DNA of 45,839 bases. It comes from Ruminiclostridium sp. (GTDB lineage: Bacteria; Bacillota; Clostridia; Oscillospirales; Ruminococcaceae). The stretch covers positions 1 through 45,839 of the forward strand of contig JAGBMA010000107.1 of assembly GCA_017635095.1 (NCBI GenBank), written 5' to 3'. Within the stretch, counting starts at the first letter, position 1, and each line of letters opens with the position of its first letter. Made by a program: the position numbers and the translations under genes. Below the pieces are notes generated by a model that was not told where the DNA came from, searched no databases, and saw nothing but the letters and a program-made list of their open reading frames with translations. Below are positions 1-45,839 of the stretch, piece by piece.

Positions 1-30
1 CTCCTTTCCGTAGTCCGGACTTCATTTTGT

Positions 31-50
31 GGGATAAATGCTTTTATCCC
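31..50. other. short inverted repeat (hairpin)
   Basis: GGGATAAA and TTTATCCC flank a 4-base loop. There is no clear T-run, so it may be a weak terminator of a gene outside the window or a leader structure. A small palindrome AGTCCGGACT lies just before it at 12-21. Confidence 0.3.
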
Positions 51-78
51 TGAGCTCAATTTCTATTATAGCGAAGGC

Positions 79-107
79 TTGACAAAAGTCAATAGATTTG
101 CTATTAT
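79..107 (+). promoter_or_regulatory. sigma-A type promoter for the DUF6076 gene
   Basis: TTGACA at 79-84, a 17-base spacer and TATTAT at 102-107. The -35 box lies inside the inverted repeat TTGAC-AAAA-GTCAA (79-92), a possible operator. The leader then carries two copies of GACTTCTATTTTT (129-141 and 168-180), 39 bases apart. Confidence 0.65.
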
Positions 108-227
108 ATGTCTATAAAAAGATGAATCGACTTCTATTTTTCGATACTTTCTACTTTTTTCTTAGTTGACTTCTATTTTTGAAAATTTCTGAAAAATATT
201 TTTTCGAGGTTAAGGAGAAACCGCATT

Positions 228-1415
228 ATGACCGAGTTTGACGCATTTTACTATGACGAAAAATTTTATATTAACGGTACCAAAGAGTACACTTTGGGCT
301 CGATACTTGAAAAATATCTGCAAAAATCGTTCAAGGGTGCAGAGGACAAATTGTCGGCTTGTAAGGAGTATTTACGGCTTCTTCGCTACCCCGAAACTCG
401 CGGACAGATAGTTGACTGCGAAATTATATACCCGGAAGCTATTGCATTTTTCGACCGCGCCGAAGAATATTTACATACTCTGCCGCCGTACAATACTTTC
501 CCGCTTCGTGACAGCGGACTGTACGATATTTTCAATCAGCATAGCGTCTTTTTCAAGTTCGACGATAACGAAATCGAGCATGAATGGTTCGATTACGATA
601 AGTACGACAGCTACGATGACTACAACGAAGATGAAAATGAATATGCTGACCATGAGCCAAACTATTTTCATGATCGAATGCTGACTTCTTTTCGCATAGC
701 CGAGCCGATTGATGAGATCAGTGATCCCGATCAGGTTGATGAGATAATCGAATTTAATGCTCAACTGAAAAGTTTTATTTGTCACTACATCACAATTTTT
801 GAGGACTTGCTGCGCGTCAAGCGTGCTTACGAACCGTTCCTTGAAAAGATACACAGCCGTGAGGAATTTCTGACCAATGAGGAAATTGCGGAAGTTCTCG
901 ATGAGTTCAACACCGAAGCTAACAAGAAATTAAACAATTATGATAAACTCATACCGTCGGGGACTATGACACTTACTTACAAAGTCCTTAAACGCAAGAA
1001 AACCTCCGTGCTTTGCGAGAATTATCACTTCTCGACGATCGGAGGCTTCCTGTATATTGAATTGTTCAAGGGACTTCAAAACCGCTACCTGCCGCGAAAA
1101 TGCGATCTGTGCGGACGGTACTTCGTGCTGGAGCGCGGCTTCTACTCGAATTACTGCAAGCGCCCGGTCAAGGGGCAGCCCGATAAAACCTGCCGCGATC
1201 TCGGGCATCGCAAAAGATTTAACGACAAGCTTAAAACTGATCCGATCTGGAGCGTGTACCACAAGGCATACAAGGCGCACTATGCCCGTTATCTCAAAAA
1301 GAAGATGACGCAGGCTGAGTTTCAGAAGTGGGCGGACTATGCTATCGAGATGCGGACTAAGGCGCTTGACGGGGAGGTTGAGTATGATGAGTATGTCAGG
1401 GATATGAAAAAGTGA
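228..1415 (+). CDS. DUF6076 family protein, zinc-ribbon-like C-terminus
   Basis: A 395-aa soluble protein with no signal peptide or membrane segment. Residues about 111-144 form a very acidic Asp/Glu/Tyr tract. The C-terminal third has a probable metal site: C292-x2-C295, then C310 and C322, in a basic context (RKCDLCGRYF, then YCKRP). It ends in a basic helical region. This arrangement matches, from memory, the DUF6076 family common in gut Firmicutes, whose function is unknown. The Cys pattern and basic tail suggest nucleic-acid or ribosome contact, but that is inference. The ATG is preceded by AAGGAG about 11 bases upstream and by a good promoter at 79-107. It is transcribed alone. The next gene starts more than 600 bases downstream. 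Confidence 0.72.
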   Translation: MTEFDAFYYDEKFYINGTKEYTLGSILEKYLQKSFKGAEDKLSACKEYLRLLRYPETRGQIVDCEIIYPEAIAFFDRAEEYLHTLPPYNTFPLRDSGLYDIFNQHSVFFKFDDNEIEHEWFDYDKYDSYDDYNEDENEYADHEPNYFHDRMLTSFRIAEPIDEISDPDQVDEIIEFNAQLKSFICHYITIFEDLLRVKRAYEPFLEKIHSREEFLTNEEIAEVLDEFNTEANKKLNNYDKLIPSGTMTLTYKVLKRKKTSVLCENYHFSTIGGFLYIELFKGLQNRYLPRKCDLCGRYFVLERGFYSNYCKRPVKGQPDKTCRDLGHRKRFNDKLKTDPIWSVYHKAYKAHYARYLKKKMTQAEFQKWADYAIEMRTKALDGEVEYDEYVRDMKK

Positions 1416-1534
1416 AAATTGTAATGCAGATAATGTGGTTTGGTGAAAGGATTTCCGTAAATTCATCAACTGTGGAAAACATAATTGGGGAGTAGCCAAA
1501 TGCGCGATTTTACGCTTTCACAATTCATAAAAAC

Positions 1535-1558
1535 GACCCGCAGCATATACTACGGGTC
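1535..1558. terminator. hairpin after the DUF6076 gene
   Basis: GACCCG and CGGGTC flank a 12-base loop. It is preceded by an A-run (TAAAAAC), so it could serve as a terminator on the minus strand. No T-run follows on the plus strand, so its role is uncertain. Confidence 0.35.
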
Positions 1559-1598
1559 ATCATTGTTATATGAGGACTACTCTGCCGCACATATTTCT

Positions 1599-2010
1599 GT
1601 AGAAAATGCGATTTTCGGCGCGTTTTCTACTGTTTTCAGATGACACCAATAATTACCGTCTCTAATACCGATTATCCCGCAAATGATACTGATTTCTCCC
1701 GACTGTGATACTACGGATTTCGCACTCTGAAAAGTCTGCACCAATCGGCGCAAAAAATGATACTGCGCTTACACCAAATCTGCTGAAAATTGGTAGCGCC
1801 CGCTGTTTTCATCGCCTCTGTCCGCCGAGTATAGCCAAACCAATAAATTTACGGCGGTCAGAGGCGATAGGCAGGTAGCACCGCTGGCTATACAAATCCC
1901 GACTGACGACGGGCTTTGCATAGACTGCGCGGTACTACCTGCTCAGGAGGGAGCGCCCTCCCGAGACCTACCCCGAAATGCGGTCGCTTGGGCGAACGTG
2001 AAGCGACGCA
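1599..2010. ncRNA. candidate structured RNA or repeat element in a 660-bp gene-free region
   Basis: Between 1416 and 2078 no convincing gene is seen. The stretch holds nested inverted repeats: 1599-1610 with 1619-1630 (12 bp, one G-T); 1811-1827 with 1852-1868 (17 bp, one mismatch); 1871-1883 with 1930-1942 (13 bp, one mismatch); 1946-1951 with 1956-1961 (GGAGGG/CCCTCC, tetraloop); and 1979-1989 with 2001-2010 (one bulge). The loop of the 17-bp stem contains GTATAGCC (1829-1836), complementary to GGCTATAC (1886-1893), which would form a pseudoknot if transcribed. This density of pairing suggests a structured RNA or a small mobile repeat. The strand is unknown and no known RNA family was recognised. 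Confidence 0.45.
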
Positions 2011-2017
2011 GGAACTA

Positions 2018-2046
2018 TTGCGTTTTTTAGGGCTTTGTGTTACAAT
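2018..2046 (+). promoter_or_regulatory. promoter of sigma/anti-sigma pair
   Basis: TTGCGT at 2018-2023, a 17-base spacer and TACAAT at 2041-2046. It starts 8 bases after the last hairpin of the structured block and gives a short leader to the ATG at 2079. Confidence 0.5.
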
Positions 2047-2078
2047 ATATGCAGATTAAAAAGAAAGAGGGAATCTCA

Positions 2079-2636
2079 ATGCTTTCATTCTATCTCTCCA
2101 TGGTGGAGACAGAAGAACAGAAAAGTTTTGTAGAAAATGTGTACATTCAATATGAGCAGGATTTATACAAAGTAGCCCTCAGTATTTTGCACAACAAGCA
2201 AGACGCCGAAGATGCTGTGCATGATACATTTATACAAATCGTTAAGAACATTGATAAAATTATGCAGATCGACCGTCCGAAATTAAGAGGTTTTCTCGTT
2301 ATTATTAGTAGGAACTGTTCTATTAACATATATAGGAAGAGGAAAAAGGACGCTCATTTCGATATAGATGATGAAGATCAACCGGAAGCTGCAGATGATT
2401 TTGACTTGGAACAAAGTATAACCAACAAGCAGGAACAAGAAAAGGTCAGGGAAGCGCTGAATAAAATGAATGATGATCAGCGCAGCATAATTCTTATGCG
2501 ATATTTTTATGATATGAGTTTAGATAGTATATCATCTGAACTGAATATTTCCTATGAGGCTGTAAGAAAAAGACTCGACAGAGCAAGATCTGCTCTTTAT
2601 AGGGTTTTGACGGGAGGAAACGATAATGAATGCTAA
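2079..2636 (+). CDS. RNA polymerase sigma factor, ECF type
   Basis: A 185-aa ECF sigma factor. Region 2 is around residues 20-90 (DLYKVALSILHNKQDAEDA, then LRGFLVIISRN). Region 4 is around 125-175 (YFYDMSLDSISSELNISY, then AVRKRLDRARSALYRVL). An in-frame ATG lies at 2037, but the start at 2079 is preferred. It follows AAGAAAGAGGG, and the resulting N-terminus MLSFYLSMVETEEQ aligns with the sigma factors at 30255 and 42001 (MLSLYLS). The stop overlaps the next ORF by 11 bases, the usual coupling to a cognate anti-sigma factor. It would direct RNA polymerase to a small regulon when released from the membrane partner. Confidence 0.93.
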   Translation: MLSFYLSMVETEEQKSFVENVYIQYEQDLYKVALSILHNKQDAEDAVHDTFIQIVKNIDKIMQIDRPKLRGFLVIISRNCSINIYRKRKKDAHFDIDDEDQPEAADDFDLEQSITNKQEQEKVREALNKMNDDQRSIILMRYFYDMSLDSISSELNISYEAVRKRLDRARSALYRVLTGGNDNEC

Positions 2637-3315
2637 CAGTTTGTTTTATGAGCTCCTTGAGGAACAAGTGAAAAAACTCGATGATTCAATTGACCAAAGC
2701 ATTCCGTTTCACAAGTTCTCGCTTAGTTATCGATTGAAAAAAAGAGCACTGCTTAAAGCCTATTTAAAGACGCTGAATAATTCGGATAACTTTGACCGTT
2801 CATACAGAAAACTCAGATTCTATCAACGAATACGAATTGCTTTGCTTGCAGCAATAACAGCATTACTGCTGACCGGCGCGTCGATATATGTGACATATCT
2901 GATAGGTGGAATGAAAGCTAAAATGTATTCGGATCATTCAGATGTCTTTTCTTTAGATGATGAAAATGCACCTGAATTCATAGAGGATAATTACAGGATA
3001 ACATATAATTTAGAAGGCTATGAACATATAATTGTAGATAATGATGAGATACTTTATTGGGAAATGTATGAAAATGAAACGGACAGAATAAGTTTCTCGT
3101 TTTCTCCAAAATCTTTGTATAAAAATGCACGTCTTAATACCGAATTTTCCGGAATCGAGAAAATAACAATAAACGGAACAGAAATGCTGTATTTTGAAAC
3201 TGAAAACGGATATCAATGTTTGGTTTGGGATCACGGTGATTATATATTTGAATTTGAATTTACCGTACCGTTCCAAATGGCAGAGAAAATCATAGAATCA
3301 ATACAAAAAGAATAG
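2626..3315 (+). CDS. DUF4367 anti-sigma factor, membrane anchored
   Basis: A 229-aa protein overlapping the end of the ECF sigma gene. Residues 1-65 are a basic cytoplasmic part with the family pattern IPFHKFSLSYRLKKRALLKAY. Residues about 70-95 form one membrane helix. The rest is an extracytoplasmic DUF4367-type domain (EDNYRITYNLEGYE near the start; INGTEMLYFETENGYQCLVW towards the end). It is paralogous to the proteins at 30793, 31836 and 41466. By analogy it holds the sigma factor at the membrane until an outside signal acts on the DUF4367 domain. The signal is unknown. Confidence 0.85.
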   Translation: MNANSLFYELLEEQVKKLDDSIDQSIPFHKFSLSYRLKKRALLKAYLKTLNNSDNFDRSYRKLRFYQRIRIALLAAITALLLTGASIYVTYLIGGMKAKMYSDHSDVFSLDDENAPEFIEDNYRITYNLEGYEHIIVDNDEILYWEMYENETDRISFSFSPKSLYKNARLNTEFSGIEKITINGTEMLYFETENGYQCLVWDHGDYIFEFEFTVPFQMAEKIIESIQKE

Positions 3316-3328
3316 CATTTGTACAGAT

Positions 3329-3363
3329 AGCCAAAATTGCGTTTGCGATTTTGGCTATTTTTA
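3329..3363 (+). terminator. Rho-independent terminator after sigma/anti-sigma pair
   Basis: AGCCAAAATTGC and GCGATTTTGGCT (one G-T pair) with loop GTTT, followed by a T-rich run. Its downstream arm includes the apparent start at 3351 of a longer version of the next ORF, one reason to reject that start. Confidence 0.85.
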
Positions 3364-3434
3364 CCAGTCCGTTTTTTTGTCCTTTAGTGTTATATCTATC
3401 AGAAGGTCAAATAAACGGAAAGGAGGAAAAAACG

Positions 3435-3872
3435 ATGAAAAAGATCTCAGCCGTTTTAGCTGCAATACTTATCTATTCTTCAGCCTTCGCAATAGATACC
3501 GCTGCTTACACGACAGAGGAAAACATCAACGGCGTAATTGTAGTTGATGATATTAATTCTGCAAGTAAAATCTCAAGGCTTTCTATTTCGGGTAAAAAAG
3601 CTACTTGTAAAAGTACATACTCCGACAGAAACAGTAACATCTCTTATGTAAAAATAGAGCAAACATTGGAGAAGAGCACGTTTGGACTGTTCTTTGGAGT
3701 GAGTGGTACTAATTGGAGTAAAACTGTTTATTCCGATTATGCGGTCTATACCAATAGTAAAGCAAACCTTGAATGCGGTACATATCGCTTGAAAACAGTA
3801 TTCACAGTTAAGACAAAAGACGGAAAAACCGAAACGATCACTGTTTACAGTGATGAAAAAACTGTGAAGTAA
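3435..3872 (+). CDS. small secreted protein of unknown function
   Basis: A 145-aa protein with a clear signal peptide: MKK, a hydrophobic core ISAVLAAILIYSSAFA, then a likely cut near AFA/ID or TAA/YT. The mature part is polar and rich in Ser, Thr and Lys, consistent with a small beta-sandwich domain. An in-frame start at 3351 lies inside the preceding terminator and would bury the signal peptide. The ATG at 3435 has AAAGGAGG about 9 bases upstream and is chosen. No family is recognised. A role at the cell surface or in the medium is inferred only from the signal peptide. Confidence 0.75.
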   Translation: MKKISAVLAAILIYSSAFAIDTAAYTTEENINGVIVVDDINSASKISRLSISGKKATCKSTYSDRNSNISYVKIEQTLEKSTFGLFFGVSGTNWSKTVYSDYAVYTNSKANLECGTYRLKTVFTVKTKDGKTETITVYSDEKTVK

Positions 3873-3908
3873 AACGGGAACCAAATCTATAATATTGGTG
3901 TGAAAATT

Positions 3909-4160
3909 GGTCTTTCGCAGTTTTTAGTAGGTAAATCCAAACGTCATCCACAGAGCGTTTATGCCGCGAAAGCTCGTTGACAATGAGTATCAGTATGGTA
4001 GGCTGGTAAGCCGGCAGACGGCACAGATGGACTGTGTTGCGCCTGCGGCACCTGCCGCCTTTGCCTGCTAATCATGCTGATAGAGACTCGTTGTCAATGA
4101 GAACGCGGAATAAATGCTCATTCCACGTCCTAATCTACCCACTAAAATCTGCGAATAACC
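3909..4160. repeat. 250-bp imperfect fold-back (long inverted repeat)
   Basis: The two halves pair over most of their length. Outer arms CGCAGTTTTTAGTAGGTA (3916-3933) and the complement of the stretch ending at 4153 differ at two positions. Further in, GAGCGTTTATGCCGCG pairs with the complement of CGCGGAATAAATGCTC with two changes. Next, CTCGTTGACAATGAGTATCAG near 3973-3992 pairs with the segment near 4076-4102, and the tip holds CACAG-ATGGA-CTGTG. No ORF fits the block. It could be a miniature inverted-repeat element or a long hairpin RNA. It fills the 333-bp gap between two secreted-protein genes. Confidence 0.6.
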
Positions 4161-4172
4161 TGAAAATTTAAA

Positions 4173-4190
4173 GTCAAGCGATAACTTGAC
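4173..4190 (+). promoter_or_regulatory. hairpin just upstream of the ribosome binding site
   Basis: GTCAAG-CGATAA-CTTGAC ends immediately before AGAAAGGA, the likely ribosome binding site of the ATG at 4206. It may affect translation or mRNA stability. Confidence 0.35.
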
Positions 4191-4205
4191 AGAAAGGATA
4201 CTTTT

Positions 4206-5375
4206 ATGTTGAAAGCAACAAAGAAAATCACAGCGATAGTTATGTCGGCTATTATACTATCAACATCAAGCATATCAAGTTATGCAACAAACAACTTGAG
4301 TGTTATTGATGAAAGTATGGAAAACAAAACGACATTAGACATAACAGAAGCATGTGAGCTCAAGGATGCAGACCTTTGGGATGATTCATTAAATAGAGAG
4401 TTCTATGATTATATTGAAGAACTTGAAAATTGTGAATTAAAGCTTGTTTCATTGAATGAAGTGAATTATGAACATTTATATGATAAAGAGATTCACTCGT
4501 TAGAGCAAGAACTTGAAACAATAAAAAAGCAAATCAGCAGATGTGACATTATGACGCTGGATGATTCAGAATTAGTTGATATAATAATGAACGCAGAATA
4601 TAGAGATGAAGATACTAACTCAAGAACAAGTAGCGCAAATGGAATAAGAAGAGTTTCTGATCCGAGGGAAAATCTTGTGTCACAACTTAAACAATTATAC
4701 TCCGTATATGCAACAACTTCTACCCGCACAATAGACGGAGAATCACATAAAATTGTTGAAGTTGTCGTTACAGATGCGGGAAAACCAAATGCAGTTGCTC
4801 TTCACAAAACAGGATTCAAACTATTATACGGATCATTTCTTTCAGGATCTGCTGATGCCAACAAGTGGATCAATGAGGCTATTTCTCTCGTAGCACAGGC
4901 TGGTGTGACCTTAATAACAGGCTTGATGCCGGGGGGAAAAGTGATTCCATATGCATATATTGCCGATAAACTGGTTTCGGGAAATCAACCCGCAAATCAG
5001 ATAAGTGCAAATGGAAACGCTTTGCTATTGGCATTGAATACAGTCACAACGGTGAAATTTACTTATATACAAAAGAGTAATGGTGACTGGGTTCAGACCC
5101 TTTCAAGTAATAAAGTAAAAGCTGAACCAAGCTTTACCTCATATTTATCGATAAACGGTACTCCGTATACAGTTCCTTTTGTGGACAAGATGAAAGTAAT
5201 CGATGGAGGTTTTAACTCATCTATTAATAGTGCTATAACTATTTATAAAGCAATGCAAGCTTCCCCCTATGTTTCTTCGGGGAATCTCGGCGTAACAGAT
5301 GTGAGGTTGGTAAGCCAATATAAGGGAGCACTGATCGTCGATGTGTTATCTCCCAACAGTCCGCTTGGATTATGA
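4206..5375 (+). CDS. secreted protein of unknown function
   Basis: A 389-aa protein with an N-terminal signal peptide (basic MLKATKK, hydrophobic AIVMSAIILSTSSISS, likely cut near SYA). Residues about 75-115 are strongly charged and heptad-like (LEQELETIKKQI), probably a short coiled coil. Residues about 230-265 hold a Gly/Ala-rich hydrophobic stretch (EAISLVAQAGVTLITGLMPG). The C-terminal part is Ser/Thr/Asn rich. AGAAAGGA lies before the ATG. The stop overlaps the next gene by four bases (ATGA), so the two are translated together. No family is recognised. It is AT-richer than the neighbouring sigma island. Confidence 0.7.
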   Translation: MLKATKKITAIVMSAIILSTSSISSYATNNLSVIDESMENKTTLDITEACELKDADLWDDSLNREFYDYIEELENCELKLVSLNEVNYEHLYDKEIHSLEQELETIKKQISRCDIMTLDDSELVDIIMNAEYRDEDTNSRTSSANGIRRVSDPRENLVSQLKQLYSVYATTSTRTIDGESHKIVEVVVTDAGKPNAVALHKTGFKLLYGSFLSGSADANKWINEAISLVAQAGVTLITGLMPGGKVIPYAYIADKLVSGNQPANQISANGNALLLALNTVTTVKFTYIQKSNGDWVQTLSSNKVKAEPSFTSYLSINGTPYTVPFVDKMKVIDGGFNSSINSAITIYKAMQASPYVSSGNLGVTDVRLVSQYKGALIVDVLSPNSPLGL

Positions 5376-5827
5376 AAAAATATATATTTATAATAACAAT
5401 AACATTGCTTCTTGTGATATGTGTATTTATTGCGATTCCCAAAAGTAAAGATATTGTTATAGATACGAAACTCTATTATTTTGAGGATATGGTTATTTCT
5501 GATTTAACGCCCGTTCAAGACGAGATGAGCATTGAAATTAACATTAAGGCTACCTTTTATGTTACTGGGAAAACTGGAACAAAAGGATTTGTAAAACTGG
5601 ATGGAAAAGAATATATCATCAGAGATCTATTCTTTGATAATAATAGATATTATTTGATGATGATGTATTCGGACGATTATAGGTCTGCTGATTTTTGGAC
5701 AATAGAGCTGGAGAATAATTTAGAAAGCATCGTATGTAAATATGACGGAATATTGTGGTTTGGACTATCAGGCACAGATATAATAAATGAGGTTTCTGAA
5801 TATTTCAGATATAAGATAAGCAAATAG
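5372..5827 (+). CDS. small membrane-anchored protein of unknown function
   Basis: A 151-aa protein that begins with a membrane helix or uncleaved signal (KKYIFIITITLLLVICVFIAI) and continues with a polar, extracytoplasmic domain rich in Asp, Tyr and Ile. Its start overlaps the stop of the preceding secreted protein as ATGA, so the pair is an operon and the products may work together at the cell surface. No family is recognised. Confidence 0.68.
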   Translation: MKKYIFIITITLLLVICVFIAIPKSKDIVIDTKLYYFEDMVISDLTPVQDEMSIEINIKATFYVTGKTGTKGFVKLDGKEYIIRDLFFDNNRYYLMMMYSDDYRSADFWTIELENNLESIVCKYDGILWFGLSGTDIINEVSEYFRYKISK

Positions 5828-6014
5828 TTTGTGTTCCTGTTAAATGTCGCTACTACCCCATTTGACAGAAATAGTGAATGTATTTTGTTATTTAACATCA
5901 TTTAAACTACAATAAACAAACGATGTACCAATCAATTAATGGAATTTGCAGGGACAAAAAACTTAATAAGCCTTGTGAATGTTAACACCTAAGCAATAAC
6001 CAATATAATAGTAT
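5828..6014. other. AT-rich intergenic stretch
   Basis: No ORF, strong promoter or repeat is apparent here. The gene-free region runs to 6168, and the rest of it holds the two hairpins listed separately. Confidence 0.5.
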
Positions 6015-6052
6015 AGCGCATAGCTTACAATTGTAGGTTGTGCGCTTTTTCT
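6015..6052 (+). terminator. terminator of the 4206-5827 operon
   Basis: AGCGCA and TGCGCT enclose a further paired segment (CTTACA/TGTAGG around AATT), followed by TTTTTCTTTT. Confidence 0.8.
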
Positions 6053-6057
6053 TTTGC

Positions 6058-6096
6058 ACAAAAAACTCTGCCCGTTTATTGCGAGCGGAGTTTTTG
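6058..6096 (-). terminator. terminator of the DUF6809 gene (bidirectional)
   Basis: AAAAACTCTGCCCG pairs imperfectly with CGAGCGGAGTTTTT around TTTATTG. It has T-runs on both strands and lies downstream of the minus-strand gene ending at 6169. Confidence 0.65.
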
Positions 6097-6168
6097 ATTA
6101 TTCGATTTTGAATAAAGCGTCAATCGTAAGTACTGGGGTCAAAATAAATACGGAAACCGCTTGTTCGT

Positions 6169-6435
6169 TTATTCAGTTTTTATTACTTCGAGCGCTATCA
6201 GCACGCCGAGCCGAAAGCCGCGAGCAAAGTCTGCTTCGCTCTCTAACTGTGCCTCAATGCGGAGTGCGTCTGTATAGTCGTTGAGCAACTCCTTGCATTT
6301 TGGAAACTGTTCAAGCAGCTTTTCTTCGGTACTGCGTATCGTGTTGCGGTTTTCTCTGAAACGCTCCGTATTCGGCGCTGGCTTTTCGCACGGGCTAATC
6401 TCACCATAGTAAAGTTTGCTGATTATTGATTCCAT
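6169..6435 (-). CDS. DUF6809 family small protein
   Basis: An 88-aa cytoplasmic protein. The N-terminus MESIISKLYYGEISPCE and the C-terminal segment FARGFRLGVLIALEV match my recollection of the DUF6809 family, small clostridial proteins of unknown function. The middle is a charged helix. The ATG follows a strong GGAGGAAAA site. A -10 TATAAT at 6458-6463 (minus strand) has a weak -35 TTGCGG 18 bases away. A broken copy of the C-terminus of the same family lies at 7994-8074, so the family is represented on both sides of the 6596 gene. Confidence 0.75.
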   Translation of the reverse strand: MESIISKLYYGEISPCEKPAPNTERFRENRNTIRSTEEKLLEQFPKCKELLNDYTDALRIEAQLESEADFARGFRLGVLIALEVIKTE

Positions 6436-6457
6436 AGATGTTTTCCTCCGGTATTAC

Positions 6458-6487
6458 ATTATAATAGTACAAACCGATTAGCCGCAA
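6458..6487 (-). promoter_or_regulatory. promoter of the DUF6809 gene
   Basis: Read on the minus strand: TTGCGG (6482-6487), an 18-base spacer and TATAAT (6458-6463). The -10 is good and the -35 only fair. Confidence 0.45.
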
Positions 6488-6521
6488 CCTGTCTGTTGAT
6501 GCGGTTTAGGAAAACTTCTTA

Positions 6522-6599
6522 ATGGGAGTGGAACGGGACGGCACCCATAGAATAAAACAGATATCACAAACAGAATATGCAGAGTTGCAAAGGGGTTGA
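6522..6599 (+). CDS. 25-aa upstream ORF, possible 5' part of the next gene
   Basis: ATG with AGGAA about 9 bases upstream, then 25 codons beginning MGVERDGTHRIKQ and ending AELQRG, then TGA at 6597-6599. The TGA overlaps the TTG start (6596-6598) of the next ORF as TTGA. Either this is a leader peptide coupled to the downstream gene, or it is the original N-terminus separated by a one-base deletion (GGTTTGACA to GGTTGACA would restore one frame). Confidence 0.45.
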   Translation: MGVERDGTHRIKQISQTEYAELQRG

Positions 6600-7861
6600 C
6601 ACCCATAGAAAAAAACATCATTGTAACGGATGCAGACGGAAAAGCAATAGGAAGCACCTACCCAAAACGGGCTAAGGGGCTTGTGAAAAACGGTCGGGCG
6701 GAGTATGCCGACGACCAAACGATACGTCTGAGATTTACTCGCGCTCCGACCGCAGTTGATACTACGGAGGAACACAAAATGAGTAAAGTTATAAATTTCA
6801 ATGCAAGAGAATTCAGACTTGACGAAACGTGCGTGACCTTTGATGATGACGGCAATGTGATCGGCAGGAGCAATGTCGGTGAGCGTGCGTATCAGACCAC
6901 CTCGCTCGGCAGTTTCGAGATGTGGGAGATCGGCGACTGGGGCTGGAACTGGACGCAAATAGTGTCCGAGAAGAAGCTCGAAAAGAACACCGATTACATA
7001 CTGCGTTTTGCAATGACCGGCGGACACTGTGATACGTTCGACGAAACGTCAAAGGTCATACTTAACGCAAAAGACGGATATGATACGCCGGAAGCCGCTT
7101 GGGAAGACCGAATGACGTTCAACATCGCACAAAGCAAGTATGAACCTGTCATCAGCAAGCGTGACAAGACAGGACTGCTGCGTGTGTTCGAGATACCGTT
7201 CAATTCCGGTGAAAAGGAAAACTGGCGCATAGTATTTGTCGCTATGCACGCAGTCGCAAGATTTTTCACCGCACCGGATAATGCCGCTTTCGAGAAGCTT
7301 GAGGACTTCACCTACGATGACTGGCGCAGGGAGCGGGAGCAGCAGCTCAATACCGGGAACCGCGGAAACGGCGGGAACAGCAGCAACAGACTCGAAATGG
7401 TACTGAATGCGGTCAAAGACATATCAGCTTTAAGTGCGGGCAGCAAAACCGCTGCCGACACGGAGTACGATGAAAAGCGGTTCGCGGATCTGCTGAGAGA
7501 CTTCGGTGACGGTGCGGTCATATCGCTTGGCAGCATAAAGGTAATCCCGTCATACAGCACGGAACTCTATGATATCGGCGGCGCTGTTGACGGCGCAGTG
7601 CTTGATCTTCACAACGCTGAGCTGACCGCTAAGGCATTCTCAATGATCGTGAACAAGCTGTGCGACGGTTGCGTTGTGAATATGTCCGGTATAAGGGTGA
7701 CATCAGAAGGACTTGAGAATATGTACGATGTCGGCAAGAAGTCCGACGGCGTGATATTGACACTTGACGGGGCGACGCTCCCGCAGAAAGCTCTTGATCT
7801 TATTTACAGCAAACGAGGCAACGGCTGTGCTGTATATAATCAGAACTTAACAGTTAAATGA
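6596..7861 (+). CDS. uncharacterised protein with RAKGLVKNGRA-type N-terminus and C-terminal repeats
   Basis: A 421-aa ORF. Residues 1-60 carry the pattern IEKNIIVTDADGKAIGSTYP followed by KRAKGLVKNGRAEY, an N-terminal module I recall from several Ruminococcus proteins. Residues about 62-225 form a Trp-rich domain (SFEMWEIGDWGWNWTQIVSE). A Gly/Asn linker lies near 250-265. The C-terminus has two related units of about 45 residues, each with YD(I/V)G, DG(A/V), LDL or LTLDGA, and a final short strand. The only upstream start in this frame is TTG at 6596, which is poorly spaced from AAAGGGG. An internal ATG at 6779 has an excellent GGAGGA 7 bases upstream and would give a 360-aa form. The reading frame may have lost a base near 6596. 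Function unknown. Confidence 0.6.
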   Translation: MTPIEKNIIVTDADGKAIGSTYPKRAKGLVKNGRAEYADDQTIRLRFTRAPTAVDTTEEHKMSKVINFNAREFRLDETCVTFDDDGNVIGRSNVGERAYQTTSLGSFEMWEIGDWGWNWTQIVSEKKLEKNTDYILRFAMTGGHCDTFDETSKVILNAKDGYDTPEAAWEDRMTFNIAQSKYEPVISKRDKTGLLRVFEIPFNSGEKENWRIVFVAMHAVARFFTAPDNAAFEKLEDFTYDDWRREREQQLNTGNRGNGGNSSNRLEMVLNAVKDISALSAGSKTAADTEYDEKRFADLLRDFGDGAVISLGSIKVIPSYSTELYDIGGAVDGAVLDLHNAELTAKAFSMIVNKLCDGCVVNMSGIRVTSEGLENMYDVGKKSDGVILTLDGATLPQKALDLIYSKRGNGCAVYNQNLTVK

Positions 7862-7895
7862 TCTTGCAAAATACTTTACTTGAATAACAACAAAG

Positions 7896-7925
7896 GTGCG
7901 ATCCGAAAGGGTCGCACTGTTTTTT
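7896..7925 (+). terminator. terminator after the 6596 gene
   Basis: GTGCGATCC-GAAA-GGGTCGCAC with a T-run (TGTTTTTT). Confidence 0.88.
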
Positions 7926-7949
7926 ACAACAGTAGATAAGACTAAAATC

Positions 7950-7980
7950 AAAATCCCCTCAACTTGCGTCAAGGGGATAA
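7950..7980 (-). terminator. terminator retained downstream of a DUF6809 remnant
   Basis: On the minus strand ATCCCCT and AGGGGAT flank a 12-base loop, followed by TTTTGATTTT. It sits 14 bases past the stop of the gene fragment at 7994-8074. Confidence 0.65.
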
Positions 7981-7993
7981 GATTGTATTGATG

Positions 7994-8074
7994 TTACTCG
8001 ATAGGATTTGACAGCTCCGCCGCGATCAGAGCGCCGAGCCGGAATCCGCGCTCGAAGTCGTCTTCGAGTTCAGG
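7994..8074 (-). pseudogene. C-terminal remnant of a DUF6809 gene
   Basis: On the minus strand one frame reads ELEDDFERGFRLGALIAAEL and five more residues to TAA at 7994-7996. It closely resembles the end of the intact DUF6809 protein at 6169 (DFARGFRLGVLIALEV). Upstream the frame is closed by TAA about two codons before the matching part, and no start or N-terminal part remains. The remnant keeps its own terminator (7950-7980). Its broken end lies about 40 bases from the promoter of the Rpn-like gene, which suggests a deletion or insertion junction near 8075. Confidence 0.7.
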
Positions 8075-8115
8075 TTATTCCTTTGGAGAGAATAACTGCA
8101 AAATGCTCTGGAATA

Positions 8116-8145
8116 TTGACATTACCACTTGTTCTGTGGTATAAT
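8116..8145 (+). promoter_or_regulatory. strong sigma-A promoter of the Rpn-like gene
   Basis: Perfect TTGACA (8116-8121) and TATAAT (8140-8145), 18 bases apart, 28 bases before the ATG at 8174. Confidence 0.75.
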
Positions 8146-8173
8146 AATATAGACGAAAGCAAGGTGGCTTCCA

Positions 8174-9004
8174 ATGGACAAAGAATTAGGCATTATAGCT
8201 TCAAAAGAAGAGCGTTAGCAGGAAGCCAAAGGCTTTACTCTTATTAGCGATGTGTTTATGTCTGTTGCATTCGAAGATATAGCTGCCTGTGAGTATGTCA
8301 TCAGAATACTTATGGGAAAGCCCGATTTGGTGGTAATTGATGTCAAAACTCAATACACTATATCAAAGATCACATCACGCGATGCTCGGCTTGATGTGCT
8401 TGCGGAGATCACTGCTGTTGACAGCAAAAACAAGCTGGTGAACATTGAGATACAGCGAAGGGATACTGTTGACCATGCAAAGCGGACGCGGTTTTATGGC
8501 TCGATGATCGACAGTGAGTATCTGCAAAAAGGCAAAACATACAGCGAGCTGCCCGATGTTTATATCTTCTACATCAGCGAAACAGATATATGGAGGAGCG
8601 GGAAGACTACATACGAGGTCGTTAAAACGCTGGGCGGACAGCCCTATGATGACGGTATTCATACCGTGTATATAAACGCGGCTGTCAATGACGGTTCCGC
8701 AATAGCTACGCTTATGCAGTATTTTAAAAGCTGCGATCCGGACGATGACAGTCAAGGAGCGCTTTCAAACAGAGTTCAGAAGCTGAAATCCGATGAGTAG
8801 GGTGAGTTTATGTGTGAATTAACGCAGAAATGGTATAATGACGGCGAAAAAATGGGAAAAGCAGAGATTATTATTAATATGATGGATAGCCTTAAGGTAT
8901 CTTTAGAATCGGCTTTACAGACAGCAAAGATTCCAGATAGCGAAAAGCCCTTTTATATTGCTCTTGTAGAAAACATAAAGAGCGGTAAGGTTAAAAGCGA
9001 GTGA
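8174..9004 (+). pseudogene. rpn: Rpn family PD-(D/E)XK nuclease / putative transposase, interrupted by two TAG codons
   Basis: A single frame runs from ATG 8174 to TGA 9004 (276 sense or interrupted codons) except for TAG at 8216-8218 (codon 15) and TAG at 8798-8800. Reading through, the N-terminus is MDKELGIIASKEER, stop, QEAKGFTLISDVFMSVAFED. The nuclease core follows (RDARLDVLAE, then LVNIEIQRRD, with the Asp and the ExQ of the PD-(D/E)XK fold, then HAKRTRFYGSMIDSEYLQKG), and then the C-terminal module MCELTQKWYNDGEKMGKAE. This matches the usual order of clostridial Rpn (PDDEXK_2) proteins, which promote RecA-independent recombination in the studied E. coli members. An internal ATG at 8252 could still give a 182-aa core. 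TAG ends other genes here, so recoding is unlikely. Recent loss is the simplest reading. Confidence 0.75.
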
Positions 9005-9009
9005 TCCTT

Positions 9010-9205
9010 ATGTGTGAATTAACACAGAAATGGTATAGAGACGGTGAGAAAACGGAAACTGCAAAAGCGGTCATTAACATAATGGATAGCTTGAAAGTAT
9101 CCATAGACTCTGCTATGCAAACCGAAAAAAATTCCAAAAACAGAAAAAATATTTTATGTTGCCCTCGCTGACAACATAAGAAGCGGCAAAGTAAAAAGTG
9201 AGTAA
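9010..9205 (+). pseudogene. tandem duplicate of the Rpn C-terminal module, frameshifted
   Basis: Starts MCELTQKWYRDGEKTETAKA and matches the module at 8810-9004 along its length (IMDSLKVSIDSAMQTEK). A run of seven A at 9125-9131 shifts the frame. Removing one A restores IPKTEKIFYVALADNIRSGK to the final VKSE and TAA (9203-9205). The spacer before each copy has the form (A/G)TG.. then TATGTGTGAATTAA, supporting a local duplication of about 200 bp. Confidence 0.75.
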
Positions 9206-9280
9206 GTATTACACCTGCTCACTTAACAGTCGTGAGGTACAATTAGAGAAGTATCAGGATTTGGCATAACGGTTGACAAT

Positions 9281-9320
9281 AAAGGACATCGGAACTATAA
9301 TTCCGGTGTCCTTTTATTTG
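9281..9320 (+). terminator. terminator after the Rpn-like region
   Basis: AAAGGACATCGGAA and TTCCGGTGTCCTTT (one T-G pair), loop CTATAA, then TTTTATTTG. It can act on both strands. Confidence 0.8.
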
Positions 9321-9445
9321 ATTTTATGGTATACAACGACAGCAGTAACCGTAAACACATCGATTGGAAAACATCTTTATTACGATACGCTCAAAATCAC
9401 AACATCTTCCCACACAAAACACACAATAAGTTTTATATTTGGCGT

Positions 9446-10999
9446 TCATTGAGTATTCTCCGCAGTATTACTGTTCAGCACGGATAATATGTCTTCAATT
9501 CCGGCTTCGTTAAGACTGTATTCTATTCCTTCTATCCAGCTTTCAAATGTATCATAATTTCCGGCATATCCCATATCCAGCTTTTCCGTGATTACCTTAT
9601 CGGTATCGGATATTTGCTGTGATACTTCCGAAAAATCAATATCAGTATCAAGAATATCGGAAATTATCGCCTGTGAATATGCCTCCGCTATCTCCTCCGG
9701 TGTTTCAAGTGTGTCGATATCCCACACCACTGATCTGTCAATATACGAATATCCTGTCATACGGCAGTAGAAGCGATAAAAGTTTCCGTGAGATATCACT
9801 CTGTCGGGTCTGCCGTCTGTGAGTTCATAGTCCTCGCCCTCAACCCCGAATGTGAGCAGGTTGTTGAGATAAGCGTCAGTCTGAGTCAATGCAAGCAGCT
9901 CAAACGCTTTTTCTTTATTTGCCGATGCAGAAGAAACACCTGTGGCTGTCTGCGTAGTCCTTATCCGCTTAGTACCGCCGAATACCGGAGTAATATTCTC
10001 GTTTCCGTTGAACGCTGTAAACGGCTTGTCGGCGCAGCCTCCTTCGGCAAGAAATACTCTCGCAAATTCATCACCCGACTGATTGCCGGAGAGCAGACCA
10101 TTTGCTGAAAGTATAAAATACTCATTCAGCGCCGAAAGATAGTTTTCATCATCGAGTACAGAACGGAAGCTCCTGCTTTCATCGTCATAATATACTGCCT
10201 GCGAAATACAAGCACCGTTCACATAGTAAGCAGGGGAGATAAGATCGCTGCGCAGCGAGAATGGCTGCTGTCCCTCCGATTCCTGAATTATCCGCAGCAT
10301 TTCAAGCTGTTCGGACGGTGAAAGCGTAGTATCGTATTCAGGGTATTTTTCAAGCAATTCTGTCGAGTACCAATATCCTGCATTATCTGCAAGCGTATGC
10401 ATACCTCCGTCTATACCGTAGATTTTTCCGTTAACGGTAAGCCCCGACCAGTGTTTTTCCGGCATCAGCTCATACAGACTCAGTCCTGTGTCGCTTGCAA
10501 GATATTCGTCCAGCGGCTCAAGCAATCCTTCTTTCGCATAATCCGGGTATTCATACCTGTTTTCCGAAGGAAGCGGCATATAGAATATGTCAATTTCTCC
10601 GGCTCCGTTTACATCTTCCCTGATAAATTCACTGTAATCCTTGGTTATGACAGGAGGAAATTCCTCTGCGCGCTCCGGAGTGATGATACGGAACTCTACC
10701 TCATAATCGCAGCCGAGACTATTCAGATATTCATTCACCTTGTCCGTGTGAATATCTGCTTTTTCCATTCCTTGATCCTGTATTGCCCATACAAGTTTTG
10801 TCTTTTCAGCGGGCGTTTCTTCGTTCTCTGATATCGGTATCTTTTCTGCGTCATCACTCGCAGTGACGGCAGCAGCCGTTGTGGCGGGCTTTGATTCGGG
10901 TGGTCTATACCCTGCGCCGGACTGTGTGCCGCTTTCCGCGCAGCCGCCCACAGAAATTACAAACATTAATGCAGTCAATGCCGATAGTGTTTTCTTCAT
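9446..10999 (-). CDS. lipoprotein extracellular solute-binding protein
   Basis: A 517-aa protein with a lipoprotein signal (MKKTLSALTALMFVISVGGC, lipobox Cys20) and an Ala/Thr-rich linker to about residue 65. The body has features of a family 1 sugar-binding protein: residues about 135-140 DIFYMP, about 190-215 NGKIYGIDGG, and late 'KEKAFELLALTQTDAYLNNLLTFGVEGEDYEL', which resembles the DUF3502-type C-terminus of LipO-like proteins (only the general pattern is claimed). No permease or ATPase gene is adjacent, so it may serve a transporter encoded elsewhere or act as a sensor partner. GGAGGAA precedes the ATG. It is divergent from a LytTR regulator, with a candidate operator and its own promoter between them, so it is probably controlled by that system. 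Confidence 0.8.
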   Translation of the reverse strand: MKKTLSALTALMFVISVGGCAESGTQSGAGYRPPESKPATTAAAVTASDDAEKIPISENEETPAEKTKLVWAIQDQGMEKADIHTDKVNEYLNSLGCDYEVEFRIITPERAEEFPPVITKDYSEFIREDVNGAGEIDIFYMPLPSENRYEYPDYAKEGLLEPLDEYLASDTGLSLYELMPEKHWSGLTVNGKIYGIDGGMHTLADNAGYWYSTELLEKYPEYDTTLSPSEQLEMLRIIQESEGQQPFSLRSDLISPAYYVNGACISQAVYYDDESRSFRSVLDDENYLSALNEYFILSANGLLSGNQSGDEFARVFLAEGGCADKPFTAFNGNENITPVFGGTKRIRTTQTATGVSSASANKEKAFELLALTQTDAYLNNLLTFGVEGEDYELTDGRPDRVISHGNFYRFYCRMTGYSYIDRSVVWDIDTLETPEEIAEAYSQAIISDILDTDIDFSEVSQQISDTDKVITEKLDMGYAGNYDTFESWIEGIEYSLNEAGIEDILSVLNSNTAENTQ

Positions 11000-11021
11000 A
11001 GAAATTCCTCCTTCTCATTAC

Positions 11022-11035
11022 GGGAGTATTCTCCC
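11022..11035 (-). promoter_or_regulatory. small hairpin in the leader of the solute-binding protein
   Basis: GGGAG and CTCCC flank TATT in the 5' leader of the 10999 gene, shortly upstream of its ribosome binding site. Confidence 0.35.
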
Positions 11036-11045
11036 TTTTGACTGC

Positions 11046-11074
11046 ATTGTAGCATATCATTTCCACATAATCAA
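11046..11074 (-). promoter_or_regulatory. promoter of the solute-binding protein gene
   Basis: On the minus strand TTGATT (11069-11074), a 17-base spacer and TACAAT (11046-11051). Confidence 0.6.
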
Positions 11075-11083
11075 TACATTTTG

Positions 11084-11114
11084 ACCGAGTGGTCACACAC
11101 AGCAACCGAACGGT
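11084..11114. promoter_or_regulatory. candidate LytTR operator (direct repeats 21 bp apart)
   Basis: ACCGAGTGGT (11084-11093) and ACCGAACGGT (11105-11114) repeat with 21 bases start to start, two helical turns, as in LytTR binding sites. The first copy also overlaps the inverted repeat TGACC-GAGT-GGTCA (11082-11095). The pair lies between the divergent promoters, about 10 bp upstream of the -35 box of the minus-strand gene. Confidence 0.55.
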
Positions 11115-11126
11115 AACAGCGCGATA

Positions 11127-11155
11127 TTGACCCATCGTCATAAATATGCTATAAT
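11127..11155 (+). promoter_or_regulatory. promoter of the LytTR/GHKL two-component operon
   Basis: TTGACC (11127-11132), 17 bases, TATAAT (11150-11155), followed by GGAGGGG before the ATG at 11174. Confidence 0.7.
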
Positions 11156-11173
11156 AATTCCGGAGGGGATAGT

Positions 11174-11908
11174 ATGAGGATAGCGATCTGTGATGATGAC
11201 AGTAATTATATGGAAAGCAGGCTAGTTCCTACTGTCGAAGGTGCTGTACACGATGCGGGAGCTGCGGCGGAGATAATGCGCTTTACAGACGGAAATGAGC
11301 TGATACGGGAATTTGAAAACGACAATGGGTTTGACATTGTGCTGCTCGACATTGATATGCCTGCAATAAATGGAAAAGAACTTGCCGGGAAACTGCGTTT
11401 ATTAAACTCGTATTTTTTTCTGGCATTTATCACATCTTACAAAACCGAGGTCTTCAATACGATACCTTACCGCATAAACGCATTTATACCGAAGGACAGT
11501 CCGACAGAAACAATGCGCTCGGAGCTGTGCCGTGTGATATCGGAATATAAGGATTTTGCACCGGAATACAGATTGTTTGAAACGTTGGACAACGGCGGAA
11601 AGAATGTAATACGGGTCGTTGCGGACGATATATTCTGTTTCTGCTGCATACGAAGAAATGTGTACCTTAAAACCGGAAACCGAGCCTACCATCTCGTTAA
11701 GGAAAAAATATCGGAGCTTGCAAAGGAATATACACAATACGGTTTTTTTGAGATATGCCGCGGCTATATCGTGAATATTTCAAAGGTGCGCACCGTGAAC
11801 AGCCTTGAGGTCGAGCTTGACAACGGCGAGAAACTGCCGCTGAGCAGGCGGCGGGCGAAAGAGCTGATGTCGAGGATATCCGAATATGTGACGAGCAAGG
11901 CGATGTGA
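11174..11908 (+). CDS. response regulator, AgrA/LytTR type
   Basis: A 244-aa protein with an N-terminal receiver domain: acidic pocket D7-D9 in AICDDDS, phospho-acceptor D59 in VLLDIDMP, and a Thr/Lys end region (ITSYKTEVFN). Residues about 145-240 are a LytTR DNA-binding domain (VYLKTGNRAYHLVKEKISEL, then FFEICRGYIVNISKVRTVN, then LPLSRRRAKELMSRI). It is followed ten bases later by its probable histidine kinase. The class binds paired 9-10 bp direct repeats about 21 bp apart, and such a pair lies just upstream at 11084-11114. The likely targets are its own operon and the divergent solute-binding lipoprotein. Confidence 0.92.
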   Translation: MRIAICDDDSNYMESRLVPTVEGAVHDAGAAAEIMRFTDGNELIREFENDNGFDIVLLDIDMPAINGKELAGKLRLLNSYFFLAFITSYKTEVFNTIPYRINAFIPKDSPTETMRSELCRVISEYKDFAPEYRLFETLDNGGKNVIRVVADDIFCFCCIRRNVYLKTGNRAYHLVKEKISELAKEYTQYGFFEICRGYIVNISKVRTVNSLEVELDNGEKLPLSRRRAKELMSRISEYVTSKAM

Positions 11909-11917
11909 GGTGATGAT

Positions 11918-13207
11918 ATGCTTATCTGCGATCTTATTTTTCTTGCGGCGGAATGTATTATCGGTTTCGTATTTGTAATGCTGCTTTCCGGCAGTTCTTT
12001 TTCCGGAAAGACAAGTGCAGCAGTCGGCAGCTGCATTTACTTTGTTGTATGTTTTGGAGCAAGTTTGCTGCCTTATGTATTGTTCCGTCTGATTTCAATG
12101 CTCGCATTATTTCTGCTATGTATGTCAATTTCAGACGAACACCGTCATAAACTCTTGGCGTATTCCTCGACTGCTGTTTACTGTATATCGGCATCAGAAA
12201 TCATAGTAAAAAACCTTATGATGACCTTAATGAGTGAAGACTACAAGATCGTATTTTACGGCAGTCTGCTGAACCATATCATAATGCTCATAATCGTAAC
12301 ACTTGCCGAAGCAGGAACGGTTTATGCCGCTTATCGAATTTTTACAAGAGAAAAACTTGACACGCTGCGTGAAATGTGGATGCACTACTCATTTATTATG
12401 TCTGCGTTTACACTGATAGCCGGGATACTTGTATCATTCTATCCTCTTAACGGCAGCAATACCGAACGAACACCGATCATTCTCGCTGTGTCAGTGTTGT
12501 TCCTTATAATAAGCCTTGTGGTCACAGACTTTTTCGTTCAGATATGTATTGCACACCGACGTGAGAAGCAGATGTATATTTTGCGTTCGGATCATATGAA
12601 TATGAAAGAACAGCTTGCGGTGCAATTCCGGATTTCAAAGAGACTGCAAAAAATACGGCATGATATTAAAAATCACCTTACCGGTGCTGCTGCACTTATA
12701 GAAAATGGCGAATACGACAAGGCAGCTGAGTTGCTCAATGAAATAAATGACAGTGCAGACCGCTTACAGCCTGTGCTTAATCAAACCTCCGGAAACAGTC
12801 TGATAGATTCGATCATAGCCTACAAGTCAGCTGTATGTGAAAGCAAAAACATTGCATTTGAATACACACTTGAGCAGATTCCCGATACTAAGATAGACCT
12901 TGCGGATATCTCCTCAGTGCTTGCCAATTTGCTCGATAATGCAGTCGAAGCAGCCGAACTTTCGGAAAGGCGTATTGTTAATGTGAAGATATTTGCGTAC
13001 AAGGACTATCTCACAATTATTGTCAAAAATACCTTTTCCGGAATAATAAAACAGCAACAAGGCAGACTTGGTACTCTCAAACGCGACAGTGACCAACACG
13101 GTCTTGGTACAGAAATAATCAGCGAGATCTGTGAGCGTAACAACGGGATATATAAATACCGCATACTTGGAAAAATGTTTACCGCAAGCGCTATGATGAA
13201 AATTTAA
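11918..13207 (+). CDS. GHKL-domain sensor histidine kinase (AgrC-like)
   Basis: A 429-aa membrane kinase. Residues 1-210 hold about six hydrophobic segments and serve as the sensor, with no separate extracellular domain. The phospho-acceptor helix holds H248 in RLQKIRHDIKNHL. The GHKL ATP-binding part has the N box NLLDNAVEA (about 337-345) and a short G box HGLGTEI (about 394-400). The C-terminus MFTASAMMKI is the usual end of the class. It lies ten bases after the LytTR regulator and shares its promoter. In known AgrC-type pairs the ligand is often a peptide. No peptide precursor gene is obvious here, and the neighbouring lipoprotein may instead take part in sensing. Confidence 0.9.
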   Translation: MLICDLIFLAAECIIGFVFVMLLSGSSFSGKTSAAVGSCIYFVVCFGASLLPYVLFRLISMLALFLLCMSISDEHRHKLLAYSSTAVYCISASEIIVKNLMMTLMSEDYKIVFYGSLLNHIIMLIIVTLAEAGTVYAAYRIFTREKLDTLREMWMHYSFIMSAFTLIAGILVSFYPLNGSNTERTPIILAVSVLFLIISLVVTDFFVQICIAHRREKQMYILRSDHMNMKEQLAVQFRISKRLQKIRHDIKNHLTGAAALIENGEYDKAAELLNEINDSADRLQPVLNQTSGNSLIDSIIAYKSAVCESKNIAFEYTLEQIPDTKIDLADISSVLANLLDNAVEAAELSERRIVNVKIFAYKDYLTIIVKNTFSGIIKQQQGRLGTLKRDSDQHGLGTEIISEICERNNGIYKYRILGKMFTASAMMKI

Positions 13208-13283
13208 CTTTCACCAAAGGGAAACGCAGATGAAGACCACCCGCCTGTAATGGAGCAGGAGTGATCTCCGGAAGATACAGGAA

Positions 13284-13316
13284 CCCCGTACCGCTTTTTC
13301 AGCGATACGGGGTTTT
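13284..13316. terminator. bidirectional terminator between convergent operons
   Basis: CCCCGTA and TACGGGG enclose CCGC-TTTTTC-AGCGA, with TTTT after it on the plus strand. The same hairpin recurs at 15806-15834, 19114-19139 and 21797-21822. Confidence 0.75.
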
Positions 13317-13327
13317 GTAGGGGGTTA

Positions 13328-15190
13328 TTATTCCGGAAGATCCGGTCTTACCGATGTAACTGCGGCATCAGCCGTGTCTCTGCGCGGCATGATATCGTAT
13401 ATACCGCGTCTTTCGTCAGCGCCTCCCGGTGTGAGCTCGTCTCCGCCAACTGTCAGACCGTTCACAGAAACTCTGCTCGCGGCGGTCAGGTCAAATCCGA
13501 ACATATTGTCTGCGGTCACGACCGTACAAGCGTGATAAAGACCGTCCTTATCATAAAACCCAACACTGTTTAACTCCTTTATCGGCACTGTTACGTTTCC
13601 GAGCAATATATCGACATGAAGCTCGGTCGCACCGTTTGATTTATCACATGAGAACATCAGTTCGAGCCCATAGGTCGAAAGCCGCATACTTTCGAGCGTT
13701 ACGCCCGGCAGACCATACTCTGTCATGTCGGTATTGAGAACTATACCGGGGGAGTCTGACGCAGCGCCGTTCACCGTAATGGTCGTACCGACCTCGATGC
13801 CGTCATCGGTGGGGGGGATCTCAATTATTTGTACTTCTTCGGTCTTACCCTCGGGAACATCAAGCAGAGCCCACATAGTGTATGTGCCGCCGTCCTCCTT
13901 CACACAGTCCTGTGCCAGATTGCGCGGATCGCTGACCGATCTGAACGCAAGAGATTTTCCGTTTATCAAGTCAGCTTCGCCGACAAGCTTCACGGCAAGG
14001 ATATGTCCGTCATATCGCCAGTCTTCCATACGCACAGTTCTTGAAGAAAAATCAAGCAGTTCACTTATTTCCTGTGTATCGGGAGTCTGTTCCTGCGCAG
14101 CGGCATAAGCAGAGGTCACCGTTGCAGGGTACTGTATGTCGGGCGCTTCATACACAAGCACATCGCCTACATATACTCTGCCGATATTCGATGTATCACA
14201 GGGTTCGGAAAAACCTCTGAGAACATATCCAACATTTCTCGCCGTGTCATACCAATTGTTTTTTGCGTCACTGCAGCTTATCGGGTAGTTGCCCTTCATA
14301 TAGACCTCGACGGACGGCAGCTCGAAATCAACGTCATTGACGTCGGTTGTCTTATACTTGAGGATCATCTCGCTTTGTGAAACAAAAAGCTCTGAAATGT
14401 GCGGGTCAACACCCTCGACATCACACGGCAGTCTGAACACATAGTTTGAGTTGTCGCACTTTGCGATATATGTTCCGCGTACTTGACTTTCACTGTTGAT
14501 AATATCCACTTCAAGCGAATGCGTCGGTTCTTCGGGGATAATATCCACGATAAATGATACCGAAGTACCTTTACTTGTGGTCACAGCATGGTTTATTACA
14601 GTGTATTTACCGTCTGTGCCATGCCAGGCTACAGAGCCGAAAGCTTCCGTTTCTGTTATTGCTCCTCCGTCATTTCGTTCCACCGTATAATATAGCCGCA
14701 GCAGCACAGTATTGAATTCATATCCTGTGATACTTACTTTATAATCCCCAAGATCGAATGCAGTAAATGATGTATAGTAGTCTGTGACATGTTCGACAGC
14801 CGTTGTTGTCACAATTCCGCTCGGCTCGGTATAAGGCAAAGCCGCAGTTGTTGTCTCTGCGTTCTGCGAATACCCCGCACCGTTGCTGCTCTCAATACCG
14901 CGCTCTTTCAGCCCGCCGTGCTCATTCAGCCAGTTAAGCCCGAATACCGCTCCTGCAAGTACCGCGGCTGTTCCGGCTATACCTGCAATAACGTTAAATA
15001 CCTTATTGCTCTTGTGTTCCGGCTGCACCGGTGATAATTCCACAATACCGGGATGAAGAGTGTTTTTCTCATTGCTGCTCATTATCTCTGCCCTTTCCTG
15101 TACCTTTCTGCTGAACTCAGCATTGCTCATAGGACGAAAAGAGCCGTTCATATCGCTCAGTGTATTATCAATTGCCTTTTTATAGTCCAT
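13328..15190 (-). CDS. large membrane-anchored anti-sigma-like protein, unit 1
   Basis: A 620-aa protein. Residues 1-45 are the putative sigma-docking part (MDYKKAIDNTL, then ERAEIM), like the starts of the paralogues at 18485, 21170, 23811 and 28363. Residues about 64-85 are the only membrane helix (VIAGIAGTAAVLAGAVFGL), followed by the hallmark NWLNEHGGLKE and SSNGAGY shared by four paralogues. The remaining 500 residues are extracytoplasmic and beta-rich, with several Ig-like or DUF4179/DUF5643-like repeats (SVSFIVDIIPEEPTHSLEV and similar). It is translationally coupled to the sigma gene (11-base overlap). The inferred role is an anti-sigma factor releasing its sigma factor when the ectodomain senses an envelope signal. 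Confidence 0.75.
   Translation of the reverse strand: MDYKKAIDNTLSDMNGSFRPMSNAEFSRKVQERAEIMSSNEKNTLHPGIVELSPVQPEHKSNKVFNVIAGIAGTAAVLAGAVFGLNWLNEHGGLKERGIESSNGAGYSQNAETTTAALPYTEPSGIVTTTAVEHVTDYYTSFTAFDLGDYKVSITGYEFNTVLLRLYYTVERNDGGAITETEAFGSVAWHGTDGKYTVINHAVTTSKGTSVSFIVDIIPEEPTHSLEVDIINSESQVRGTYIAKCDNSNYVFRLPCDVEGVDPHISELFVSQSEMILKYKTTDVNDVDFELPSVEVYMKGNYPISCSDAKNNWYDTARNVGYVLRGFSEPCDTSNIGRVYVGDVLVYEAPDIQYPATVTSAYAAAQEQTPDTQEISELLDFSSRTVRMEDWRYDGHILAVKLVGEADLINGKSLAFRSVSDPRNLAQDCVKEDGGTYTMWALLDVPEGKTEEVQIIEIPPTDDGIEVGTTITVNGAASDSPGIVLNTDMTEYGLPGVTLESMRLSTYGLELMFSCDKSNGATELHVDILLGNVTVPIKELNSVGFYDKDGLYHACTVVTADNMFGFDLTAASRVSVNGLTVGGDELTPGGADERRGIYDIMPRRDTADAAVTSVRPDLPE
14871..14970 (-). repeat. 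conserved TM/hallmark coding repeat, copy 1
   Basis: DNA encoding VLAGAVFGLNWLNEHGGLKE is nearly the same as in the other three units (18165-18265, 20851-20950, 23521-23600), while flanking parts diverge. Confidence 0.7.
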
Positions 15191-15671
15191 GATCTAAGCT
15201 CCTTTCATCATCGAGAACATCACGAAGCTTATCCCGTCCGTGCTTTAACCGCCATTTTACAGCCGCTGCACTTATCCTCAGCATTACGGCGATCTCGGCG
15301 ACTCCGTAACCTTCGTAATAATAAAGATACAGCGTAGTACGGAGTTTGGGGTTCAGTGACATTAACGCGGTTCTGATTCCGTTGTCATCATTGGTCTTGT
15401 TATCCTGCATTTCTCCCAGTGAGTCAATAGAAACATAGTTTTTGTTCCAATGAGACTTCAGATGATTGAAACTATGGTTTATAGTGCATCTTATCAGCCA
15501 TGCCTTTATATGCTCGTCACTGTTGAAGCTGCCTTGATATGTAAACAGTTTCAGGAAAACATCTTGTGCAATATCCTCTGCATCGGCAGGATTTTTCACT
15601 ATAAACAACGCGGTATCTGTCACCGTTCTGCGATATAGTTCTATGTATCGGTCAAGATCGAGTCCGGACAT
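15180..15671 (-). CDS. RNA polymerase sigma factor, ECF type, unit 1
   Basis: A 163-aa ECF sigma factor: region 2 NPADAEDIAQDVFLKLF, then AWLIRCTINHSFNHLKSHW, and region 4 YYEGYGVAEIAVMLRISAAA ending in VKWRLKHGRDKLRDVL. A GTG at 15689 is in frame. The ATG at 15671 is preferred because AAAGGAAG lies 5-10 bases upstream and MSGLDLDRYIELY aligns with MTESELDRYMRLY and MTGSELERYVRQY of the next two units. Its end overlaps the anti-sigma start by 11 bases. Confidence 0.92.
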   Translation of the reverse strand: MSGLDLDRYIELYRRTVTDTALFIVKNPADAEDIAQDVFLKLFTYQGSFNSDEHIKAWLIRCTINHSFNHLKSHWNKNYVSIDSLGEMQDNKTNDDNGIRTALMSLNPKLRTTLYLYYYEGYGVAEIAVMLRISAAAVKWRLKHGRDKLRDVLDDERSLDHGL

Positions 15672-15692
15672 CGACCCACTTCCTTTCACTAA

Positions 15693-15702
15693 AAAGCGCT
15701 TT
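15693..15702. promoter_or_regulatory. palindrome upstream of sigma unit 1
   Basis: AAAGCGCTTT, a perfect 10-bp palindrome ending 22 bases upstream of the start codon. Comparable palindromes sit at the same place in four other units. Confidence 0.4.
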
Positions 15703-15770
15703 CTGTACTTAAAACAATTGGGAACGGCTAAAAGTATAACTCCTTTTTAAAAATCGGCATTATCAACAAT

Positions 15771-15799
15771 ATTATACACTGCTTTTGCAACAAATGCAA
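15771..15799 (-). promoter_or_regulatory. promoter of sigma/anti-sigma unit 1
   Basis: On the minus strand TTGCAT (15794-15799), 17 bases, TATAAT (15771-15776). The sequence around it (GTTGCATTTG, then AAAAG, then TGTATAATATTG) is almost the same in units 2 and 3. Confidence 0.75.
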
Positions 15800-15805
15800 C
15801 AAAAT

Positions 15806-15834
15806 CCCCGTACCGCTTTTTCAGCGATACGGGG
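15806..15834 (-). terminator. terminator of unit 2
   Basis: CCCCGTATCGCT-GAAAA-AGCGGTACGGGG on the minus strand, followed by ATTTTGTTG. The unit 1 promoter starts seven bases later. Confidence 0.82.
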
Positions 15835-15842
15835 GTTCTGTG

Positions 15843-18485
15843 TTATTCTGCTGTCTCGCCGAGAACGATAGTCTGACCGTACAAGGAGACAGAATGGATA
15901 TTGTCAAGGTCAAGCGGCGCGTCAAACACACCGAACGTGTATTCATAGCTTGAATACTTATCATAATGACCGGTAGAGAGCATCGTATGCGCTTCCTCTC
16001 TTCCGTCAGTGAACACAACAGTGCAGTCTGTGTTCTTCGGGTCAAGGAAGAAGTCGCTGCCGTCCTTTTCGATCACAAATCCCATTGGCGAAAGCGCGAT
16101 CTCCCACCTGCCGAATTCGTCATTTTCTGTAACAGTCTTTATCGGCTCATGTCTCGGAACGGTAAGCGGTACTTCCACATAGCCTGCTCTGCGCTCGACG
16201 TGATCGGTAAGATCGCCGATGTACAGTTTCAGCGTATCGTCCTTGTCGAGCGGAACAAAGAAGCTTGTGTATTTTATGACGCTGCCTTTCTCGTCCGAGG
16301 TTATTTCGATCTTTCCGCTTCCGCACTCCTTTGTAATTGTGGAGTGAGCGCCGAAGAATATGCTGTACGACGGGTCATCTTTGGATTTGTATGACTTATG
16401 CTCATAGTATTCGGGGTCTGTCGAGCGCAGCTCCATTTCCGCCTTGCAGACATGACCGTCATACTGCACCGAGGTGACAATGCCCTTGCTGCCGTCCGCG
16501 AGTGCGAACTCATTACCGACCTCCAGCGCTCTTTCGCAGTTATAGATCTCACAGCTGTTGACTGTTATCGTAACAACATCGTTTATGTCTATCGGGTCAA
16601 GGAACTGATAGAACTTATACGCCTTTCCGTCCGGCATCGCTATCCCGGAAGGTTCATCGACGAGTCCGCGCATTTCTTTCGTACTGCCGTCGGCAAAGTT
16701 TATCGAGACCTCAAAATTAGAGACTGCGTGCGAGAAAGCAACGCCCTCTTCGGTAGAGTAATCCGTCGGTCCGTCTGTCACGATAAAGCTCAGGCTGTAA
16801 GGCGTGAGCACGAATCTGTCAAAACGATAATAAACGCTTCCGGAAACTTCCTTGTTTATCTCACGTTCGATCTTCGGGATATTGCTGTTATAACTTACGG
16901 AGAAGAAGCTGTCGCCGAACGGCACCTCAAGCGAGTCAACAGGTTCAGTGGCGTAAATATTCTGCAGTGTCTCAACAATGCCCTCTTCCGCTCTGTCATA
17001 GCTTATATCCGCAGAAGAGCATCCTGCCGAGTTGTCGGGAAATACATTCGTTATTTGATAAAAATATGCTGCACTGGAAGTCCTTTTTATAGGTTCATCG
17101 TAGCAGGTCTCATAGCGAATGCGCAGATTTACGGTGTCGAACGCATATCCCGTGACGTGAACGCGCTTTCCGTCGCAGTCAAACCACTCGTCGGCAGGCG
17201 TATAGAGCGGAGAGAATTCTATGTCGCGAAACTTTTCGTAATTATCGAGCATTTTCTTGATTTCTTCACTATCTTCGCCGTATATGCCCGAAGCTTCGTC
17301 ACCTGAGAAAGCGATCTCCTCGCCTGCTACCGTTACACTCTCGATATTGTAGATATCTATCGTGTCGGGCTTAAGCCACATCATATAATTAATACAGTAT
17401 TCCGGCATTGCCGCGATCATCTCCGCACCTTCGGCTTCGCTTATTCCGGACTTTCTGAACAGATTATCAAATTCCAGCTGTTCAGCCGGGGTAATGTCAT
17501 CGGGAGACAGACGCAGCTGCATAAAATTGCCGGTATTTGGAAATTCCTCATGTGTGCCGTCTTTATAGTTGATTATAAAGAACTGTGGTTCATGCGCTTT
17601 CTTCAATACCGTATCATCGTCATAATCGCTGATGATCGTGACTCCGAGCGGAGAGACGGTAACGCCCTGTATTCCGGGCTTGTCGGTAACGGCACAGATA
17701 TGCTCCTGCTCTTTCCCGGGTATATAGTATGAGCCGACATGGATAGCTTCTTCGGAAGTTTTTGCTCCGTCCGGCATATACTCGAATGTAATATTGTCTA
17801 TATTTTCGCCTTCACCGGTAAACAACTCCTTAGAGAACACATAATAGTTGTCACCGAGCTCCGGCAGCTTTGCAAACGAACCGTACCAGTGCCTTACAAC
17901 CGTTTCCTGATACTCATAAGGGGTTATTAAGCAAGGGTCTGTATTCCAGGTCTTATTTTCATCAAATTGATAATTCAGCATTTTCGGGTCTGTTTCACGT
18001 TCGCTGTGATAGTCCGCTTTATAGATCACCCTCAGGAAATGCCCGTCATATTCTACACTCTCGATAGTCGCGGTAAGATCACCGAATTCAAGCACATCGC
18101 CCGCCGCTTCAAGCAAATTCCTGCTGTCTCCGCTGTTTACTTGTGCAGTAATAGTCTCATCATGATACCCCGCACCATTGCTGCTCCCGATACCGCCCTC
18201 TTTCAGCCCGCCGTGCTCATTCAGCCAGTTCAGCCCGAATACCGCTCCGGTGAGAACTGCGGCTGCACCCGCAATACCGACCGCCGCGTGAAGTATCTTT
18301 GCGCTTTTTTTCGGCTCAATGTATTCCGGAGTTATCTCCGTGAACTTCATCTGCTTTACATTATCGTCTTTCTTCATATTTTTTGCCCTTTCTAAAACAT
18401 CATTGAATGCTGTTTCATGGTCAGGACAGGAATAATTGCCGCCGAGCTGTGAAAACGCCTGCTTGAATATATCTTTTGTATCCAT
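15843..18485 (-). CDS. very large membrane-anchored anti-sigma-like protein, unit 2
   Basis: An 880-aa protein, the largest of the set. The N-terminus MDTKDIFKQAFSQLGGNYSC followed by PDHETAFNDVLERAKNM is the docking motif shared with units 3 and 4. One membrane helix lies at about 72-92 (VGIAGAAAVLTGAVFGL), then NWLNEHGGLKEGGI and SSNGAGY. The ectodomain of about 770 residues contains at least three repeats. Each holds a conserved phrase of the type VEYDGHFLRV or VQYDGHVCKAEM and a segment like GVTVSPLGVTII or EIALSPMGFVIEKDG, typical of DUF4179/DUF5643-like sensor domains. In-frame ATGs at 18503 and 18494 are possible, but 18485 aligns with the paralogues and has AAAGGA 9 bases upstream. 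Confidence 0.75.
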   Translation of the reverse strand: MDTKDIFKQAFSQLGGNYSCPDHETAFNDVLERAKNMKKDDNVKQMKFTEITPEYIEPKKSAKILHAAVGIAGAAAVLTGAVFGLNWLNEHGGLKEGGIGSSNGAGYHDETITAQVNSGDSRNLLEAAGDVLEFGDLTATIESVEYDGHFLRVIYKADYHSERETDPKMLNYQFDENKTWNTDPCLITPYEYQETVVRHWYGSFAKLPELGDNYYVFSKELFTGEGENIDNITFEYMPDGAKTSEEAIHVGSYYIPGKEQEHICAVTDKPGIQGVTVSPLGVTIISDYDDDTVLKKAHEPQFFIINYKDGTHEEFPNTGNFMQLRLSPDDITPAEQLEFDNLFRKSGISEAEGAEMIAAMPEYCINYMMWLKPDTIDIYNIESVTVAGEEIAFSGDEASGIYGEDSEEIKKMLDNYEKFRDIEFSPLYTPADEWFDCDGKRVHVTGYAFDTVNLRIRYETCYDEPIKRTSSAAYFYQITNVFPDNSAGCSSADISYDRAEEGIVETLQNIYATEPVDSLEVPFGDSFFSVSYNSNIPKIEREINKEVSGSVYYRFDRFVLTPYSLSFIVTDGPTDYSTEEGVAFSHAVSNFEVSINFADGSTKEMRGLVDEPSGIAMPDGKAYKFYQFLDPIDINDVVTITVNSCEIYNCERALEVGNEFALADGSKGIVTSVQYDGHVCKAEMELRSTDPEYYEHKSYKSKDDPSYSIFFGAHSTITKECGSGKIEITSDEKGSVIKYTSFFVPLDKDDTLKLYIGDLTDHVERRAGYVEVPLTVPRHEPIKTVTENDEFGRWEIALSPMGFVIEKDGSDFFLDPKNTDCTVVFTDGREEAHTMLSTGHYDKYSSYEYTFGVFDAPLDLDNIHSVSLYGQTIVLGETAE
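18165..18265 (-). repeat. conserved TM/hallmark coding repeat, copy 2
   Basis: Near-identical DNA to copies 1, 3 and 4, encoding VLTGAVFGLNWLNEHGGLKE. Confidence 0.7.
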
Positions 18486-18486
18486 T

Positions 18487-18963
18487 CTACCCATTCCTTT
18501 CATTTCCGATGATTTTTTTCAGACGGTCTCTTCCGCGCCGAAGTCTCGAACGAAGAGCCTGTTCGCTTATACCGAGCATTTCCGCCAGCTCCTTCACCGG
18601 GTACTCTTCATAATAATGCAGATAAAGAGCAACACGGTATTTCTTGTCAAGCTTCATTATCATCGGTAACAGATCAGATCCCTGTGTCTCGTCTGCTGCC
18701 ATGCCCGACGCGGCTTCAAGCGGACGTGAAAACCTGTACCAATGCGATCTCACATGATCTATGCTTTTGTTTACCGCGCACCGCAGCAGCCATGCCTTGA
18801 TATGCTCGTCATCAGTGAATGACGTACCGCAGGTGTACAGTTTCAGAAAGACCTCCTGCGCTATGTCGTATGAATCGTCCGGATTTTTGCAGCAGCAAAG
18901 AGCGACGGCATACACACTTTTGTAATACAGCCGCATATATCGGTCAAGCTCGCTTTCCGTCAT
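18487..18963 (-). CDS. RNA polymerase sigma factor, ECF type, unit 2
   Basis: A 158-aa ECF sigma factor: MTESELDRYMRLYYKSVY start, region 2 NPDDSYDIAQEVFLKLY, then AWLLRCAVNKSIDHVRSHW, and region 4 YYEEYPVKELAEMLGISEQA with LRSRLRRGRDRLKKII. TAG is followed after one base by the ATG of the anti-sigma gene. The sequence upstream contains a palindrome at 18990-19005 and a CTCATTCG motif at 19014-19021 as well as the housekeeping-type promoter at 19079-19107. Confidence 0.93.
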   Translation of the reverse strand: MTESELDRYMRLYYKSVYAVALCCCKNPDDSYDIAQEVFLKLYTCGTSFTDDEHIKAWLLRCAVNKSIDHVRSHWYRFSRPLEAASGMAADETQGSDLLPMIMKLDKKYRVALYLHYYEEYPVKELAEMLGISEQALRSRLRRGRDRLKKIIGNERNG

Positions 18964-18989
18964 TCCTATCCTTCTTTCCTGCTTATGTT

Positions 18990-19005
18990 TCAGGGGCGCC
19001 TCTGA
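18990..19005. promoter_or_regulatory. palindrome upstream of sigma unit 2
   Basis: TCAGGGGCGCCTCTGA, palindromic except for one pair, ending 27 bases upstream of the start codon. Confidence 0.4.
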
Positions 19006-19009
19006 TAAT

Positions 19010-19021
19010 AAAACGAATGAG
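19010..19021 (-). promoter_or_regulatory. ECF -10-like motif upstream of sigma unit 2
   Basis: On the minus strand CTCATTCGTTTT, similar to CTCATTCGTTAT upstream of the sigma gene at 42001 and CTCATTCGTATT upstream of the one at 27876. Confidence 0.4.
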
Positions 19022-19078
19022 TGTCGGATTTTTGGTCACCTTTTTGAGAAGAAGATCACTTTTGTAACAATTGACAAT

Positions 19079-19107
19079 ATTATACATCACTTTTACAGCA
19101 AATGCAA
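19079..19107 (-). promoter_or_regulatory. promoter of sigma/anti-sigma unit 2
   Basis: On the minus strand TTGCAT (19102-19107), 17 bases, TATAAT (19079-19084). Confidence 0.75.
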
Positions 19108-19113
19108 CAAAAT

Positions 19114-19139
19114 CCCCGTACTGCTTGTGCAGTACGGGG
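19114..19139 (-). terminator. terminator of unit 3
   Basis: CCCCGTACTGC and GCAGTACGGGG around a 4-base loop, followed on the minus strand by ATTTTGTTG. Confidence 0.85.
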
Positions 19140-19145
19140 TTCTGC

Positions 19146-21170
19146 TTATTCTGTTGTTTCGGCTTCTGTATCGCCGTCAGTCGTTTCTTCGGGTAATTCA
19201 TCCTGCTGCATGGTCGGAATGGGTTCCGTGTCACCGTAAACGCACTCGCCGCAGACATATATCTCTTTGACCTGTGCGATATTTAATTTCTCTGAAAGAA
19301 TAAAGTGATATATGTTCTGTGAATTCTCGACAAGCGTTCCGCCCTTGTTTTCAAGCGAATCAAGGTCGATTATGCTTCCGTCGTTCATTACGAGATATGT
19401 GTCGTTTGTGTCAAATCCGACAACTGTTTCACAGTCAAACGTGATCATCACCGAGTAATCTCCAAGCGTCACACTCTCGACGTTTATCTTTTTGCCTGAC
19501 AGAAGCGCGACTTCCTTGCCGACATTATATGTACTCGTTCCTATGTTGGGCAGTTCTTCGGGCGTGAAAACAATAATACCCGTGTTTTTTTCGTCGAATG
19601 GGATAAGCACCTCGCTTGCCCATGTATGGTCGTCCATGAAGTATATCTTTATCGGTTCGTCAAATATTACTCTGTTATAGACGATCTCTCCGATGTAGCT
19701 TACGGTATCTCCGTTCGCACCGAGCTTGTCAACTCTCGAACCGTGTGTTGTATAAGGTTTTTCGGTATTATCGCCAAAAGCCCATATCGGAACGACAGAA
19801 CCGTCCGCAGGAAGTCCGTTCTTGAATGTAACGTCATACTGCAAAACAAGAGTCATTCCGTCAAACGCCAGCCAGTTGACATTTATATCACACTTTTCGG
19901 TCTCGGCGTGCGCATCGGTCAGCGGCATTCTGTCCTCCTCGGGAGGGATATAGAAGCTCTGGAAGCAGTTATAATCAGCTTTCAGTTCTGCGGAAACAGC
20001 TACACATTCGGGTGCTTTTATAGGCAGTGTATATTTTGTACCGTCAGCCACATCAATTAAATCAATATATACTGTGCTTCTTGCCTCCGGATATGTCAAG
20101 TCAGACATCATAAGTATCCTGTCTTCCGAGCGGTACAGCTCATATCCGGTCACTTCTGCTTCATTGCCGGAGACATTTATCTTGGATATATCTGGGTTTT
20201 CACCGATAATATCATAGGCGATACGCACCTTGATTCCGTCAAAATAACACCACCTCGGCTCAACTACGAACCCGTTGAACTTATATCTTGTTCCGTCGGG
20301 GATAGCTACAGCGTATTTCTCCCATTCGATACCGGAATCATATATCATTTTTCCGGTATTTTCATTGACCGCAGGCTGAACATTATCCGCATTCACGGTC
20401 GCAGTGAAGGTATATTCGGGAACATCGAAATCATCATTAACGGTAGGCGGGATTATCAGGTCAATGCTGTCCGCAGGATTTTCCAGTTCAACAGTCATGG
20501 AGCAATTCTTTATTCTTTCCGAAACGGAGAAGCTGTTTGTCACAGTAAATATGTGCTTTATGTTCTCATCAGGTTCATCCATAAAGGAAAAAGCGTCCAT
20601 ATTCTTCATGCCGTTTACAAGCAGGTGCCAACTTTTTTCTGGATCATAATACTTTTCAAGTTCGTTATCAAATAACACGTCCCAATTCAGATTAAGTGTC
20701 TTTCCGTCAAACTCATAGCTGTTTATTGTGACAGTTACGGCTAATGTTCTTAGTTCAAAAGTCGCAGGAACTTCTGTCTTAGCTTTTGATACGGTCATTG
20801 CTTCCGTTGTCGCTGCTTCACTCTGCGCAGGCTCGGTCATATCCTCATGATACCCCGCGCCGTTGCTGTTCTCAATACCGCCCTCTTTAAGTCCCCCGTG
20901 CTCGTTCAGCCAGTTCAGCCCGAATACCGCTCCGGTGAGAACTGCGGCTGTCCCGGCTATGCCTGCGACTACGCTGAGGGCTTTATGTCCTTTTGTTGGT
21001 GTTGGCTGTACTTCATACGCCTGCGTATTGTATGTTCTTTCGTTTTCGTTGTTATTGTTCATTGTTTTTGCCCTTTCCAGTATGTTGTTGACTACTGTTT
21101 CATCATCGGGGCATGAATGTTCTTTCCGGATATCGGAAAAAGCTTTTTTGAAAAACATTTTATAATCCAT
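19146..21170 (-). CDS. large membrane-anchored anti-sigma-like protein, unit 3
   Basis: A 674-aa protein: docking region MDYKMFFKKAFSDIRKEHSC followed by PDDETVVNNILERAKTM, membrane helix at about 64-85 (VVAGIAGTAAVLTGAVFGL), hallmark NWLNEHGGLKEGGI and NSNGAGYH. The ectodomain has repeats beginning like INSYEFDGKTLNLNWDV, VVEPRWCYFDGIKVRIAYDI, VNWLAFDGMTLVLQYDV and VTLGDYSVMITFDC, which suggests four related beta domains of about 110-130 residues. The C-terminal tail is acidic and Thr-rich (EETTDGDTEAETTE). The ATG follows GGAG by 9 bases and overlaps the sigma gene by 11 bases. Confidence 0.76.
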   Translation of the reverse strand: MDYKMFFKKAFSDIRKEHSCPDDETVVNNILERAKTMNNNNENERTYNTQAYEVQPTPTKGHKALSVVAGIAGTAAVLTGAVFGLNWLNEHGGLKEGGIENSNGAGYHEDMTEPAQSEAATTEAMTVSKAKTEVPATFELRTLAVTVTINSYEFDGKTLNLNWDVLFDNELEKYYDPEKSWHLLVNGMKNMDAFSFMDEPDENIKHIFTVTNSFSVSERIKNCSMTVELENPADSIDLIIPPTVNDDFDVPEYTFTATVNADNVQPAVNENTGKMIYDSGIEWEKYAVAIPDGTRYKFNGFVVEPRWCYFDGIKVRIAYDIIGENPDISKINVSGNEAEVTGYELYRSEDRILMMSDLTYPEARSTVYIDLIDVADGTKYTLPIKAPECVAVSAELKADYNCFQSFYIPPEEDRMPLTDAHAETEKCDINVNWLAFDGMTLVLQYDVTFKNGLPADGSVVPIWAFGDNTEKPYTTHGSRVDKLGANGDTVSYIGEIVYNRVIFDEPIKIYFMDDHTWASEVLIPFDEKNTGIIVFTPEELPNIGTSTYNVGKEVALLSGKKINVESVTLGDYSVMITFDCETVVGFDTNDTYLVMNDGSIIDLDSLENKGGTLVENSQNIYHFILSEKLNIAQVKEIYVCGECVYGDTEPIPTMQQDELPEETTDGDTEAETTE
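20851..20950 (-). repeat. conserved TM/hallmark coding repeat, copy 3
   Basis: Near-identical DNA to copies 1, 2 and 4. Confidence 0.7.
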
Positions 21171-21654
21171 GATCGTTTTCTCCTTTTTCCAAAAGCAGTC
21201 TGAGCTGATTTTTGCCGCGTTTTATCCTTGCTCTCACGGCAAATACGCTTATACCCAGTATTTCAGCGATCTCATTGACGGTATATTCCTCATAGTAATA
21301 CAGGTACAACGCAATGCGGCATTTCCTGCTGACCTTCATAAGTATCGGAATAAGACTGTTTTCGTCTTTATTATAGTTCATTCCGCTTGTCTTTTCCGAG
21401 GCGGCTTCCAACGGCAGCGAATATCTGTTCCAGTGTGATCTCAGAATATCCTTGCATTTATTCATAGTACATCGGAGCAGCCATGCTTTAACATGCTCAT
21501 CTTCGTTAAATTTCCCATTATGAAGGTACAGCTTCAGAAATACTTCCTGTGCAATATCACAAGCATCACTCGGATTTTTACAGCCGCACAATGCTGCGCT
21601 GTAAACGCTTGAATAATACTGTCGTACATATCGCTCAAGTTCACTTCCGGTCAT
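21160..21654 (-). CDS. RNA polymerase sigma factor, ECF type, unit 3
   Basis: A 164-aa ECF sigma factor: MTGSELERYVRQYYSSVYSA, region 2 NPSDACDIAQEVFLKLYL, then AWLLRCTMNKCKDILRSHW, and region 4 YYEEYTVNEIAEILGISVFA with VRARIKRGKNQLRLLLE. A longer frame reaches back to an ATG at 21708. The ATG at 21654 is chosen because GAAGGGTAGGA directly precedes it and the N-terminus then aligns with the paralogues. Overlaps its anti-sigma gene by 11 bases. Confidence 0.92.
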   Translation of the reverse strand: MTGSELERYVRQYYSSVYSAALCGCKNPSDACDIAQEVFLKLYLHNGKFNEDEHVKAWLLRCTMNKCKDILRSHWNRYSLPLEAASEKTSGMNYNKDENSLIPILMKVSRKCRIALYLYYYEEYTVNEIAEILGISVFAVRARIKRGKNQLRLLLEKGENDHGL

Positions 21655-21675
21655 TCCTACCCTTCTTTCTGTATT

Positions 21676-21685
21676 AAGGTACCTT
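21676..21685. promoter_or_regulatory. palindrome upstream of sigma unit 3
   Basis: AAGGTACCTT, a perfect palindrome ending 22 bases upstream of the start codon. Confidence 0.4.
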
Positions 21686-21761
21686 TGACAATAACACGAT
21701 CCGGTCATTAAAAATTAGACTTATTTTTGAAAAGTTTTTTAAATTTAGCAAAATCACTAAT

Positions 21762-21790
21762 ATTATACATCAGTTTTACAGCAAATGCAA
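21762..21790 (-). promoter_or_regulatory. promoter of sigma/anti-sigma unit 3
   Basis: On the minus strand TTGCAT (21785-21790), 17 bases, TATAAT (21762-21767). Confidence 0.75.
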
Positions 21791-21796
21791 CAAAAG

Positions 21797-21822
21797 CCCC
21801 GTACCGCTTTTGCGGTACGGGG
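21797..21822 (-). terminator. terminator of unit 4
   Basis: CCCCGTACCGC and GCGGTACGGGG around a 4-base loop, followed on the minus strand by CTTTTGTTG. Confidence 0.86.
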
Positions 21823-21831
21823 ATAGGCTTA

Positions 21832-23811
21832 TTAATCTATGTTTGTTGCAGTCCCTACAATGCCGCCTTCGAGCGCTGTCGGTTCAGTTTCGCCGTCAGG
21901 AAAAGATATCGTAAGGCACGGACCTGTACACCAGCCGGTAGCGCCGACTGCGGCAATAACATCACCTGCGCGCACGGTGTCACCCTCGGTCACATAAAAG
22001 TCGCTGAGATGTCTGTATCTCCATTTTCTTCCGTCAGCCGCCTGTATGGTGATGTAAATGCCTTCTCCATACCCCGGAACGTTTCTGGAGAATGTTTCGA
22101 TAACTGTACCGCTCGTGATCGCCTTTATCGGAACGCCTTCCTCGCCAACGGCGAAATTGAATTTCCTATCGTCGCTGTTTGTCCATTTATCGCCGTCATA
22201 GTATGACACTTTCTCTTTCTCCAGCTTATCAAACGGGAAGCAGTAATCCTCGCCGGCGTACTGTTTCAGAATGTCGATAGCATCGTCACCCTCCCAGTAG
22301 CCTGTCCGCGGGTCGGTAACGCTGATTGCACCTGTCAATACATCAGTCAGACCGCCGATATTCTCAAAGCTCAGAACATACAGCACATTACCGTCATCAA
22401 TAAGTGCCAAAGACCATATATCAACAGTATTGAGACTGCCCTGCACATTTTCTTCCCGTCCATAGTATGTATCGACTGTCAGACCGAGATTGTCGCTGAA
22501 ATATGACTCGTGTTCAAACTTTTCCGGGTCAAACCCGTTCATTTGTGCAAGCCCGCTTATGCGGCCTTCGGGCGTATCTGCAATAAGGATGGTCTGTGTT
22601 GTCAGCTCCGGCTTTTCGCTTTTGCTGTCCTGTGTTCCGATAGTGGTTGTGACAGTGCCGGATTCAGAGTAATTGTCCACGTATTTAGACGATTGTATAA
22701 TATCGCAGCCGTACAGGCTCGTGGTATATATCCTTGCACCGACGCCGAAATCAAGAAGATCGTATCCGTAGGCTTCTCCGGCTTCGGCAAAAGTTTCAAA
22801 GGAAGAAGGCGTATCGCTGCTGACATAAACAGCTACGATCGTTGACTTTTTTTCTACTGCTGCTCCCGCTTCCGGTACTGTCCGTATTACGCAGTTTTCG
22901 GGAACTTCATTACTTTCTGAACGGGTGACGGAGTATTTTATGCCTTTGTTTTGAAGCAATCTCACAGCGTCATCTATATTAAGTCCGGTGATGTCGGGAA
23001 GCTCGAAGAAATCTATCATCGGCTTATACACGAATTTATACTGCTGTCTGTCCGCTTCGATAGGCTGTGTGGTCTTTCCGTCTGTGTTAAGATATTCTAT
23101 TCCCATAGCATAAGCCTTTAAGGGTTCAAGCTTTACAGGTACGGAATAAGTGCAGCGGTGAGTGCAGCTGTCAGCTTCGGGAACTTCTTCTATGCTGAAC
23201 TCCTCGGTAGTATAATCTATGGGGGTCCCGACAGTAAGTTTTACATATTCCGGAGAGTAAGTTTCATAATTATCGCCCGTGTACAGAAGGCTGAATCTTG
23301 CGGTAAATGTTTCACCGTCATATTCTGCTCTGTTCAGCCACACGGTCGCGTCGTGGAACTGCACAGCCTTCCCGTAAAGCTCGCTTATATCCGGCAGTGT
23401 TTCCGGGTCAACAGTATTAGATGCCGGCGCAATGAATTCCTCGCCTTCCTTTGCCGGCATGGTGTACAAGAGTTCCGTTTCCGATGCAGCCGACGAGCCT
23501 GCTCCCGCTCCCTGCACATCCGGACCTTTCAGCCCACCGTGCTCATTCAGCCAGTTCAGCCCGAATACCGCTCCGGCGAGGACTGCCGCTGTTCCGGCAA
23601 TGCCTGCGACTACGCTTATTGCCTTATGCGACTTCTTCGGCTCGATGTATTCCGGAGTGATCTCCGTGAACTTCATCTGCTTTGCATTTTCATGATTTTT
23701 CATTTTTTCTGCCCTTTCCATGATATTGTTCATTACCGTTTTGGTATCGGAAAAGGGGTAATCAGACATTTTAGCGGACAATGCCGCTTCAAACAGCTTT
23801 TTATTATCCAT
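21832..23811 (-). CDS. anti-sigma-like protein with PASTA and degenerate LytM/M23 domains, unit 4
   Basis: A 659-aa protein. The docking region MDNKKLFEAALSAKMSDYPF (with NNIMERAEKM after it) precedes one membrane helix at about 65-86 and the hallmark NWLNEHGGLK. A DUF4179-like segment follows. Residues about 270-331 form a PASTA domain (LPDITGLNIDDAVRLLQNKG, then VIRTVPEAGAAVEKKSTIV). Residues about 546-639 look like a LytM/M23 peptidase fold (GVPIKAITSGTVIE, then YRHLSDFYVTEGDTVRAGDV, then GATGWCTGPCLTISF). Of the usual zinc ligands only the His of YRHLS (about 601) is kept. The HxxxD motif is absent and the HxH of GPHLH is replaced by Cys632 and Thr634, so it is probably a binding rather than cutting domain. 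This suggests peptidoglycan sensing by inference. The ATG at 23811 aligns with paralogues; 23838 is an alternative. Confidence 0.8.
   Translation of the reverse strand: MDNKKLFEAALSAKMSDYPFSDTKTVMNNIMERAEKMKNHENAKQMKFTEITPEYIEPKKSHKAISVVAGIAGTAAVLAGAVFGLNWLNEHGGLKGPDVQGAGAGSSAASETELLYTMPAKEGEEFIAPASNTVDPETLPDISELYGKAVQFHDATVWLNRAEYDGETFTARFSLLYTGDNYETYSPEYVKLTVGTPIDYTTEEFSIEEVPEADSCTHRCTYSVPVKLEPLKAYAMGIEYLNTDGKTTQPIEADRQQYKFVYKPMIDFFELPDITGLNIDDAVRLLQNKGIKYSVTRSESNEVPENCVIRTVPEAGAAVEKKSTIVAVYVSSDTPSSFETFAEAGEAYGYDLLDFGVGARIYTTSLYGCDIIQSSKYVDNYSESGTVTTTIGTQDSKSEKPELTTQTILIADTPEGRISGLAQMNGFDPEKFEHESYFSDNLGLTVDTYYGREENVQGSLNTVDIWSLALIDDGNVLYVLSFENIGGLTDVLTGAISVTDPRTGYWEGDDAIDILKQYAGEDYCFPFDKLEKEKVSYYDGDKWTNSDDRKFNFAVGEEGVPIKAITSGTVIETFSRNVPGYGEGIYITIQAADGRKWRYRHLSDFYVTEGDTVRAGDVIAAVGATGWCTGPCLTISFPDGETEPTALEGGIVGTATNID
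23521..23600 (-). repeat. conserved TM/hallmark coding repeat, copy 4
   Basis: Near-identical DNA to copies 1-3, encoding VLAGAVFGLNWLNEHGGLK. Confidence 0.7.
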
Positions 23812-24292
23812 TGTCCGTATCATTCCTTTCTTTGTCAAGATATTTCTTCAGCTGTGTCCGTCCGCGTTTAAGCCGTGAAGAGACCGCATTTCTGCTTATA
23901 CCAAGTATTTCGGCAGTTTCTTCGACACTGTAGCCTTCGTAATAATGCATATACATGACAATGCGATTGTTTTTTCCGATCTTGTGTATGAGATCGAAAA
24001 CCCTGTCGCCGTAGCTGTCATAATGCACGGTCTCGCTTGCAGCTTCAAGCGGTACAGAATTTCTTCTCCAATGAGACCGGAGCAGATTTTTGCATCTGTT
24101 GACAGTACATCTTATAAGCCATGCTTTTACGTGTTCATCATCATGAAAGCTTCCGCTGTATGTATAAAGTCCGAAGAAAACGTCCTGCATTATATCATCC
24201 GCATCGCTTTGATTCTTAATGTAGCACAGCGCAGTCGAAATTACATTTCCGCGGTACATCTCAATATACCGTTCTACGTTTTTTGCGTCCAA
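23804..24292 (-). CDS. RNA polymerase sigma factor, ECF type, unit 4
   Basis: A 162-aa ECF sigma factor from a TTG start: N-terminus (M)DAKNVERYIEMYRGNV, region 2 QSDADDIMQDVFFGLYT, then AWLIRCTVNRCKNLLRSHW, and region 4 YYEGYSVEETAEILGISRNA with VSSRLKRGRTQLKKYL. TTG at 24292 is preferred to the in-frame ATG at 24364 because AGAGGTGAG lies 9 bases upstream and the product then matches paralogue lengths. The ATG is still within the predicted transcript and cannot be excluded. Confidence 0.88.
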   Translation of the reverse strand: MDAKNVERYIEMYRGNVISTALCYIKNQSDADDIMQDVFFGLYTYSGSFHDDEHVKAWLIRCTVNRCKNLLRSHWRRNSVPLEAASETVHYDSYGDRVFDLIHKIGKNNRIVMYMHYYEGYSVEETAEILGISRNAVSSRLKRGRTQLKKYLDKERNDTDNG

Positions 24293-24314
24293 TCCGGTCT
24301 CACCTCTTTTCCGT

Positions 24315-24329
24315 TGAAAGGACCTTTCA
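24315..24329. promoter_or_regulatory. palindrome upstream of sigma unit 4
   Basis: TGAAAGG-A-CCTTTCA, perfect around one central base. The same palindrome without the central base lies upstream of the sigma gene at 27876, in both cases preceded by TATATA. Confidence 0.5.
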
Positions 24330-24394
24330 TATATAACACAATCCGGACACGCCCGAAATGTCACGGATAAATCAAATTCGGCAATTTCAACAAT

Positions 24395-24423
24395 ATATTA
24401 TCATACTTTTGTGCAGAATGCAA
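24395..24423 (-). promoter_or_regulatory. promoter of sigma/anti-sigma unit 4
   Basis: On the minus strand TTGCAT (24418-24423), 17 bases, TAATAT (24395-24400). Same -35 box as units 1-3. Confidence 0.65.
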
Positions 24424-24438
24424 CATTTATTGCAGATA

Positions 24439-24467
24439 TTGAAATTATATAACAATTATTGTATAAT
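24439..24467 (+). promoter_or_regulatory. promoter of the 24581 operon
   Basis: TTGAAA (24439-24444), 17 bases, TATAAT (24462-24467). Its -35 lies only 15 bases from the -35 of the divergent unit 4 promoter. The leader to the ATG at 24581 is about 105 bases. Confidence 0.68.
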
Positions 24468-24580
24468 ATTTTTGAAAAAGTGTTACTTTTTGACCGATTT
24501 TGTTGTATATAAGGGTAGAGGGGGAGCAATTCAAAGACTTTGGGACATCTGATGAACGCCGGGGAGAAAGAGAGAGGAAG

Positions 24581-25141
24581 ATGACCGACGAAAAGATAAT
24601 CGAGCTGTACTTTTCCCGTTCGGAGGACGCGATTGCCGAGACAGACAAAAAGTACGGCGCATACTGCCGCACAATGTCGCATAATATCACCGGAAGCCGT
24701 GAGGACAGCGAGGAGTGCGTGAACGATACATATTTAAAGGTGTGGAATGTTATCCCGCCGCAGCGTCCGCCGAGGTTCGGCGCTTTTGTTGTGCGGATAT
24801 GCCGTAACATTGCGCTCAATATGCGGAGGGCGAAAGGTATGCTGAAACGCAGCGAGGAATATGAGGCGATACGCTTCGAGGAAGTGAGCGAGTGCCTGCC
24901 GTCAAAGGAAAATGTTGAAAAGACGCTCGATGAGAAAGCTGCAATAAAAGCGCTGGAGAAATTCCTGTCCGGGCTTTCTCCCGAAAAGCGTTCAATGTTC
25001 GTGCGCAGGTACTTTTATTTCAGCAGCTACGCGCAGATAGCGGCAGACCTCGGCGTTTCCGAGGGCAAGGTGAAAATGACCGTGAGCCGCACCCGCGAAA
25101 AGCTGCGGGAATATCTTGAAAAGGAGGGTATCGACCTATGA
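24581..25141 (+). CDS. RNA polymerase sigma factor, ECF type (different subgroup)
   Basis: A 186-aa sigma factor: region 2 GSREDSEECVNDTYLKVWN, then RPPRFGAFVVRICRNIALNM, and region 4 FLSGLSPEKRSMFVRRYFYF with AQIAADLGVSEGKVKMTVSR. The SEECVNDTYLKVW form marks a clostridial subgroup distinct from the five other units of the island. An earlier in-frame ATG (24500) is less likely. GAGAGGAAG directly precedes 24581 and MTDEKIIELYFSR is the usual start. The stop overlaps the next gene as ATGA. Confidence 0.92.
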   Translation: MTDEKIIELYFSRSEDAIAETDKKYGAYCRTMSHNITGSREDSEECVNDTYLKVWNVIPPQRPPRFGAFVVRICRNIALNMRRAKGMLKRSEEYEAIRFEEVSECLPSKENVEKTLDEKAAIKALEKFLSGLSPEKRSMFVRRYFYFSSYAQIAADLGVSEGKVKMTVSRTREKLREYLEKEGIDL

Positions 25142-25938
25142 CACGCGAGGACAGATTTCTCGATGTGTTCGGGAAGATAGACGACAAATATCTTGTTACG
25201 GCTTTGCCGGGAGCCTTTGAGCCCGATCTCGGGACTGCTGTTATACACGCCGACAAAAGTATCGAAGCTGTGGAGATCACCGAAAAGGATATCCGGCGCT
25301 ATCGGATATTGCAGGCTGTGAAATACTCCGCGGCGGCTGCGGTTGTAATTGCTGCGGGTGCGCTGCTGTGTGCTAACTGGGATAAGATAGCGGTATCGGG
25401 CGGTGAGCAGTCCACTGTTTCATCACAGGACACAGGTTTTCCCGGAGCCGCGTCACAGGGTACAATGGACACGGTCATTTCATTGTCCCCGCCTATCCCG
25501 ATGATAACTTCCACGGAGGGCGATACGGGAGAGAACAGCGGCAATTACGATCCGTTTTTCAACAGCACCGGAGACGAAACAGAGACAACAGATGATAATA
25601 CCTTACCGGAGAATTTCAGCATTGCGGACGGACGCTATGAGACCGACATTTCCGCTGATATTGACTTTGAAGGGCAGCTTCAGGACGGAAGGATATTGTT
25701 CCGCTGGTCGCGCTACACCGGCGGGGAATACGATGTTACCGTGGACGGGTACACTCTGATATGCTCGGAGAACGGTACCGAATATTTTGACGTAGGTGAT
25801 TTTGCGGCCGACAGCAAGGGGTGCGTAGTAAACCTTGACGGCACAGAGCAATTCCCGCTGTACTTCATAATACAGTGCCGGTTCAATTACGAGGGAATGG
25901 CTTTTCTCGGATATTCGGCGCCTTTTAAGATAGAGTGA
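25138..25938 (+). CDS. membrane-anchored anti-sigma-like protein
   Basis: A 266-aa protein coupled to the sigma gene by ATGA. The cytoplasmic part (residues 1-58) has MTREDRFLDVFGKIDDKYL. One membrane helix lies at about 60-78 (AVKYSAAAAVVIAAGALLCA). Then comes a long Ser/Thr/Gly-rich linker (about 85-165) and a small C-terminal beta domain (DGYTLICSENGTEYFDVGDF). The gene position and topology make it the probable anti-sigma factor of the 24581 sigma factor. It does not resemble the large anti-sigma proteins of the neighbouring units beyond topology. Confidence 0.7.
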   Translation: MTREDRFLDVFGKIDDKYLVTALPGAFEPDLGTAVIHADKSIEAVEITEKDIRRYRILQAVKYSAAAAVVIAAGALLCANWDKIAVSGGEQSTVSSQDTGFPGAASQGTMDTVISLSPPIPMITSTEGDTGENSGNYDPFFNSTGDETETTDDNTLPENFSIADGRYETDISADIDFEGQLQDGRILFRWSRYTGGEYDVTVDGYTLICSENGTEYFDVGDFAADSKGCVVNLDGTEQFPLYFIIQCRFNYEGMAFLGYSAPFKIE

Positions 25939-25947
25939 GGAGAGGAT

Positions 25948-26871
25948 ATGGATAAAAGGATAAGAAAACACATAATCATCGAATATGTTCTGAAAGTTGC
26001 AATACCTGTCCTGTTCTTCGGTTTGTTTTATCTTGGTGCAAATACTTTTGGTTTATTCGGCACTCCGGAAATATTTGCTTGGATATGGCTAATATTATAC
26101 ATAGTAGCTTATTATTGGTATATCTCACTTCCGGTGTATATTCTGATACTGTTTGTACCCTTTGCGAAGCGCGAGGGCAGCTTCTTCAAAAAGTACATTC
26201 TCCCGCCGCTTGTCACCATAGGTATTATCGCTGGTATCATCGGAGTGATATTCGGGATAAAATGCGCTGTACAGGGTGTGAACGATCTCAGTAAGTACAT
26301 CAGTGACAGACAAACCGGAGCCGAGATTGACGCATTTATTGATCGTTCCGATGAAACTCTCATTTACATATATCCCATTAACGGCGAGGAGTACTATCCT
26401 AACGGAATATATTACAGCTCGGTCAAAACCTCCAGTGTGTTCATAGACTACGATACAAAGGAAGTCGCGTTCGTGGTGTATGATTGGGTCTATAAACATA
26501 TATTCCATACCTGCAAACTCGAACAGACCGAGTTTAAAACAAGGGAATTCGAGAACTACTACGATGACACCTTTGAGGCTCCCGACATAGGTGACGGGTA
26601 TTACTATCAGACCTATACCGAGCTTAACACGCCCGGACAACTCCTGTACACCTATGGAGATTACAAAAGATCTGGCAGCACTAACGGCGTTGCGCTGATA
26701 ATGCGTGACGGCACAATGTGGGTCGCTCATTTCGAGCCGACAGATCTGTCACTCGGACAAGATATATTCGGTTTTGATCTGTGCCATGACGGCGAACAGC
26801 AGAAGATTGAAGATCAGGAGTTGGAATATACACATCGAAAATGGAGCGAATGGAATGAAAATAGTAATTAA
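25948..26871 (+). CDS. multi-pass membrane protein of unknown function
   Basis: A 307-aa protein with about four hydrophobic segments in residues 12-110 (VAIPVLFFGLFYLGANTFGL; IFAWIWLILYIVAYYWYISL; PVYILILFVPFA; LVTIGIIAGIIGVIFGI) followed by a polar, Tyr/Asp-rich domain of about 200 residues. GGAGAGG precedes the ATG ten bases after the anti-sigma gene. It is the third gene of the sigma operon, so probably part of its regulon or sensing apparatus. No family is recognised. Confidence 0.65.
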   Translation: MDKRIRKHIIIEYVLKVAIPVLFFGLFYLGANTFGLFGTPEIFAWIWLILYIVAYYWYISLPVYILILFVPFAKREGSFFKKYILPPLVTIGIIAGIIGVIFGIKCAVQGVNDLSKYISDRQTGAEIDAFIDRSDETLIYIYPINGEEYYPNGIYYSSVKTSSVFIDYDTKEVAFVVYDWVYKHIFHTCKLEQTEFKTREFENYYDDTFEAPDIGDGYYYQTYTELNTPGQLLYTYGDYKRSGSTNGVALIMRDGTMWVAHFEPTDLSLGQDIFGFDLCHDGEQQKIEDQELEYTHRKWSEWNENSN

Positions 26872-27718
26872 AATAATAGCAGTCCTTATCGGCGCGGTAA
26901 TTCTGATCGCGGGCGGCATTTACCTTGACATTATACTCGTGGAAAAGCATAATGAGGAATACCCGGTGCAATACATAAAAGAGCATTATCCGAACGCCGA
27001 GATACTTGACATAGAGCGTGGGAAAAATCCCGCGTTCAGCGGTGGTCCTCACGCCGATTATATTCTGTTCGACACCGAAAAACAGATAATATTCAGTCAG
27101 GATTTCGCGCCGAAGGGGCTTGGCGGGCGGCTTGAACCGTATATTTATACAGATTACGATCCGTATGAAGAAGCTCTTGCAATGCGTGAAGGCTGTGATC
27201 GCTGCATTGCTGTGATACCGGAGGTATATGACGAGGAATACATAGCACGCTGCAATCCCGAAAGCAGCAGCGGTGTGCTGATATTCATACACAAGTGCGA
27301 CGTGGAGAAATTTGCGGCGCTGTGCAGAGCGCTGACAGAGTTTGTTCGCAATGAATATTTCCCGTCGAAGTCGGAGCGCGGGCAGTATATAGAGTTTACC
27401 GTGTTTGTCTGCGGTGACGAGTTCTATGATCGGGTGAGCAAATTCGACTTTACGCAGTACGCCAAAGATCACGCTTCGGGCAGTATCTTCCAGATGACAG
27501 CCTTTGATGTGGCAAAGCTGATAAACGCGGAGGTGACCCGTATCAGCGTATGCACCGAAGACGCGATACCGTATGATTTCTATTATGCTCCCGGCGATCC
27601 CTCGTATAAGGATTATCGGGATCCCGCGGATTTTGACGAAACGCTGATAGTTTTCGACGGTGAGCCGAACGATCAGAGCGCCTGTGTCGTTGTTTTCGGG
27701 GTAGATTACGCAGAATAA
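26855..27718 (+). CDS. membrane-anchored protein of unknown function
   Basis: A 287-aa protein with an N-terminal membrane helix (VIKIIAVLIGAVILIAGGIYL) and a polar remainder (HYPNAEILDIERG; PYEEALAMREGCDRCIAVIP). The ATG at 26855 overlaps the end of the previous gene by 17 bases and has GGAG 9 bases upstream. Longer in-frame starts run into the previous gene and are rejected. Last gene of the 24581 operon. No family is recognised. Confidence 0.65.
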   Translation: MKIVIKIIAVLIGAVILIAGGIYLDIILVEKHNEEYPVQYIKEHYPNAEILDIERGKNPAFSGGPHADYILFDTEKQIIFSQDFAPKGLGGRLEPYIYTDYDPYEEALAMREGCDRCIAVIPEVYDEEYIARCNPESSSGVLIFIHKCDVEKFAALCRALTEFVRNEYFPSKSERGQYIEFTVFVCGDEFYDRVSKFDFTQYAKDHASGSIFQMTAFDVAKLINAEVTRISVCTEDAIPYDFYYAPGDPSYKDYRDPADFDETLIVFDGEPNDQSACVVVFGVDYAE

Positions 27719-27725
27719 GCATTAA

Positions 27726-27774
27726 AAAGTGGCAGAATGGGCAGAGTTCGGTCTCGCGTCCGTTCTGTCACTTT
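27726..27774 (+). terminator. terminator of the 24581 operon
   Basis: AAAGTGGCAGAA and TTCTGTCACTTT (one G-T pair) around a 25-base loop that can itself pair partly. The T-run is weak. Confidence 0.55.
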
Positions 27775-27817
27775 GTATTTATCAAAAAATATCAGAAAAA
27801 TGTCAGGTTTTGGTTTT

Positions 27818-27829
27818 CTCATTCGTATT
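27818..27829 (+). promoter_or_regulatory. ECF -10-like motif upstream of sigma gene 27876
   Basis: CTCATTCGTATT, like the motif at 19010-19021 and at 42046-42057. A possible -35 element GTCAGG begins at 27802. No good housekeeping promoter is apparent here. Confidence 0.45.
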
Positions 27830-27834
27830 ATATA

Positions 27835-27848
27835 TGAAAGGCCTTTCA
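27835..27848. promoter_or_regulatory. palindrome upstream of sigma gene 27876
   Basis: TGAAAGGCCTTTCA, perfect 14-bp palindrome following TATATA and 28 bases upstream of the start codon. Confidence 0.5.
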
Positions 27849-27875
27849 AATGCGGTCGGAAGGAAGTGAGAGTAA

Positions 27876-28385
27876 GTGAATGACAATGATTTTGAAAGCT
27901 GTGTACATAAATACCGGAACACTGTATTCGGTACCGCACTGTGCTTTGTAAAAAATCCGAGTGACGCGGATGATATTTCGCAGGAGGTTTTTATAAAGCT
28001 CTATAATTATTCCGGTCAGTTCGACAGTGACGAGCATATCCGTGCATGGCTTATCAGATGTACCGTTAATCTGGGCAAAAGTCTTTTGCGTTCATATTGG
28101 CACAGATTTTCTGCCCCGCTTGAAGAAGCAGGCGACAAAGTTCACTATGACAGCTGTACAGAGCATACGGATATGCTAAAACTGCTGAACAGGCTGAGTC
28201 CCAAAATACGCGCGGTCATGTATCTTCATTACTATGAAGGTTATCCGGCAGCGGATATAGGCAAAATGCTCAATATAAGCGAAAGCGCGGTTATGGCGAG
28301 GCTCAGCAGAGGCAGAAAGCGCCTCAGGTCATTATTGCTTGAAGAAAGGAATGAAGATGATAATGGATTACAGGAATATATTTGA
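27876..28385 (+). CDS. RNA polymerase sigma factor, ECF type, unit 5
   Basis: A 169-aa ECF sigma factor, GTG start with GGAAGGAAG upstream: MNDNDFESCVHKYRNTVFGT, region 2 NPSDADDISQEVFIKLYNY, then AWLIRCTVNLGKSLLRSYW, and region 4 YYEGYPAADIGKMLNISESA with VMARLSRGRKRLRSLLL. It belongs to the same subgroup as units 1-4 but is on the opposite strand, 3.6 kb away from unit 4. It overlaps the following anti-sigma gene by 23 bases. Confidence 0.92.
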   Translation: MNDNDFESCVHKYRNTVFGTALCFVKNPSDADDISQEVFIKLYNYSGQFDSDEHIRAWLIRCTVNLGKSLLRSYWHRFSAPLEEAGDKVHYDSCTEHTDMLKLLNRLSPKIRAVMYLHYYEGYPAADIGKMLNISESAVMARLSRGRKRLRSLLLEERNEDDNGLQEYI

Positions 28386-29340
28386 AAGCTCATTGAACGA
28401 GGCACGTGAGACTACTCAGCTCCCCGATGACGACAAGTTTATTAAGATCGTTAAAGAAAGGGCGGTTAATATGGAGAAGAAAAAGATAAGATCAAAGAAG
28501 CCGGCTGTTATTGCGGTTTCGATAGCGGCTGCGGCAGTGCTGACGGTTTCTGCGGGGGCATTGGTCAACTATTTTCATCAGCGATCTGTGGATATATTTT
28601 TCCCGGACGTTTCGGGAACACAGACAGAAACACTTATAGATGAAGATAGTCCTCTCACCTCCGCAAACAAACATTTCAGGATAACACTTGACAAAGCATA
28701 TTATGACGGTGATAACCTTACCTGCATAATGACGGCGGAATCGCTTGACGGAACGCTTATGACCGTGCCCGATATACAGGCTTGTCATGACGGACAGTTC
28801 ACAGCAGGTTCGTATCCGCTGCATTATGATATGTCGGGCGGACAGTTTCGCAGTCTGGATTTAGTCAAAAGCACGGAAACTCCGTTCGTTGCTCATATCT
28901 CGGAATATGAGCTGAAACGAATGGGAGTTGCGGGCGGTTTTGAAACTCTTGAGGGCGAGACGTATATAAGATTCGGAAAGCATCTTGGAGACGGCATATT
29001 CGACGGTATAGAGCTTCGCGTAAGCGTTGAAAAAAATGTTGAAACAGCAGAAGTGTTCAGCGAAAACGGCGATAAGCTCATTATGACGCAGATAGGATTT
29101 TACTCCGATGAAATATCCGTACTGCCGAAAATGTCGGAGATCAGAAGCGGAGAATCTCATACATTCCCGGAAATAAAGCTCATACGAAACGACGAAACAT
29201 TTAAGGAGTTTAATGAAGGTGATTATCCGTACTCTATGTGGTCGGATACATGGTGCTATTTGCTGTTTCCCAAGTTGATACAGCTTGACGAGTACAGCGG
29301 TATCGAAGTGGACGGAGTTCGTTATCTGAAAAACAGTTGA
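28363..29340 (+). CDS. membrane-anchored anti-sigma-like protein, unit 5
   Basis: A 325-aa protein. The N-terminus MDYRNIFESSLNEARETTQL with IVKERAVNMEKK corresponds to the docking part of units 1-4. The helix AVIAVSIAAAAVLTVSAGAL (about residues 47-68) is followed by an ectodomain of about 255 residues. It lacks the NWLNEHGGLKE hallmark and is half the size of its paralogues. The start at 28363 is chosen by alignment. 28357 is better spaced from AAAGGA, so the exact start is open. Confidence 0.75.
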   Translation: MDYRNIFESSLNEARETTQLPDDDKFIKIVKERAVNMEKKKIRSKKPAVIAVSIAAAAVLTVSAGALVNYFHQRSVDIFFPDVSGTQTETLIDEDSPLTSANKHFRITLDKAYYDGDNLTCIMTAESLDGTLMTVPDIQACHDGQFTAGSYPLHYDMSGGQFRSLDLVKSTETPFVAHISEYELKRMGVAGGFETLEGETYIRFGKHLGDGIFDGIELRVSVEKNVETAEVFSENGDKLIMTQIGFYSDEISVLPKMSEIRSGESHTFPEIKLIRNDETFKEFNEGDYPYSMWSDTWCYLLFPKLIQLDEYSGIEVDGVRYLKNS

Positions 29341-29353
29341 AGGCAATATCATG

Positions 29354-29383
29354 GCGCACAGATTTCGGTCTGTGCGTCTTTTG
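29354..29383 (+). terminator. terminator of unit 5
   Basis: CGCACAGA and TCTGTGCG around TTTCGG, followed by TCTTTT. Confidence 0.8.
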
Positions 29384-29553
29384 GCCATAAAAACTTTCCT
29401 TCTTCCGATTTTTACCCAATAAACTACATATACAATTGAAAAATAACCGGATATATGATATAATTATTATATACAAGTGTTGTTCACAGTGTACAAACGA
29501 TGTTCGCGGGAATTGTTTAATTTTGCCAAATCGTAATTTTTTTGCAAAAAAGC

Positions 29554-29580
29554 GTAACTATTCGCATTTTCATTCGTTAT
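29554..29580 (+). promoter_or_regulatory. ECF-type promoter of the DUF4132 operon
   Basis: GTAAC (29554-29558), 16 bases, CGTTAT (29575-29580), then ATAAGCAGAAGG. The same elements with the same spacing lie upstream of the related sigma gene at 42001, which suggests recognition by these sigma factors themselves. Confidence 0.6.
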
Positions 29581-29637
29581 ATAAGCAGAAGGAAAAAATA
29601 GAGTAATGAGAATAGTAATACATAAGGGAAAATCAAA

Positions 29638-30219
29638 ATGTGGTATGATTCAAGATTTAAGACTTATAAGGATATACGCGAAGGCCGAACCGACAGAATA
29701 ACAGTATTTATGGAGATCATAAAACCGGCTCTGATAATAATGGCAATTTTACTCTTAATTGCGGTTGGTGCAGATGTTACCATAAATATAATCGAGAACG
29801 CTTCTCTTATCCACGGCGAGGCGGGAATGCTCGAATACGCGAGACAAGCTCACGGCGACGGACTGGAATTTACAGGTTCTGTATCTGACGGGGGAGAAAC
29901 AGTCGCATGGTTTACAGCCGACCCGTTAAATCCTGTGTGTATCCCGATCGTTTTTACGCAAAAGGGAAAAGACACTTACTCTGTTGCAAATGACCCGAAT
30001 AGCTTTCGTAAAGCGGACGCGTGCAATTTCCTGTGGCATTTCGGATATGCAATACACGTTGAAGACCATGAAATAGCCAAAATACAGATAATATCCGGCG
30101 GAAACACCGTCATACCTGTTACAGAATATCCTTTCAATACATATTGGGAATTTGACGGCGGCAGCTCCACAAGTATTTACTATCTCGACGAGAATGGAAA
30201 TATTATTGAGCATGACTGA
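29638..30219 (+). CDS. single-pass membrane protein of unknown function
   Basis: A 193-aa protein with a short cytoplasmic head (MWYDSRFKTYKDIREGRTDR), a membrane helix at about residues 28-51 (IKPALIIMAILLLIAVGADV) and a polar outer domain. It lies 35 bases before the sigma gene and after the ECF-type promoter, so it is the first gene of the operon. AAGGGAAA precedes the ATG. No family is recognised. Confidence 0.68.
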   Translation: MWYDSRFKTYKDIREGRTDRITVFMEIIKPALIIMAILLLIAVGADVTINIIENASLIHGEAGMLEYARQAHGDGLEFTGSVSDGGETVAWFTADPLNPVCIPIVFTQKGKDTYSVANDPNSFRKADACNFLWHFGYAIHVEDHEIAKIQIISGGNTVIPVTEYPFNTYWEFDGGSSTSIYYLDENGNIIEHD

Positions 30220-30254
30220 ATTGGATTTAGGACAGAAATATTTTGAGGTGTGAG

Positions 30255-30791
30255 ATGCTTTCATTATACTTAAGCTTAGTCGATAACGAGGAACAGCGCA
30301 CCCTCGTTGAACAGATTTATTCTGACTGTGAGCAGATAATGTACCGCACGGCGTACTCTATTCTGCATAACAAGCAGGACGCTGAGGACGCGGTACACGA
30401 CGCTTTTTTGCGGATAGTTTCCGATATTGACAGGATAGCTTCGGTCGATCCCGGCAAACGCAGAAATTATGCGGTAATTGTTGCGAAAAATATTGCGATT
30501 GACCATTACAGAAAAAATAAAAAACAGGTGGACATCGAAGATGTTCCGGAGTATGCGGACGAGGAGACCGATGTTGAACGCTCGGCTTTCGGTGAATATG
30601 ATGCTGCGGCTCTGAACGAGGCTCTGTTAAGGCTGCCGGAGAACTATCGTGAGGCTCTTATAATGTATTACTACCATGATATGCCGCTCGAAAGCGTTGC
30701 CGGAACATTCGGAATAAGCTATGAGGCTGCAAAAGCGAAACTGTTCAGAGCACGGAAGAAACTTTATGTACTGCTGAAAGAGGGTGAATAG
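30255..30791 (+). CDS. RNA polymerase sigma factor, ECF type
   Basis: A 178-aa ECF sigma factor: MLSLYLSLVDNEEQRTLVEQ, region 2 ILHNKQDAEDAVHDAFLRIV, then YAVIVAKNIAIDHYRKNKK, and region 4 RLPENYREALIMYYYHDMPL with AAKAKLFRARKKLYVLL. The start follows GAGGTG and matches the sigma factor at 42001 nearly residue for residue over the first 40 positions. An upstream ATG (30243) is less likely. TAG is followed after one base by the ATG of the first anti-sigma gene. Confidence 0.94.
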   Translation: MLSLYLSLVDNEEQRTLVEQIYSDCEQIMYRTAYSILHNKQDAEDAVHDAFLRIVSDIDRIASVDPGKRRNYAVIVAKNIAIDHYRKNKKQVDIEDVPEYADEETDVERSAFGEYDAAALNEALLRLPENYREALIMYYYHDMPLESVAGTFGISYEAAKAKLFRARKKLYVLLKEGE

Positions 30792-30792
30792 C

Positions 30793-31010
30793 ATGATCTG
30801 TGATTCATTCTATGAAGCGCTTGCTATGCAGGCTGCCGCGGCAGAAGCGGCGATACCGGATATGCCGGAGCATAGATTTTCGCTGCGCTATAGGCGGAAG
30901 AAAAAAGTGCTTATCAAAGCCTATGAGAAGTCAAAAGAACAGAGCAGCAGCTTTCTGAGTACCTTTCACAAGCTGAGACTGCATCAGAAGATAAGGGCAG
31001 CAGTGCTTAT
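30793..31010 (+). repeat. duplicated anti-sigma N-terminal coding segment, copy A
   Basis: About 95 percent identical by eye to 31836-32050. Similarity drops sharply at the membrane-helix codons. Confidence 0.8.
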
Positions 31011-31812
31011 CACCGTGCTTATGCTTCTTCTTATATCCGCAGGTTCCGTGTTTGTAAACTACAGCATAGGAGGATTTTCCGGTTACAGGCAGTCAACGCA
31101 TACCGATGTCAGCTTCGACAACTGGGAGGGTTCACCCGAAACACTTTATCCGCGATATAGTCTGACGTATGACCTTAGCGGCTGGAACAAGGAAATACTC
31201 TGTGATGAGAAGAACAGATACTCCGAACAGTATAAAATCGGAAACAAGTATATTATCTATACCTATGAAACATGGGATAGATATACAGAGCATGATCCGG
31301 AATCTGATTTTGATGAGATGCACCCGGGCGGTGAGTTTGTTCAGGACAGAACACTGCATCATATAAATGCGGACGGTTCGGAGAAGCTTATCTGGACAGA
31401 CGGGTCTTATTGGCTGTCTCTTGAATATGCCGGGATCACTTATGCGGAAGCGATGAAGATACGCGGATCATCTTACGCTCCTGCATACAGGATCACATAC
31501 GATATGAGTGACTGGAATATGGAAGTAGTCAGCGATGACTTCCTGATGCGCTGGGTAGCCTATGACAGAAACGATCATTATTTTGACTTCGTAGTGGAGA
31601 TAAAGGAAGCATATCAGAACGTGCGCCTGAACACCGAGGGAACGGAACCTGAGAGCAGGGAAGTGAACGGACATGAAGCATTATATTTTGTGCAGCCGGA
31701 CGGTGTGTCACAGTATCTCGCGTATGATAACGGTGATTATATTTTTGAGTTTGTTTTTGATATTGAATATGACGAGGCTTTGAAAATAATAGATTCGGTA
31801 AAGTTTATGTGA
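30793..31812 (+). CDS. anti-sigma factor with two DUF4367-type domains
   Basis: A 339-aa protein. Residues 1-65 are the basic docking part (MPEHRFSLRYRRKKKVLIKA), about 75-97 the membrane helix (AAVLITVLMLLLISAGSVFV), then two successive DUF4367-like domains (YSLTYDLSGWNKEILCDEKN and, later, YRITYDMSDWNMEVVSDDF), where relatives have one. AGAGGGTG precedes ATG 30793; a GTG nine bases earlier is less likely. The first 220 bases are almost identical to the next gene. Confidence 0.86.
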   Translation: MICDSFYEALAMQAAAAEAAIPDMPEHRFSLRYRRKKKVLIKAYEKSKEQSSSFLSTFHKLRLHQKIRAAVLITVLMLLLISAGSVFVNYSIGGFSGYRQSTHTDVSFDNWEGSPETLYPRYSLTYDLSGWNKEILCDEKNRYSEQYKIGNKYIIYTYETWDRYTEHDPESDFDEMHPGGEFVQDRTLHHINADGSEKLIWTDGSYWLSLEYAGITYAEAMKIRGSSYAPAYRITYDMSDWNMEVVSDDFLMRWVAYDRNDHYFDFVVEIKEAYQNVRLNTEGTEPESREVNGHEALYFVQPDGVSQYLAYDNGDYIFEFVFDIEYDEALKIIDSVKFM

Positions 31813-31835
31813 ATCCTTAAAAGGACGGTGAGAGT

Positions 31836-32050
31836 ATGATCTGTGACACATTCTACGAAGCGCTTGCTATGCAGGCTGCCGCGGTAGAAGCGGCGATACC
31901 GGATATGCCGGAGCATAGATTTTCGCTGCGCTATAAGCGGAAGAAAAAAGCGCTTATCAAAGCCTATGAGAAATCAAAAGAACAGAGCAGCAGCTTTCTG
32001 AGTACCTTTCACAAGCTGCGGCTGCGGCAGAAGATACGGGTGGCGGTGCT
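31836..32050 (+). repeat. duplicated anti-sigma N-terminal coding segment, copy B
   Basis: Partner of 30793-31010. Confidence 0.8.
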
Positions 32051-32516
32051 GATAGTGCTGTCGGTGCTGCTGCTTACGGGTGCAGGTGTTTACATTACGC
32101 ACCGTTTCGGGGATCTGACAGCCAGACAGTACGACACCCACACGATGATGTATGTTGAGGATCCGGAAGCTCCGGAGATCCTGCTTGAACATTTTGAACT
32201 CGGTTACGATTTGACCGGATATTCCAAAGAAATTATTTGTAATGATGAACGTGAGTATTGGGAGGTCTGGAAAAGTGACGATAAAGAAATAAGCTTTTCT
32301 TACTGCACGAAGCACGGCATAGGAATGCGTATGAATACCGAGGGAAGCACAGTAAAATTCGTTGATATAAACGGATATGAAGCGTTTTATTATATTGCGC
32401 ATGAAACCGTGCATTGTCTGACATGGGATAATGGGGATTATCTGTTTGAATTTGACTTTGCAGGTATCGACTATGAGACCGGAATAAAAATAGCTGAGTC
32501 GATCAGGAAAGTGTGA
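31836..32516 (+). CDS. DUF4367 anti-sigma factor, second copy
   Basis: A 226-aa protein with the same docking region as the previous gene (MPEHRFSLRYKRKKKALIKA), a membrane helix AVLIVLSVLLLTGAGVYI and one DUF4367 domain. From the helix on (THRFGDLTARQYDTHT; FELGYDLTGYSKEIICNDE) it resembles the anti-sigma protein at 41466 rather than its neighbour, so it looks like a mosaic. It would compete with the preceding protein for the same sigma factor. GGACGGTGAG precedes the ATG. Confidence 0.86.
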   Translation: MICDTFYEALAMQAAAVEAAIPDMPEHRFSLRYKRKKKALIKAYEKSKEQSSSFLSTFHKLRLRQKIRVAVLIVLSVLLLTGAGVYITHRFGDLTARQYDTHTMMYVEDPEAPEILLEHFELGYDLTGYSKEIICNDEREYWEVWKSDDKEISFSYCTKHGIGMRMNTEGSTVKFVDINGYEAFYYIAHETVHCLTWDNGDYLFEFDFAGIDYETGIKIAESIRKV

Positions 32517-32541
32517 GGAGAATAATTCAAGGAGAACGGAT

Positions 32542-32961
32542 ATGACGATAAAGGTCAACATCAAACAACTTGGCAAAAAGAAAAACAAGATCACGGGAGT
32601 TGCGTTCCCGCTTGAACACGAATCGCGCACAGTCCGTGAACTTATTCGCGAATGTGTGCATACCTGCGTCCGTCAGTACAACGAACGTGCAGCGAAAAGC
32701 GATAACCCCGACCCGCTGTCGGCAGAGCAGATAGCCGATATGAGCGAGATCGGCAAGATAGCGTTCGGCATCAACTACGGCGAAAAGCTGCCGGACGAGG
32801 AAAAGGCTGTCTCGGACGCTTATCAGGCTTACGAGGACGGCATTTTCCGCGTATTCATCGATGAGAACGAAGCGGGAGAGATCGACAGCCCGGTGAGCAT
32901 AAGCGAGGGCAGCGAGGTGACATTCATTCGCCTTGTGATGCTTGCGGGAAGAATGTGGTAA
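32542..32961 (+). CDS. small cytoplasmic protein paired with the DUF4132 protein
   Basis: A 139-aa acidic soluble protein: beta-strand start MTIKVNIKQLGKKKNKITGV, a helix containing RTVRELIRECVHTCVRQYNE, a DAYQAYEDGIFRVFIDENEA segment and a short C-terminal strand. It has an AAGGAGA site and lies 12 bases before the giant DUF4132 gene, so the two are almost certainly co-translated. I recall similar small genes next to clostridial DUF4132 genes but cannot name a family. A partner or chaperone role is inference. Confidence 0.75.
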   Translation: MTIKVNIKQLGKKKNKITGVAFPLEHESRTVRELIRECVHTCVRQYNERAAKSDNPDPLSAEQIADMSEIGKIAFGINYGEKLPDEEKAVSDAYQAYEDGIFRVFIDENEAGEIDSPVSISEGSEVTFIRLVMLAGRMW

Positions 32962-32973
32962 GGAGGAACAGCA

Positions 32974-35900
32974 ATGAAGCAGTTGTCAGCAGAGGAAAAG
33001 GCAAGGCTGAAAAAGCTCGGAGAAAAGTATCTTGAAAAACGCGGAAAGTTCAGACAGGACTGTTACAAAAAGCTGCCTGATGATGTAAAAGAGCTGATCG
33101 GAGATCACTGCAATTATTACTACGAGTTCCGGGTGGGCGGTGCGCTTTGCAAAAAGATGATCGCATATCTCTCGGAAAGTGAAAAGAACCTGCCCTCGGA
33201 ATTTATCGGAAAGCACGCCCCGGAGCTTTTCAACGGTTACATAAATCCGAAGCACAAAAAGCATTTTTTATATACAATAGACCACGTTCACGAGCGTATT
33301 TACGCGACCGGGTGGCAGCGGCGATCACTGCGCTCCCGCGACCCGATGATAGTTGCGAACTGTGTTATCAACGTTATTCGTGATTTCAAGGAATGGGACT
33401 CCGTGCCCGATGATATCTGCGATTATCTTGAAGACAAGCTGACCGAAGAAGAACTCGGATATAAGCTTCGGGATACAAGTCTGCCTTACTGTTTTGACGA
33501 TCTTGCAGCCGCCGAGATAGACTTCGGGAATGAGCGTCTTATCAGCCTGCTTACCGATTGCATTAATGGGGAGAGTGACATTCCGCTCGATCGTCTGATG
33601 TTCCGTGCAATAGTCAAGAGCCATGACCGCGGACTGCACGAGCTTCTCGGACGACTGCTGTGTGCTGCGCGTTTGCAGGAGGGACTGCGCCAGTCGATAT
33701 GCGAGACAATGGACGAGGGTACGCCCGAAGCGTTCCTGTATCTGCTCGGCGTTATCAATGAGAACAACTTTATCCGCTTTTCATCTGTCAAGCGCGCGGT
33801 AGGCACATGGCTCGGATTTGCGGAAGAGGAGACCGTAAAGCTCGAACGTATCAGCGACAAGTCGATAGCTCTGATAACCGACTGTCTCACCGACCCGGCA
33901 AAGCGGGAGGAATACCTGAACTCCGAGGACTCGATGAAAATTCACATCGGGCTGTGGTCACTGGGATTTTACGAGAGCCGTGACCTTGTGGAGAAGATAC
34001 GCGAGATATCGAAGCACGGCTCGCGGCACCAGCTCCTTACCGCGTCATATTCGGTGCATCTGCTCAACAACGACGCGCTTTCGCATGAGGTGGGAAAGCA
34101 GGTTGTAGCGGAGCATTATAACGATACCGAGCTCATGGCGGGGTATTTGTATTTATTTATCCCATCTGCCGAACGGGAAATAGCATTTGTTGTCGGAAAT
34201 ACATTCCGTAATGACAGCGATAATTTCAGCGAACGCAAATACTGTACGCTCAATCCGTATTTCAGAAACTCGGAAGAAGCCGGAAAGTACTATAATATTA
34301 TGAAAGAGATATATAGCAGCTTAAAGAGCAGGAAACAGGAATTTTCCCCGTTTGTTTTCCCATGGTTCACGGCAGGCGTTACAAAGGGTGAGGTAATCGT
34401 TCGCATGGCGTATATTGCAAGCGCGCTCCGTTCGGCGGAAAAAACGGATGAGATATGCGGTATGCTCACTTTTGCTGATGCCAATGACAGACATCATCTT
34501 CTGCGTTTGCTCGTGACCGCTCCCGAAACTGAAACGCAGTTCAGAACGCTTGTTTCAGCACTCTGCGACAAAGCGGACAGTACACGCGATCAGGCGTTTA
34601 AGATAGTGCAGGCATGTAAGCTGCCGCCAAAAAGCTATCTGCAAATGGAGGAAATGCTGAAATACAAGGCTGCCGACGCGCGTGAAAACCTCATAAAGCT
34701 GCTGATGAAGCAGGACGACGATGCGCTGTACGGGAGCGTTTCGCGGCTTATCGCGGACAAGAAAGAGGAAAAGCGAACCGCAGCCCTCGATATGATAATG
34801 AACCTGTCGAAGGACGAAAAACGCGGCGAACTGTTCGCGCGGTGCAGGGAACTCACCAAGTCCATGACTGCACCTACAACAAAGGAGAAGATACTTCTCG
34901 ACAGCATTTCCCCCGCGGACAGCGTGAAGTCCGAAGCGTCCGCAAAGCCGCTCTACACCGAAAAGGACGAGTATATCCCTGAGATACCGGATAACGAGCT
35001 TACCCGTGAGTGCGTAGATATATTCATGCGGTATTTTCCGGATTCGTCGGTGGGAGAAATGCTTTATCCGGACAAATACAGGAAGGGGTTATTCGGTAAG
35101 ATAAAGATCTCTCCGTGCGGCTCCGCAAAAAAAGCGGATAAGGATCTCAAATCGCTGTGCGAATTCATAAAGCAGCACGAGCGTGACGAGTTCATTGACA
35201 GCAGAGGTGAGAAAAATATAGTCGGTTGTGAAGCGGGAGAATTCAATTCCGTAGATGAAAACCATAGAAGAGTATTACCGCTGCACGACCTTTGGAAAGC
35301 ATGGATAGATGAAAGCATTACGGATCCTGAACGGCTGCTGCCAATGTATTTAAAGTCGGGAACAGGCAGACGATCCACCGACTATACGCGACATATCAGC
35401 GGGACACTGAACGAATTGTATGGTAATGATCTGTGCGAACGACCCGGCTATGAGTATATCATGCACGCTCATGTAATTCTGTATATGCTGCTTTATGAAT
35501 ACATCTCCAAACATGACTTTTCTCGGATAGCAATTGCGCTGTTTCTGTATTTTACAGAGTGTGTTCCCGCCGAGAATCTGCTGTTCAGATATAAGGGGTT
35601 CGGATATGAAGATACGGCTGCACTTACAGAAGATGACAGTATCAGGAGTTTGATCTGCAATATCGACAGAGGTGACTCGGATACAATGTCTGTTACATAT
35701 CCGCTGCTGTACGGACTGTATCTGAAATTTGTGCTGGCAGCCGCAGGGAAAAACAAGGACAGCGATTATCGGTATCTGCAAAACCATTATCGCCGCGTCC
35801 TGCCCTCCGCAAAATACACGATACTCGCTGCATACCGGAATATCATAACAGTTCCGCAGATGTACAGTTTGCTGTTCAAGCGGGACAATATCGCTGATGC

Positions 35901-38157
35901 GTTCTCATTCGTCACATCGGCAATATCCGCAGTACGCGAAAAGAACAAGAACTATACTTCCCGTGAGCGTTATAACTGGCGGCGCAGCGAAGTGCTCCGC
36001 GATATCGAAACGGAAACGGACGAGGGATTTTTGCAGTTCATTTCCGACATATATGACACGATAATAAACGAAGTGCTGTCTGTCGAACTGAAACGCGGCG
36101 ACACTCAGACAAAATATTCTCAGTACATAGGTTCCGTGAACCGCGTTTACGGCATTGAAAACTTTGCTGCGATACTGTCGGCACTTGGAAAGGAAAAGCT
36201 TGAACGCAGCACATATTATTGGCATGATACGAACACTAAGAAGACCGCTCTTTCCCGTCTTCTTGCAGTTTGCGTCCCGGACAGCGGCGATAATACCGAC
36301 AAACTCCGCGAGCTTCTGAAAAGCACTGATATTACCGAAAAGCGCCTTATCGAAGCCTCGCTTTACTCGCCGGAGTGGATAGACATTGTGGCGGAATACC
36401 TCGGCTGGGATGGGTATGTGTCGGGCTGCTACTACTTCATGGCTCACATGAACGAGCAGTTTGACGACAAGCGCAAGGCGATGATAGCAAGGTACACTCC
36501 GTTGACTGCAGAGGAGCTGAACGGCGGTGCGTTTGATGTGAACTGGTTCAGGAGCGCGTATGAAACTCTCGGCAGCGAGCGGTTCGACGCTATCTACGAT
36601 TCCGCAAAGTACATAACCGACGGCACGAAACATTCCCGCGCCCGTAAGTACGCAGACGCCGTTCTCGGCAAGTTCACCGTCGATGAGACGGAAAAGGCTG
36701 TTGCCGACAAGCGCAACAAAGACTTGCTCATGGCGTATGCGCTGATACCGCTGGCAGGGGAGGACGACATCTGCCGCAGGTATCTGTATTTGCAGCAATT
36801 TCTGAAAGAAAGCAAAAAATTCGGTTCACAGCGAAGCGCGAGCGAAAAAGCCGCAGTGGGTATCGCAATGCAAAACCTCGCAACAAACGCGGGTTATGCG
36901 GACGTAACACGGCTGACCCTGCGAATGGAGACAAAGCTCATCTACGACAGCCGCGACCTGTTTTGGGAGAACATCATAGACGGAGTAAGCGTGAAGCTGT
37001 CCGTTGATGAACAGGGAAAGACCGAAATAGTTGTGACAAAGGACGGAAAGGCGCTTAAATCAATACCCGCGAAGATAAAGAAAAACGCACACATCGTACG
37101 TTTGCAGGAGACCAAGAAAAAGCTTACCGAGCAGTACCGCCGCACGCGCCTGATGTTTGAGCAGGCAATGGAGGACGAAACACAGTTCACGGTGGGAGAG
37201 CTTCATGAGCTGCGAAAAAATCCCGTAGTCGAGCCGATAATACGCGACCTCGTGTTCAAAGAGCAGGACGGCGGCGAGATTGGATTTATTAACGAGTACG
37301 ACGGTTTTATGAAATGCGGTTCATGCATTGAAGAGAAGATGAAGAAAACCCGCCTTGTGACTATTGCGCACCCGTATGATATGTACCGTGACGGGCATTG
37401 GGAGTGGTATCAGCGCTATCTGTTCGAGAAGGGCATCGTGCAGCCGTTCAGACAGGTGTTCAGAGAACTGTATGTCAAGACGGACGAGGAGCTTGAAATG
37501 TGCGATACCCGCCGTTATTCCGGCAATCAGATACAGCCTGCGAAGACTGCCGCGTGTCTGAAATCCCGCCGCTGGGTAGCCGATATCGAGAACGGCTTGC
37601 AGAAGGTTTACTACAAAGAGAATATCGTTGCGACGATATACGCAATGGCAGACTGGTTCAGCCCTGCGGATATCGAAGCTCCGACGCTCGAATATGTGGC
37701 GTTTTATGACCGGAAGTCCGGCGCTCCGATGAAGATAAAGGACATTCCCGACATCATCTTCTCCGAGGTCATGCGGGATGTCGATCTCGCTGTCAGCGTT
37801 GCCCACGCGGGCGGAGTTGACCCCGAAACGAGCCATTCGACTATCGAGATGCGTGCTGCGCTGGTGCAGTTCACGCTCACGCTGTTCAAGCTGAAAAATG
37901 TGGCAATAGAGAAGAACCACGCGCATATCAAGGGCAAATACGGGGATTATTCCGTACATCTCGGCAGCGGTGTAGTGCATAAGCTCGGCGGAACAATGAT
38001 AAACATACTGCCTGTCCATTCGCAGCACCGTGGAAAGCTGTTTCTTCCGTTTGTGGACGATGACCCGAAGACCGCCGAGATAATCACGAAGATACTGTTC
38101 CTCGCGGAGGACGGAAAGATAAAGGATCCGACTATACTGGCGCAGATAAGGTCTTGA
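32974..38157 (+). CDS. giant DUF4132 domain protein
   Basis: A 1727-aa soluble protein with no signal peptide. The first two-thirds are alpha-helical, with HEAT-like repeats most evident near residues 540-640 (ARENLIKLLMKQDDDALYGS; KRTAALDMIMNLSKDEKR). From about residue 1340 it has the DUF4132 region (EQYRRTRLMFEQAMEDE; IVQPFRQVFRELYVKTDEEL) and then the conserved end (SRRWVADIENGLQKVYYKEN; GKLFLPFVDDDPKTAEIITK). E. coli relatives are MolR/YehI. The biochemical role is not established. Being in an operon with an ECF sigma factor and its anti-sigma factors suggests a stress or envelope-responsive function. GGAGGAA precedes the ATG. Confidence 0.88.
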   Translation: MKQLSAEEKARLKKLGEKYLEKRGKFRQDCYKKLPDDVKELIGDHCNYYYEFRVGGALCKKMIAYLSESEKNLPSEFIGKHAPELFNGYINPKHKKHFLYTIDHVHERIYATGWQRRSLRSRDPMIVANCVINVIRDFKEWDSVPDDICDYLEDKLTEEELGYKLRDTSLPYCFDDLAAAEIDFGNERLISLLTDCINGESDIPLDRLMFRAIVKSHDRGLHELLGRLLCAARLQEGLRQSICETMDEGTPEAFLYLLGVINENNFIRFSSVKRAVGTWLGFAEEETVKLERISDKSIALITDCLTDPAKREEYLNSEDSMKIHIGLWSLGFYESRDLVEKIREISKHGSRHQLLTASYSVHLLNNDALSHEVGKQVVAEHYNDTELMAGYLYLFIPSAEREIAFVVGNTFRNDSDNFSERKYCTLNPYFRNSEEAGKYYNIMKEIYSSLKSRKQEFSPFVFPWFTAGVTKGEVIVRMAYIASALRSAEKTDEICGMLTFADANDRHHLLRLLVTAPETETQFRTLVSALCDKADSTRDQAFKIVQACKLPPKSYLQMEEMLKYKAADARENLIKLLMKQDDDALYGSVSRLIADKKEEKRTAALDMIMNLSKDEKRGELFARCRELTKSMTAPTTKEKILLDSISPADSVKSEASAKPLYTEKDEYIPEIPDNELTRECVDIFMRYFPDSSVGEMLYPDKYRKGLFGKIKISPCGSAKKADKDLKSLCEFIKQHERDEFIDSRGEKNIVGCEAGEFNSVDENHRRVLPLHDLWKAWIDESITDPERLLPMYLKSGTGRRSTDYTRHISGTLNELYGNDLCERPGYEYIMHAHVILYMLLYEYISKHDFSRIAIALFLYFTECVPAENLLFRYKGFGYEDTAALTEDDSIRSLICNIDRGDSDTMSVTYPLLYGLYLKFVLAAAGKNKDSDYRYLQNHYRRVLPSAKYTILAAYRNIITVPQMYSLLFKRDNIADAFSFVTSAISAVREKNKNYTSRERYNWRRSEVLRDIETETDEGFLQFISDIYDTIINEVLSVELKRGDTQTKYSQYIGSVNRVYGIENFAAILSALGKEKLERSTYYWHDTNTKKTALSRLLAVCVPDSGDNTDKLRELLKSTDITEKRLIEASLYSPEWIDIVAEYLGWDGYVSGCYYFMAHMNEQFDDKRKAMIARYTPLTAEELNGGAFDVNWFRSAYETLGSERFDAIYDSAKYITDGTKHSRARKYADAVLGKFTVDETEKAVADKRNKDLLMAYALIPLAGEDDICRRYLYLQQFLKESKKFGSQRSASEKAAVGIAMQNLATNAGYADVTRLTLRMETKLIYDSRDLFWENIIDGVSVKLSVDEQGKTEIVVTKDGKALKSIPAKIKKNAHIVRLQETKKKLTEQYRRTRLMFEQAMEDETQFTVGELHELRKNPVVEPIIRDLVFKEQDGGEIGFINEYDGFMKCGSCIEEKMKKTRLVTIAHPYDMYRDGHWEWYQRYLFEKGIVQPFRQVFRELYVKTDEELEMCDTRRYSGNQIQPAKTAACLKSRRWVADIENGLQKVYYKENIVATIYAMADWFSPADIEAPTLEYVAFYDRKSGAPMKIKDIPDIIFSEVMRDVDLAVSVAHAGGVDPETSHSTIEMRAALVQFTLTLFKLKNVAIEKNHAHIKGKYGDYSVHLGSGVVHKLGGTMINILPVHSQHRGKLFLPFVDDDPKTAEIITKILFLAEDGKIKDPTILAQIRS

Positions 38158-38172
38158 CAGGAGCGAATCAAT

Positions 38173-38886
38173 ATGAATTACGAATTGCTGAATAAATGGA
38201 GTCTGACCGAAGAAGAACTCGAAGAGGTTTACAATATGCAGTTTGAGGAACCGGAACCCGAATGGCTCGCGGAATTCAAACATCGTATGGAAGAAATATA
38301 CGGTATAAGATTGATAGCAGTGGAATATCGGAAAGATCTGGATTGCATCATTTATTATATGTATGATTACATAGCAGATTCTAAAAAGCTTCCGGCGGTT
38401 GAGAGGAGCTATCTTAGGAGTACTCCGCCGGCGTTGAGATCAATGCTTTTGGAATTATGTCAACAGGAACCTGATATTACCGCTAAGACCGAGATTCGTG
38501 CACAAGTATGTTTTGTCGGTGCTGCACGGCACACTTTGATTAAACAAAAAGGAAGTGAGTTGGAGGACATAGTTATGAACGAACTGAGAAAACACTCGTA
38601 CAAGATTTTCAAGGTGTTTTGGAATTTTTATCCCATCGCGATAGTATTTCGTACCAAAGAGGAAGCAAAGCGATTCCTGCTTTCAGAAATTCGTCCGAAA
38701 CTGATACATTCCTGTTATGAAAAGCTTAAAACCTATGACAAATATGAGGTGTTAAGTGAAGACGCTATGTTTATATTTGTTGATTATCAAGAGAATTACA
38801 ATAGCATTAATATGTGGTCACGGTGGGCTCGTGATACAAACGCCGAAGAACGTCATAGGTGGGAAGATAAGATTATTGAAGAGTGA
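38173..38886 (+). CDS. hypothetical protein downstream of the DUF4132 gene
   Basis: A 237-aa soluble, charged protein with a helical N-terminus (LTEEELEEVYNMQFEEPEPE) and an aromatic middle (KVFWNFYPIAIVFRTKEEAK). AGGAGC lies before the ATG, 16 bases after the previous stop. Base composition is more AT-rich than the DUF4132 gene, suggesting separate origin. No family is recognised. Confidence 0.7.
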   Translation: MNYELLNKWSLTEEELEEVYNMQFEEPEPEWLAEFKHRMEEIYGIRLIAVEYRKDLDCIIYYMYDYIADSKKLPAVERSYLRSTPPALRSMLLELCQQEPDITAKTEIRAQVCFVGAARHTLIKQKGSELEDIVMNELRKHSYKIFKVFWNFYPIAIVFRTKEEAKRFLLSEIRPKLIHSCYEKLKTYDKYEVLSEDAMFIFVDYQENYNSINMWSRWARDTNAEERHRWEDKIIEE

Positions 38887-38917
38887 TAATAGTATATTAC
38901 GAAAGGTTATTAGAATT

Positions 38918-39049
38918 ATGTCAAAACAAGAACTTGACATGCTCCTTGAGATATTCCATGTTCAACCTGTAGGCTATGGATATATCGACTGTATCTGTCT
39001 AATATCGAGTAATAAAATCTTGATTTGTACGGGGAGCAATGATGGATAG
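38918..39049 (+). CDS. possible small protein (43 aa)
   Basis: An ORF beginning MSKQELDMLLEIFHVQPVGY and ending SSNKILICTGSNDG, with GAAAGG 12 bases upstream and TAG at 39047-39049. It lies between the operon's last clear gene and the terminator. It may be a real small gene or the start of a truncated one. Nothing about function can be said. Confidence 0.4.
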   Translation: MSKQELDMLLEIFHVQPVGYGYIDCICLISSNKILICTGSNDG

Positions 39050-39086
39050 AATGGTGATAAGAGAAAAAATTTAAAAGAAAGCAAAA

Positions 39087-39118
39087 CCGGAGCATTTTAG
39101 CCTTGCTCCGGCTTTTTG
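39087..39118. terminator. bidirectional terminator between convergent operons
   Basis: CCGGAGCA and TGCTCCGG around a 9-base loop, followed by CTTTTT on the plus strand and preceded by AAAGCAAAA for the minus strand. Confidence 0.87.
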
Positions 39119-39144
39119 CTAAAGACACTTACACAATTTTGATA

Positions 39145-40401
39145 TTAAGGCGTAATATCACTCCTGCTATTTTCGATTTGCATAAAATCACAGCCGCCCG
39201 TGTTTTTTACGATCACATTCGATATACTCGGCTCTATCTCAACCATGCAGCACGTTGATATAATAGCTTCTGTATATACCTCCGATTCATAAAGACCTTC
39301 ATTTACCGTTACATAAAGAGTATCGTTTTCTGTTTTCAGATTTACTACATTCATAAAATATCCACCGTGACTGTATTCTCCTCCATAGATATAGACTTGT
39401 AACGGAGAATCGGGACGGCTGTCTTTTTCAAGATAGAAGCATTTATCATATTTACCGGCGCCGCTGAAATCTGCCTCGAAATATCCGTTTGAATTGATCG
39501 TTTTATATGCATATTCTCCGATATTGCCACTTTCGGGGAAAGCTTCATATTCATCGGCAAGTTCATAGATTTTGCTCTGTAATTCGGGGATATTTACTTC
39601 TATCTTATTTTGGGTTCCGTCTTCGTAGATTATTGAGGTGTTACTATAGATCCGGTCGGCTATTCCTTCGGCATTATCGGTTTTTCCACTGTATGGAGAG
39701 AAATCTATATCGACAAGTGCATGATAATCTTCATCAGATATATGATATGTATCAGTTTTACGGAACTTATTATCTTTCCGGATCGCGATACTGCAGCCGT
39801 CGATCTGAAAGATGTCCCACTCATTGTCCCGTCCGTCCACACAGCCTGTTTCAGTGAACCTGATTCTTGTAATAGCTTTTTCATTATTGTTTGTGTTTTG
39901 AGAATTTACACCCAAAGCACTATCATCTCTTTTTCCATTAGGATAGAAAGCGACACACCCGAAATTAACGACCTTGATCTTACCGAAAAAGCAGACAACA
40001 TCAATATAATAATCCCAGTAATAATCCTCTCCATTATATTCGTAATGATCCTCAAAAGGGAATTTTATCCATCTTGTGCTGTATGCAATCCAATCATCGT
40101 TCTTTACAGCCGACTTGCTCTTGAAGCCCTCTATACGTTTGTACATCGAGTGCTTTGCTGCTGCGTCACCGCTCTTTGCAAGCTCAAATTCGTCGTGCGG
40201 GATCATTTCTTTCAGCTCGTCCGACAGCATTTCGTAATCCACTTTATCAGTCCAGCTGTCGAAAAGAAAACCGTTGCAGAAACTTTCAGCTATCTTATAT
40301 TCTGAAAAGGCATAATATGTAACGGCGCAAAAGCCTGCAAAAAGCAGCCCTACAGCAGCAGTAACAGCTATGATTATTTTAGTCCTTTTTTTAGCTTTCA
40401 T
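39145..40401 (-). CDS. membrane-anchored protein with PrcB-like C-terminal segment
   Basis: A 418-aa protein. MKAKKRTK is followed by a membrane helix (IIIAVTAAVGLLFAGFCAV, about residues 9-30), then a large outer domain rich in Tyr, Asp and Asn. The end (YSHGGYFMNVVNLKTENDTL followed by YVTVNE and, later, AIISTCCMVEIE) resembles the PrcB_C domain known from protease-complex inhibitors and related envelope proteins; this similarity is moderate. It has its own ECF-type promoter at 40436-40460 and so looks like a regulon member. Confidence 0.66.
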   Translation of the reverse strand: MKAKKRTKIIIAVTAAVGLLFAGFCAVTYYAFSEYKIAESFCNGFLFDSWTDKVDYEMLSDELKEMIPHDEFELAKSGDAAAKHSMYKRIEGFKSKSAVKNDDWIAYSTRWIKFPFEDHYEYNGEDYYWDYYIDVVCFFGKIKVVNFGCVAFYPNGKRDDSALGVNSQNTNNNEKAITRIRFTETGCVDGRDNEWDIFQIDGCSIAIRKDNKFRKTDTYHISDEDYHALVDIDFSPYSGKTDNAEGIADRIYSNTSIIYEDGTQNKIEVNIPELQSKIYELADEYEAFPESGNIGEYAYKTINSNGYFEADFSGAGKYDKCFYLEKDSRPDSPLQVYIYGGEYSHGGYFMNVVNLKTENDTLYVTVNEGLYESEVYTEAIISTCCMVEIEPSISNVIVKNTGGCDFMQIENSRSDITP

Positions 40402-40435
40402 TGTTTCTCACCCCATAGATGCATATATTATCAAT

Positions 40436-40460
40436 GACGTTCCTTTATGTATGTGTTTCA
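40436..40460 (-). promoter_or_regulatory. classical ECF promoter of the 40401 gene
   Basis: On the minus strand TGAAAC (40455-40460), 15 bases, CGTC (40436-40439), close to the TGAAAC-N16-CGTC consensus of Bacillus ECF sigma factors. Confidence 0.55.
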
Positions 40461-40475
40461 TGACATTACTTTACT

Positions 40476-40760
40476 TCATTGTTTTGCGTTTTGTCCGTTG
40501 ATCCTGTCATCATATACCACCCGGCTGCTGTCATATACCTTATTTCCGAAAATATAGACAACTTTTCCGACTGTAAATCCGATTGGTTTGTCTTTCTCCG
40601 CATAAAAACGGTACATATCATCTACACGGTATATCTTCGTTATCGGCTCATATACGGCAGTTCCTCCGTCCCTGAGATCATTACGGAACGGAAATAGCGC
40701 GGCAATAAGCACGATTACTATGGTTAAAATGATAATTCGCTTTTTGGTTATACTCTTCAT
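40476..40760 (-). CDS. small single-pass membrane protein
   Basis: A 94-aa protein: MKSITKKR, a membrane helix (IIILTIVIVLIAALFPF), then LRDGGTAVYEPITKIYRVDD and GKVVYIFGNKVYDSS. The DGGT..Y motif after a helix recalls a family of small clostridial membrane or lipoproteins that often accompany DUF4367 genes (from memory). ATG 40760 has AAGGTGG six bases upstream; a GTG nine bases earlier is less likely. It is the third gene of the sigma operon, 25 bases after the anti-sigma gene. Confidence 0.7.
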   Translation of the reverse strand: MKSITKKRIIILTIVIVLIAALFPFRNDLRDGGTAVYEPITKIYRVDDMYRFYAEKDKPIGFTVGKVVYIFGNKVYDSSRVVYDDRINGQNAKQ

Positions 40761-40785
40761 AAATACCACCTTATATGGTGATCCC

Positions 40786-41466
40786 TCACACTTTTCTTAT
40801 TGACTCCGCAATTTTCATTCCCGTATCATAATCAAATCCCGAGAACATCAGTTCAAAAATATAATCGCCGTTGTCCCAGACAAAGCAATGTGTTTCATTC
40901 TGTATCAAAAAATAAATGCCCTCATGACCGTTTATTGTGACATTGGTTACTGTGCTGCCTTCGGTGTTCATTGCCGTTGTAAGACCATGCTTTACTTTAT
41001 ATGAAAATTCTATTTCGATGCCTTCGTCCGTCCATTCTTCCCAATAATGAAATTCATTGTCTGCGATCACCTCTTTGCTGAGACCGCTCAGATCATATCC
41101 TATCTCATATCGGTCAACGATCTTTTCCGGAGCGCCTTCGACCTCAACATGTGCTATCGAGTGATCCCAATACTGCTTTGCAGTTATGTCCCCGAAGCGG
41201 TGCGTGATGTAAACGCCTGCACCCGTAAGAAGCAGAATTGAAAGCACTATCAGCACCGCCACCTGTATTTTCCTGCGAAGATGCAGTTTCCGGAATGTGC
41301 CGGCTACACTCTCGTTCTGCGACTGTGACTTCTCATACGCTTTTATGAGCAGCTTCTTTTCATGCTCATATTTCCATGAAAACCTGTGCTCCGGCATATC
41401 CGGCACAGTGTTCTCCTCTGCGTCAGCCTGCATTGCAAGCGCATTGTAAAAACTATCATATTTCAT
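40786..41466 (-). CDS. DUF4367 anti-sigma factor
   Basis: A 226-aa protein: docking region MPEHRFSWKYEHEKKLLIKA, helix AVLIVLSILLLTGAGVYI, and one DUF4367 domain (YEIGYDLSGLSKEVIADNEF; INGHEGIYFLIQNETHCFVW). It overlaps the sigma gene by 11 bases. ATG 41466 aligns with MICDSF/MICDTF of the two anti-sigma proteins on the other strand. GTG 41475 is an alternative. Confidence 0.87.
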   Translation of the reverse strand: MKYDSFYNALAMQADAEENTVPDMPEHRFSWKYEHEKKLLIKAYEKSQSQNESVAGTFRKLHLRRKIQVAVLIVLSILLLTGAGVYITHRFGDITAKQYWDHSIAHVEVEGAPEKIVDRYEIGYDLSGLSKEVIADNEFHYWEEWTDEGIEIEFSYKVKHGLTTAMNTEGSTVTNVTINGHEGIYFLIQNETHCFVWDNGDYIFELMFSGFDYDTGMKIAESIRKV

Positions 41467-42001
41467 CGTCTTCACCGTCCTTTAAGATGCCGTACAAAGC
41501 CTTTCTTGCCCTGAAAAGCCTCGACCTTACCGCGACCTCGCTTATGCCGAGCATCTGTGCTATGCTTCCTGTGGGTTCATCATGATAATAGTACAGGATA
41601 AGGACCTGCCGGAGCTTGTCGTTAAGCTTTGATATTGCCGAATTCAGAGTTTTGCAGTCGTACTTCCCGAATACATCACGCTCAACATCGCTGCCCTCGT
41701 CTCCGATATCGGTATCGTTAATATCGACCTGTTTCATGCGGGAACGGCAGATGTCGATAGCGATATTGCGGGTTATGATAATGATATAACTCTTTCGTTT
41801 GTCAGGGGAAATGTTCCGTACCCTGTCAATGTTGGAAATAATACGGATAAATGCTTCATGTACGGCGTCCTCGGAGTCATGCTCGTTATGAAGCACTGCA
41901 AACGCGGTTCGGAACATTATCTGTTCATAGTCGAAAAAGAGCTGCTCGACAAGCGTTCTTTGCTCGTCGGTCTCGACCATTGATAAGTATAATGAAAGCA
42001 T
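41456..42001 (-). CDS. RNA polymerase sigma factor, ECF type
   Basis: A 181-aa ECF sigma factor: MLSLYLSMVETDEQRTLVEQ, region 2 VLHNEHDSEDAVHEAFIRII, then YIIIITRNIAIDICRSRMK, and region 4 KLNDKLRQVLILYYYHDEPT with AVRSRLFRARKALYGIL. GAGGTATGAG precedes the ATG. It closely resembles the sigma factor at 30255, and its promoter has the same elements, so the two operons may regulate each other. Confidence 0.94.
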   Translation of the reverse strand: MLSLYLSMVETDEQRTLVEQLFFDYEQIMFRTAFAVLHNEHDSEDAVHEAFIRIISNIDRVRNISPDKRKSYIIIITRNIAIDICRSRMKQVDINDTDIGDEGSDVERDVFGKYDCKTLNSAISKLNDKLRQVLILYYYHDEPTGSIAQMLGISEVAVRSRLFRARKALYGILKDGEDDEI

Positions 42002-42045
42002 CTCATACCTCTTGTCCGGTATTCGTTCTCATGCCTTCTACTTAA

Positions 42046-42072
42046 ATAACGAATGAGAAGCGAAAATGTTAC
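42046..42072 (-). promoter_or_regulatory. ECF-type promoter of the 42001 sigma operon
   Basis: On the minus strand GTAAC (42068-42072), 16 bases, CGTTAT (42046-42051), then TTAAGTAGAAGG. Same arrangement as 29554-29580. Confidence 0.62.
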
Positions 42073-42200
42073 GGAATTTTTTGAAATATTTTCAAATTTG
42101 TGAAAATGCAACAAATATCGTGCTGATATATAGTGCAGGGTTTACAGTTTGCTTTTGTACCACAAAGAAATTATAACATATTCTTGTACTTATTTCAATG

Positions 42201-42236
42201 AAAAAGCGCAAGAATCAGATGATCCGTGCGCTTATT
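42201..42236. terminator. terminator of the FliD-like cluster (bidirectional)
   Basis: AAGCGCA and TGCGCTT around a 16-base loop. TTTTTC follows on the minus strand and ATTTTTT on the plus. Confidence 0.75.
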
Positions 42237-42241
42237 TTTTA

Positions 42242-43201
42242 TTATACCGCCAAGGTCGAAGTATCATTTGTCTTGCTCACAGCTATCTTCGCCGCCATAG
42301 CCGCGACCGTGAGCGAAGAGCTGCCGAAGTCGTCATTTTCAGCTTCACGCTTTTGCTCCGCCTTGAAATGACGGTCAAGAAGTTCAAGGAGAGAATCTAC
42401 CATATCATTACGAGGTTCATCGTCATATCCGAGTTTCTCCTGCATCATTACATACCATTCTCTGGGGTGTTCAACAGCGGTATCCCATAATGGATTAAAA
42501 CGCTCGGTATTGTAGCCGTTTGAGCGTTCACATATACCGGTGATAAGCGCCTGTACCTTTACGGGGTCATCTGTTTCTTTTTTAAAATATGTATATCTCA
42601 TCACGGTTGCAAGATCATCAGCAATAGCTAAAGATGTCAAAATATCCATATTACTGTCAGCTGCGGAACCGTAAATATTGCGGGTTTGTGTATGTGCGAT
42701 CTCAACCATACCGGTATCGGGGTCGATCGTGAAGAACTCACCGTGGTTCAGGTGCGTAACATCGCCGTAACTGTCGAAATGATTTTGCAGTACATCTCTG
42801 AGCAAATCGCCGTTTGCAAGTCCGGTTTGCAGCTCTTCGACAAATTCGTTGAATTTTCCCTGGTCGATTCGAACTTGAATACAATTTCCCTCCTGACAAA
42901 GTTCAAGAAATTTTTCTCTTTTATTATCAAAAGCTTTATCATATTCGTTGTATGATACTATACCCCATTGTCCCATGGCGAGCTGGAGCTTGTGCGCATT
43001 GGACACAATATACATATCCTCAAGCTCGTCGTCGAGCATTTCCAAAGCGTTTGAGGATATTGCGTTCACTCCTCTCGCTTCGCTGTAAGAAAATGCCGAC
43101 TGCAAGGCTATCCCGAAATCGGAGCTCCCGGTAGCTTTTGTCGTTGTTTTGCGGCTTGCGGTGACTGTCTGTATCGTGTTGTTAATTGCTATATTATTCA
43201 T
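42242..43201 (-). CDS. uncharacterised protein of the FliD-like cluster
   Basis: A 319-aa protein without a signal peptide or membrane helix. A polar Thr/Asn/Ser-rich start (MNNIAINNTIQTVTASRKTT) resembles the unfolded N-termini of flagellar-type export substrates. The body has helices with 'GQWGIVSYNEYDKAFDNKRE' and 'MVEIAHTQTRNIYGSAADSN', and the C-terminus is Ala/Ser rich. ATG 43201 has GGAGGAG just upstream, whereas ATG 43222 overlaps the end of the previous gene and has no good site. Last gene of the cluster. Confidence 0.62.
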   Translation of the reverse strand: MNNIAINNTIQTVTASRKTTTKATGSSDFGIALQSAFSYSEARGVNAISSNALEMLDDELEDMYIVSNAHKLQLAMGQWGIVSYNEYDKAFDNKREKFLELCQEGNCIQVRIDQGKFNEFVEELQTGLANGDLLRDVLQNHFDSYGDVTHLNHGEFFTIDPDTGMVEIAHTQTRNIYGSAADSNMDILTSLAIADDLATVMRYTYFKKETDDPVKVQALITGICERSNGYNTERFNPLWDTAVEHPREWYVMMQEKLGYDDEPRNDMVDSLLELLDRHFKAEQKREAENDDFGSSSLTVAAMAAKIAVSKTNDTSTLAV

Positions 43202-43212
43202 AATCTCCTCCG

Positions 43213-44373
43213 TCATTTGCATTCCAAAACGCCATTCTTATATGTAAGATAGCACTTCATATTCCTGTACTTTTCGTATTCGCCATTGTTTATTGTGTTT
43301 ATGGCGCTTTTGAACGCTTCACGCATATTTCGAGCCTGCACTATAGTCTTTCGTTCTTCTCCTACTGCATCTATATTATCCAAAAGCTCACCCTTAGCGT
43401 TCTCCTTGATAAAAGTATCAAGCTCCTCCGGCAGACCGACGATATTTCCCTCATCATCGAGCGACAGGTCAAACACGGTTATACCTGTTCCGGAGTCTTC
43501 AAGATGTCTTACGGCAGCTTTAAGCCACATTCCCGTAAACCCGCTTTCCTGTTGCTTATCTCTATTTACGGCGTAATAGAAATTGGACATTCTCTGTCCT
43601 GTGACGACATTCTCTCCGTACTTTTCCTTATTATCGGCACGCTGTAGGAACAAATCTGCGACATGGCGGTTTGTATCCTCATCATTCGCGCCGCTGACCT
43701 CAACATTCCTGCCCCATACGCTGAATGTAAGCTCTTCATCGGGTGCAAGCTCGATCCCAGCTTCGGACAGCATATCTGCAATTGTATTCTGCAAAATATT
43801 CTGCTCACGGACGTGATTTGCTTCTCGCATTACATCGCCCTCGATTCCGGCATTTACGAAAGTTCTCATTACTTTCTTTTCCCACGGTTCAAGCTCCGCA
43901 CCAGTCTTATATTTTTCGATTGCAGCTTCTCTGTCAGCTGATACTTCAGGAGAATCCCATATTCGCAGAGGAATCCTGTAGTTTGGATTATGTCTCCATT
44001 CTCTTTCCTCGATAGAAGCGTTATCACCTTTTAAAGCCTGTCGATACCAGCAATTCAGCTCTTCGGGACTGCACTTATGTCCGTGTTTATTGTAATAGTA
44101 GTTGTCGAACTCCTCCAAAGTGCAATTCTTAAGAGGTTCACCGCTATTAAGCGTAGCTTCTATTTCTTCGTTTTTCAACTTTTGTTTTGCTTGATCCGAC
44201 AGCTCAAATGTAACAGCGTCCCCACTTCTCGCAGCCGGCACAAACAGAGTTGTCTGCTGAACGGGCTGCGGTTTGGTACGACGCTTGGTCTTGTTCAGCG
44301 ATTCAAGCAGTATCTCGATCTCGCTTTTGTCTCGCTTTATGATATTCTGTTTGTTGTAGATACCTAAATCCAT
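43213..44373 (-). CDS. uncharacterised protein of the FliD-like cluster
   Basis: A 386-aa soluble protein: MDLGIYNKQNIIKRDKSEIE, a basic linker, then AVTFELSDQAKQKLKNEEIE, a phrase type found in clostridial proteins related to flagellar hook components (from memory). A long charged, helical middle and a final segment 'MREAFKSAINTINNGEYEKY' follow. The start at 44373 has GGGAGG 8 bases upstream; the frame is open further upstream without a good site. The stop lies 11 bases before the next start. Function unknown. Confidence 0.65.
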   Translation of the reverse strand: MDLGIYNKQNIIKRDKSEIEILLESLNKTKRRTKPQPVQQTTLFVPAARSGDAVTFELSDQAKQKLKNEEIEATLNSGEPLKNCTLEEFDNYYYNKHGHKCSPEELNCWYRQALKGDNASIEEREWRHNPNYRIPLRIWDSPEVSADREAAIEKYKTGAELEPWEKKVMRTFVNAGIEGDVMREANHVREQNILQNTIADMLSEAGIELAPDEELTFSVWGRNVEVSGANDEDTNRHVADLFLQRADNKEKYGENVVTGQRMSNFYYAVNRDKQQESGFTGMWLKAAVRHLEDSGTGITVFDLSLDDEGNIVGLPEELDTFIKENAKGELLDNIDAVGEERKTIVQARNMREAFKSAINTINNGEYEKYRNMKCYLTYKNGVLECK

Positions 44374-44472
44374 TTTCCAGACCTCCCGAAAATGCCCATA
44401 TATTATTATATCGGCAGAAATCGGAAAAAGTTTAGTGTTTTTCGGAAATAGGGTGCAGAATAGCACCCACGT

Positions 44473-45087
44473 TTATATGCAAAAATCAAGCTGTGAAGTA
44501 GCAGAGATGGCTTCCGATACATTTGTCTTGTTTTTTATCTCATTTGAATATTCAAGATAAGTGTCGTGATATAACTTTGAAAAGAAGATACCGACGCAGG
44601 TTTCCTTTGGTGTGCTGAACTTATGAAATCCGCTGTTGGAGCTGTAACCGCCTACACGGTCGCCGTTCTCGTCAAATATATCCATACATATATGACCATT
44701 AGGGTGTCTGCTGCCCGAATATGAGCCATTTCCGCTGTCAAACTTTCCTTCCGCTTTAAGAATGTATTCGAGCAATGTTTCGGGGTTTTCTCCTTTTTTG
44801 AAAGCATAGTTTTGTATATCCTTATCGAATTGTGCCAGTGCCTCTGAGAGAAGCTTGTCCCTGTCGGGTGCAACATCGTCTCTGAGCTTGAAGAGAAAGC
44901 TGCGAAAGGAATTGCTTTCGTATTTTCCATCTCCGAGTGCGTCGTTGTAAGCGATCTCCCGCATTTTATTGATGTTTTCCTCAGTCATGACATCTCCGGG
45001 GCTTTTTCGTTTCTTTGTTCTCGCAGGCGATTGACTCCCATAAGCCTTGTTGATACTGTTTACTAAACTCATGCTTCCTACAAACAT
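44473..45087 (-). CDS. uncharacterised protein of the FliD-like cluster
   Basis: A 204-aa protein. The short N-terminus MFVGSMSLVNSINKAYGSQS is followed by a basic stretch (ARTKKRKSPGDVM), a helical region (LRDDVAPDRDKLLSEALAQF) and a Gly/Ser-rich patch (SGNGSYSGSRHPNGH) before 'ETCVGIFFSKLYHDTYLEYS'. AGAGAGG precedes the ATG. A 99-bp gap separates it from the following gene. No family is recognised. Confidence 0.65.
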   Translation of the reverse strand: MFVGSMSLVNSINKAYGSQSPARTKKRKSPGDVMTEENINKMREIAYNDALGDGKYESNSFRSFLFKLRDDVAPDRDKLLSEALAQFDKDIQNYAFKKGENPETLLEYILKAEGKFDSGNGSYSGSRHPNGHICMDIFDENGDRVGGYSSNSGFHKFSTPKETCVGIFFSKLYHDTYLEYSNEIKNKTNVSEAISATSQLDFCI

Positions 45088-45111
45088 AAATAACCTCTCT
45101 TTGCTTTCATA

Positions 45112-45807
45112 TTACAACAACTTACTGAATATCGACCCGCTCATTGCCGAAGTATAAGCGGCTGTATGTGTACCGGAATATGTATCGGCACTCATAGCGG
45201 AAAGCACGGAAATGCTGTCGGTCTGTTCCTTTATAAGGCTTGCGAAAGATGACTTTGTTACGAATATCTTTGAAATATCGGCAGTATCGGCTTTCATGAA
45301 TTTATCCTTGTCAACACTTAAGTTCCCGCTTTTGTCCGCGCTGATACCTATATTCCCAAGCGCCCGCGAGAATACATTCGCAACATCAGAGATATATCTT
45401 GCCTTGCCGATGACAGAGCTGTTTGAGGAGTTTTTCACAGCCGTGAGCATATCGTTATACCCGTCAGCAAACTTAATGGCTTCATCATAGGCTTTTTCGA
45501 TGTCGGGTGTGTCTTCGTCAATCAGGTCGGTTATTGCCTTTGCGCTGTCGCTCATAGCTGTGACGGCGTTGTTGTACCTACTGCCGGTGATCGAATAGGT
45601 TGCAGCATTTGTCCTTGATGTTCCCGAAGTGTTTTCGCTTTTTGCGGTTTCAATATCGTCCGCGATCTTTTTGGCTTCCGCAAGATATGATTTGAAAGTG
45701 CTGTTGCTGACTTTATAAGTGTTCCGCCTGCCGACAGAGCTGCGTTTGAAGCTGCTGCGCCCCATATATCTGCTTATTGATGAACGGTGTAATCCAAAAC
45801 TTCTCAT
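45112..45807 (-). CDS. FliD C-terminus-like protein
   Basis: A 231-aa protein, first gene of the cluster. The N-terminus is basic and Ser-rich (MRSFGLHRSSISRYMGRSSF). Residues about 90-205 hold the pattern of a FliD-type cap: a helix with YNDMLTAVKNSSNSSVIGKA, then ALGNIGISADKSGNLSVDKD followed by KFMKADTADISKIF. It lacks the N-terminal half of FliD, and no flagellar structural gene is in the window, so it may be a relative used for a different surface structure. AGAAAGGAAG precedes the ATG. The upstream 32 bases reach the window end, so its promoter is not seen. Confidence 0.68.
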   Translation of the reverse strand: MRSFGLHRSSISRYMGRSSFKRSSVGRRNTYKVSNSTFKSYLAEAKKIADDIETAKSENTSGTSRTNAATYSITGSRYNNAVTAMSDSAKAITDLIDEDTPDIEKAYDEAIKFADGYNDMLTAVKNSSNSSVIGKARYISDVANVFSRALGNIGISADKSGNLSVDKDKFMKADTADISKIFVTKSSFASLIKEQTDSISVLSAMSADTYSGTHTAAYTSAMSGSIFSKLL

Positions 45808-45839
45808 GATTTTCTTCCTTTCTCAGCTGATTTTTATTA

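Follow-up and report, generated by a model that had tools for sequence, protein, structure and literature searches.

The gene at 21832-23811 on the reverse strand of the DNA analyzed here (45,839 nt in all, referred to as the window) encodes a 659-residue protein, P0001, that we judge, at a probability of roughly 0.6, to be a membrane anti-sigma receptor that reads the cell wall and carries an exchangeable sensor ectodomain. The main new result is the exchange itself: in the sequences compared, the ECF sigma factor and the cytosolic segment of its partner appear to form a constant unit, and the ectodomain appears to have been exchanged between loci and between genomes.

Domain content of P0001 and its sigma partner

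The features of P0001 and of the adjoining gene are listed below.

21832..23811 (-): candidate anti-sigma factor P0001, 659 aa, from the reading frame, domain searches and family context
23641..23811 (-): presumed cytosolic segment of P0001 (residues 1-57), whose sequence varies in step with sigma
23542..23628 (-): predicted single membrane helix of P0001, residues 62-90, from a low-confidence AF2 model and a conserved hydrophobic block
22819..23004 (-): PASTA domain of P0001, from Pfam
21901..22143 (-): M23/LytM-like domain of P0001, without its zinc site, from Pfam, alignment and structure match
23804..24364 (-): ECF sigma partner of P0001 (Sigma70_r2, Sigma70_r4_2), overlapping the anti-sigma start

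P0001 opens with an N-terminal segment of about 60 residues followed by one predicted membrane helix, in agreement with the membrane anchor proposed in an earlier note on this DNA. That note had also named a PASTA domain and an inactive LytM/M23 domain and had called for a profile search, which found both: PASTA at residues 270-331 (Pfam, E 1.7e-12, 47.5 bits against a curated cut-off of 23.2) and Peptidase_M23 (PF01551) at residues 557-637 (Pfam, E 8.1e-16, above the cut-off). In the PDB, residues 268-331 matched PASTA kinases by sequence and the C-terminal part matched lysostaphin and LytM; in NCBIfam the PASTA region is closest to the Stk1 type, at a score far under the whole-protein cut-off. 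The C-terminal domain, modelled with a mean pLDDT of 67.3, resembles M23 structures, with EnvC and SpoIIQ among its structural matches. A structure prediction of full-length P0001 from 14 rows (mean pLDDT 43.1) was too poor for use, and fold assignment is confined to the membrane helix, PASTA and M23.

The sigma partner matches sigma70-ECF (TIGR02937, E 1.9e-24, 86.1 bits, cut-off 42.9) in NCBIfam. The N-terminal segment of P0001 gave no identifying match in Pfam (E up to 1) or NCBIfam (E up to 0.1), and the Pfam matches of P0001 up to E 1 include no zinc-finger, RskA-like or DUF4179 anti-sigma profile and no RsgI domain. The designation anti-sigma therefore rests on gene order, topology and co-variation with the sigma factor.

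A family of sigma-linked membrane proteins in one genus

A whole-protein search of 148 genomes of the bacterial family gave a match in 27; the matches outside P0001's own genome cover the M23 part only, and the one outside locus inspected (L049) encodes an ordinary M23 protein. A profile of the N-terminal 100 residues matched 18 of 71 genomes of the genus at E 0.001, 15 of them strongly and three (G148, G173 and G175) by weak partial matches only. Among 394 genomes sampled from the order, the N-terminal family was found at E 1e-6 in P0001's own genome only. Within the samples searched, the family is restricted to one genus of uncultured Ruminococcus-like bacteria. The 25 named loci belong to uncultured Ruminococcus, Ruminiclostridium or Clostridia MAGs, and the record titles of 14 of them point to the ruminant gut if RUG names, which presumably denote rumen, are counted as such.

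For the family analysis, 56 stretches were taken to represent the stronger matches rather than every match. Of 82 N-terminal matches in the searched loci, 72 were kept as members (E up to 1e-9) and 10 weaker ones were dropped; the 58 members with a sigma gene and a recognizable end of the transmembrane (TM) segment were used for breakpoint, correlation and cluster analyses. An ECF gene lies -26 to +14 nt upstream in 69 of the 72 members, the other three being at contig ends, and the assignment of P0001 to an ECF pair in the earlier note is borne out by this arrangement.

P0001's own genome holds at least eight paralogous sigma/anti-sigma pairs. Four stand in tandem in the window at 13328-24364 (-) and have the N-terminal part and the membrane helix in common; the three besides that of P0001 are:

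21160..21708 (-): ECF sigma, second pair, from Pfam
19146..21170 (-): paralogous anti-sigma candidate, second pair, with a different ectodomain
18487..18963 (-): ECF sigma, third pair
15843..18485 (-): paralogous anti-sigma candidate, third pair
15180..15689 (-): ECF sigma, fourth pair; a 98% identical sigma bears a P0001-type ectodomain in L122
13328..15190 (-): paralogous anti-sigma candidate, fourth pair

Outside the window the same genome has four more long members (C8, C33, C75 and C115) and a weaker one on C82, and partial family matches were found on C10, on C146 and at 28363 in the window.

The window also carries three further ECF sigma genes with partners (24500-25141 with 25138-25938, 27876-28385 with 28339-29340, and 30243-30791 with 30784-32516, all on the plus strand), one partner being N-terminally family-like without the TM cassette and one sigma gene accompanied by two DUF4367 proteins. 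At least seven ECF genes, the four family sigmas included, thus lie in the window, as does a gene at 32974-38157 (+) for a 1727-residue protein with DUF5724, DUF4132 and DUF7737.

Across the 72 members, Pfam found M23 in 19, PASTA in 7, Big_14 in 6, DUF5643 in 3, H_lectin in 2 (best E 0.00087) and Sortase in 1. When ten members were scanned singly, PASTA and M23 occurred together in L122, L130, L045 and L128; L115 has PASTA in a gene cut by a contig end. The earlier note knew of no anti-sigma factor that combines PASTA and M23, and we likewise found no description of one in the open-access literature, to which our search extended.

The M23-like domain has lost its zinc site and, where tested, is under purifying selection

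Twenty-one M23-like domains from the 72 members were aligned with M23 domains from 26 reference loci, the matches outside P0001's own genome in the whole-protein search of the bacterial family. The references have HxxxD in 26 of 26 cases, the first His of HxH in 26 of 26 and the second in 25 of 26. Among the 21 family domains, neither H nor D occurs at the aligned HxxxD positions (the D column is a gap in 10), the second His of HxH is found in none, and the first is kept in four; the His of YxHxS is kept in 20. P0001 has Ser and Lys at the HxxxD positions and Cys and Thr at HxH, and its divergent HxxxD stretch has no His but does have Asp nearby. We take the zinc ligands of LytM to be both residues of HxxxD and the second His of HxH, so that the aligned positions of all three are lost in P0001; the conserved His of YxHxS, which P0001 keeps, is by the same assignment not a ligand. 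The earlier note's description of HxH as Cys and Thr with the HxxxD His missing therefore holds, and its statement that one zinc ligand is retained is doubtful.

Six other family domains have a His a few residues away from the HxxxD position (RTHDEW and variants), and one has TFCHSE. We do not take these displaced His and Asp residues as ligands, although a remodelled metal site may conceivably exist. Several members have two Cys residues where the HxH loop used to be; the possibility that they form a new metal or disulfide site was set aside, because the pair is not universal. Two members, L130:304-2883(-) and L160:12579-15221(+), have two tandem M23-like domains, and in L081:5983-8018(+) the M23-like domain lies in a second, overlapping frame and is apparently frameshifted.

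Ratios of dN/dS were 0.14-0.35 over ten comparisons, with 0.207 and 0.266 for two M23 domains alone, indicating that the M23-like domain is maintained by purifying selection where tested. The family's inactive wall-enzyme domains, kept by selection, are probable receptors. M23-like domains can also recruit or activate a wall hydrolase, as in EnvC and NlpD, and the domain in P0001 could be such a protein-docking module in place of a peptidoglycan sensor. We regard this as possible and on the whole unlikely: the domain sits beside PASTA on a sigma-linked membrane protein, and other ectodomains of the family are Ig-like (6 of 72 members) or weakly lectin-like (2 of 72), both of which suit sensing.

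Ectodomains appear to be exchanged between sigma loci

Over the 58 members (1653 pairs), sigma identity is correlated with identity of the cytosolic segment (rho 0.73, permutation p 0.0005) but not with that of the ectodomain (rho 0.04, p 0.18). The nearest sigma relative ranks among the top three for the cytosolic segment in 50 of the 58 members and for the ectodomain in 12. Cluster counts are the safer measure, because pairs share members: of the 11 sigma clusters with several members, nine include two or more ectodomain clusters and two are without exchange; of the 12 ectodomain clusters with several members, eight are distributed over two or more sigma clusters. One of the nine exchange clusters, L133/L134, depends on two genes truncated by contig ends, whose score ratio is 0.61 where the threshold was 0.7.

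Judged from the alignments, the P0001 ectodomain is found on another sigma in a second genome, and P0001's sigma is found with another ectodomain in a third. L122 is 97-99% identical to P0001 over residues 146-495 and 90% over residues 496-659, whereas its sigma is only 45% and its residues 1-57 only 30% identical. Conversely, L109:2916-4589 is 99% identical in its sigma and 100% identical in residues 1-57, and past residue 96 its segments are 21-46% identical.

Further cases came from DNA comparisons limited to BLAST rows that either reached both 100 nt and 85% identity or exceeded 400 nt. DNA of L080 (RUG12593) tracks the window from 33179 to 18962 in pieces at 95-99% identity. The match halts at 23582, inside the TM codons, and restarts at 21811, just past the stop codon; it halts again at 20842, just after the TM codons, and restarts at 19139, so that two neighboring ectodomains are both replaced with window-like DNA on both sides. 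L080 also lacks or replaces three stretches outside the ectodomains (window ~30233-29593, 29214-27826 and 27388-24664), from which we conclude that plasticity is a general trait of the locus. In L098 the fourth sigma locus (15804-14870, 96%) is joined to the P0001 ectodomain (23464-21895, 97%), and L101 carries the ectodomain of window 20963-19143 (95.6%) on another sigma. L091 is a counter-case, in which window 22268-17156 is intact in one piece (96.7%).

Breakpoints were mapped in 25 pairs with sigma factors at least 90% identical, the two members of each pair coming from separate genomes. In 16 of these pairs the matching DNA stops no more than 60 nt from the TM end. Of the remaining nine, one stops 167 nt short of the TM end, two reach +104 and +107, and six continue for more than 350 nt. 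Some of the 16 (for example L105 against window:15846) still share later parts of the ectodomain, and the ectodomains are therefore themselves mosaic. Breakpoints cluster in the part of the gene that encodes the TM segment, and the clearest cases also have them close to the stop codon.

Repeats flank the ectodomain cassettes

Two direct repeats, D1 and D2, recur across the four tandem pairs.

23491..23634 (-): D1, copy 4, in the TM-coding block of P0001, where 5' exchange breakpoints concentrate
20850..20993 (-): D1, copy 3
18165..18308 (-): D1, copy 2
14870..15013 (-): D1, copy 1
21735..21811 (-): D2, terminator-like hairpin and TTGTTGCA..TATAAT promoter of the next pair, where the L080 DNA match resumes
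19052..19128 (-): D2
15744..15820 (-): D2

D1 (144 nt) occurs once per TM block, its four copies in the window being 69-81% identical to the reference copy; D2 (77 nt) comprises terminator and promoter and lies between consecutive pairs, with three copies in the window. With both repeats present, an ectodomain cassette can have homology on both sides. Among eight paralogs of P0001's own genome, the same codon was used for the same amino acid at a frequency of 0.636 in the TM block and 0.642 just after it, against 0.448 in sigma. This is in line with recombination at the TM block and is weak evidence, because the cytosolic segment is raised too (0.581).

By their titles the named relatives are MAGs, so exchange cases with a single junction could be assembly chimeras in which short-read assembly linked a sigma gene to an ectodomain from elsewhere by way of the repeated TM block. 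Consistent with this, D1 is just such a repeat, 12 of the 72 members are cut off at the 3' end by a contig end, and among 17 pairs followed beyond the stop codon four run off the contig and five have no downstream match. Against it, L080 would require four wrong joins on one 10.6-kb contig, with frames open and with positions and both flanks matching. In five of the 17 pairs the DNA matches again past the stop (two are L109 against the window, the others extend over 92, 92 and 167 nt), and in three the ectodomain end itself is shared. In six of seven trios, overlapping homology between the sampled sigma relative and ectodomain relative amounts to no more than 17 nt at the junction; alignment ends are approximate here, the true donor may be unsampled, and the seventh trio gave no result. 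Partners also lie on long contigs (window at least 45.8 kb, L046 39 kb, L112 43.7 kb). We consider assembly error an improbable source of the apparent exchange.

A dedicated site-specific system of the invertase or shufflon type, switching ectodomains within a cell as phase variation, appears equally improbable. It would account for boundaries near the TM block and the stop codon, and a serine recombinase gene, L045:4281-6041(-) (Resolvase, Recombinase, Zn_ribbon_recom), lies about 1 kb from a family sigma gene, but a single recombinase near a single locus may be chance. The 5' breakpoints are spread from -167 nt to past +100 nt around the TM end rather than falling at one site, and window 13000-24700 contains no inverted repeats of at least 30 nt. 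Scattered breakpoints and the lack of such inverted repeats favor homologous recombination over a site-specific route.

Promoter-like elements upstream of the sigma genes

Two candidate elements precede P0001's sigma gene.

24333..24363 (-): ECF-like promoter candidate, TGACA N18 TGTGTTAT
24395..24424 (-): divergent copy of the sigma-A-like family promoter, with five mismatches

The sigma-A-like element, TTGCA..TGC...AAAA......TATAAT, was found with up to four mismatches within 220 nt upstream of 52 of 69 sigma genes (on average 0.05 of 69 after shuffling). A longer form with up to two mismatches occurs at nine places in P0001's own genome, against none for a reversed-pattern control. Eight of the nine precede, by position, sigma genes of the family or its sisters, suggesting a shared regulator; the remaining one, on C13, has a phosphoglucomutase/phosphomannomutase gene about 0.5 kb downstream. 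Promoters with a partly palindromic TTGCA..TGCAA-like stretch, at 15771-15802, 19079-19110 and 21762-21793 (-) in the window, precede many family operons.

Nearer the gene than this element, an ECF -10-like motif was found in 49 of 69 cases (shuffled mean 4.8, maximum 10), and 40 of 69 have a form of it with a palindrome-like stretch behind it (0.5 on average and at most 3 after shuffling). All of these motifs, the sigma-A-like one included, were defined on the related sequences in which they were then counted, so shuffling excludes composition effects and nothing more. We infer that the ECF -10-like element is a candidate ECF autoregulatory promoter. A short palindrome at 24316-24328 (-), present also before many family sigma genes and of type GAAAGGTCCTTTC, GAAAGCGCTTTC or GAAAGATCTTTC according to sigma group, sits between the ECF-like -10 and the ribosome site and is a possible operator. 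An attempt to define a regulon with the ECF-like promoter pattern was abandoned, as it gave two places in the genome, one of them the sigma gene itself, against one for the reversed-pattern control. At the other end of the genes, 20 of 60 members have a strict terminator hairpin, and 37 of the 60 have the stem motif CCCGTA/CCCATA close to the stop.

Proposed function

In the mechanism that we favor, the cytosolic N-terminus of P0001 would hold the ECF sigma made from the overlapping gene, and the PASTA and zinc-less M23 domains on the wall side would bind peptidoglycan or a wall-acting ligand. Binding or loss of the ligand would lead to stepwise proteolysis, including an intramembrane step, and the freed sigma would drive its own operon from the ECF-like promoter. 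The sigma factor with the cytosolic segment would thus be the constant output unit and the ectodomain an exchangeable input cassette, flanked on one side by the repeated TM-coding block and in many loci on the other by the repeated terminator/promoter block, and moved between sigma loci by recombination. The sequences themselves show the domains, the loss of the active site, the gene pairing, the co-variation of sigma with the cytosolic segment, mosaic ectodomains in assembled genomes and promoter-like elements. Sigma inhibition, the kind of ligand, the proteolytic steps, autoregulation and a route by homologous recombination are what we infer. An M50 protease is encoded in P0001's own genome; the same search was positive in all 14 control genomes, so its presence adds little for the proteolysis step. 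The proposal of the earlier note that P0001 is a direct wall-damage sensor is plausible. That the membrane protein is a surface protein merely co-transcribed with the sigma gene, as the failure to match known anti-sigma domains might suggest, is very improbable, since residues 1-57 stay with the sigma factor rather than the ectodomain when exchange occurs (100% identity in L109, rho 0.73 overall), which is what a docking domain would be expected to do.

In the usual picture, each ECF sigma/anti-sigma pair is a fixed line from input to output. We give even odds to a broader reading, in which the family is a reassortable receptor repertoire: constant sigma/anti-sigma units would be combined with variable ectodomain cassettes (inactive M23, PASTA, Ig-like, perhaps lectin-like) by recombination at the TM and terminator/promoter blocks, so that any signal could be rewired to any sigma regulon. 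If such modular exchange of input and output is real, bacteria could rewire which surface signal drives which transcription program, and the natural chimeras of the family offer material for testing how an ectodomain signal crosses the membrane.

Comparison with known systems

In PASTA kinases (PrkC/PknB/Stk1) PASTA is a wall-facing sensor; their output is a kinase, whereas the output linked to P0001 is an ECF sigma. EnvC and SpoIIQ have a LytM fold without part or all of the zinc site and act in division or sporulation complexes. The LytM-like domain of P0001, in contrast, is part of a sigma-linked membrane protein.

Other close parallels are RsgI and RsiV. Like the P0001 family, RsgI of Clostridium thermocellum comprises several sigma/anti-sigma pairs per genome with one membrane helix and sensing ectodomains (PMC12203970). 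RsgI has an N-terminal cytosolic inhibitor, to which the presumed cytosolic segment of the P0001 family would correspond, and as an anti-sigma-I it is reported to be acted on by RseP and ClpXP (PMC12203970). The partner of RsgI is sigma-I and that of P0001 an ECF factor (TIGR02937); RsgI sensors bind plant carbohydrates, whereas P0001 carries PASTA and M23-like domains and no RsgI domain match. No report of ectodomain exchange in sigma/anti-sigma systems such as RsgI was found in the open-access literature searched.

RsiV, the lysozyme-receptor anti-sigma-V of Bacillus subtilis and C. difficile, resembles the receptor proposed for P0001 as a membrane anti-sigma of an ECF factor with a wall-related signal and is reported to undergo regulated intramembrane proteolysis (PMC5014341, PMC9044953). 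RsiV binds lysozyme. To our knowledge its ectodomain is of another kind and it stands outside any such multi-locus family.
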